Assembly (NCBI GenBank): GCA_013822265.1
Contig: PNKD01000029.1
Coordinates: 1-35,349 of the forward strand
DNA from: Leptothrix sp. (in: b-proteobacteria)
GTDB lineage: Bacteria; Pseudomonadota; Gammaproteobacteria; Burkholderiales; Burkholderiaceae_C
DNA length: 35,349 bases
Direction of reading: 5' to 3'
Part shown: in pieces, positions 1 through 35,349 of the stretch
Position numbering within the stretch: the first letter of the stretch is position 1
How the letters are laid out: each line of letters starts with the position of its first letter
Made by a program: the position numbers and the translations under genes
The notes under the pieces: generated by a model
The model's input: only the letters and a program-made list of their open reading frames with translations
Told to the model about the DNA's origin: nothing
Database searches by the model: none

Positions 1-403
1 GCCGCGCGGCCGCGGCCATGGACTCGACGATGCGCTGCAGGTCGGCCAGCGCCAGACCTTCCTCGAGGATGAAGCCGGCGGCCAGGTACAGCGGCACCGC
101 GCCCGACATTGCCACGTCGTTGATCGTGCCGTGCACCGACAGGCAGCCGATGTCGCCGCCCGGAAAGAACAGCGGGCTGACGACGTGGCAGTCGGTGGAC
201 ATGACGATGCGGCCCGCGGGCCGCGGCATCAGCGCCTGGTCGTTGCGCTGCGCCAGCCACTTGTTGTCGAAGGCGCGCTGGAAGAGCTGCTCGACGAGCT
301 GCGCCATCGCCCGCCCGCCGCCGCCATGCGACAAGTCAACGCGGCCGTGCCTGAAATCGATGGGGCGCACGTAGTCCTTGCGCACGGTGCTCACGGTGTT
401 CAC
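1..403 (-). CDS. hypE: HypE, hydrogenase maturation dehydratase (N-terminal part, cut by window edge)
   Basis: HypE dehydrates the thiocarboxamide that HypF places on its C-terminal cysteine, giving the cyanide ligands of the [NiFe] centre. Only the first 134 codons are here; the gene runs off the left edge, so the C-terminal acceptor cysteine is not visible. The readable part begins MNTVSTVRKDYVRP and contains the Gly-rich SHGGGGRAM segment and the STDCHVVSPLFFPGGDIG and HGTINDVAMSGA blocks typical of the AIR-synthase-like ATP-binding fold. The GTG start at 403 overlaps the hypD stop in a GTGA, which indicates translational coupling. Further in-frame GTG codons a few residues on are possible starts. 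Confidence 0.93.
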   Translation of the reverse strand, partial: MNTVSTVRKDYVRPIDFRHGRVDLSHGGGGRAMAQLVEQLFQRAFDNKWLAQRNDQALMPRPAGRIVMSTDCHVVSPLFFPGGDIGCLSVHGTINDVAMSGAVPLYLAAGFILEEGLALADLQRIVESMAAAAR

Positions 404-1569
404 GCTGCCGTCTCCGGCGGCGCAGCCACGGGGTGCGCGTCCTTGAAGCGGCCGTAGCTGAAGTAGGCGGCGCAGGCGCCCTCGGACGACACCATGCAGC
501 TGCCGATGGGGTTCTCGGGCGTGCACACGGTGCCGAAGACCTTGCAGTCGCGCGGCTGCTTCACGCCGCGCAGGATGGCGCCGCATTCGCAGGCCTTGTT
601 GTCGGCCACCTGGGCCGTCTGCAAGCCGTAGCGGGCTTCGGCATCGAAGGCCGCGAAAGCCTGCCGGATGCGCAGCGCGCTGTAGGGCACTGCGCCCAGG
701 CCGCGCCACTCGAAGCTGCGGCGCAGCTCGAAGACTTCGCCGACCAGGGCCTGCGCCTTCAGGTTGCCGTCGCGCGTGACGGCGCGGCAGAACTCGTTCT
801 CGACCTCGGCGCGGCCCTCGTTGAGTTGGCGCACCAGCATCAGGATGGCCTGCATCACGTCCAGCGGCTCGAAGCCGGCGATGACCACCGGCTTGCGGTA
901 TTCCTCGGCGAAGAATTCGTAGGGCTGGCTGCCGATGACGGTGGAGACATGCGCCGGGCCGATGAAGCCGTCCAGCGGCAGCGTGCCGAGTTCGCGCACC
1001 TCGGGCGACTCGAGGATGTGGGTGATGGCCGCCGGTGTCAGCACGTGGTTGCACAGCACGCTGAAGTTCGCCAGGCCCAGTGCGGCGGCCTGCTTGATGA
1101 TGATTGCGGTCGGCGGCGTCGTGGTCTCGAAGCCGATGGCGAAGAACACGACTTCGCGCTCGGGGTGCTCGGCAGCGATCTTCAGCGCGTCGGCCGGCGA
1201 ATAGACCATGCGCACGTCGCCGCCGCGCGCCTTGGCCTTGAGCAGCGAAAGCTGCTTGGACGCCGGCACGCGCAGGCAGTCGCCATAGGTGCACAGCACG
1301 ACGCCGCGCTCCAGCGCCAGGCCGATGGCGAGGTCGATGCGTCCAATCGGCAGCACGCACACCGGGCAGCCGGGGCCATGGATCATGCGCACCGCCGGCG
1401 GCAGCAGGTCGGCGATGCCGTAGCGCGAGATGGCGTGGGTGTGGCCGCCGCAGAACTCCATCAGGTTGTACTGCCGGCCCTGCTCGGCGCGCGGCGCCGA
1501 TTCGGCGGCGAGGCGTGCGGCCAGGCGCTGCGCCAGTTCGCCATCGCGGTACTCGGCGATGTACTTCAC
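400..1569 (-). CDS. hypD: HypD, [4Fe-4S] scaffold for Fe(CN)2CO assembly
   Basis: HypD, with HypC, carries the iron atom while the CN and CO ligands are added. The 389-residue length is slightly above the usual ~370. Family motifs are complete: MEFCGGHTHAI with Cys40, GPGCPVCVLP with Cys68 and Cys71, FFAIGFETTTP, and a C-terminal cysteine-rich part including NKACECGAILRG, DCKVFGTVCTPENPIGSCMV and EGACAAYF. The start is GTG at 1569, overlapping the hypC stop as GTGA, and the stop overlaps hypE in the same way. No defect is seen. Confidence 0.97.
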   Translation of the reverse strand: MKYIAEYRDGELAQRLAARLAAESAPRAEQGRQYNLMEFCGGHTHAISRYGIADLLPPAVRMIHGPGCPVCVLPIGRIDLAIGLALERGVVLCTYGDCLRVPASKQLSLLKAKARGGDVRMVYSPADALKIAAEHPEREVVFFAIGFETTTPPTAIIIKQAAALGLANFSVLCNHVLTPAAITHILESPEVRELGTLPLDGFIGPAHVSTVIGSQPYEFFAEEYRKPVVIAGFEPLDVMQAILMLVRQLNEGRAEVENEFCRAVTRDGNLKAQALVGEVFELRRSFEWRGLGAVPYSALRIRQAFAAFDAEARYGLQTAQVADNKACECGAILRGVKQPRDCKVFGTVCTPENPIGSCMVSSEGACAAYFSYGRFKDAHPVAAPPETAA

Positions 1570-1817
1570 GCGGCCGACCCGGTGACGGTTTTCATGGCCG
1601 TGGCCTGCCCGGCCTCGGCGAACAGCGCCAGCGTGCGTGCCGCCTCGCCGGGGTCGAGCCGCGACAGCGCGTAGCCGACGTGCAGGATGACGTAGTCGCC
1701 GGGCACCACGCCATCGACCAGCGCCAGCGAGATCTGCTTGCGTATGCCGCCCAGGTCGACGAGGGCCTCTTCGTCACCGACCAGTTCAACCACCCGCACG
1801 GGCAGGGCCAGGCACAT
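1566..1817 (-). CDS. hypC: HypC, hydrogenase maturation chaperone
   Basis: Small chaperone (83 aa) that binds HypD and the large-subunit precursor during insertion of the Fe(CN)2CO unit. It begins MCLALPVRVVEL, with the essential N-terminal Cys2, and has the PGDYVILHVGYAL block with the conserved His. The frame stays open for 34 codons upstream, but the ATG at 1817 is chosen because Cys2 must follow the initiator Met and an AGGAG lies just upstream. It sits 16 nt after hypF and overlaps hypD. HoxL in the same operon is its hydrogenase-specific paralogue. Confidence 0.96.
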   Translation of the reverse strand: MCLALPVRVVELVGDEEALVDLGGIRKQISLALVDGVVPGDYVILHVGYALSRLDPGEAARTLALFAEAGQATAMKTVTGSAA

Positions 1818-1833
1818 CGTTCGGTCTCCTCGA

Positions 1834-4233
1834 TCAGGGCGCCGCAGCGGTTGGCGGCTGCGGCATTTGTAGCCGCCGCAGCGCCACCCAGGCTTGTCCC
1901 AAGGCAAGGCCGCCGTCATTCGGCGGCACCACGTGCGCCTGCAGCACGACCAGGCCGCGGGCCCGCAGCCGCGGCACCAGCAGCGTGTTCAGCAGCGCGT
2001 TGAGAAAGCAGCCGCCGCCCAGCGCCACGCTGCGCAGGCCGGTGCGGCGGGCCGCGCGGTCCACCCAGCGCGCCAGGCCGTCGGCCAGCGCCTGGTGGAA
2101 CAGCGCCGCGCCCCGGGCGGCATCGGCCTCGTCGGCCAGCTGGGCCAGCAGCGGCGTGGGGTCGAGCGTGCCGTCGGCCCCGAGCAGAAACACCCCTGCG
2201 CCAGCCGCGGGCGGCAGGCCGGCGATGGTGCGCTCTGCCAGTGCCTCCAGCCGCATCGCCGCCTGGCCCTCGTAGGCACTGGTCTCGGCCACGCGCAGCA
2301 GCGCGGCGGCGGCGTCGAACCAGCGCCCGGCGCTGGTGGTGGGTGGGCAGCGCAGCTCGCGGGCCAGCATCTGGTGCACGGCCGCGGCAGCGGGGCGGTG
2401 GGCAAACCGCGCCTCGATCTCGCTGCCGCGCCCCAGGCGGTGCAGCGCCGCGGCAGCCAGCCGCCAGGGCTCGCGCGCCGCGATGTCGCCGCCGGGCAGT
2501 GGCAGCGGCGCGAGATGGCCCAGACGCTCGACGGCGGCGCCGTCGACAAGCAGCAGCTCGCCGCCCCAGGCGCCGTGGTCACTGCCCAGGCCGACGCCGT
2601 CCAGCGCCAGGCCCAGCAGCGGGCCGGTGGCGCCATGCTCGGCGGCCACGGCCGCGATGTGCGCGTGGTGGTGCTGCACGGCAAGACACGGCAGGCCGCG
2701 TTCGGCGGCCAGCGCCAGCGCGTGGCGGGTGCTGAAGAAGTCGGGGTGCAGGTCGTGGGCGACGGCTGCGGGGCGCACGTCGAGCACGCTGCAGAGGTGC
2801 TCGCTCATCTCGAGCAGGGCCTCGCAGGTGGCGGCGTTGTCCAGGCTGCCGATGTGCGGCGAGACGAAGGCCTCGCTGCCGCGCGTCAGGCACACAGTGT
2901 TCTTCAGCCAGCCGCCGGTGGCCAGCACGCTGGGCGCACGCGGGTCGACGCCGGCGAGGTGGATGGGCCGCGGCACCCAGCCGCGGGCGCGGCGGATGAA
3001 CTGCGTCGCGCCGCCGGAAGTGGCGCGAAGCAGGCTGTCGTCGCAGCGCGCGACGATGTCGCGGTCGTGCAGCAGCACGGCCTCGGCGATGCCGTGCAGC
3101 CGCGCCATGGCCTCGGCGTTGTCTTTCACCAGCGGTTCGCCGCCGGGGTTGGCGCTGGTCATCACCAGCAGCAACGTCTGCGGTGCCTGCAGCCAGGCCG
3201 TGCCCGCCGGCCGCCCTGCGGCCTCGTGGAAGAGCAGGAAGTGGATGGGCGTGCAGGGCAGCATCACGCCCAGCGTGTGCAGGCCGGGGGCGATGCCGGG
3301 CAGGGCGTCCTGGCCGCCCACGGCGTCGTCGCGCCGCCGCAGCAGCGCGATGGGCCGCTCGGCGCTGGCCAGCAGCACCTGCTCGGCATCGCCCACGTGG
3401 ACCCAGGCACGCGCCGATGCCGCATTGGCCGCCATCACCGCAAAGGGCTTGGCCTCGCGCTGCTTGCGTTCACGCAGCAGCGCCACCGTGGCGGCATTGC
3501 GCGCGTCGCAGGCGAGGTGGAAGCCGCCCAGGCCCTTGATGGCGACGATGCGCCCGGCGCGCAGCAGCGCCAGCGTGGCGGCGATGGCGTCATCAGCGTC
3601 ACCGGCCAGCGCCCGGCCCTGGGTGTCGACCAGCGAAAGCCGCGGCCCGCACACCGGGCAGGCGTTGGGCTCGGCGTGGAAGCGCCGGTCGGCAGGTGCC
3701 GTGTACTCGTGCCGGCACGTCGGGCACAACGGGAAGGCCGCCATGCTCGTCATCGCGCGGTCGTAGGGCAGCGCTCGCGTCAGCGTGTAGCGCGGGCCGC
3801 ACTGCGTGCAGTTGATGAAGGCGTAGCGGTGGCGGCGGTCGGCGGGGGCGAAGAGTTCGGCCAGGCAGTCGTTGCAGGTGGCGGTGTCGGGCGGCACGAC
3901 GGTGTTCACGCGGCGCGTGCTGCCGCGGCTGGCGCGGATCTCGAAACCGCCGGCCCCGGCTGCATCGTCGTGCACGGCCCGGGGCTCGACGTGCAGCGAC
4001 TCGACACGCGCCAGCGGCGGCGCGTCGCTGCGCAGGCGCTGCGTGAAGCGCTGCAGCGCCTGGGCGCCGCCCTGGGCCTCGATCAGCACGCCCTCGGCGT
4101 CGTTGAGCACCCAGCCGTGCAGGCCTTCTTCGAGCGCGATGCGGTAGACGAAGGGCCGGAAGCCCACGCCTTGCACGGTGCCGCGCACGCGGAGGGCGCG
4201 GCGTTGCAGCGTGCTGCCGGGCGCGTCGGCCAT
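1834..4233 (-). CDS. hypF: HypF, carbamoyltransferase for hydrogenase cyanide ligand synthesis
   Basis: HypF uses carbamoyl phosphate and ATP to carbamoylate HypE. All four family regions are present in 799 aa: an N-terminal acylphosphatase domain (VRGTVQGVGFRPFVYRIA, about residues 14-100), paired zinc fingers (CNDC/CTQC and CPTC/CPVC), a YrdC-like domain (GRIVAIKGLGGFHLACDARN), and a C-terminal Kae1-like domain with the metal-binding VQHHHAHIAAVAAEHG motif. The end (VALGGGCFLNALLNT) is typical. The ATG at 4233 lies 6 nt after the hypB stop. Confidence 0.97.
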   Translation of the reverse strand: MADAPGSTLQRRALRVRGTVQGVGFRPFVYRIALEEGLHGWVLNDAEGVLIEAQGGAQALQRFTQRLRSDAPPLARVESLHVEPRAVHDDAAGAGGFEIRASRGSTRRVNTVVPPDTATCNDCLAELFAPADRRHRYAFINCTQCGPRYTLTRALPYDRAMTSMAAFPLCPTCRHEYTAPADRRFHAEPNACPVCGPRLSLVDTQGRALAGDADDAIAATLALLRAGRIVAIKGLGGFHLACDARNAATVALLRERKQREAKPFAVMAANAASARAWVHVGDAEQVLLASAERPIALLRRRDDAVGGQDALPGIAPGLHTLGVMLPCTPIHFLLFHEAAGRPAGTAWLQAPQTLLLVMTSANPGGEPLVKDNAEAMARLHGIAEAVLLHDRDIVARCDDSLLRATSGGATQFIRRARGWVPRPIHLAGVDPRAPSVLATGGWLKNTVCLTRGSEAFVSPHIGSLDNAATCEALLEMSEHLCSVLDVRPAAVAHDLHPDFFSTRHALALAAERGLPCLAVQHHHAHIAAVAAEHGATGPLLGLALDGVGLGSDHGAWGGELLLVDGAAVERLGHLAPLPLPGGDIAAREPWRLAAAALHRLGRGSEIEARFAHRPAAAAVHQMLARELRCPPTTSAGRWFDAAAALLRVAETSAYEGQAAMRLEALAERTIAGLPPAAGAGVFLLGADGTLDPTPLLAQLADEADAARGAALFHQALADGLARWVDRAARRTGLRSVALGGGCFLNALLNTLLVPRLRARGLVVLQAHVVPPNDGGLALGQAWVALRRLQMPQPPTAAAP

Positions 4234-4239
4234 GCAGGC

Positions 4240-5160
4240 TCAACGGCCCTGGGTGAGTGGCAGCGCCGTGGTCCTGCCCAGGCGCGTTCGCTGGGCGGCC
4301 GCGGCGCCGCGCTCTATCCACGCCAGCCACTCGGCCATGCCTTCGCCGCTGGCGGCCGAGACCTGCAGGATGGTGATGCCCGGGTTGATGCGCCGCGCGT
4401 TGGCCAGGCAGGCGTCGACGTCGAAGCGCAGGTGCGGCAGCAGGTCGATCTTGTTGAGCAGCATCAGCGACGCGACGTGGAACATGTCGGGGTACTTCAG
4501 CGGCTTGTCCTCGCCCTCGGTGACCGACAGCACCACCACCTTGTGCGCCTCGCCGAGGTCGAAGCCGGCGGGGCAGACCAGGTTGCCGACGTTCTCGATC
4601 ATCAGCACCGAATCGTCGGCCGGGGCCAGCCGGGCGATGGCCGTCTCGACCATCGCCGCGTCGAGGTGGCAGCCCTTGCCGGTGTTGATCTGCAGCGCCG
4701 GCGCGCCGGTGGCGCGTATGCGCTCGGCGTCGAAGCTGGTCTGCTGGTCGCCTTCGACCACCGCCACCGGCAGCCGGCCCTGCAGCAGCTCGATGGTGCG
4801 CACCAGCAGCGTGGTCTTGCCCGAGCCGGGGCTGGACACCAGGTTGAGCGCGAACACGCCGCGCTCGGCCAGCGCCTCGCGGTTGCGCTGCGCGTGGCCG
4901 TCGTTCTTGGCCAGAATGTCGCGCTCGATCTGCACCAGGCGCGACTGCGTCATGCCCGGCGCCGTGACACCGGCGGCGCCGAGGCCGAAGTGCATGGCCG
5001 CATGGGCGTGCGGGGGGCTGTGCGGGTGCTCGTGCACTGTGCCGGGCCCGTGGGCATGGCTGTGCACCGTGCCGTCGGCGTGGGTGTGCAGGTGTTCGTC
5101 GGCGCCGCGGGCGCCTTCGACGCGGGTCTCGCCGCTGCCGCAGCCGCAGGTCATGCACAT
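4240..5160 (-). CDS. hypB: HypB, nickel-binding GTPase for hydrogenase maturation
   Basis: HypB delivers nickel with HypA in a GTP-dependent step. The N-terminus [10 protein letters not shown] carries the CxxCGC high-affinity Ni site (Cys2, Cys5, Cys7). Residues 23-57 form a histidine-rich stretch with 12 His, suited to nickel storage. The G domain follows: P-loop [17 protein letters not shown], the ENVGNLVCP block and NKIDLLPH. The open frame continues far upstream inside hypA and hoxV, but the ATG at 5160 is chosen because it places the Cys motif at the terminus and follows a GGAGAG site. 306 aa. It is 25 nt downstream of hypA. Confidence 0.97.
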
Positions 5161-5185
5161 GGTTCTCTCCTGAAGTGGCTGGGGT

Positions 5186-5527
5186 TCATTGAATCTCGAT
5201 GTCCAGCACACGCATGCGCTCGCCGCCGGTGACCTGCAGCTGGTGGCTGCCGCAGGCAGGGCAGGGGTCACCGCGGCGCGCCACGAGGACGCTCTGCGCG
5301 CATGGCATGCACCAGGCGGTGCCGTCGGTCTCGACGATCTCGAGGCGCGCGTCTTCGGCCATCGACCCGCGCTGCACGACCTCGAACGCAAAACGCATGG
5401 CGGCCAGCTCCACCTGCGACAGACGGCCGATCTCCAGCCGCACCACGCTGACACGATGGGCGCCGTTGGCGCGCGCCGTGCCCTCCACGATCTCGCGCAC
5501 GCTTTCGGCCAGCGCCATCTCATGCAT
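5186..5527 (-). CDS. hypA: HypA, nickel metallochaperone
   Basis: HypA binds nickel through its N-terminal His and hands it to the hydrogenase large subunit together with HypB. The chosen start gives [14 protein letters not shown], with His2 and Glu3 in place. A longer in-frame reading (MSTMHEMA) would bury the Ni-binding terminus. The zinc loop has two CxxC pairs, CMPC and CPAC. 113 aa, a normal length. The start lies 8 nt inside the end of hoxV, so the two are probably translationally coupled. Confidence 0.96.
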
Positions 5528-6629
5528 GGTGGACATCGACCTCGCAGGCCACACAGGGGTCGAGTGAATCGATGAGGCGCCGCGCCAGCCGGCGCGCGGC
5601 CTCGGTGTCGGCGGCGCGGGCCCCGTTCAGTTCGGCGGCCAGCGCCCCTTGCGGGTGGAAGTTCCACTCGGTGGGGGCCACGATGCGGTAGACGCGCACG
5701 CGCTCGCCGTCCAGCTGCACGTGGTGCACCAGCAGGCCGCGCGCGCTGTCGACCCATGCCACGCCGCTGCCCGGCGCCAGCGCAATCGCCCCCACGCCGG
5801 GCTGGTGGTCGCCCATCAGCAGCAGCGCCAGCTCACGCAGGCGCGCGGCATGGCGGGCCCAGGCGCGCGAGGGTGGGGGTGATGCGCGGGTGCCCAGCAC
5901 GGGGTCGCCCTGCAGGCGCGCCAGTGCGCCGGTCTCGGCCGGCCGGCCTTGCCAGGTGGGGCGGCGTGCAATGGCCGGGTCGGCCGTGGCCTGGGCGGCC
6001 AGCGACGCCAGCCACTCGGGTTGAGGGGCGGGCAGCAGGGCAGTGGCTGCGCCCGTTGGCAGGGCGGGGCCGTCGGCCGCCAGGCCGTGCAGCAGCCGCG
6101 CGGCGGCCGTGCCGCCGTCTGCGGCCCAGCGGGCGATGTCCGGCGCGCAGGCGAGCGCGAGCCACTGGTCCGCCGCGCAGCCGAACACCGCCTGGGCGAT
6201 GGCCCGGGCCACTGTCGCGGTGTCGTCGTCGGCGCTCTGCCAGCCCCGCGCGGCGCGCGCGGTGGCGGTGGCCTCGGCCGTCGGCACTTCAGCAATCCAG
6301 CGCGGCACCTGAAGCAGCAGTTGCCAGGTGGACTCGCGCACCGTTTCGCGCGCCAGTTCTGCGCGGGCCCGTGCCCGTGCCGGCTTGTCGGGCAAGTCGC
6401 CTTGGTGGTCCTGGGCGTGTTGGGCCGCCGACAGCGCCAGCCGGCAGGCGAGGGCCTGCGACACGGCACAGATCGAGAACAGCCGCGGCACGGCGGACAG
6501 CACCTCGTCGTGGCGGCGGCCCTGCAGCAGCATCGTCGCGATGTCGGGCCGCGTCGAAGCGATGACCGGCGACTCGATGCGGCCGGCGCGCAGGCGCAGC
6601 GAGACGCGCAGCTCGCCCTCAAGTCTCAT
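5520..6629 (-). CDS. hoxV: HoxV/HupK, large-subunit-like scaffold for active-site assembly
   Basis: HoxV is an auxiliary protein of membrane-bound hydrogenase assembly, thought to hold the Fe(CN)2CO unit during transfer in concert with HoxL and HypC. It looks like a reduced hydrogenase large subunit (369 aa against 597 for HoxG). The C-terminal [15 protein letters not shown] mimics the DPCLACATH ligand motif of HoxG but stops shortly afterwards, without the cleaved tail. The N-terminal cysteine motif is degenerate ([12 protein letters not shown] instead of RICGVC). The [10 protein letters not shown] block is also large-subunit-like. It overlaps hoxT by 11 nt and hypA by 8 nt. Confidence 0.9.
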
Positions 6630-7155
6630 GCGGGCCTCGCGCCGTGCCGCCGAAGAGGAAGCCGCGCTTGCTCAGCGCCGGCCCGGCCGGCGCAGCAGGT
6701 GCCTGCGGCGGCGCGTCGCCGCCGGGGCGGTTCGCGGCGTCGAACAACGCGGCCAGCGCAGCCACGGCGGTGTTGTGCGCGGCCGCGTGGTCGCTGAACC
6801 CGAACATCGGCGAGAACAGCGAGCAGGCCTGGTACTCGTCCAGCACGGCGTCGTGGCCGCCGATGAACTCGAACACGCCGGCGGGAAACACGTGATGCCG
6901 GCTCTCGCGCTCGGCCACGCCTGGCCATTGCTCGCGCCGGCGCGGCAGCAGCATCAGGTTCATGAACCAGGGCGTCACCAGCACCCCCAGCCAATGCGCG
7001 GACCAGGGGCGGAAGCCGACGGCCTCCACACGCAGCGCCGGGTTGAGCATGGGCAGGTCGGCCATCTGCTGACCCCGGATGTGCTCGAAGCGCGCCTGCA
7101 GCGCCTTGGCCGGCGCGGGCAGCAGCGGCCCCGCCGGTGCCACGATCTCACTCAT
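6619..7155 (-). CDS. hoxT: HoxT/HupJ, HybE-family hydrogenase assembly chaperone
   Basis: Member of the HybE family of [NiFe]-hydrogenase assembly proteins. The recognisable core is VGFRPWSAHWLGVLVTPWFMNLMLLP, quoted here as two adjoining blocks: VGFRPWSAHWLG and VLVTPWFMNLMLLP. It is followed by FPAGVFEFIGGHD and CSLFSPMFGFSDH. In Cupriavidus-type operons the counterpart acts in protecting or assembling the enzyme in oxygen. 178 aa with a Pro/Ala-rich C-terminal extension. The start at 7155 overlaps the hoxR stop by 8 nt. Confidence 0.9.
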   Translation of the reverse strand: MSEIVAPAGPLLPAPAKALQARFEHIRGQQMADLPMLNPALRVEAVGFRPWSAHWLGVLVTPWFMNLMLLPRRREQWPGVAERESRHHVFPAGVFEFIGGHDAVLDEYQACSLFSPMFGFSDHAAAHNTAVAALAALFDAANRPGGDAPPQAPAAPAGPALSKRGFLFGGTARGPHET

Positions 7156-7369
7156 CGAGCACCAGGAAGTGCTGCTTCTCGCACGAGCAGTTCGGGCAGG
7201 TCCAGTGCGGCGGCAGGGCGCTGAACGGCGTGCCCGGCGGTATCTGCCAGACCTCGTCGCCCAGCGCCGGGTCGTAGACCGTCCAGCAGACCTTGCACTC
7301 CAGCCGCGCGTGCGGGCCCATGCCGGCCTGGCGGCTGGCGGGGTCGGGCAGCGCGGCGTTGGCGGCCAT
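7148..7369 (-). CDS. hoxR: HoxR/HupI, rubredoxin-type hydrogenase maturation protein
   Basis: Small rubredoxin (73 aa) with the Fe(Cys)4 site formed by CKVC (Cys25, Cys28) and CPNC (Cys58, Cys61), plus the usual YDPALGDE and PPGTPFSALPPHWTCPNC context. In oxygen-tolerant membrane-bound hydrogenases this protein is needed for correct iron-sulfur cluster maturation under oxygen. The ATG at 7369 is preferred over an in-frame ATG 33 nt upstream, which lies inside hoxQ; the chosen one leaves a 2-nt gap after the hoxQ stop. Confidence 0.93.
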   Translation of the reverse strand: MAANAALPDPASRQAGMGPHARLECKVCWTVYDPALGDEVWQIPPGTPFSALPPHWTCPNCSCEKQHFLVLDE

Positions 7370-7371
7370 GC

Positions 7372-8235
7372 TCAGGCGCTGGCGACGCTGTCGCCCATCC
7401 ACTGCACCAGGTCGGCCAGGCGGCCCCGGGTCTCGACGAGGTCTTCGTGCGCGGCCAGCGCCACCTCGGGCATGGCCACGACCTCGAGCGTGTTGAGGAT
7501 CAGCGTCTGCATGTTGTTGAAGTACTGCACGCGCCAGACATGGCGCGCCGCGGTGCTGCTGATGCGGCAGTTGCCGAAGCCGCGCGACAGCATCACCACC
7601 GTGCCGCCGTCGAGCAGCGCATCGAGGTGCGCGGTGTCTTCGGGCGACAGCGGCAGCAGCGTCAGGTTGACGACGCGGGCCGGCACGCCGGCGCCGCTGC
7701 GGTCCATGGCCGCCTGCAGTTCGTTGACGAGCGCGGGCACGTTCATCGCCCCGGGCGGCAGCGCCAGCGCACGCAGCCGCGGCGACGCGCGCTCGGCGGC
7801 CAGCAGGCCCAGCAGCGGCGGTAGGGGCGCGGCCAGCAGCAGGTCGTGCAGCAGCCGCGGGCCCTGGATGTGCTGCTGGCGCCAGACGCCCGCGAACACC
7901 GTCTCCTGCACACGCACCTCGTGCCCGGCCTCGACGAGGGCGCTGACCTCGCCTTCGCCCAGCGTCTCGTTGAGCACGCGCAGCGTGCCCGCGGGCAGGC
8001 CGGCGAGGTCGAGCGCGGGCAGCGCGCCGCCCTTGGCGAGCCAGCCGTCCATGTGGCCCAGAAAGGCGGCCAGTACCGCGCGCGCGCCGGCCACGTCGTC
8101 GGCGTCGGTTTTGTCACCGGGTTCGGGCCGGCGCGGCATCTCGAAGGTGCTCATCTCGCGCGGCATGGGCAGGTACTCGACGGCGTCGGTCGGCTCGGGC
8201 ATCAGGCTGCGGATGGGGATGTGCACGGGCGGCAT
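7372..8235 (-). CDS. hoxQ: HoxQ/HupH, hydrogenase small-subunit maturation protein
   Basis: HupH-family protein (287 aa) that, with HoxO, is thought to act as a chaperone for the Tat-targeted small subunit before export. The diagnostic C-terminal half contains NLTLLPLSPEDTAHLDALL, GTVVMLSRGFGNCRISST and RHVWRVQYFNNMQTLILNT, features of the HupH_C domain. The start at 8235 gives MPPVHIPIRSLMPEP. A second in-frame ATG 33 nt on is possible. It lies 38 nt after hoxO. Confidence 0.93.
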   Translation of the reverse strand: MPPVHIPIRSLMPEPTDAVEYLPMPREMSTFEMPRRPEPGDKTDADDVAGARAVLAAFLGHMDGWLAKGGALPALDLAGLPAGTLRVLNETLGEGEVSALVEAGHEVRVQETVFAGVWRQQHIQGPRLLHDLLLAAPLPPLLGLLAAERASPRLRALALPPGAMNVPALVNELQAAMDRSGAGVPARVVNLTLLPLSPEDTAHLDALLDGGTVVMLSRGFGNCRISSTAARHVWRVQYFNNMQTLILNTLEVVAMPEVALAAHEDLVETRGRLADLVQWMGDSVASA

Positions 8236-8273
8236 GGGCGAGGTTCCAGGTCGCTTCGGGCCGTGGCCTGGCT

Positions 8274-8753
8274 TCAGTGGCAGGACGATGGGTCCGACGC
8301 CTCGGGTGCGCCGGCGGCCTTCACGGGGATGCCGACCGTTGGCGCCCGGGTGGGGGCGGCGGCCAGCAGGCGCAGCAGCTCGGCGGTGTAGACGTCCCAG
8401 TCGCGGATGCCGTCTACGGCGCCGAGGTAGTGGCCGTCACGCAGCATCACGAAGGCCGGCCAGCGTGCAAAACCGAAGCGCGGCGCGACGGCGCGCGAGG
8501 CGGCCGGGGGCAGCAGGCCGACGCGGAAGTGGCGGCCGCCGGTGGCGTGCAGCTCGGGCACGACGACGGCGAGGTCCAGCGTCTCCTTGTAGCGGTCGGG
8601 GTCCTCGGCGAAGACGACCATGGCCACGCCGGGCTGGCGCGCCCAGTCGTCGAAGCCCTCGGCGTCGAGCACGGCCGCGTGGGTGAGGTAGACCAGGCGC
8701 GCCAGCAGCGGGTGCAGGTCAGGCGCCGGCGGGTGGACATGGGCTTCGTTCAT
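8274..8753 (-). CDS. hoxO: HoxO/HupG, HyaE-like thioredoxin-fold chaperone
   Basis: Thioredoxin-fold protein (159 aa) of the HyaE/HupG family, which lacks the redox CxxC. The family binds the twin-arginine signal of the hydrogenase small subunit and holds it until cofactors are inserted. Visible blocks are GVAMVVFAEDPDRYKET, VVVPEL, FGFARWPAFVMLRDGHYLG and GIRDWDVY. No CxxC is present, as expected. The ATG overlaps the hoxL stop in an ATGA. Confidence 0.9.
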   Translation of the reverse strand: MNEAHVHPPAPDLHPLLARLVYLTHAAVLDAEGFDDWARQPGVAMVVFAEDPDRYKETLDLAVVVPELHATGGRHFRVGLLPPAASRAVAPRFGFARWPAFVMLRDGHYLGAVDGIRDWDVYTAELLRLLAAAPTRAPTVGIPVKAAGAPEASDPSSCH

Positions 8754-9070
8754 GGCGGTGACGGTGGGGCCGCGGCCGGCAGCAGGTGCGCCGGCAGCTG
8801 GGGTGTACGGCCGACGAGGTCGGCAAAGCAGGCGTCGACGTCGCCACTGCCGCTCAGCACGGCGGCCAGTGCGCGGCGGCCGGCGCGGCAGTGGGCGGCT
8901 TCTTCTTCGCCCATCACCTGGCGGGCGCTGCCGTGGAAACCCAGCACCCAGGTGCCTATGGCTTGCGGGCCGACGAGCGCCATGTCCAGGCGTTCACGCT
9001 GGCCGTCGGCCTCGCACCAGGCGTGGTGGGCCTCGACGGCCACCACCTGCATCGGCGTGCCTATGCACAT
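8750..9070 (-). CDS. hoxL: HoxL, HypC-like hydrogenase-specific chaperone
   Basis: HypC paralogue (106 aa) dedicated to the membrane-bound enzyme. It begins MCIGTPMQVVAVE with the functional Cys2 and has VGPQAIGTWVLGFHGSARQVM in place of the HypC YVILHVG block. In the Cupriavidus system HoxL works with HoxV to pass the Fe(CN)2CO unit to HoxG. The start at 9070 is fixed by Cys2 and a GGAACC-type ribosome site; the open frame upstream is in hoxM. It overlaps hoxM by 10 nt. Confidence 0.94.
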   Translation of the reverse strand: MCIGTPMQVVAVEAHHAWCEADGQRERLDMALVGPQAIGTWVLGFHGSARQVMGEEEAAHCRAGRRALAAVLSGSGDVDACFADLVGRTPQLPAHLLPAAAPPSPP

Positions 9071-9774
9071 CCGGTGGTTCCTTCGCGCTGCGCCGGGTCG
9101 GCCGGGTTGAGAAATCGCGCGTCGCCGATGCGGCAGGCCGCTGCGGCGGAAGGGCGCCGGCTCTCGTAGGCGGGCAGCGCCAGCGCGCCGGGGCTCAGCG
9201 CCTCGGCGGCGGCGGCGTCGTCGCGGGGTCGCGCCTGCAGGCCCCACGCCGCGAGTTCGGCCACGGCCAGCGCCACGGCCTCGTCGAGCCGGGCGCGCAC
9301 GCGGGGGCTCAGGCTGCCGCCGAGGTCGTCCAGCACGTCGGGCTGCACGCCGATCAGCGTGATCTTCTCGGGGAAGCGGTCGCGCAGCCGCGCCAGCGAC
9401 AGCAGTTCCTGGAAGCTGGCCTGGTGCAGGCTCATCATGGTGTCGGACCCCACCGGCACCTCGTCGTCGCGAAACACCTTCAGCGTGCCGGGTGGAAGCT
9501 TGAAGTCGATGGCGTCGAACACCAGCACGCGTGGCGACGAGCAGACGTGGTCCAGCAGGTACATGCCCTGCGTGCCGCCGTCGACGATGTTCACGTGCGC
9601 CGCAAGCTCGAAGCGCTGGTGCAGCGCCTCGACGCAGCGCACGCCGAAACCCTCGTCAGCCCAGAGCAGGTTGCCTATGCCCAGCACCAGCACGCCAGGC
9701 GCAGCGCCGCCCGGCCCGTCTTCGGCCGGGGCCGGCGTCGCCACGCTGGTGTGGAGGTCGGCACGCAGGCTCAC
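9061..9774 (-). CDS. hoxM: HoxM, large-subunit C-terminal endopeptidase
   Basis: Nickel-dependent endopeptidase that removes the C-terminal tail of HoxG after metal insertion. Aligned with E. coli HybD, the three Ni-binding residues are present: Glu41 in GIGNLLWADEGFGV, Asp87 in VLVFDAID and His117 in MMSLHQASF. GTG at 9774 is chosen because it overlaps the hoxZ stop (GTGA); the first residues are then MSLRADLHTSVA. 237 aa, longer than HybD (164 aa) because of an N-terminal extension of about 25 residues and an Ala-rich C-terminal tail. Confidence 0.95.
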   Translation of the reverse strand: MSLRADLHTSVATPAPAEDGPGGAAPGVLVLGIGNLLWADEGFGVRCVEALHQRFELAAHVNIVDGGTQGMYLLDHVCSSPRVLVFDAIDFKLPPGTLKVFRDDEVPVGSDTMMSLHQASFQELLSLARLRDRFPEKITLIGVQPDVLDDLGGSLSPRVRARLDEAVALAVAELAAWGLQARPRDDAAAAEALSPGALALPAYESRRPSAAAACRIGDARFLNPADPAQREGTTGCA

Positions 9775-10457
9775 TGCTTGCTCACCCGCCAGCCGTTGAT
9801 CATGGTGCTGATCACGGTCTCGTCTGAGCAGATGTCTTCGCGCACCACCATGTACACGTGCACCAGGGTGAAGATGAGCAGGTACCACATGCCCAGGTGG
9901 TGCAGCGTGTGCGCGTTCATGCTGTAGCCCAGCATAGGCAGCGCCCACGACGAGAACATCGCATGGGCCCAGCTGTCCATGCCCAGGCCCTCGCCGTAGA
10001 GCGCGAAGCCGCTGACGATCATGAACACCGCGCCCAGCACGTACATGAAGAACATCGCCGCCATGGCCAGCGGGTTGTGGCCCTGCCAGGGACGCGCCTT
10101 CTTCTTCAGGAACAGGTAGTAGCCCGTCTGGTCGATGAAGCCGCCCCACCAGCTGGGCTGCAGCAGCTTGAGCGGCACCAGGAAGATCTCACGCGCGAAG
10201 CGATTGCCCACGACCACCCATACCAGGCGCAGCACGAACATCACCGCGAAGAGGTAGCCGGCGCTGAAGTGCACGAAGCGGATGTAGCCGAACAGGAAGT
10301 GCTGGCTGGCCTCGCCGCCCGCCGACGCCAGCGGCGAGCCGATGAGGTAGCCGGTGACGGCCAGCGCCACCATGGCCAGCGCCATGACCCAGTGCCAGAT
10401 GCGCACCGGCGCTTGCCACACGTAAACCGGAAAGAGCTTGCTGCTGTGAGTGCTCAT
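9771..10457 (-). CDS. hoxZ: HoxZ, hydrogenase cytochrome b subunit
   Basis: Di-haem b membrane subunit that anchors the HoxKG dimer and passes electrons to the quinone pool. The 228 residues contain four hydrophobic helices. Haem-ligand candidates are IWHWVMA in helix 1, FVHFSAGY in helix 2 and the HTLHHLGMWYLLIF/TLVHVYM stretch in the last helix. The C-terminus EDICSDETVISTMINGWR is characteristic of the Ni/Fe-hydrogenase b-type cytochrome family. A GGAGG lies just before the ATG; it is 16 nt from hoxG. Confidence 0.96.
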   Translation of the reverse strand: MSTHSSKLFPVYVWQAPVRIWHWVMALAMVALAVTGYLIGSPLASAGGEASQHFLFGYIRFVHFSAGYLFAVMFVLRLVWVVVGNRFAREIFLVPLKLLQPSWWGGFIDQTGYYLFLKKKARPWQGHNPLAMAAMFFMYVLGAVFMIVSGFALYGEGLGMDSWAHAMFSSWALPMLGYSMNAHTLHHLGMWYLLIFTLVHVYMVVREDICSDETVISTMINGWRVSKQ

Positions 10458-10473
10458 GAGGGCCTCCCGGGCT

Positions 10474-12267
10474 TCAGCGCACCGTGACGCGCGTGATCTC
10501 TTGCCCTTGCGGCGACATCACGTGCGTGGCGCACGCCAGGCAGGGGTCGAAGCTGTGGATGGTGCGCAGGATCTCCAGCGGCTGGTCGGGCTTGGCCATC
10601 GCGGTGTTCATCAGCGCGGCCTCGTAGGCGCCGATCTGGTTCTTGCCGTCGCGCGGGCCGGCGTTCCAGGTGGTGGGCACCACGCACTGGTAGTTGTCGA
10701 TCCTGGTGTCCTTGATCTTGATCCAGTGGCCCAGCGCGCCGCGCGGCGCCTCGCAGTAACCCGCACCCTGCGCGGTGGCCGGCCAGGTGCGCGGTTCCCA
10801 GCTGTCGATGTTGGCGGTGGCGAAGTTGCCGGCCTTCAGGTTGGCCATCAGCTTGTCGAAGAAGTGGCGCATCTTGTGCGCCGCCCACGAGCACTCGAGC
10901 CCGCGCGCCGCGGTGCGGCCGAGGGTGGAGAACAGGGCGCCCAGCGGCACATCGAGCTTCTTCAGCACCATGTCCACCGGTTCCTTGAACTCGGGCTTGC
11001 CCATCGCGTAGCCGAGCACGTAGCGCGCCAGCGGCCCCACTTCCATCGGGTGCCCGCGCCAGCGCGGCGACTTCACCCACGAGTACTTGGCGCTCTCGTC
11101 GATCTGGTCGATGGCGGTCTTGCTGCCCTTGGTGGCGGCGCCGAGCACGAAGCTGGGGTCGGTGACGCCGTCGAAGGGGTGCAGCCCCTTCTTGCCGTCG
11201 GCGTACCTGTACCAGCTGTGGTCGACGAACTCCTGGATCTGCTCGGGGTCCTTCAGGTCGACGGGCTGGATCTCGCCCAGCTTGCCGTTGATGATGGCGC
11301 CGCGCGGCATCAGCAGGCTCTTGTTGCTGTCGTCGTTGGCGATGTCGGGGAACTCGCCGTAGCTCAGCAGGTTCTTGCTCGAGATGCCGCCGCCGATGGC
11401 GCCCCAGTCCTTGTAGAAGGAGGCGATGGCCAGCAGGTCGGGGATGTAGACGTTGTCGATGAAGGCGATGGTGTCGTCGATGATCTTGCCCACCATGTTC
11501 AGGCGTTCCATGTTGATGGCGCCCACCGCCCCCGTGCCTTCGAGGTTGATCGAGCACGGCACGCCGCCCACCAGCCAGTTCGGGTGCGGGTTCTTGCCGC
11601 CGAAGATGGTCTGGATCTTCACGATCTCCTTCTGGAAGTCGAGCGCCTCGAGGTAGTGCGCCACGGCCATCAGGTTGGCCTCTGCCGGCAGCTTGTAGGC
11701 CGGGTGGCCCCAGTAGCCGTTGCGGAAGGGGCCGAGCTGGCCGCTGTCGACGAACTTCTTCAGGCGCGTCTGCAGGTCGCGGAAGTAGCCGGGTGAAGAC
11801 ATCGGCCAGCTGCTGATGCTCTGCGCCAGTTCGCTGGTCTTCTTCGGATCGGCGCCGAGCGCGCTGACGACATCGACCCAGTCGAGCGCGTGCAGGTGAT
11901 AGAAGTGCACGAGGTGGTCCTGCGCATACAGCGTGGCATGCATCAGGTTGCGGATGATGTTGGCGTTGTCGGGGATCTTGATCTTCAGCGCGTCTTCCAC
12001 CGCGCGCACCGAGACCAGCGCGTGCACGCCGGTGCAGACGCCGCAGATGCGCTCGACGAAGGCCCAGGCATCGCGCGGGTCGCGGCCCTTGAGGATGACC
12101 TCCAGCCCGCGCCACATCGTGCCCGTGCTGACGGCATTGCGGATGACTCCTCTGTCATCGAGGTTGACCTCTATGCGCAGGTGACCTTCGATGCGCGTGA
12201 TCGGGTCCACCACGACCCGCTTGCCGCTGTTGTCGAGGCTGAAGCCTTGGGTTTCGATGATGGACAT
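10474..12267 (-). CDS. hoxG: HoxG, membrane-bound [NiFe]-hydrogenase large subunit
   Basis: Catalytic subunit (597 aa) holding the Ni-Fe(CN)2CO site in the periplasm after export with HoxK. Ligand motifs are intact: [13 protein letters not shown] with Cys75 and Cys78, and DPCLACATH with Cys576 and Cys579. The 15-residue tail after His582 ([15 protein letters not shown]) is the part HoxM should cleave. Glu27 in PITRIEGHL is the expected proton-gate residue. It starts 2 nt after the hoxK stop, with its GGAGGG ribosome site inside the end of hoxK. Sequence and operon fit the group 1d oxygen-tolerant class. Confidence 0.98.
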
Positions 12268-12269
12268 GA

Positions 12270-13361
12270 TCAGCCCTCCATCCTGTTCTCGGCCTGGGTC
12301 TTGCTGCGGTTGGATGCGCGCTGGATGGCGCTGACGGCGGCGTGGGCCACGAGGGCCGCGCCGGTGATGCCGGCGGCCACGGCGCCGATCTTGTCGGCGT
12401 TGGCCTCGATGCCGAAATCGGTGATCGTGGTCAGGCGGTCGTAGAACGAACCCTTGTCCCAGAAGCCGTCTTCACTGCAGCCGATGCAGCCGTGACCCGA
12501 GGCGATGGGGAAGCTCACGCCTTCGTTCCAGCGCGTGGTGCTGCAGGCGTTGTAGGTGGTCGGGCCCTTGCAGCCCATCTTGTAGAGGCAGTAGCCCGCC
12601 TTGGCGCCTTCGTCGTCCCACTGCTCGACGAACTGCCCGGCGTCGAAGTGCGGCCGGCGGTAGCACTTGTCGTGGATGCGCTGGCTGTAGAACATCTTAG
12701 GCCGGCCCTGGCGGTCGAGTTCGGGGATGCGGCCGAAGGTGGCGATGTAGGTGACGACGGCGGTCATCACCTCGGGGATGGGCGGGCAGCCCGGCACCTT
12801 GACGATGGGCTTGTCGGTGATGACCTTGTTGATCGGCACCGCGGTCGTCGGGTTGGGCTTGGCGGCCTGCACGCAGCCCCAGCTGGCGCAGGAGCCCCAG
12901 GCGATGACGGCCATGGCGTCCTTGGCGACGTGCTTGAGCTTGTCGGCGAAGGGCCGCCCGCCGGGCATGCAGAACATGCCGTCGTTGCCCAGCGGCGGGT
13001 TGCCCTCCACGGCCAGGATGTAGTTGCCCTTGTAGTCCTTCATGACCTGCTCGAGCGCGGCTTCGGCCTGGTGGCCGGCGGCGGCCATGATGGTGTCGTC
13101 GTAGTCGAGCGAGATCATCGACAGGATGACATCCTTGGCCAGCGGGTGCGCGCTGCGGATGAAGGCCTCGGTGCAGCAGGTGCACTCCAGGCCGTGCAGC
13201 CACAGCACCGGCGTGCGCGGCTTGGTCTCGAGCGCGTGGGCGATGCGCGGCGCGAAAGCCGGCGCCAGCCCCAGCGAAGCGGCCGTGAGGCTGCAGAACT
13301 CGAGGTAGCTGCGGCGGGTGATGCCCTGCCGGCGCATGACTTCGTAGAAGGTCTCGGTCAT
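12270..13361 (-). CDS. hoxK: HoxK, hydrogenase small subunit with oxygen-tolerant [4Fe-3S] cysteines
   Basis: Electron-transfer subunit (363 aa) with a twin-arginine signal (TRRSYLEF, cleavage likely after AHA43). Counting the mature protein from Leu44, the proximal cluster ligands fall at 17, 19, 20, 115, 120 and 149: ECTCC gives 17/19/20, GSCASWGC gives 115/120, PGCPP gives 149. Cys19 and Cys120 are the supernumerary cysteines that make the [4Fe-3S] cluster of oxygen-tolerant enzymes. Medial and distal cluster cysteines are also present, and a C-terminal hydrophobic helix anchors it. The ATG at 13361 follows a GGGGAGA site and is the only start that places the Tat motif correctly. Confidence 0.98.
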
Positions 13362-13460
13362 TCGGATCTCCCCAGTGCGCTTGGGTGGCGCCAGACCGTC
13401 CGGACGAACGGCGGCGCGTTGACCCCGAACATGAGTCTGTTCTCGCGAACCTCGAAAAAG

Positions 13461-13474
13461 CTGATCCACGTCAA
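13461..13474 (-). promoter_or_regulatory. FNR/CRP-type box upstream of hoxK
   Basis: On the minus strand this reads TTGACGTGGATCAG, an FNR/Dnr-like inverted repeat (TTGAC-N4-RTCAR), centred about 106 nt before the hoxK ATG. It is nearly the same as the boxes before the PsrA-like and YeeE genes. A convincing -10 at the class II distance is not seen (the best hexamer there is weak), so the exact promoter is unsettled. The regulator itself is not encoded in the window. Confidence 0.6.
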
Positions 13475-13486
13475 AGGCGTGGCGGG

Positions 13487-13504
13487 GCGGGCGCGCGCGC
13501 CCGC
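13487..13504. terminator. GC-only perfect palindrome between hoxK and the START-domain gene
   Basis: GCGGGCGCGCGCGCCCGC is a perfect 18-nt palindrome just after the stop of the minus-strand gene ending at 13514 and upstream of the hoxK promoter. It could form a hairpin that ends or stabilises the upstream transcript. There is no T-run, so intrinsic termination is uncertain. Confidence 0.3.
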
Positions 13505-13513
13505 AATCGGCGC

Positions 13514-14029
13514 TCAGGCCGGCGGCGGCTCGGTCGGGGGCGGGGGGGCTGCAGCGGGCAGGGCGGCGTTTGGCAGGGGCGCCGGCGCCGCTGGCCCGGC
13601 AGCCACGGGCGTGGACAGCGCGCGCTGCACGAAGGCCTCGACCAGGCTGTCGGTGAGGCGCTTGAACACCGGCCCGGCGGCGCGTGTCACGAAGCCGCTC
13701 TCGAACTCGTAGTCGAGCTTGAAGGCCACCTTGCAGGCGTCGGGTGTCAGCGCCGTCAGCAGCCACTCGCCCTCGAAGCGCCTGAAGGGCCCGCGTTCGA
13801 GGTGGATGGCCATGTACTCGGGCCGCCGCTTCGGGTTGCGCGTGCGCATCTCGAAGTTCAGGCCGCCCCACTTCACCTGCAGGTCGGCCGAGACCTCGTG
13901 CTCGTCGCGGCTGACGATGCGCGCGCCGGCGCACCAGGGCAGGAAACGCGGGTAGTGCTCGGCCGCCTCGATGATGTCGTAGAGGTGCCCGGCGGGCAGC
14001 GGCAGCAGCGCGGAGCGGTGGACGATCAT
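13514..14029 (-). CDS. COQ10/RatA-like START-domain protein
   Basis: SRPBCC (START-like) lipid-binding protein, 171 aa. The N-terminal block [20 protein letters not shown] and [20 protein letters not shown] is the classic signature of the COQ10 / RatA family, followed by [11 protein letters not shown] and [18 protein letters not shown]. Databases often name such proteins RatA toxins, but here the next genes upstream on the same strand are menA and ubiE, which favours a quinone-binding or quinone-delivery role. The C-terminus is a low-complexity Pro/Ala tail. The ATG at 14029 gives the family-typical start (MIVHRSALL); an earlier ATG would add 13 Arg/Ala-rich residues. Confidence 0.8.
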
Positions 14030-14068
14030 CGCGGCAGCCCACGCGCGGCGAGCACGCCGGTGCGGCAC

Positions 14069-14097
14069 GGCCCGCCGCGCGTACGGCGCGCCGGGCC
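14069..14097. other. GC-rich imperfect inverted repeat between menA and the START-domain gene
   Basis: GGCCCG (14069-14074) pairs with CGGGCC (14092-14097), with further G/C pairs inside. It lies in the 76-nt gap between two genes of the same strand. It could be an RNA hairpin; there is no T-run and no further evidence. Confidence 0.25.
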
Positions 14098-14105
14098 GGC
14101 GCCGC

Positions 14106-15026
14106 TCAAGCCAGCATGCGGCCGGCCAGCGCCGATGCCGAGAGCAATGCCGCGAACCAAAGCTCGAGCCTGAAGGTGCGGAAGAGGATCTCGTTGAAGG
14201 CCAGGCCGGGCGCGCAGCGGCCGAAGTCGCGCCGCAGCTGCCAGGCAGCCGGCACCAGCACCAGCGGCAGCAGCATCGCCGGGCTGCCCGACAGGCCGGC
14301 CATCACCGGCACCAGCGCGAACGGCGCCAGCAGCGCCAGCGTGTACAGGCCCAGCGAAGCGCGCGCGCCGAAGACCACGGCAAAGGTGCGGCGGCCCACC
14401 AGCCGGTCGTGCGCGATGTCGCGGTGGTTGTTGACGGCCAGCGCCGCCGCGGCCAGCGCGCCTATGGCCACCGAGGCCAGCAGCGTCGCCGTGCCGACCT
14501 CGCCCGTCAGCACCCAGTCGGTGCCGATCACGGCCACGAGGCCGAAAAAGACGAAGACCACGAGTTCGCCGAAGGGCGTGTAGGCGATGGGCCGTGGGCC
14601 GCCCATGTAGGCCAGCGCCGCCAGCAGCGACGACACGCCGATGGCCAGCACCGGCCAGCCGCGGTAGGCCACCAGCAGCAGGCCGATGGTGGTGGCTGCC
14701 AGTGCCGCCAGCACGATGCCCACGTGCACGTCGCGCGCGCTCAGCCAGCCGTTGGCCGTGGCGCGCGGCAGGCCCGTGCGCGTGCCCACGGTCTCGGCAC
14801 CGCGCGCGGTGTAGCCGACGTCGTTCTGCATGTTGGAGATGGCCTGCACCAGCAGGGCCGCGCCCAGCGCGAGCAGTGCGGCCACGAGGTCGATGGCGCC
14901 GGTGCGCGAAAACCCCAGCGTGCCGCCCACCAGCACCGGGCTGAAGGCGACGAGCAGGCTGTGCGGCCGCACCGCGACCATCCAGGCCGCGAACGAGCCC
15001 GGGCGCACCGGGGCGCGTTCGGTCAT
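14106..15026 (-). CDS. menA: MenA, 1,4-dihydroxy-2-naphthoate polyprenyltransferase
   Basis: UbiA-superfamily membrane enzyme that prenylates 1,4-dihydroxy-2-naphthoate to demethylmenaquinone. MenA-type motifs separate it from UbiA: VRPHSLLVAFSPVLVG, NMQNDVGYTARG, GLPRATANGWLS, YMGGPRPIAYTPFGEL followed by VVFVFFGLVAVIGTDW, and NNHRDIAHDRLVGRRT (second Mg-diphosphate motif). About eight hydrophobic segments. The start at 15026 (MTERAPVRPG) gives 306 aa, close to the E. coli length; in-frame ATGs at 15047 and 15065 are alternatives. UbiE, the next enzyme of the route, is encoded just upstream on the same strand. Confidence 0.92.
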   Translation of the reverse strand: MTERAPVRPGSFAAWMVAVRPHSLLVAFSPVLVGGTLGFSRTGAIDLVAALLALGAALLVQAISNMQNDVGYTARGAETVGTRTGLPRATANGWLSARDVHVGIVLAALAATTIGLLLVAYRGWPVLAIGVSSLLAALAYMGGPRPIAYTPFGELVVFVFFGLVAVIGTDWVLTGEVGTATLLASVAIGALAAAALAVNNHRDIAHDRLVGRRTFAVVFGARASLGLYTLALLAPFALVPVMAGLSGSPAMLLPLVLVPAAWQLRRDFGRCAPGLAFNEILFRTFRLELWFAALLSASALAGRMLA

Positions 15027-15170
15027 GGACCCGCGATTGACGCTCATGGCCGATGCACCCCGCACCCTTCGTACTGCTGACTATGAGGGGCATTCTCGGC
15101 ATGATGGGCGGCGCGGCGCTTGCGCGCCGTCAAGCCGGCACCAGCGCTGCCTTCAGCGGCCGGCGCCATT

Positions 15171-15908
15171 TCAGGCCTGGCCCGCCTCGGCCGGCCGCGT
15201 TCCCGCATGGATGCAGGCGATGCCGAAGCTGAGATTGCGGTAACTGACACTCACGAATCCGGCCTGCTCTATGAGTCGCTGGAAGCTGCGCTGGTCCGGG
15301 AACCGGCGTATCGATTCGACGAGATAAGTGTAGGCCTCGGGCGACTTCGCGATCCATGCCCCGAGGCGCGGGATGACGGTGAACGAGAACAGGTTGTAGA
15401 AGGGCCGCACCGGCGCGTAGGGGGTCGAGAACTCCAGGCACAGGAAGCGCCCGCCGGGCTTGAGCACGCGGTGGATCTCGCGCAGCGCGTCCTCGATGCG
15501 CGTGACGTTGCGGATGCCGAAGGCGATGGTCAGCGTGTCGACCGAGGCCGCGGGCAGCGGGATCGCCTCGCCCGTGCCCTCGAGCCACTCGACGCCGGCG
15601 TGGCCGCGGGCCTGTCCCACCTGCATCATCGGCAGGCTGGGGTCGCACACCGCGACACGGCGGCCGGGGCCGGCCATCAGCGCGGCGACGTCGCCGGTGC
15701 CGCCGGCCAGGTCGACGATGAACTGGCCGTCGCGTGGTGCCGCCAGCTTCACGAAGCTGCGCTTCCACAGGCGATGGATGCCCATGCTCATGAGGTCGTT
15801 CATGAGGTCGTAGCGCGCCGCCACGGCCTCGAAGACGCGGCGGATGCGCTGCTCGCGCTCGATCTCGTCGACCGTCTGCTTGCCGAAGCTGCGTGACAGC
15901 TCGTTCAT
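15171..15908 (-). CDS. ubiE: UbiE, demethylmenaquinone/ubiquinone C-methyltransferase
   Basis: S-adenosylmethionine-dependent methyltransferase (245 aa) that acts on demethylmenaquinone and on the matching ubiquinone precursor. Diagnostic blocks: VFEAVAARYDLMNDLMSMG, HRLWKRSFV, the SAM loop VDLAGGTGDVAALM (Asp66), FGIRNVTRIEDALREIHRVL, LKPGGRFLCLEFS and YTYLVESIRRFPDQ. The start at 15908 (MNELSRSFG) is the conserved family start; the frame is open 13 codons further up. It is divergent from the SDR gene at 16043, with 134 nt between. Confidence 0.95.
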   Translation of the reverse strand: MNELSRSFGKQTVDEIEREQRIRRVFEAVAARYDLMNDLMSMGIHRLWKRSFVKLAAPRDGQFIVDLAGGTGDVAALMAGPGRRVAVCDPSLPMMQVGQARGHAGVEWLEGTGEAIPLPAASVDTLTIAFGIRNVTRIEDALREIHRVLKPGGRFLCLEFSTPYAPVRPFYNLFSFTVIPRLGAWIAKSPEAYTYLVESIRRFPDQRSFQRLIEQAGFVSVSYRNLSFGIACIHAGTRPAEAGQA

Positions 15909-16042
15909 GACGTCCCGGCCAGCGGCCGCAGGGGAAGGGTGAAGCACATGACGGATACTCGCTCGTACAAGTTGGCGCGCCCCGGCCGGCCTTGCCGGGC
16001 GCCGCGCCGCCGGACGATATCAGCAGGGAAGCCGTGCACGCG

Positions 16043-17590
16043 ATGGAGCCCAAGGTCACTTCCGCCGATGACGGCGTCGACGAGGGCACCGCCGCGGCGC
16101 TGGCCCCGCAAGTGCCCGCCACGGCGCGCATGCTGGTGTTCGGCGCCACCGGCTACATCGGCAGCCATCTCGTGCCGCGCCTGCTGCGCGAGGGCTGCGC
16201 GGTGCGCGCCAGCGGCCGCAACCGCAAGACGCTGGAGGCGCGCGGCTGGGCCGGCGCCGAGCTCGTCGAGGCCGACGCGCTGCAGCCGGCCACGCTGGGC
16301 CCGGCGCTGCGGGGCGTTGACACCGCCTACTACCTCGTGCATTCGATGGCCGCCGGCCGCAATTTCGGCGCGCTGGACCTCGAGGCGGCGCAGAACTTCG
16401 CTGCCGCGGCGGCCTCTGCCGGCGTGCGGCGCATCGTCTACCTGGGCGGGCTGATCCCCGACGATCCGAAGTCGGAGCACCTGGTGTCGCGGCGCGACAC
16501 GGGTGTCTGCCTGCGCCAGGGGCCGGTGCCGGTGACGGAGGTGCGCGCCGGCATCATCGTCGGGCCCGGCTCGGCGGCCTACGAGGTAATACGCGACCTC
16601 GTCAACCACCTGCCGCTGATGCTCACGCCGCGCTGGGTCGACTCGCGCTCGGCGCCCATCGCGCTGGACAACCTGCTCGAATACATGGTGCGCCTGCCGC
16701 ACATCGACGAGGCCGCCGGCCAGGTGCTCGACGCCGCCGGCCCCGACTACATCAGCTACCGCGAGGTGATGCTGGCCTATGGCCGTGCGGTGGGCCGCAA
16801 GCCGGTGATCATCGCCGTGCCTTTCCTGTCGCCCACGCTGTCGTCGTACTGGCTGGGGCTGGTGACGGCGGTGCCGGCGAGCATCGCGCGCGCGCTCATC
16901 GGCGGGCTCAAGCACGACCTGCCGGCCGACAACGGCCCCATCCAGCGCCTCGTGCCGCAGCACCTGCTCTCGTTCGGCGAATCGCTGCAGGCGGCGCTGG
17001 ATGCCGAGCGCCGGCAGCAGGTGGCCGCGCGCTGGACCGAAGGGCTGCTGATGTTCCGCGGCTTTTCCATCGACAACGCCTACTACGCCAAGCGCGCCGG
17101 CGGCGCGGCCGAGTCCGCGGCGTCGCCCGAGGCGCTGTGGCGCATCGTCAGCACGCTGGGCGGCGACAGCGGCTACTTCTACATGGGCTGGCTGTGGTGG
17201 GTGCGCGGCTTCCTGGACTGGCTCATCGGCGGCCCCGGGCTGACCAAGGGCCGGCGCCACCCCACCGAGTTGCGCCTGGGCGACCGCGTCGACTACTGGA
17301 CGGTGCTGGGCATCGAGCAGTGCCACCGCCTGACGCTGAACTTCGGCATGCGTTCGCCGGGCTCGGGCGTGCTCGAGTTCGAGATCGACCCGCTGCCCAG
17401 CACGGCCGAAGGCGAGCGCCGCACGCGCATCGGCGTCACGGCCTACTGGCACCCGCAGGGCGTGTGGGGCCTGATGTACTGGTACGTGCTGGTGCCGGCG
17501 CACCTGTTCCTGTTCAAGGGCATGACACGCGCCATCGCGCGCCGCGCCGAGGCGCTGGGTGTATCGCCGGCAGCGCCGGCCGACCGTTGA
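16043..17590 (+). CDS. SDR-family NAD(P)-binding protein with C-terminal DUF2867
   Basis: N-terminal Rossmann domain of the atypical SDR type (MLVFGATGYIGSHLVPRLL, then YYLVHSMAAG and RIVYLGGLIPD), followed by a C-terminal DUF2867 domain (FYMGWLWWVRGFLDWL, GDRVDYWTVLGIEQ, GVTAYWHPQGVWGLMYWY). The substrate is unknown; family members resemble NmrA-like or complex I assembly-type proteins. 515 aa from the ATG at 16043, which has AGGGAA 12 nt upstream; an in-frame ATG at 15992 would add 17 residues. The stop codon lies inside the FNR-type box of the next gene. Confidence 0.83.
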   Translation: MEPKVTSADDGVDEGTAAALAPQVPATARMLVFGATGYIGSHLVPRLLREGCAVRASGRNRKTLEARGWAGAELVEADALQPATLGPALRGVDTAYYLVHSMAAGRNFGALDLEAAQNFAAAAASAGVRRIVYLGGLIPDDPKSEHLVSRRDTGVCLRQGPVPVTEVRAGIIVGPGSAAYEVIRDLVNHLPLMLTPRWVDSRSAPIALDNLLEYMVRLPHIDEAAGQVLDAAGPDYISYREVMLAYGRAVGRKPVIIAVPFLSPTLSSYWLGLVTAVPASIARALIGGLKHDLPADNGPIQRLVPQHLLSFGESLQAALDAERRQQVAARWTEGLLMFRGFSIDNAYYAKRAGGAAESAASPEALWRIVSTLGGDSGYFYMGWLWWVRGFLDWLIGGPGLTKGRRHPTELRLGDRVDYWTVLGIEQCHRLTLNFGMRSPGSGVLEFEIDPLPSTAEGERRTRIGVTAYWHPQGVWGLMYWYVLVPAHLFLFKGMTRAIARRAEALGVSPAAPADR

Positions 17591-17600
17591 CCTGCGTCAA
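17587..17600 (+). promoter_or_regulatory. FNR/CRP-type box and -10 upstream of the cyclic-nucleotide-fold gene
   Basis: TTGACCTGCGTCAA is a perfect FNR/Dnr-type inverted repeat (TTGAC-N4-GTCAA), overlapping the stop of the SDR gene. A TATCGT hexamer at 17622-17627 begins 28.5 nt after the box centre, within about 1 nt of the spacing expected for a class II activated promoter (box at -41.5). This is the best formed of four such boxes in the window. Confidence 0.7.
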
Positions 17601-17672
17601 GCGCTGCCGCGGCGTGCCGCCTATCGTGCAAACGTCGCGGCCCCGCGGGCCGCATCGCCGAGGCCCCGAGCC

Positions 17673-18164
17673 ATGACCGCATGCCCACCCGACCTGCGCA
17701 CCGCCACCCGTGCCTGCCGACTGGCCGAAGGCCTGAACGACGAGCAAACGGCCGCGCTCGCCGGTGTGCTGACGCTGCAGCCCTGCGAAGCCGGCGAAGT
17801 GCTGGCGCGCGAGGGCACGGTCGACAACCACCTCTACGCCATCGTCGACGGCACGCTGGCCATCGTCAAGCAGCCCGGCCAGCCCGGCGAAGAGACGCTG
17901 ATCACGCTGAAGGCCGGCGACCTGGTGCACGAGCTGGGCTTCCTGGACGGCAAGCCGCGCTACGCCTCGCTGCGCGCCGCAAGCGAGGCGCATGTGCTGG
18001 TGCTGGAACGCGAGGGCCTCGAGTCGCTGATCGACAGCCACCCCCGTGTGCTGTATGCGGTGATGCGCACCATCCTGCGCACCGGCCACACGATGCAGAC
18101 GCGGCTGGCGGTGCAGGCGGCCGAGCTGACGAACTACATCGTCAAGCAGCACGGGCGGTATTGA
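17673..18164 (+). CDS. Stand-alone cyclic-nucleotide-binding-fold protein, no DNA-binding domain
   Basis: 163-aa protein with the beta-barrel fold of CRP/FNR effector domains (LQPCEAGEVLAREG, NHLYAIVDGTLAIVKQ, LITLKAGDLVHELGFLDG, ASLRAASEAHVLVLE) and a long C-terminal helix. It ends where CRP-type regulators would begin their helix-turn-helix, so it should not bind DNA itself. The phosphate-binding cassette is only partly kept (HELGFLDGKPRYASLRA), so nucleotide binding is uncertain. GAGG lies before the ATG. It is preceded by the FNR-type promoter at 17587 and followed after 112 nt by the HdrD/FadF-like gene, which it may modulate or sense for. Confidence 0.82.
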   Translation: MTACPPDLRTATRACRLAEGLNDEQTAALAGVLTLQPCEAGEVLAREGTVDNHLYAIVDGTLAIVKQPGQPGEETLITLKAGDLVHELGFLDGKPRYASLRAASEAHVLVLEREGLESLIDSHPRVLYAVMRTILRTGHTMQTRLAVQAAELTNYIVKQHGRY

Positions 18165-18167
18165 CTT

Positions 18168-18215
18168 GCCCCCGAGCTCGCTCGCGCTCGCTACCCCCCA
18201 GGGGGGCCGTCCGCC
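18168..18215. repeat. Intergenic palindromic repeat, copy A
   Basis: Starts GCCCCCGAGCTCGCTCGC and contains CTACCCCCCAGGGGGGCC. It has the same layout as the repeat at 27703-27752: a GCCCCC start, a GCTC-rich middle, then a C6 run followed by G-rich palindrome. I recognise this from memory as a dispersed intergenic repeat type of Burkholderiales genomes. It lies between the cyclic-nucleotide-fold gene and the Hdr-like gene and may act as a transcript hairpin. Confidence 0.55.
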
Positions 18216-18276
18216 CATGGCCCGGCAGAGCCGGTTCCATGGCGGGAAGCTTGGTCGCTGACGCCGTGCGGCCAGG

Positions 18277-20280
18277 ATGAGTCCGCTGGGCATCAGCCTG
18301 CTGATGGTGGCCGCGCTGGCCGGCTTCGGCTGGGGCGTGTGGCGCAAGCTGGCCATCGTGCTGGCGCTGCAGCCTGCGGTGCGCTGGGACGCGCCGGCGC
18401 AGCGGCTGCACAGCGTGCTCGGCAACGGCCTGCTGCAGCGGCGCATGCTGCGGTTCGAGTGGAAGCCGGGGCTGATGCACGCCGTGATCTTTCTCGGCTT
18501 CATGTCGCTGCTGCTGCGCAAGCTGCAGCTCATCGCCATCGGCTACAGCGAGAGCTTCGCCTTCGTGCCCTGGTTCGGCGGGCCCTTCGCGGCCTTCAAG
18601 GACTTCGTCGAGGTGGCGGTGACGCTGGCCGTGCTGTATGGCCTGTGGCGCCGCTTCGTGCTGCGCCCGGCGCGGCTGGAACCCAACCGCGAGGCCGTGC
18701 TGGTGCTGGGTCTCATCGGGGCCATCATGCTCACCGACTTCGCCTTCGATGGCCTGCGTTTCGCGCTGCTGGCCGAACACTGGCCGGCCATCGCCCACGA
18801 GCGCGACTGGGCGTTCGCCGGCAGCGCCGTCGCGGCGGCCTTCCAGGGCCTGCCCACGGCCACGCTGCACACCGCCTACACGGGCTTTTACTGGGCGCAG
18901 ATGGCGCTGGTGTTCGGCTTCCTGGTGCTGCTGCCGCTGGGCGAGCACTTCCACATCGTCACGGCGCTGCCGGCGCTGTTCCTGCGCCGCGGCCGGCCGG
19001 CGAACCGTGTGCCCTCGGTCGACATCGAGCGGCTCATGGAAGCCACCGACGAGGCCGACATGAAGGCCGGCGTGCGCACCGCGCGCGACCTGCTCTGGAA
19101 GGACGCCTTCGATGTCTTCACCTGCACCGAGTGTGGGCGCTGCAAGGACGCCTGCCCGACGCACCTGACGGGCAAGCCGCTGTCGATGAAGGGCGTGAAC
19201 GACAGCCTCAAGCACCATCTCGTCGAACAGCGTGCGGCGCTGGTCGGCGCCGACGCCAAGGCCGAACTGCCGCCGCTGGTGGGCCCGGTGATCGGCCCCG
19301 ACACGCTGTGGGCCTGCACCAGCTGCGGCTACTGCGAGGCGGCCTGCCCGATCGAGCTCGAGCACCTCGACCGCTTCTTCCGCCTGCGCCAGCACCAGGT
19401 GATGATCGAAGGCGAGTTTCCGCACGAGCTGAAGAAGGTCTACGAGGCCTACGAAGCCCAGGGCAACCCCTGGGGCCTGCAGGCCGCGCAGCGCGGCGAC
19501 TGGGCGCAGGGCCTGGGCGTGAAGCAGGTGCGATCGGCGCAAGACATGGCCGGGCTGGAGTTGCTGTTCTACGTCGGCAGCGCGATGAGCTTCGACCCGC
19601 GCGGCCAGAAGATCGCGCGCGCCTTCGTCGCCATCCTGCAGCGTGCCGGCGTGCGCTTCGGCATGCTGGGCGCCGACGAGGGCAGCACCGGCGAGTGCGT
19701 GCGCCGCACCGGCAACGAGATGCTGTTCCAGCAGCTGGCGACTTCACTGGCGGGCAGGCTGAACGAACGCGGCGTGAAGCGCATCGTCACCTGCGACCCG
19801 CATGCGATGAACAGCCTGCGCAACGAGTACCCCGAGTTCGGCGGCCACTACGAGGTCGTGCACCACACACAGCTGATCGCCGAGCTGCTGGCGCAGGGGC
19901 GCATCCAGGTGGGCGCGGCGCTGCAGCGCGTGGTCTTCCACGACCCCTGCTATCTCGGCCGCCACAACGGCGAGTTCGAGGCCCCGCGCGCGGTGCTGGC
20001 GCGGCTGTGCGCCGACACGCCGCTGGAGATGTCGCTCAGCCGCGAGAAGGCCATGTGCTGCGGCGCGGGCGGCGGCCGCATGTGGATGGAAGAGACGCTG
20101 GGCAAGCGCATCAACGTGCTGCGGGTCGAGCAGGCGCTGGCCGTCTCGCCGCAGACCATCGCCACGGCCTGCCCGTATTGCGCCGTGATGGTGGGTGACG
20201 GGCTGGGCGCGCTGGTGGACGCGACGGCACGCTCGCGCGACATCGCCGAACTGGTGGCCGAGGCGCTGGTCGACGGCTGA
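18277..20280 (+). CDS. HdrD/FadF-like membrane iron-sulfur oxidoreductase
   Basis: 667-aa fusion protein. Residues ~1-245 form a NarI-like membrane domain of about five to six helices. Two [4Fe-4S] motifs follow (CTECGRCKDACP from residue 283, CTSCGYCEAACP from residue 347). The C-terminal half is a CCG-type domain pair as in heterodisulfide reductase subunit D: the second is intact (DPCYLGRHN, CCGAGGG at 594-595, ACPYC), while the first is degenerate (EGSTGECVRRTGNE where CCG is expected). Relatives pass electrons between quinone and a soluble partner such as ETF or a thiol/disulfide; the partner here is unknown. It lies 112 nt after the cyclic-nucleotide-fold gene. Confidence 0.88.
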   Translation: MSPLGISLLMVAALAGFGWGVWRKLAIVLALQPAVRWDAPAQRLHSVLGNGLLQRRMLRFEWKPGLMHAVIFLGFMSLLLRKLQLIAIGYSESFAFVPWFGGPFAAFKDFVEVAVTLAVLYGLWRRFVLRPARLEPNREAVLVLGLIGAIMLTDFAFDGLRFALLAEHWPAIAHERDWAFAGSAVAAAFQGLPTATLHTAYTGFYWAQMALVFGFLVLLPLGEHFHIVTALPALFLRRGRPANRVPSVDIERLMEATDEADMKAGVRTARDLLWKDAFDVFTCTECGRCKDACPTHLTGKPLSMKGVNDSLKHHLVEQRAALVGADAKAELPPLVGPVIGPDTLWACTSCGYCEAACPIELEHLDRFFRLRQHQVMIEGEFPHELKKVYEAYEAQGNPWGLQAAQRGDWAQGLGVKQVRSAQDMAGLELLFYVGSAMSFDPRGQKIARAFVAILQRAGVRFGMLGADEGSTGECVRRTGNEMLFQQLATSLAGRLNERGVKRIVTCDPHAMNSLRNEYPEFGGHYEVVHHTQLIAELLAQGRIQVGAALQRVVFHDPCYLGRHNGEFEAPRAVLARLCADTPLEMSLSREKAMCCGAGGGRMWMEETLGKRINVLRVEQALAVSPQTIATACPYCAVMVGDGLGALVDATARSRDIAELVAEALVDG

Positions 20281-20317
20281 GGCCGCCGCGCAGCGACTGG
20301 CGAAGAACGGCTGACGA

Positions 20318-20500
20318 CTAGTGGCTGCGCCGGTATTGCGGCGCCGGCGCCTGCATCGCCGGGTGCTCCTGGCTGGGGGCGGCGAGATGGCCGCGGCGAG
20401 GGCCGTGCCCGGCGCCATAGGGCAGCACGATGCAGCCGCTAAGCGTCGTACCCAGCAGGGCGATCGCACCCAGCTTCAGAACCCGTCGGCTCCAGACCAT
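20318..20500 (-). CDS. Small predicted lipoprotein
   Basis: 60-aa protein with a clear lipoprotein signal: MVWSRRVLKLGAIALLGTTL followed by the lipobox LSGC (modified Cys at 23). The mature part is short, polar and Pro/His-rich, with no recognisable domain. An excellent ribosome site (GGAG, 7 nt before ATG) supports it being real. About 86-112 nt upstream lie three 11-bp direct repeats likely bound by a response regulator. Confidence 0.75.
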   Translation of the reverse strand: MVWSRRVLKLGAIALLGTTLSGCIVLPYGAGHGPRRGHLAAPSQEHPAMQAPAPQYRRSH

Positions 20501-20584
20501 GTCTTGCTCCTGCGCGGAAACCGCTCCGCTGGAGCTTCAAACGTGGCCTGCACGCGCTCGTTGACCCGGGCTCGCCCCAGCGCC

Positions 20585-20617
20585 GGTAAAGTTCAGGTAA
20601 AGCTCAGGTAAAGCTGT
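20585..20617 (-). promoter_or_regulatory. Three tandem 11-bp repeats, OmpR/PhoB-family type site
   Basis: GTAAA occurs at 20586, 20597 and 20608, exactly 11 nt apart, inside copies GGTAAAGTTCA, GGTAAAGCTCA and GGTAAAGCTGT. Helical-period direct repeats are typical of OmpR/PhoB-family response regulators (CpxR boxes are GTAAA-N5-GTAAA; here N6). The site lies between the beta-helix gene and the small lipoprotein gene and most likely controls the lipoprotein on the minus strand. Confidence 0.55.
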
Positions 20618-20653
20618 CCGGCGCCGCCGCAGCGGCCACGGCCAGCGGATGCG

Positions 20654-22687
20654 TCATGGCCGCTCCACAGCCCCGATGTCGGCCGCGCCCGACGACGATC
20701 GCGGCGTGCCGCGCTGGTCGAAGGCCGGGCGCTGCACCGTCAGGCGCGGCTGCGTGTCGATGTCGATCGTGATGGCGGGGTTCTCGGTCAGCGCCCCCGG
20801 GCTGAACAGCCGTTGCCAGGCGCTGTCGGCCAAGCCTTCGGGGCCCAGGCCGGCGGGCGCGCGTGCGGCCAGTTCGGTGTCCAGCCGACGCCAGAACTCG
20901 ACGTAGGGCTGGTTGGCCTGCTCGCGGGGCCAGGTCTGCGCCGGGCCGAAGAACAGCGTGTCGGCCAGCGTGAGGATGGGCTGCCCCGTGGGCGACAGGT
21001 AGGGTTGCGTGCCCGTTGTCGCCGCGTCGGCATCGACGGCCGCGAGGTAGGCCTCGAAGGCCGCCGTGAACGACGCCGCGAACCCGGGCATGGCGTAGCG
21101 GCTTTCGAGCCGCGCCAGCACGATGGCCAGGAAGTCGTCGCGGCCGCCCGCGGCCACGCGGTACTGGCCCCAGGTCTCGGGCAGCGTGTAGGCCGGCGCC
21201 GGAATCTGGTCCAGCGCGTCGCCTCGCGGCTGATAGTGCAGCACGGCCGCGTTGCCGGCGTCGACGCCGAGCGACAGCGCGGTGGCCGAGCGCTGCACGC
21301 CGCCGGCCAGGTCGAGCACCTCGTCGAGGCCGGCGATGGTGCGGTCGCCGACCTGCGGGTAGTGGCGGCGGCTCAGCGACTGCCAATCCCAACTGCCCAC
21401 CGGCACCAGCAGCTGGCTGAAATCGAGCACGCCGATGCGGTTGTGGCCGGCACTGCGAAAGTGCACCAGCGAGCCGGTGAAGACGTCGTGCGCGTAGCGC
21501 GCGCCGCCCACCTCCTGCACCACGTTGCCGCCGATCACGCTGTGGCCGATGGTCATCTGCTCGGCGGCATGGGCGTCGCCCACCGTGGCGGCGATGCCAC
21601 CGGCCAGGTTGCGCCGGCCGCGGCTGTCGGTGCGCGCCAGGCCCTGCGTCTCGTTCTCGGCCACGGTGCTGGCCATCAGTTCGAGCCGGCCGTTGGACAT
21701 GTACAGGCCGCCGCCGCGCCAGTAGCCCTGGGCGCGCAGCAGCGAGGCCGGCAGCCCGGGCGGCGGCGCCACGAGATTGCGCGCCACGGTGCTGTTGATC
21801 ACACGCAACGTCTTGCTGTTGCCGATGCCGCCGCCGTCGGTGAAGAGCCCGCCGCCGTAGGCGAACAGGCCGCGGATGCGGTTGCCGGTGACGGCCGACT
21901 TCGACACCGTCGACAACGTGCCCGCATGGCCGGCGCCACCGACCACGAAGACGCCGCCGCCGGCGGCGCCGCCGCCGAGCACGTCGTTGCCGCTGATCTC
22001 GCAGCGCTCGATCTCGACAAGGTCGGCGTACACCGCGCCGCCGAACGCGCCGCGGTCGCGCGAGGCGTCGAAGTCGCCCTGCACGCGGTTGTCGTGCAGC
22101 CGGCAGTCGACCAGCCGCGCCACACCCCACACGGCCACGGCGCCGCCGCGCGCCAGCGTCCAGGGCTGCGGGTAAGTGCCTTGCGGCACCAGCGCCTGGG
22201 CCCGGCTGCGCCCGCCGCGGATGGCGACGTTGACGAGCGTCAGGTGGCCTTCGACCGCGAGCACGCGCGCGCCCGGCGTGTCACCGCCGCCCCAGGCGAT
22301 GGTGATGCCCGACGGCAGCGCCGAGGCGTCGATGACCACGTTCTTGCGCGCCACCAGCGCCGAGCGGCCGTAGTCGCGGTCGAAGTAGCCGACGAGGTAG
22401 GACAGCGGGCCGCTGGGCTCGTCGCGAATGCCCATCACCTCGCCCTTGAGCCGCGTGTGTTCGTCGGCCACCGAAGTCAGCGTGATCGTGGCGCCGTCGA
22501 GCGTGGCGTCGAAGTGGATGGGCTGGTCGGGCGCGGCGGCCTCCAGCGCCGAGCGCAGCGTCACGCTGCCGGCGGGCGGGCTGGTGCTGTCGAGCACGCT
22601 GTTGACGACCAGCGGCGTCGGCCCGCCGCCGCCACCGCCGCAGCCCACCCAGCCCGCGCACGCCAGCGCGAGCAGGACACGGCGCAT
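20654..22687 (-). CDS. Parallel beta-helix lipoprotein with choice-of-anchor-Q-type end
   Basis: 677-aa predicted exported lipoprotein. The signal MRRVLLALACAGWVGC ends in a lipobox-like WVGC followed by a poly-Gly linker. The central part has many short imperfect beta-helix turns (GGAVYADLVEIERCEISGN, GGGLFTDGGGIGNSKTLRV, GGGLYMSNGRLELMASTV), as in right-handed parallel beta-helix proteins, and the end GAADIGAVE is typical of choice-of-anchor Q proteins. No catalytic residues were recognised; a surface or polysaccharide-related role is possible. An in-frame ATG at 22711 is an alternative start. Confidence 0.78.
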   Translation of the reverse strand: MRRVLLALACAGWVGCGGGGGGPTPLVVNSVLDSTSPPAGSVTLRSALEAAAPDQPIHFDATLDGATITLTSVADEHTRLKGEVMGIRDEPSGPLSYLVGYFDRDYGRSALVARKNVVIDASALPSGITIAWGGGDTPGARVLAVEGHLTLVNVAIRGGRSRAQALVPQGTYPQPWTLARGGAVAVWGVARLVDCRLHDNRVQGDFDASRDRGAFGGAVYADLVEIERCEISGNDVLGGGAAGGGVFVVGGAGHAGTLSTVSKSAVTGNRIRGLFAYGGGLFTDGGGIGNSKTLRVINSTVARNLVAPPPGLPASLLRAQGYWRGGGLYMSNGRLELMASTVAENETQGLARTDSRGRRNLAGGIAATVGDAHAAEQMTIGHSVIGGNVVQEVGGARYAHDVFTGSLVHFRSAGHNRIGVLDFSQLLVPVGSWDWQSLSRRHYPQVGDRTIAGLDEVLDLAGGVQRSATALSLGVDAGNAAVLHYQPRGDALDQIPAPAYTLPETWGQYRVAAGGRDDFLAIVLARLESRYAMPGFAASFTAAFEAYLAAVDADAATTGTQPYLSPTGQPILTLADTLFFGPAQTWPREQANQPYVEFWRRLDTELAARAPAGLGPEGLADSAWQRLFSPGALTENPAITIDIDTQPRLTVQRPAFDQRGTPRSSSGAADIGAVERP

Positions 22688-22747
22688 GGCGTTCACGTCC
22701 CGAGCCGGCATGGCTATGTGCGGGCCCGCCGCCGCGGGCCAGAGGTT

Positions 22748-23395
22748 TCAGAAGGCATAACGCAGGCCGAGCGAGAGCAGCCGCACGTTGTCCTTATCGA
22801 AGGCGTCTTCGGCGCCGTACTTGACGCGCGAGAAGTCGGCTTCACCGGTGATCGCCAGGTTCGGCGTCAGGTTGTAGCCGACACCCAGGCCGAAGTAGGC
22901 GAAGGTCGCCGAGGTCGACGACGTCTCGCTCAGCGTCACACCCAAGGCCGAGCCCGTGCCGGTGATCTTGCCCTTGTTGCGCATCACGCCCAGGCGTGCC
23001 ACGCCGTTCCAGTGCGAAGCAAGCGGCGCGATGTAGGCCGCGCCGAGGCCCCAGCCGCTGGCGCGCAGCTTGCCGTCCACCGTCACCGTGATCGGCGAGG
23101 TTGCCAGCGGCACCGCGTTGCCTGCCGCAGGCACCACCGTGTCGGTGTAGCGGCCGGTCACCTTGCCCCAGTCGAAGTAGACGGCTTCGACGGCCCAGTG
23201 GCTAGGGAAGCGGTAGCCGCCATAAAGCTTGCCGCCGGTGTTGGACTTGTCGCAACTTTCCAGGTCGGCGCAGTTGACGCTGATATTCCCCAAGCCAACC
23301 GCCCCGCCGAGGTAGCCCTGGCCACTTTGTGCCTGCGCTGCCGACATCGACAACATGGCCAGCCCGAAGGCGACGGGAAGAAGTAACTTGCGCAT
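22748..23395 (-). CDS. Small outer-membrane beta-barrel protein (OmpA/OmpW-like porin fold)
   Basis: 215 aa with a signal peptide (MRKLLLPVAFGLAMLSMSAAQA, shown here as the leader up to the AQA cleavage site) and alternating amphipathic strands ending in LGLRYAF, the terminal-Phe signature of outer-membrane barrels. Blocks such as GGKLYGGYRFPSHWAVEAVY and AYFGLGVGYNLTPNLAITGE fit the eight-stranded OmpA-like beta-barrel superfamily. Start at 23395 with GGAGG upstream. Two Cys (NCADLESCDK) near the N-terminus could form a disulfide. The function is unknown. Confidence 0.85.
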   Translation of the reverse strand: MRKLLLPVAFGLAMLSMSAAQAQSGQGYLGGAVGLGNISVNCADLESCDKSNTGGKLYGGYRFPSHWAVEAVYFDWGKVTGRYTDTVVPAAGNAVPLATSPITVTVDGKLRASGWGLGAAYIAPLASHWNGVARLGVMRNKGKITGTGSALGVTLSETSSTSATFAYFGLGVGYNLTPNLAITGEADFSRVKYGAEDAFDKDNVRLLSLGLRYAF

Positions 23396-23599
23396 TGGAT
23401 CCTCCGTGGTAACTGATCTCCGGGGTGGCCTCAATGTGCCTACCCCTGAGTGAATGCTCGGCACCGCGACACGCGGCCGCGTTGAGCCTGCGCACTGCCG
23501 TTGCTGTGGCCGCGGGCCGCGTTGCCGCCGCGCCACGGCTTGTGCGAACGCCCCGATCGGGCACACTGCCGGCTGGACTTCACAGCCGCCGACCGCCGC

Positions 23600-25300
23600 G
23601 TGCCCAGACCCGACGCAAGACAACCCAAGTTCGAGCCGGGCCGGCGCCGTGTGGCCGCGGCGCTGGCCGTGGGCTGCTGCGCGGCGTGGTGGCGCGCCGC
23701 CGGCGCCGCCGGCGGCCCGGCCCGGCCTGCGAGCCCGGCGGCACCCCTGCTGCGCGGGCTGGACGGCTGGCGCTTCGCGGTCGAAACGCGAAACGCTCAG
23801 GTTCAGCGTTATGCCGACCAGGGCGTGCTGCTGGTCTACGGCTTCAATCCCGAGGAGGCCGCGCGATCACTGCAGGCGGCGGTGGCACTGGAGCCCCGCT
23901 GCGCCAGCGCCTGGTGGGCGCTGGCCTGGGCGCTGGGGCCGAACATCAACAGCGACATGGCGCCCGACGCTGCGCCGCGCGTCGCCGAGGCGCTGCGCCA
24001 GGCGCGTGCCCATGCCGGGCGCGCGACACCTGTGCGGCGGGCACTCATCGAAGCCCTCTCGCTGCGCCACCCGCCGGGGCGCGACATCGATGAAGAGGCC
24101 TACGCGCAGCGCATGCGGGCACTGGCGCGCCGGCACACGCGCGACGCCGACGTGGCGCTGCTGGCCGCCGAATCGCTGCTCAACCTGCACCCCTACGACT
24201 GGTGGCAGCCCGACGGCCGCGCGCAGCCCTGGACACCGCAGATCGAGGCCCTGCTGCGGCGCGCGATGGCGCTGCAGCCACGCCACCCCGGCGCACACCA
24301 CTACTGGATTCACCTGCAGGAGTCGTCGCCGCATCCGGCGCGCGCGCGTGCCAGCGCCGACCTGCTGCGCCATGCCTTTGCGGGCTCGGGCCACCTGCTG
24401 CACATGGCCTCGCACATCGACATGCGCACAGGGCGCTTCGACGAGGCCATCGCCGCCAACCAGCGCTCGATCGCTGCCGACGAAGCCTATCTCGCGCAGG
24501 TCGACGCGCTGGGTGCCTACCGCGTGGGTTACGTGGCGCACAACCACCACTTCCTGTGGGCGGCGGCGGGCATGGCCGGGCGCCAGACGCTGGCGCTGGA
24601 GGCCGCGCAGGCGGCGTGGCCGGCGGCCTGCGGGCCGGCGCGGCGCGACCCCGGCACGGCCATCGTGCAGCAGTACGCCGTGCTGCCTTACTTCACGCTG
24701 GTGCGCTTCGGCCAGTGGGACGCGCTGCTGCGCGGCACCGCGCCGCCCGACGGGGCCGCGCCCTATCCGCTGGCCATCTGGCACTTCGCGCGCGGCACGG
24801 CGTTGGCGCGCAGCGGGCAGGGCGCTGCGGCGCGGCAGGAACTGGCGCGGCTGCAGGCGCTGGCGGCCGATCCGGCGTTGGCGGGCTTTCGTCTGAAGAA
24901 CATCCATCCGGCGTCGCAGTTGGTACAGATCGCGGTGCTCACGCTGCAGGCCGAACTGCATCTGGCGAAGGGCGAAAGAGGCGACACGCCGGCCGCGGTG
25001 GCGCTGCTGCGCGAGGCGACAGCCGTGGAAGACGCGCTGGCCTACGACGAACCCCACCTGTGGCTGGCGCCGACGCGGCACGCCCTGGGCGCCGCGCAGC
25101 TGGCCGCGGGGCAGCCGGGCGCGGCGGCCGAGGTCTATCGCCAGGACCTGCGCCACTACCCTGGCAACGGCTGGTCACTGGGCGGGCTGGCGCAGGCGCT
25201 GCGGGCCCTTGGGCAGCGTGCCGAGGCGGCGACGGCCGACGCCGAGGCCAGGCGAGCCCTTGCCGGCGCCGAACGGCTGCCGTCGGGCTCGCGGTTCTGA
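23600..25300 (+). CDS. Exported TPR-repeat protein
   Basis: About 566 aa of alpha-helical tetratricopeptide-like repeats: AARSLQAAVALEPRCASAWWALAWALG early, GRFDEAIAANQRSI in the middle, and AAEVYRQDLRHYPGNGWSL near the end (each a helix-pair signature). Several HxxH-like stretches occur (HHYWIHLQES, LLHMASHIDMRTGR, NHHFLW). The N-terminus has basic residues then a hydrophobic run with LAVGC, so it is probably exported, perhaps as a lipoprotein. The start is uncertain: GTG at 23600 is chosen since it gives the signal a normal length; GTG at 23651 and an upstream ATG at 23501 are alternatives. No specific function is assigned. Confidence 0.72.
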   Translation: MPRPDARQPKFEPGRRRVAAALAVGCCAAWWRAAGAAGGPARPASPAAPLLRGLDGWRFAVETRNAQVQRYADQGVLLVYGFNPEEAARSLQAAVALEPRCASAWWALAWALGPNINSDMAPDAAPRVAEALRQARAHAGRATPVRRALIEALSLRHPPGRDIDEEAYAQRMRALARRHTRDADVALLAAESLLNLHPYDWWQPDGRAQPWTPQIEALLRRAMALQPRHPGAHHYWIHLQESSPHPARARASADLLRHAFAGSGHLLHMASHIDMRTGRFDEAIAANQRSIAADEAYLAQVDALGAYRVGYVAHNHHFLWAAAGMAGRQTLALEAAQAAWPAACGPARRDPGTAIVQQYAVLPYFTLVRFGQWDALLRGTAPPDGAAPYPLAIWHFARGTALARSGQGAAARQELARLQALAADPALAGFRLKNIHPASQLVQIAVLTLQAELHLAKGERGDTPAAVALLREATAVEDALAYDEPHLWLAPTRHALGAAQLAAGQPGAAAEVYRQDLRHYPGNGWSLGGLAQALRALGQRAEAATADAEARRALAGAERLPSGSRF

Positions 25301-25378
25301 CGGCCCCCGGGGCCAGGCTGCGCCCAGCCCGCCCGATCGCGCCCTGCGCTCAGAAATACGGGTAAACCCGATGATTGA

Positions 25379-25392
25379 TTGACCTGGGTCAG
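25379..25392 (+). promoter_or_regulatory. FNR/CRP-type box upstream of the PsrA-like gene
   Basis: TTGACCTGGGTCAG, differing at one position from the box before the YeeE gene. Its centre is 28.5 nt upstream of the TACCCT hexamer at 25414, close to the ideal for activation from -41.5. This implies induction under oxygen limitation if an FNR/ANR-type protein binds it. Confidence 0.65.
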
Positions 25393-25412
25393 CTTGCCAG
25401 CGCGGGCGCTGT

Positions 25413-25428
25413 ATACCCTATGGGGCAT
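25413..25428. promoter_or_regulatory. 16-bp palindromic operator, copy 1 (before PsrA-like gene)
   Basis: ATACCCTATGGGGCAT, an imperfect palindrome identical at 14 of 16 positions to the site at 31277-31292. It covers the predicted -10 element, which suits a repressor. Palindromes with C- and G-runs around an A/T centre are typical of CsoR-family operators, and a CsoR-family gene lies at 33629. Confidence 0.6.
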
Positions 25429-25498
25429 CGGAACGCGGCACCGCCGGGCAGGGCCGATAGGGCTGGCAAGGCGGTGCGGCAAGACGCTGAGGTACCCC

Positions 25499-27697
25499 AT
25501 GCAAGCACTCTCGCGCCGGCGCTTTCTCGCCATCTCCACCGCCACCGTTGGCGCCACCGGCTTGGCCGGCTCCTGGCAGGCCTGGACGGGTGGGGCCCAG
25601 GCCGCGGCGCCGGCCGCGGGCACCGTGACGCAGATCCCCACCTTCTGCGAGATGTGCTTCTGGCGCTGCGGCGGCATCGCCCACCTGCGCGACGGCAAGC
25701 TGTGGAAGTTCGAGGGCAACCCGCGCGACCCGCAGAGCATGGGTCGGCTGTGCCCGCGCGGCACCGGCGCCGTCGGCGCGCATTACGACCCCGACCGTCT
25801 GCGCCAGCCGCTGCTGCGCGTGGGCGAGCGCGGCAAGGAACAGTGGAAGGCCGTGAGTTGGGACGAGGCGCTCTCCTTCGTCGCCGAGAAGATGAACAAG
25901 ATCAAGGCCGAGCACGGCCCGGAGTCGGTGGCGCTGTTCAACCACGGTTTCGGCCAGCGCTTCATCCAGCATGCGCTGAAGAGCTGGGGCGTCATCAACC
26001 ACGCCGGCTCGTCCTACGCGCAATGCCGCGGCGCGCGCGACGTGGGCTACATGCTGACCTACGGCGCCGGCGTCGGCAGCCCCGAGCCCATCGACATCAG
26101 GAGCACCGATTGCCTGGTGCTCATCGGCTCGCACCTGGGCGAGAACATGCACAACTCGCAGGTGCAGGAGTTCGCGCAGGCCGTCGAGCGCAAGGCCACG
26201 GTGATCGTCGTCGACCCGCGCTACTCGGTGGCGGCGAGCAAGGCCAAGTACTGGCTGCCGGTGAAACCCGGCACCGACCTGGCGCTGCTGCTGGCCTGGA
26301 TGAACCTGCTGGTCAGCGAGGGCCGCTACGACAAGGCCTTCGTCGAGCGCTACGGCCACGGCTTCGACAAGTTCGTCGCCGAGATCAAGGGCTACACCGT
26401 CGAGTGGGCGGCCGAGCAGTGCGACGTGCCGGCCGAACTGATCCGCGCCGCGGGGCGCGAGATGGCCCGCCACCGGCCGGCGTCCGTCGTGCACCCGGGG
26501 CGGCGCTTCAACTGGTACGGCGACGACACCCAGCGCAGCCGCGGCATCGCGCTGCTCAACGCGCTGCTCGGCAACTACGGCCGCAACGGCGGCATGTTCA
26601 TCTCGCAGGGCATCAAGATCGCGCCCTATCCGCTGCCCAAGTACCCCGAGCACACCAGGCCGCGGCTGGACGGCGCCGAGGCCGACCAGTACCCGTTTGC
26701 CGACGAGGGCATCACCACCAGCATCCGCGACGCCACGATCAGCGGCAAGCCGTACCCGGTGAAGGGCTGGTTCGTCTACTCGACCAACCTGATGCAGGCG
26801 CTGCCGAACGAGGCCGAGACCATCAAGGCGATCCAGAACCTGGACCTGCTGGTGGTCTGCGACACCGTGCCCGGTGAAACGGCGGGCTGGGCCGACGTCG
26901 TCCTGCCCGACACCGTCTTCCTCGAGCGCCACGACGAACTGCTGACGGGCTTCGGTCGCAACGGCTGGGCCTCGCTGCGCCAGCCCGTGGTGGCCGCGCC
27001 GCACGACCAGAAGCCGGCGTGGTGGATCGCCAAGCAGCTGGCCGAGAAGCTGGGCGTCGGTGCCTGCATGCCCTTCAAGGACATGGAAGAGTACCTGTCG
27101 CTGCGCGTCGAGAAGTCGGGCCACAGCTGGGAGAAGCTGAAGACCGAAGGCGTGATCATGGCCGCGCACCAGCCGATCACGGTCGAAGAGGGGCTGGAAC
27201 TGGAGTTCGCCACGCCCAGCGGCAAGGTCGAGTTCTGGTCCGACCAGCTGGCCGCCAAGGGCTTCGACGCCGTGCCCAGGTACACCAGGCACCCCGAGGC
27301 ACCCGCCGGGCACTTCCGCCTCATCACCGGGCGCTCGCCGGTGCACACCTTCAGCCGCACGCAGAGCAACCCGCTGCTGCAGGACTTGATGCCCGACAAC
27401 GAGGTGTGGGTGAACAACGCCACGGCCGCGAAGCTGGGGCTGAAGAACCGCCAGTACGTGCGGCTGAAGAACCAGGACGGCGTGCTCAGCAACCGCATCC
27501 GCGTCAAGGCCACGCAGCGCATCCGCGAAGACACCGTCTACATGGTCTACGGCTTCGGCAACACCAACAAGATGCTGAAGTCGGCCTACCTCAAGGGCGC
27601 CAGTGCCGGGGGCTTGAACACCCACTACAAGACCGACCCGATCATGGGTGCGACCAGCATCCACACCAACTTCGTCGGTTTCGTCAAGGAGGCCTGA
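25499..27697 (+). CDS. PsrA/PhsA-type molybdopterin oxidoreductase, catalytic subunit
   Basis: Periplasmic bis-MGD enzyme (732 aa) of the polysulfide/thiosulfate reductase branch of the DMSO reductase family. It begins with a Tat signal (SRRRFLAI). The [4Fe-4S] ligands are Cys50, Cys53, Cys57 (CEMCFWRC) and Cys85 (GRLCPRG). The molybdenum ligand is Cys176 in SYAQCRGARDVGYM, as in PsrA and PhsA and unlike Ser-ligated DMSO reductase. Length matches PsrA/PhsA (~760 aa) and is too short for SoeA or TtrA. Polysulfide, sulfur and thiosulfate are all possible substrates; tetrathionate or arsenate is less likely. The ATG at 25499 follows GAGG; an upstream in-frame start would bury the Tat motif. Confidence 0.85.
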   Translation: MQALSRRRFLAISTATVGATGLAGSWQAWTGGAQAAAPAAGTVTQIPTFCEMCFWRCGGIAHLRDGKLWKFEGNPRDPQSMGRLCPRGTGAVGAHYDPDRLRQPLLRVGERGKEQWKAVSWDEALSFVAEKMNKIKAEHGPESVALFNHGFGQRFIQHALKSWGVINHAGSSYAQCRGARDVGYMLTYGAGVGSPEPIDIRSTDCLVLIGSHLGENMHNSQVQEFAQAVERKATVIVVDPRYSVAASKAKYWLPVKPGTDLALLLAWMNLLVSEGRYDKAFVERYGHGFDKFVAEIKGYTVEWAAEQCDVPAELIRAAGREMARHRPASVVHPGRRFNWYGDDTQRSRGIALLNALLGNYGRNGGMFISQGIKIAPYPLPKYPEHTRPRLDGAEADQYPFADEGITTSIRDATISGKPYPVKGWFVYSTNLMQALPNEAETIKAIQNLDLLVVCDTVPGETAGWADVVLPDTVFLERHDELLTGFGRNGWASLRQPVVAAPHDQKPAWWIAKQLAEKLGVGACMPFKDMEEYLSLRVEKSGHSWEKLKTEGVIMAAHQPITVEEGLELEFATPSGKVEFWSDQLAAKGFDAVPRYTRHPEAPAGHFRLITGRSPVHTFSRTQSNPLLQDLMPDNEVWVNNATAAKLGLKNRQYVRLKNQDGVLSNRIRVKATQRIREDTVYMVYGFGNTNKMLKSAYLKGASAGGLNTHYKTDPIMGATSIHTNFVGFVKEA

Positions 27698-27702
27698 AAT
27701 GA

Positions 27703-27752
27703 GGCCCCCACGCTCACTTCGATCACCGCCCCCCGAGGCGGCGCAAGTCCCC
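27703..27752. repeat. Intergenic palindromic repeat, copy B
   Basis: Begins GGCCCCCACGCTCACTTCG and contains CCGCCCCCCGAGGCGG. Just after it GTCCC-CTTT-GGGAC (27747-27760) makes a small hairpin. It shares its layout with copy A at 18168. It sits within the operon, between the PsrA-like and PsrB-like genes, so the repeat seems to have inserted without breaking the cluster; it may affect transcript stability. Confidence 0.55.
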
Positions 27753-27780
27753 TTTGGGACGACCCTGCAGGAGAGTTGAT

Positions 27781-28320
27781 ATGCCCCGCCTTGCCATGGT
27801 CATCGACACGCGAAAGTGCGTAGGCTGCCAGGACTGCGTCGTCGCCTGCCAGGTCGAGAACGACGTGCCGCTGGGCTACTGCCGCGACTGCATCGTCACC
27901 GAGGTGCGCGGCACCTTCCCGCAGCTCACGATGGAGATCCGCTCCGAGCGCTGCAACCACTGCGACAACCCGCCCTGCGTGAGCTGCTGCCCCACCGGCG
28001 CGAGCCACGTCGAGGACTTCGGCCGCACGGTGCAGGTCACGGCCAACAAGTGCATAGGCTGCAAGGCCTGCATCGCCGCCTGCCCCTACGACGCCCGCTG
28101 CGTGCACCCCGAAGGTTGTGTCGACAAATGCACCTTCTGCCTGCACCGCGTGAAAGAAGGCAAGGACCCGGCCTGCGTCTCGGTGTGCCCCACGCACTGC
28201 ATGCATTTCGGCGATCTCGACGACCCGAAGAGCGCGGTGAATGCGCTGCTGGCCACGCGCAAGCACCACACGCTGCTGCCCGAAGCCGGCACCAAGCCGC
28301 GCATCTTCTACCTGACCTGA
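27781..28320 (+). CDS. PsrB-type ferredoxin subunit with four [4Fe-4S] clusters
   Basis: 179-aa electron-transfer subunit linking the molybdopterin subunit to the membrane subunit. Cysteine groups are CVGCQDCVVAC, CNHCDNPPCVSCCP, CIGCKACIAACPYDARC and CTFCLHRVKEGKDPACVSVCP, the DmsB/PsrB pattern for four cubane clusters. An extra CRDC lies near residue 35. It carries no signal of its own, so it is probably exported with the Tat-carrying catalytic subunit. The ATG at 27781 follows a strong GGAGAG. Confidence 0.92.
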   Translation: MPRLAMVIDTRKCVGCQDCVVACQVENDVPLGYCRDCIVTEVRGTFPQLTMEIRSERCNHCDNPPCVSCCPTGASHVEDFGRTVQVTANKCIGCKACIAACPYDARCVHPEGCVDKCTFCLHRVKEGKDPACVSVCPTHCMHFGDLDDPKSAVNALLATRKHHTLLPEAGTKPRIFYLT

Positions 28321-28333
28321 AGGAGCAGCCGCC

Positions 28334-29386
28334 ATGCTCGAGTTCACCACCACGCGCCACAACCCGCTCGTCGACCCGCAGCTGGCGGTGTGGAGTTGGG
28401 AGATCCCGCTCTACCTCTTCGTCGGCGGCATCGTCGCCGGCATGATGGTCATCGGCGGCCTGGCCATGCTGCGGCTGGCCAAGGGCGAGGACACGCGCCG
28501 CTACTTCTCGATGCAGACCCCGCTGCTGGCCTTCGTGCTGATGAACGTCGGCATGCTGGCGCTGCTGCTCGACCTGACGCACAGGCTCTACGTCTGGCGC
28601 ATCTACCTGACCTTCCAGGTCACGTCGCCTATGGCCTGGGGCTCGTGGGTGCTGATCATCGTCTACGGCGTGCTGCTGGTCTCGGCGCTGATCCGCCTGC
28701 CGCAGGCCTGGCCGTGGCTGGGCCGCACCGTGCCGGCGCTTCAGCGCCTGTCGGACACCCTCACCGGCAGCCCGTCGTGGCTGCGCGTGCTGGGCTGGGC
28801 CAACCTGGGCCTGGGCATCGCGCTGGGCATCTACACCGGCATCCTGCTCAACACCATGGTCGCGCGACCGCTGTGGAACAGCGCCATCCTCGGCCCCCTG
28901 TTCCTGGTCTCGGGCCTGTCGGCGGGTGTGGCCGCGATGCACATCGCCGCCACGCTGCTGCAGGGCCGCCGTGCGCCGCAGGGCTTGGTGGGCGGCGCGC
29001 TCTCGGCGATGCTGCAACCCCTGGGCCCGCGCCACCCCGACGCCGACACGGCGCACTCGCTGGTGCGCTACGACCAGATGTTCCTGGTGGCCGAGCTGGT
29101 GTTCATCTTCATCCTGCTCGTCAACCTCCACACCTCGTCGGCTTCGCACGCGGTGGCGGCCTCGCTCATCACCACAGGGCCCTACGCGCTGGCCTTCTGG
29201 GGCGGCGTTGTCGTGGCCGGCGTGCTGCTGCCGCTGGCCTGGCAGGCGCTGGAGCTCTCGCAAACGGTCAGGCACACCGTGGCGCCGGCCGTGCTGGTGC
29301 TGGTGGGCGGCTACACGCTGCGCTGGATCATGGTCAACGCGGGCCAGGCCAGCGAGATCGTGCCCGTGCTGTCGCTGGCGCACTGA
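28334..29386 (+). CDS. PsrC/NrfD-type membrane quinone subunit
   Basis: 350-aa integral membrane protein of the NrfD/PsrC family with about eight or nine helices. Family features include PLYLFVGGIVAGMMVIGG in the first helix, a block with LLLDLTHRLYVWRIYLTFQ and TSPMAWGSWVL, and GIYTGILLNT. It should exchange electrons with ubiquinone or menaquinone at the periplasmic face and pass them to the ferredoxin subunit. AGGAG precedes the ATG; it lies 13 nt after the ferredoxin subunit gene. Confidence 0.92.
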   Translation: MLEFTTTRHNPLVDPQLAVWSWEIPLYLFVGGIVAGMMVIGGLAMLRLAKGEDTRRYFSMQTPLLAFVLMNVGMLALLLDLTHRLYVWRIYLTFQVTSPMAWGSWVLIIVYGVLLVSALIRLPQAWPWLGRTVPALQRLSDTLTGSPSWLRVLGWANLGLGIALGIYTGILLNTMVARPLWNSAILGPLFLVSGLSAGVAAMHIAATLLQGRRAPQGLVGGALSAMLQPLGPRHPDADTAHSLVRYDQMFLVAELVFIFILLVNLHTSSASHAVAASLITTGPYALAFWGGVVVAGVLLPLAWQALELSQTVRHTVAPAVLVLVGGYTLRWIMVNAGQASEIVPVLSLAH

Positions 29387-29448
29387 ACCTGCGCGCCAGC
29401 GCAGCGCGTGCACCGACGCTTCGACAACAAGAACCGTCAAGGATCCCC

Positions 29449-29631
29449 ATGAAGCTCACTCGCCGAACCCAAGAAGCCTCACCCCTCGCCCTGGCGATGG
29501 TCGCGCTGCCCGCGCTGGCCACCGACGGCGTGCTGATGGAGGGCTACGGCCCCATTTCCACCGCCATGGGCGTGCTCGTCACGCACACGCAGACCAACGC
29601 CCAGCCGATGTACTCGCACCGTTTCCAGTGA
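29449..29631 (+). pseudogene. Short remnant resembling the N-terminus of a FadL/OmpP1-type outer-membrane channel
   Basis: The 60-residue frame has a leader-like start (SPLALAMVALPALA) followed by TDGVLMEGYGPISTAMG, which resembles the start of mature FadL/OmpP1-family channels (ATDG...GYG...GMGG). Instead of the expected ~400-residue barrel, the frame switches to THTQTNAQPMYSHRFQ and stops. This looks like an internal deletion joining the two ends of a channel gene. The ribosome site is weak. It could instead be a genuine small exported protein. Confidence 0.45.
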
Positions 29632-29710
29632 GGTTCGCGCGGCGCGGGTGGGCCGCACACGGGCCCGGCGCGCGCCGCGGGTTCCTGCCGTCTACCAAGA
29701 ATGGTCCAAC

Positions 29711-31111
29711 ATGTTTCGCACCACCCTGATGGCCACGCTCGCGCTGGGCGTGCAACTGGCCTTTGCACAGGCGACCGCGGCGCCCGCTGCGGCCCCGGCC
29801 GAGCCGGCCAAGCCACCCCAGCCGGCCATGTGTACGGCCTGCCACAAGCTCGAGGCCAACCAGGTCGGTGGCTACTTCGAGTCGGTGGCCTTCAAGTCGC
29901 TGTCGATGCAGATCGACGTCGGCGGCAAGGCGCCGCAGCTCCTGCGCTTCGATGCCAAGACGCTGAAGGTCGTCGACGACGGGGTCGACAAGAAGGCCGA
30001 ACACCTGCGCGACGTGAAGGCGCGCCACGAGACCCAGGTCACATGGGTCGAGAAGGACGGCGCCAAGTTCGCCACCGAGATCCACTTCGAGGGGCCCGTC
30101 AAGATCGACCCGAAGAACCTCATCGACTGCGCCGGCGTGGCCAAGCTGGTGAATGAAGGCCCGGGCAAGACGCCGTTCACGCTGATCGACTCACGCCCGC
30201 TGGTGCGCTTCCAGGAAGGTGCGCTGCCCGGTGCCATCCATCTGCCCTTCATCGGCTTCGACAGGTTCGCCGACCGCCTGCCCAGGGACAAGGCGCAGCT
30301 CGTCGTCTTCTACTGCGGCGGCATCACCTGCACGCTGAGCCCGAACTCGCTGAAGAAGGCGCAGCGGATGGGCTACGGCAACCTGCGTGTCTACCGCGAG
30401 GGCGAGCCCGAGTGGAAGACGCGCAACCCTCTCGTCACCACGCCGGCCTTCGTCAAGGCGGCCTACGTCGACCGCGACATCCCGCACGTGATGATCGACG
30501 CGCGCACGGCCGACGACGCGGCCAGCAGCCACGTCAAGGGCGCCGTCTCGATGCCGCTGGGGCAGATGGCCGCGGTGCGCAAGTCGCTGCCCGACCGGAA
30601 GCTGAAGGCGCCGCTGATCGTCTACGACGGCCGCGGCGGCGAGCAGGCCGTGGCGGTGGCGGAAGCGCTGGTCAAGGCCGGCCGGCGCAACGTGATGGTG
30701 CTGAGCGGCGGCATGGTCGGCTGGCCGGCGGCGGCCTACGCCATCGAGAGCGGCGTGCCGGCGCCCAGGCAGATCGCCTACGCGCCCAAGCCGCGCGCCG
30801 GTTCGCTGCCGGTGGCCGAGTTCACGACGCTGGCCAGGAAGACGCCGGCCGACGTGCTGATCCTCGACGTGCGCAACCCCGACGAGGCGCAGCAGGGCAT
30901 GATCAAGGGCGCCATGCTGATCCCTGACGACGAGTTGCAGGCTCGCATCGCCGAGCTGCCCAAGGGCAAGCGCATCGTCGCGCATTGCCTCACCGGCATC
31001 CGCGCGGAGATGGCCTATCACAAGCTCAAGGAAGCCGGCTTCCAGGTCGCGTTCCTGAACAACGAGATCGAGATCGCCAAGGACGGCAGCTTCAAGATCA
31101 CGCCGCGCTGA
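29711..31111 (+). CDS. Periplasmic protein with a haem c site and three rhodanese domains
   Basis: 466 aa with a signal peptide (MFRTTLMATLALGVQLAFA). A CTACH haem c motif lies at 41-45 in a small N-terminal domain. Three rhodanese domains follow: the first with an active-site loop CGGITC (Cys202) after DSRPLVRFQEGALPGAIHLP; the second (DARTADDAASSHVKGAVSMP) has Asp306 where the catalytic Cys should be; the third (LDVRNPDEAQQGMIKGAMLIP) has HCLTGIR with Cys426. It probably binds and transfers sulfane sulfur in the periplasm with a redox role for the haem. The ATG at 29711 has only a weak ribosome site; it lies 79 nt after the FadL-like remnant and follows the PsrABC-like genes. Confidence 0.85.
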   Translation: MFRTTLMATLALGVQLAFAQATAAPAAAPAEPAKPPQPAMCTACHKLEANQVGGYFESVAFKSLSMQIDVGGKAPQLLRFDAKTLKVVDDGVDKKAEHLRDVKARHETQVTWVEKDGAKFATEIHFEGPVKIDPKNLIDCAGVAKLVNEGPGKTPFTLIDSRPLVRFQEGALPGAIHLPFIGFDRFADRLPRDKAQLVVFYCGGITCTLSPNSLKKAQRMGYGNLRVYREGEPEWKTRNPLVTTPAFVKAAYVDRDIPHVMIDARTADDAASSHVKGAVSMPLGQMAAVRKSLPDRKLKAPLIVYDGRGGEQAVAVAEALVKAGRRNVMVLSGGMVGWPAAAYAIESGVPAPRQIAYAPKPRAGSLPVAEFTTLARKTPADVLILDVRNPDEAQQGMIKGAMLIPDDELQARIAELPKGKRIVAHCLTGIRAEMAYHKLKEAGFQVAFLNNEIEIAKDGSFKITPR

Positions 31112-31180
31112 AACGGCGCGCCGCGGCACTTGCGGCCCCGCGGCGCGACACCTTGGTGCCGTGGCCGCCGTGGCCGACGC

Positions 31181-31194
31181 TTGACCTGGATCAG
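31181..31194 (+). promoter_or_regulatory. FNR/CRP-type box upstream of the YeeE gene
   Basis: TTGACCTGGATCAG. Its centre is about 103 nt before the predicted start site of the YeeE promoter (-35 TGGACG 31256-31261, 17-nt spacer, -10 TACCAT 31279-31284), one of the distances at which class I CRP/FNR activation can work. No good -10 is seen at the class II distance. Confidence 0.55.
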
Positions 31195-31276
31195 CACATG
31201 CCCAGGTGCTGCCGGCCGCGCTGAATTCATGACCTACCAACGCCCCCCCCAGGACTGGACGTTCCATCTTTCTTTG

Positions 31277-31292
31277 ATACCATATGGGGTAT
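31277..31292. promoter_or_regulatory. 16-bp palindromic operator, copy 2 (before YeeE gene)
   Basis: ATACCATATGGGGTAT, an imperfect palindrome matching copy 1 (25413-25428) at 14 of 16 positions. It covers the -10 TACCAT and the likely transcription start, leaving a leader of about 17 nt with a GGAGA ribosome site at 31294. A protein bound here would block transcription. Confidence 0.62.
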
Positions 31293-31307
31293 AGGAGAAG
31301 CCCTCGG

Positions 31308-31868
31308 ATGAACACCCTGACCCACGCGCCGCTGCGCACATCGGCGGTCGCCGACAAGGCGGTCGCGAAAGCCTTCATGAACCCCTACCTGGCCGGCTTC
31401 CTGCTCGGCCTGGTGCTGCTGACGACCTACGTCGTCACCGGCCGCGGCCTGGGCGCCACGGCAGGATTCGCCGCCGTGGCCACCTGGCTGGCCGGGATCG
31501 TCGACGTCGAGCACATGCAGCAAAGCCTGGTGCACCTCAAGTACTGGAACGACGGCCAGCCGCTGCTGAACTGGACCCTGTTCCTGCTCGTCGGCGCCCT
31601 GGCCGGCGCGGCGCTGTCGGGCTGGCAGGCGAACCGCATCCGCCTCACCACCGAGCGTGGTCCGCGCATCACCGACCGGCAGCGCCTCGTGCTGGCCTTC
31701 GTCGGTGGTTTCATCGCCGCGTTCGGCGCCAAGCTGGCCAAGGGTTGCACCAGCGGCCAGGCGTTGACCGGTTCGGCCGCGCTGAACGTCAGCGGGCTGG
31801 TTTTCCTGGGGGCCGTCTTCCTGGCGGCCTTCATCGTGGCGCAGTTCGTGCGCAAGGAGTGGTTGTGA
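31308..31868 (+). CDS. YeeE/YedE-family sulfur-compound transporter, first half
   Basis: 186-aa membrane protein with about four or five helices, of the YeeE/YedE (TsuA-like) family that carries thiosulfate or related sulfur compounds through conserved cysteines. The signature is LAKGCTSGQALTGSAALN, with Cys147 the only cysteine. The start at 31308 (MNTLTHAPL) has GGAGA nine nt upstream. Its stop overlaps the next gene's start by one base (TGATG), so the two halves are probably made together and pair in the membrane. Confidence 0.87.
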   Translation: MNTLTHAPLRTSAVADKAVAKAFMNPYLAGFLLGLVLLTTYVVTGRGLGATAGFAAVATWLAGIVDVEHMQQSLVHLKYWNDGQPLLNWTLFLLVGALAGAALSGWQANRIRLTTERGPRITDRQRLVLAFVGGFIAAFGAKLAKGCTSGQALTGSAALNVSGLVFLGAVFLAAFIVAQFVRKEWL

Positions 31869-32464
31869 TGTTCCCGCTGTCCAGCTATCACGAGTTCTCG
31901 GCCGTTGCCGAGCTGGCCATCGCGCTGGCCTTGGGCGTGGGCTTCGGCTTTGCGCTCGAGCGCGCCGGTTTCGGCAGCGCACGCAAGCTCACTGCCGTGT
32001 TCTACCTCTACGACATGGCGGTCGTGAAGGTGATGTTCAGCGCCGTCGTCACCACGCTGGTCGGCCTGGCGCTGCTGTCGGGCGCGGGGCTGTTCGACAT
32101 GTCGGAGATCTACCTCGAGCAGACCAACTGGACGGCGCAGATCGGCGGCGGCCTGCTCTTCGGTGCCGGCTTCGTGATCGGCGGCTACTGCCCAGGCACC
32201 TCGATGGCGGCCGTCGCCACCGGGCGCAAGGACGGCATGCTGTTCGTGCTGGGCATGCTGGCCGGCGTATGGGCCTATGCCGAATTCACCCCCGGCCTTG
32301 ACGAGTGGTACAAGGCCACGGCCTCGGGCGTCATCACCTTGCCTGAAGCCACCGGCATCGCAATGGGATGGTGGGCGCTGGCCTTCGTCGCCGTGCTGGC
32401 GTTCGGCGCCTGGGGCATGGCCCGGCTCGAGCGGCGTTTCAGCTACCTCGATCCGCAGGCATGA
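31868..32464 (+). CDS. YeeE/YedE-family sulfur-compound transporter, second half
   Basis: 198-aa membrane protein with about five helices. It carries FALERAGFGSARKLTAVFY and the signature VIGGYCPGTSMAAVATGRKDG, with Cys108 the only cysteine. Together with the gene before it, it makes up the two-part form of the YeeE/YedE transporter; single-chain relatives contain both halves. The likely cargo is thiosulfate or another sulfane-sulfur compound, inferred from the rhodanese and Psr-like neighbours. Confidence 0.88.
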   Translation: MFPLSSYHEFSAVAELAIALALGVGFGFALERAGFGSARKLTAVFYLYDMAVVKVMFSAVVTTLVGLALLSGAGLFDMSEIYLEQTNWTAQIGGGLLFGAGFVIGGYCPGTSMAAVATGRKDGMLFVLGMLAGVWAYAEFTPGLDEWYKATASGVITLPEATGIAMGWWALAFVAVLAFGAWGMARLERRFSYLDPQA

Positions 32465-32550
32465 GCGCGCCGGGTAGTCCAGTGAGCCTCGCCTGCATCG
32501 GCGGCGCCTCGTCGCACAATGCTGCCCGTCAACCACAAAGGAGATACGAC

Positions 32551-33564
32551 ATGACCATGAAGCTGGTTCGCCTGGCCGCCGGGGCCCTGCTGGCGCTGGG
32601 CCTGCAGACGGCCTTCGCCCAGAACCTGATCGTCGACACCGCGGCCGTCGAGGCGGCGATCAAGCGCGGCGCGGTCGTCTGGGACTCGCGCGATGCCGAC
32701 GACTACGCCGCAGGCCACATCGCCGGGGCGGTGAACTTCGGCGCCGCCGGCGACCTGTTCCGCGACGCCAACCGTGAAGACCCGCCCTCGGCCGCCGTGG
32801 CGGCGCTGCTGTTCGGCAACGCCGGCATCGACATCGTCAACAAGGAAGTCGTCGTCTACGGCGGCAAGGGCGACCCCTATGCCTACTACGCGGCGCGCAT
32901 GCTCGAGTACTACGGCGGCAAGCACGGCAAGGTCTACCACGGCGGCATCGACGACTGGAAGGCGGCCGCCAAGCCGATGAGCACCCAGGCGACGACGCTG
33001 CCGCCGGTCAAGCTGACCTTGAACGCCGAGCGCATCGGCACGCTCTGGACCAACGACGTCATTGACCGCGTGCGCAGCGGCGGCGCGCAGATCGTCGACG
33101 TCCGCACGCCCAAGGAATACAACGGCGAAGACGTTCGCGCCATCCGCGGCGGCCATGTGCAGGGCGCCGTCAACCTGCCCTACGAGGGCAACTGGGTCGA
33201 CCCGGCGACCCCGGGCAAGCTCGCCGCCAAGAAGGTGAGCAACAAGGACGGCATGTCGCTCAAGCCCGCCGAGGATCTCAAGGCGATGTATGCCAAGCTC
33301 GACCCGGCCAAGGAAACCGTCGTCTACTGCCAGAGCGGCGTGCGCGCCTCGGAGACGGCGGCCGTGCTGCGCGACATCGGGTTCTCCAACGTCAAGGTCT
33401 ACGAGCCGTCGTGGCTGGGTTATGCCGGTGTGCTGTCGGCGCCGGCGGCCGACGAGGTGTTCGTCAACGTCGGTGCGCTCAACGGCCGCATCGGTTCGCT
33501 GCAGAACAAGGTACGCTCGCTGGAGGCGGAACTGGCGAAGCTGCAACAGGCGGGCAAGCGCTGA
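32551..33564 (+). CDS. Periplasmic tandem rhodanese (sulfurtransferase) with coiled-coil tail
   Basis: 337 aa with a signal peptide (MTMKLVRLAAGALLALGLQ, cleavage near AFAQ). Two rhodanese domains: the first (WDSRDADDYAAGHIAGAVNF) lacks the catalytic Cys (VVYGGKGDPYAY), the second (VDVRTPKEYNGEDVRA, then VVYCQSGVRASETA) has Cys260, the only cysteine in the protein. This is the usual inactive/active pairing of thiosulfate sulfurtransferases. The C-terminal ~35 residues (IGSLQNKVRSLEAELAKLQ) form a predicted coiled coil, so it may oligomerise or dock to a partner. A strong AGGAG precedes the ATG. Confidence 0.9.
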   Translation: MTMKLVRLAAGALLALGLQTAFAQNLIVDTAAVEAAIKRGAVVWDSRDADDYAAGHIAGAVNFGAAGDLFRDANREDPPSAAVAALLFGNAGIDIVNKEVVVYGGKGDPYAYYAARMLEYYGGKHGKVYHGGIDDWKAAAKPMSTQATTLPPVKLTLNAERIGTLWTNDVIDRVRSGGAQIVDVRTPKEYNGEDVRAIRGGHVQGAVNLPYEGNWVDPATPGKLAAKKVSNKDGMSLKPAEDLKAMYAKLDPAKETVVYCQSGVRASETAAVLRDIGFSNVKVYEPSWLGYAGVLSAPAADEVFVNVGALNGRIGSLQNKVRSLEAELAKLQQAGKR

Positions 33565-33579
33565 TCGACGGACCGGCAG

Positions 33580-33598
33580 GCCGGGCATGCCGCCCGGC
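33580..33598 (+). other. Perfect 7-bp hairpin between rhodanese and CsoR-family genes
   Basis: GCCGGGC, loop ATGCC, GCCCGGC. It has no T-run, so it is more likely an RNA processing or partial attenuation element than a full terminator. Confidence 0.35.
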
Positions 33599-33628
33599 GG
33601 CCACGACACCCCCAACAGGAAACGAGAC

Positions 33629-33919
33629 ATGGCCCTGCTGACCAGCGACGACCACCGCACCGACCTGTTGAACCGCCTCAAGCGTGCAGAGGGGCAGCTG
33701 CGCGGCATCCAGCGCATGATCAGCGAAGGTGAATCCTGTCTCGATGTCGCCGGGCAGATGGCCGCGGTGCGCAAGGCGCTCGACAGCGCCTACGTGCGCA
33801 TGACGGTGTGTTTCATGCAGCAGGAGATGCGGGCCCGGGTCGGCATCGAGCACGGCCGCGAGGCCGAGATGGAGTCGTTTCTCGACGAGGTGCAGACGCT
33901 GCTGGGCAAGGTGCGCTGA
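33629..33919 (+). CDS. CsoR-family (DUF156) repressor with atypical Cys37/Cys61 pair
   Basis: 96-aa all-helical regulator of the CsoR/RcnR/FrmR/CstR family (LLNRLKRAEGQLRGIQRMI, ESCLDVAGQMAAVRKALD). Only two cysteines are present, Cys37 and Cys61. Cys37 matches the conserved first ligand, but the copper-site His and second Cys of CsoR (61 and 65 in M. tuberculosis) are Phe62 and Glu66 here, so copper sensing is unlikely. A two-Cys form next to rhodaneses suggests CstR-like persulfide sensing; spacing differs from CstR (24 against 29). The ATG at 33629 follows AGGAAAC. The likely targets are the two 16-bp palindromes at 25413 and 31277. Confidence 0.88.
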   Translation: MALLTSDDHRTDLLNRLKRAEGQLRGIQRMISEGESCLDVAGQMAAVRKALDSAYVRMTVCFMQQEMRARVGIEHGREAEMESFLDEVQTLLGKVR

Positions 33920-33969
33920 CGCGTGGGACGGGCGGCCCGCCTGGGGCCGCCATCGAGAGTGCCAGGCAC

Positions 33970-34004
33970 AAAAAAACGGGGAAGGCGCGATGCCTTCCCC
34001 GTTT
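33970..34004. terminator. Bidirectional intrinsic terminator
   Basis: Perfect 13-bp stem: AAACGGGGAAGGC (33974-33986), loop GCGAT, GCCTTCCCCGTTT (33992-34004). The minus-strand reading ends in seven T, ideal for the small exported-protein gene at 34027; on the plus strand the T-run is shorter (GTTTGCCTTT). It separates two convergent units: the sulfur module and the small gene. Confidence 0.88.
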
Positions 34005-34026
34005 GCCTTTCAGCGACTGCCGTGGA

Positions 34027-34230
34027 TCAGCAGCCGCCCTTCTTTTCCTTCTTCTTCTCGGGAGCGGCCTTTTCGGCCGACTTCGAGGCCGCCTTCTCCG
34101 CCGGCTTGGCTGCCGGCTTGGCTGCGGCGGCCGCCTTGGCAGGCTCTTCCTTTTTCGCGTCGGCGGCCAGGGCGACGCCGGCCGAGAGGGTGAACAGGGC
34201 TGCCACGACAGCCGTCATCAGTTTTTTCAT
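34027..34230 (-). CDS. Small Lys/Ala-rich exported protein ending in Gly-Gly-Cys
   Basis: 67 aa. A clear signal peptide (MKKLMTAVVAALFTLSAG, cleaved near ALA-AD) is followed by a low-complexity mature chain of about 45 residues rich in Lys, Ala, Glu and Pro (AKAAAAAKPAAKPAEKAASK). It ends EKKKEKKGGC, with a lone C-terminal Cys. A GGGAGA ribosome site lies before the ATG. No domain is recognised; it is highly basic and probably unfolded. It has its own terminator downstream. Confidence 0.75.
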   Translation of the reverse strand: MKKLMTAVVAALFTLSAGVALAADAKKEEPAKAAAAAKPAAKPAEKAASKSAEKAAPEKKKEKKGGC

Positions 34231-34469
34231 GCGTCATCTCCCATTCAAGTGCGACGGCCAGCGCCGCGAGGTGAAGAAGGGGGGCAGCGAAGCTGCATCC
34301 CCGAGGATGGAACCGGCCCCGACCGCAGGCCTGAAAACCCAACCGGCGCGCATTCTAAGGTGAGCCCGACCGACCGCGTCTGCAAGTCGGAACGCCACAA
34401 CGGGCCCATCGGTTGACCTGGGGGCGGGCCGGTGGCCGGGCCACCGTCGCGATGTGGACGCGGTGGCGT
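34231..34469 (-). promoter_or_regulatory. Upstream region of the small exported-protein gene
   Basis: 239-nt gap between two minus-strand genes. A TAGAAT hexamer (34352-34357 on the minus strand) is a good -10 candidate for the gene at 34230, but no convincing -35 lies 16-18 nt before it. A TTGAC half-site at 34413 lacks its partner. Nothing else was recognised. Confidence 0.35.
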
Positions 34470-35150
34470 TCAAGGACTCTCGTCGCCCGGGGCCGGAGGC
34501 AACTCGCTGAGCAACTGGGCTGCCACCGGCCGCGGCTGCAGCCGGTGGCTGGCGCGCGTGGCCGAGCCGACGTTGACGCAGCACACCGGCACCTCGCCCT
34601 CGGCCAGTGCGCACAGCCGGCGCAGCTGCGGCGAGGCCATGGCCTGGCCGCTGGTGAGGCCGGCACCGTAGCCCAGCGCGTGCGCGCCAAGCAGCAGGTT
34701 CTGCAGCGCCGCGCCCATCGACACCATGCGTTCGAGCGCCGGCACATCGGGCTCGCGCGGGCCCAGGCAGGCCACGGCCAGCATCAGCAAGGGCGCGCGG
34801 TAGGCCTTCCCGCGGGCCTGCTCCAGTTGCTCGGGCGTGGCGGCGGGGTCGCGCTCGGCGAGCGACTGCGCGAAGACCTCGGCCAGCCGGTGGCGCTGCG
34901 GCGCCGGCACGACGATGAAGCGCCACGGCGTGATCTGCCCATGGTCGGGCGCGGCAGCGGCCAGCCCGAGCAGAGCCTGCAGCTCGTCGGGCGTCGGCCC
35001 GGGGTCGACCAGGCGCTTGGGCAGCACCGTCTGGCGCGACTCGATGAGCGCGCGCACGGTCGCGAAGACCTCTTCGGCCGGGCCGGGGCGGGCCGCCGGC
35101 GTGGCGGCCTCGGCCTTGTCGTTGGCGGGCAGGGCAGGGCGGCTGTTCAT
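34470..35150 (-). CDS. Nitroreductase-family NAD(P)H:FMN oxidoreductase (YdjA-like)
   Basis: 226-aa FMN-dependent nitroreductase-fold protein. Blocks: ALIESRQTVLPKRLVDPGPT (FMN-binding Arg-Ser start), LLGLAAAAPDHGQITPWRFIVV, MVSMGAALQNLLLGAHALGYG and LTSGQAMASPQLRRL. These fit the short YdjA subgroup, whose physiological substrates are unknown. The start at 35150 is chosen because later in-frame starts would cut into the fold; the ribosome site is weak. The first ~25 residues are Ala/Pro-rich. The gene is not obviously linked to the sulfur module. Confidence 0.87.
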   Translation of the reverse strand: MNSRPALPANDKAEAATPAARPGPAEEVFATVRALIESRQTVLPKRLVDPGPTPDELQALLGLAAAAPDHGQITPWRFIVVPAPQRHRLAEVFAQSLAERDPAATPEQLEQARGKAYRAPLLMLAVACLGPREPDVPALERMVSMGAALQNLLLGAHALGYGAGLTSGQAMASPQLRRLCALAEGEVPVCCVNVGSATRASHRLQPRPVAAQLLSELPPAPGDESP

Positions 35151-35349
35151 AAGGGCCGCATTCTGGCGCGGCGCGCCGCTCCGCGCCGCTCTGCTCCGCG
35201 CGGCACCGATGACGCCGTAACCGATGACCAAGCTGGCTGCCGCAGATCCGGCTGTTCCGGGCCGTTGGCGGGCGGCCTGCTCGGGGCGGCGGTGAGCGTG
35301 AATGCGCCCGGGGGGCTTCACTTCCCTGCGCCGTGGCGCATCCAGACCG
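35151..35349. other. Right-edge intergenic stretch
   Basis: 199 nt upstream of the nitroreductase gene. No gene, repeat or clear promoter was recognised. A minus-strand frame ending in TGA near 35318-35320 could be the tail of a gene beyond the window, but only about ten codons are visible. Confidence 0.3.

Follow-up and report, generated by a model that had tools for sequence, protein, structure and literature searches.

Two palindromic putative operators of a CsoR-family regulator, accompanied by FNR-type boxes, at the promoters of a Leptothrix sulfur module

The window analyzed here (35,349 nucleotides of Leptothrix sp., contig PNKD01000029.1) contains a sulfur module in which two 16-bp palindromes, one before a phsA-like gene and the other before yeeE, are probably operators of P0001, the CsoR-family regulator encoded within the same module. 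A probability of roughly 0.7 is given to this reading as a whole, which joins FNR-type activation, CsoR-type repression and release of the repressor by reactive sulfur. The sites, the boxes, their conserved spacing, the family of the regulator and the co-occurrence of regulator and palindrome are features of the sequence itself, and from them we infer the binding, the sense of the regulation, the effector, the operon limits, the acting Crp/Fnr protein and the transcription start sites. The relevant features are as follows.

25379 to 25392, forward strand: FNR/CRP-type box TTGACCTGGGTCAG, 34 bp (start to start) 5' of palindrome 1
25413 to 25428, no strand assigned: palindrome 1, putative operator ATACCCTATGGGGCAT, starting 86 bp 5' of the phsA-like start codon
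25499 to 27697, forward strand: PhsA/PsrA-like molybdopterin oxidoreductase with a Tat-like N-terminus (best NCBIfam match thiosulfate reductase PhsA, at 536.7 bits, under the model cut-off of 694)
27754 to 28320, forward strand: NrfC-like 4Fe-4S subunit (family match)
28334 to 29386, forward strand: NrfD-like membrane subunit (family match)
29648 to 31111, forward strand: multi-domain rhodanese with three rhodanese stretches (family match)
31181 to 31194, forward strand: FNR/CRP-type box TTGACCTGGATCAG, 96 bp 5' of palindrome 2
31277 to 31292, no strand assigned: palindrome 2, putative operator ATACCATATGGGGTAT, starting 31 bp 5' of the yeeE start codon and directly followed by AGGAG
31308 to 31868, forward strand: YeeE/YedE half-transporter 1 (Sulf_transp; family match, start at 31308 supported by homolog alignment)
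31868 to 32464, forward strand: YeeE/YedE half-transporter 2 (family match)
32551 to 33564, forward strand: two-domain rhodanese (family match)
33629 to 33919, forward strand: CsoR/RcnR-family (DUF156) regulator P0001 (PF02583), last gene of the presumed yeeE operon

The first-pass annotation had described both 16-mers as imperfect palindromes sharing 14 of 16 positions, and recomputation returned the same sequences and coordinates and the same 14/16 identity, with a self-complementarity of 12/16 in each of them. When both strands of the window were scanned, their joint pattern at up to three mismatches matched the two palindromes only (four rows), while dinucleotide shuffles of the window averaged 0.20 matches, with four reached in 0/100. 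In the whole genome (4.38 Mb in 251 contigs, 97% complete), palindromes 1 and 2, each with one arm mismatch, were the sole matches to ATACCCNNNNGGGTAT (ATACCC-N4-GGGTAT) at up to one mismatch, so the absence of a third copy, claimed for the window, extends to the genome at that threshold. Another 12 places lie at two mismatches from ATACCCNNNNGGGTAT and, at up to three, matches are no more frequent than those to the backwards pattern (267 versus 303 genome-wide), for which reason a larger regulon inside this genome was dropped. An in-frame ATG at 31284 lies inside palindrome 2, and a coding role for this site is unlikely, given that the homologs align from 31308. The claim that both palindromes cover predicted -10 elements was not confirmed: a sigma-70 consensus scan shows no promoter at either site.

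The proposal that these palindromes are CsoR-family operators is supported by their conservation in relatives, binding being predicted from it. Phylogenetic footprinting, the check that the annotation had suggested, showed that the palindrome is kept where the regulator gene is kept, a site being present at 63 of the 80 regulator loci and in 12 of 15 orthologous modules. At one mismatch, the N4 spacer gave 79 sites, spread over 63 of the 80 loci that hold a gene for a relative of the regulator, versus 4 control sites, counts made with a consensus refined on part of the same loci and over relatives that are closely related and not independent. The other spacers tried (0–3 and 5–8) gave 0–4 sites each and, at two mismatches, N4 gave 120 sites versus 15 in the control and the other spacers 2–18 versus 1–14. 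In the sulfur modules, the palindrome precedes phsA and/or yeeE in 12/15 and is found in 18 of the 24 promoters, for which the backwards control gave 0 and block shuffling a mean of 0.075. It is present in all five modules with an uncut promoter and a linked sulfur-clade regulator (the window, L177, L178, L179 and L149), and in both modules adjoining a regulator-OsmC (RND) locus (L187 and L188). Linkage of the regulator is not needed for the site, because five further modules (L180–L184) carry the palindrome with no linked regulator in the stretch read; L150, L185 and L186 have neither in the stretch read, and module L034 is truncated before its promoter. The sites track gene order: modules with phsA first carry phsA and usually yeeE sites (the yeeE site is missing in 2/8 palindrome-bearing modules of this kind, L178 and L180), and those with yeeE first carry the yeeE site only. 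A scan of the modules at three mismatches returned scattered intragenic matches, which were left out of the counts.

Across 200 genomes, the exact palindrome was found in 12/37 genomes with a close regulator (E ≤ 1e-20) versus 13/163 others (p = 2.7e-4), and in 21/68 genomes with any CsoR-like match (E ≤ 1e-8) versus 4/132 others (p = 5e-8); the backwards pattern was found in 4/200. In nine of the 13 palindrome-bearing genomes that lack a close regulator there is a more remote CsoR-like match, and a family scan of ten candidate neighbors at the sites of 8 of these 13 identified Sulf_transp, a peroxiredoxin, an epimerase, an HlyD adaptor, a histidine kinase, a response regulator, a peptidase and CMD, together with two neighbors without a family. 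There are exceptions in both directions: module L186 (genome G412) has no palindrome, yet its genome does carry a DUF156 gene, of 56% identity; in G059 the regulator sits at the RND locus and the sulfur module has no palindrome; and G407 has the palindrome with no DUF156 gene found in a genome of completeness 78.

FNR-type proteins recognize boxes of the TTGAT-N4-ATCAA type and, at class II promoters, the box stands at a fixed distance from the core promoter. Likewise, the boxes found here resemble TTGAC-N4-GTCAG and keep a fixed distance to a putative core promoter, with the difference that a CsoR-type operator lies on that core promoter; the position of TTGACCTGGGTCAG would put palindrome 1 over the -10 element of a class II activated promoter. 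The offset of 34–35 bp before phsA recurs in L177, L178, L179 and L149, and the 96-bp offset of the yeeE box at 31181 is not conserved among relatives. With up to one mismatch, the box was found in 15 of the 24 sulfur promoters, the backwards control giving 0 and block shuffling a mean of 0.16. It stands at 34–35 or 20–21 bp from the palindrome in 11/18 palindrome-bearing sulfur promoters, nine sulfur modules having this second input at a fixed distance, and it starts within 60 bp 5' of the palindrome in 12/18, versus 1/76 palindromes at RND-type loci. This last figure led to the rejection of the box as a general companion of the palindrome, and at 4/18 palindrome-bearing sulfur promoters an FNR box with up to one mismatch is absent. 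The genome encodes 11 Crp/Fnr-type HTH matches, a family that also has matches in all 14 control genomes. The FNR-type boxes beside the palindromes at sulfur promoters are new here and, like the constant spacer of 4 bp, the targets at RND loci and in trans, and the second CsoR-family gene described below, go beyond the first-pass annotation. No published account of this sulfur module was found by title or abstract start, subscription papers being outside the scope of the search, and no literature was found combining most of thiosulfate/polysulfide reductase, FNR, CsoR and YedE.

The proposed mechanism can be outlined as follows. In its thiol-reduced form, P0001 would bind ATACCC-N4-GGGTAT sites lying on or close to two core promoters, one for the phsA operon and the other for the yeeE-yedE-rhodanese-regulator operon, and by binding at the latter would therefore repress its own gene too. 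Each promoter has an FNR/CRP-type box upstream, and an oxygen-responsive FNR-type activator probably drives the phsA promoter. Reactive (sulfane) sulfur would modify the thiols of C37 and C61 and release P0001, and expression of the module would thus require both low oxygen and reactive sulfur.

The CsoR-family gene that had been claimed at 33629 is confirmed at 33629–33919, with a PF02583 match (E = 5.2e-20), and P0001 has the PF02583 domain and the three-helix fold of the CsoR/RcnR (DUF156) family: its Foldseek ranks 1–20 are all CsoR, CstR, FrmR or InrS chains (probability 0.99–1.00, E values of only 0.005–0.12). The DNA-binding residues R16 and R19 (RLXR, helix 1) and Q43 (helix 2) are kept in 98/98 aligned rows. 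At the metal-ligand places, an ungapped alignment to a paralog with the C-H-C pattern puts C37, F62 and E66, with F/Y at the place of F62 in 96/98 rows and E/Q at that of E66 in 94/98; the InrS match introduces one gap there and yields M63 and M67 instead, still with no Cu ligand pair. Copper sensing by P0001 was rejected, given that the Cys-His-Cys Cu(I) ligands are missing. Its own cysteine pair, C37/C61, is conserved and, to our knowledge, is used by no characterized CsoR-family member. FrmR formaldehyde sensors employ Pro2 together with Cys35, and P0001 does not belong with them, its residue 2 being Ala; regulators P0003 and P0016 have Pro at this place in alignment A1.

Among characterized proteins, Streptomyces lividans CsoR has type 2 operators (ATATACCCCTNAGGGGTATAT) that resemble the window sites in being a TAC...GTA inverted repeat with C/G tracts, and P0001 retains its RLXR arginines and the glutamine probed in that protein; its R57A and Q81A variants gave no binding profile (PMC3902906). 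The spacing differs, being TAC-X8-GTA here (with N4 only as the center) and X9 in S. lividans, and the His and second Cys that bind Cu(I) there are replaced by F62 and E66. CstR from staphylococci and enterococci and YrkD from Bacillus licheniformis are described as responding to sulfane sulfur, and they share with P0001 two Cys residues and a CsoR-family repressor gene set beside rhodanese and sulfur genes (PMC5480029, PMC9405070, PMC9918477); the second input of the YrkD cluster is there the NreBC two-component system, and here an FNR-type box. As with CstR, sulfurtransferase genes lie nearby, the module containing two rhodanese genes and YeeE/YedE. C37 fits CstR C31, and E66 occupies the place of C60, which we take to be the equivalent of the second CsoR Cys, C61 lying five residues earlier; P0001 thus lacks a C31/C60-type pair. 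Finally, TTHA1953 from Thermus thermophilus is described as a CsoR-like, Cys-dependent regulator of sulfur-oxidation genes with unlinked targets (PMC10318464). It differs in controlling sox and in its operator TACNNTACNNNNGTANNGTA, which lacks continuous G/C tracts, the window and its relatives having ATACCC-N4-GGGTAT; its two cysteines are C39 and C68. The operator comparison covered those of S. lividans CsoR and TTHA1953.

The strongest alternative accepts the palindromes as operators of P0001 and takes the effector at C37/C61 to be an efflux substrate, an electrophile or an oxidant, the sulfur genes being part of a general thiol-stress response. Close relatives of the regulator are encoded with an RND pump, often also with OsmC, at 67 of 77 non-sulfur loci (10 are listed without). 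In 57 of the 62 readable RND loci the palindrome lies no more than 1.6 kb 5' of the RND gene, in a stretch that includes the adaptor promoter, a count that supports the operator role as such. Trans targets include genes for thioredoxin 2, peroxiredoxin, MCP, DUF302 and CcoG, and in regulator-positive genomes some sites precede genes without an obvious sulfur link (MCP, DUF302, TetR and an unassigned protein). Given this RND majority and these sites, the effector may be another thiol-reactive compound; for TTHA1953, moreover, disulfide formation and not NaHS is reported to weaken DNA binding (PMC10318464). Against this, a distinct regulator clade goes with the sulfur module, and the palindrome also lies in trans before octaheme tetrathionate-reductase-like, TsdA/SoxA-like and two rhodanese genes, so that we consider a non-sulfur effector rather unlikely. 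The palindrome of the rhodanese in G002 is common to a divergent HSP20 gene.

Much less probable is that the sites are bound by another regulator, either an unrelated one or the second CsoR-family protein of the genome. A second DUF156 gene does exist (C28:25088–25324), and in G023 and G012 exact palindromes lie beside more distant CsoR-like genes. However, the paralog has a C-H-C metal-sensor pattern, adjoins a CusA/CzcA metal pump and has just 5' of it a palindrome, TATCCTATCCCCCAGGATAAGATA, which is four mismatches from the core and is a different, putative operator of its own; the footprint, in turn, tracks relatives of P0001. That the two 16-mers arose by chance, or as duplicated promoter sequence without an operator role, would accord with the single arm mismatch of each and the empty sigma-70 scans, but is made very unlikely by the footprint counts, the fixed spacer and positions, the 0.2 matches expected in the window, and the 0 backwards hits and shuffle mean of 0.075 in the 24 promoters.

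The preferred reading, in which reactive sulfur releases P0001 from its operators, can tentatively be extended, at somewhat under even odds, to a CsoR-family branch of proteobacteria that would sense reactive sulfur through C37/C61, use an operator shorter by 1 bp, gate FNR-driven sulfur respiration and, with no FNR involved, control an RND pump. If true, a single sensor would link the respiration of sulfur compounds with sulfur-related efflux in Burkholderiales. Beyond a few models, little is known of how bacteria hold back their sulfur-reducing enzymes until sulfur compounds appear and oxygen has fallen; here an operator and a small repressor, both of them defined, occur together in tens of loci. 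An operator, together with a candidate signal, can also be suggested for many proteins now labelled as ‘copper-sensing’ or ‘metal-sensing’ repressors, those aligned here being without the copper site.

In the window's sulfur module, a molybdopterin oxidoreductase resembling PhsA, Tat-like at its start, is encoded together with NrfC-like and NrfD-like subunits, a multi-rhodanese protein, two YeeE/YedE halves, a two-domain rhodanese and a regulator (P0001) of the CsoR family (PF02583). The phsA and yeeE genes are each preceded by an imperfect 16-bp palindrome, which starts 86 bp ahead of phsA and 31 bp ahead of yeeE:

25413-25428, palindrome 1, before phsA
31277-31292, palindrome 2 (site 2), before yeeE
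33629-33919, regulator gene (P0001), last of the yeeE run
L225 7077-7352 (-), contig C28 of the same genome, second CsoR-family gene, C-H-C type, with a different palindrome, TATCCTATCCCCCAGGATAAGATA, upstream

The palindromes are identical at 14/16 positions, as the first-pass annotation had described, and its failure to notice a third copy in the window now extends to the 4.38-Mb genome, which has no further place within one mismatch of ATACCC-N4-GGGTAT. On comparative sequence evidence, they are very probably the operators of the putative repressor P0001 (probability roughly 0.88), and the gene order suggests that the regulator gene may be autoregulated through site 2. The gene directly 5' of phsA (23454-25300, +) presents two overlapping frames, one of 599 aa with weak TPR hits and one of 480 aa without a Pfam hit, the latter having near-module matches (44-57% identity) in 8 of the 17 loci compared.

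The first-pass annotation had regarded loss of the palindrome in related loci retaining the regulator gene as an argument against CsoR-family operators. Instead, at least one site is kept in 12 of 15 orthologous sulfur modules. These 15 modules with readable promoters, window included, were gathered by genus and family searches plus fetched stretches; L035 and L067, which duplicate the contigs of L177 and L178, were counted once, L034 (genome G457) was dropped because its contig ends before the promoter, and the YeeE clusters of genomes G091, G133 and G017 (~40% identity), a different operon, were kept apart. Among the 24 module promoter regions, 18 have the palindrome with at most two mismatches, 14 of them with at most one, versus 0 for the backwards pattern and a mean of 0.075 after block-shuffling. 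When yeeE lies ahead of phsA in one gene run (L181, L183, L187, L188), the palindrome is found before yeeE only; in the eight palindrome-bearing modules with phsA first, it precedes phsA in 8/8 and yeeE in 6/8. The modules devoid of it (L150, L185, L186) lack a linked regulator within the stretch that was read, yet the same holds for five palindrome-bearing modules (L180-L184), so that linkage alone is not decisive. A DUF156 gene was not found in G411 (source of L185; genome 73% complete) and is present elsewhere in the genomes of L150 (G059) and L186 (G412).

The palindrome also accompanies relatives of the regulator. At the best 80 of 228 regulator loci, the symmetrised first-pass consensus gave 27 sites versus 0 backwards with one mismatch, and 62 versus 1 with two. 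When the centre was left free and the spacer length varied, the 4-bp spacer alone stands out: 79 one-mismatch sites in 63/80 loci versus 4 control sites, spacers of 0-3 and 5-8 bp giving 0 to 4 each; with two mismatches, 120 versus 15, and 2-18 versus 1-14 for other spacers. This count is partly circular, the consensus having been refined on these same 80 loci, and the module and RND tests are less so. Only three of these 80 loci carry the sulfur module, and most of the remainder hold an RND efflux operon in the order MFP-RND-regulator, often followed by OsmC. Upstream DNA could be read at 62 of these RND loci, and in 57 of them a one-mismatch palindrome lies within 1.6 kb 5' of the RND gene, ahead of the adaptor gene; the remaining 15 non-sulfur loci comprise ten in which no RND gene was seen and five that were cut. 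In ten of the 57, palindromes are paired 18-31 bp apart (24 bp in L038, L042, L077, L078 and L095), which suggests paired repressor binding and may reflect cooperative arrays at these promoters. Two tetramers of S. lividans CsoR occupy one operator of this kind, according to PMC3902906. In the tree of 98 rows, which is limited by a short alignment and contains the window's protein twice, sulfur-linked regulators form one supported group (96/83; 8 rows, 7 genomes) that includes G468, with module and regulator on different contigs, and L179, whose very long branch makes its placement unsure. The regulators adjoining modules L187 and L188 are those of RND-OsmC loci and are not part of this group.

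P0001 retains R16, R19 and Q43 in the 98-row alignment, the counterparts of residues whose role in operator binding was tested in S. lividans CsoR (PMC3902906). The copper ligands are missing, F62 and E66 taking their places; C37 is kept in 96/98 rows and C61 in 97/98, and the second cysteine of CstR has no counterpart. The predicted model has three helices (pLDDT 85); CsoR, CstR, FrmR and InrS structures account for all of its 20 best PDB matches, at modest E-values. The window palindromes might instead belong to the one further DUF156 protein identified in this genome; its metal-type C-H-C pattern, CusA/CzcA pump neighbor and different upstream palindrome make it an unlikely owner.

FNR-type boxes with at most one mismatch occur in 15/24 sulfur promoters and 14/18 of those with the palindrome (backwards 0; block-shuffle mean 0.16), versus 1/76 palindromes with such a box within 60 bp at RND-type loci, about the background rate (32/4000). 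In phsA promoters, the box starts 34 bp 5' of the palindrome in the window, L177, L178 and L179, 35 bp in L149 and, with two mismatches, 34 bp in L180. A spacing of 20-21 bp between box and palindrome is found in L182, L184, L187 and L188. FNR-type co-activation of phsA is likely. Class II FNR promoters have their box centred near -41. With this geometry, palindrome 1 would plausibly overlie the -10 region, and in the 20-21-bp arrangement the palindrome would sit between -35 and -10. The first-pass claim that both palindromes cover -10 elements therefore remains plausible for palindrome 1; consensus scans found no sigma-70 promoter at either. Elsewhere in the window, a perfect box (17587-17600, +; TTGACCTGCGTCAA) lies ~80 bp before the ORF 17681-18280, followed by an Fe-S/CCG-domain protein (18277-20280), and likely marks another FNR-type target. 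A further box (13461-13474, -; TTGACGTGGATCAG) lies ~105 bp 5' of the start of NiFe-hydrogenase small-subunit homology, and 14042 is probably not the true start of the long ORF.

Exact palindromes occur in 25/200 genomes versus 4/200 for the backwards pattern, and those of regulator-bearing genomes comprise 21 sites in 12 genomes. Apart from RND-type operons, the genes behind these sites encode an octaheme tetrathionate-reductase-family cytochrome followed by YeeE/YedE (G133; also G091, where the palindrome has one mismatch), a TsdA/SoxA-like cytochrome (G159), rhodaneses whose genes lie opposite an FAD-dependent oxidoreductase (G059) or an HSP20 gene (G002), thioredoxin 2 (G125, G152) and a peroxiredoxin (G152); other sites precede MCP, DUF302 and TetR genes, an MFP/FMN-reductase pair and a protein without assignment, and one site in G133 is ~330 bp 5' of the regulator gene. 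Leaving efflux aside, sulfur and thiol redox is the most frequent theme among these targets, though not the sole one. At nine trans sites checked, an FNR-type box lies 39-40 bp upstream in L144, L147 and L152, 52 bp in L155 and ~95 bp away in L243 and L153, with none in L145, L160 and L255. The signal is somewhat more likely than not to be reactive sulfur. Sulfur genes under CsoR-family control are already known from CstR and YrkD (PMC5480029, PMC9405070, PMC9918477) and TTHA1953 (PMC10318464). As far as literature searches show, the cysteine arrangement, the X8 operator, the joint FNR geometry, the link to the PhsA/YeeE module and the use shared with an RND pump are new. In G023, the exact palindrome (L241 2500) separates a Sulf_transp (YeeE-like) gene from a different CsoR-family gene that is more distantly related, and the operator type is thus probably common to regulators beyond the P0001 clade. 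Palindromes before the cbb3-oxidase accessory gene ccoG in G133 (L145) and G159 (L155) hint that the regulator also touches oxygen respiration.
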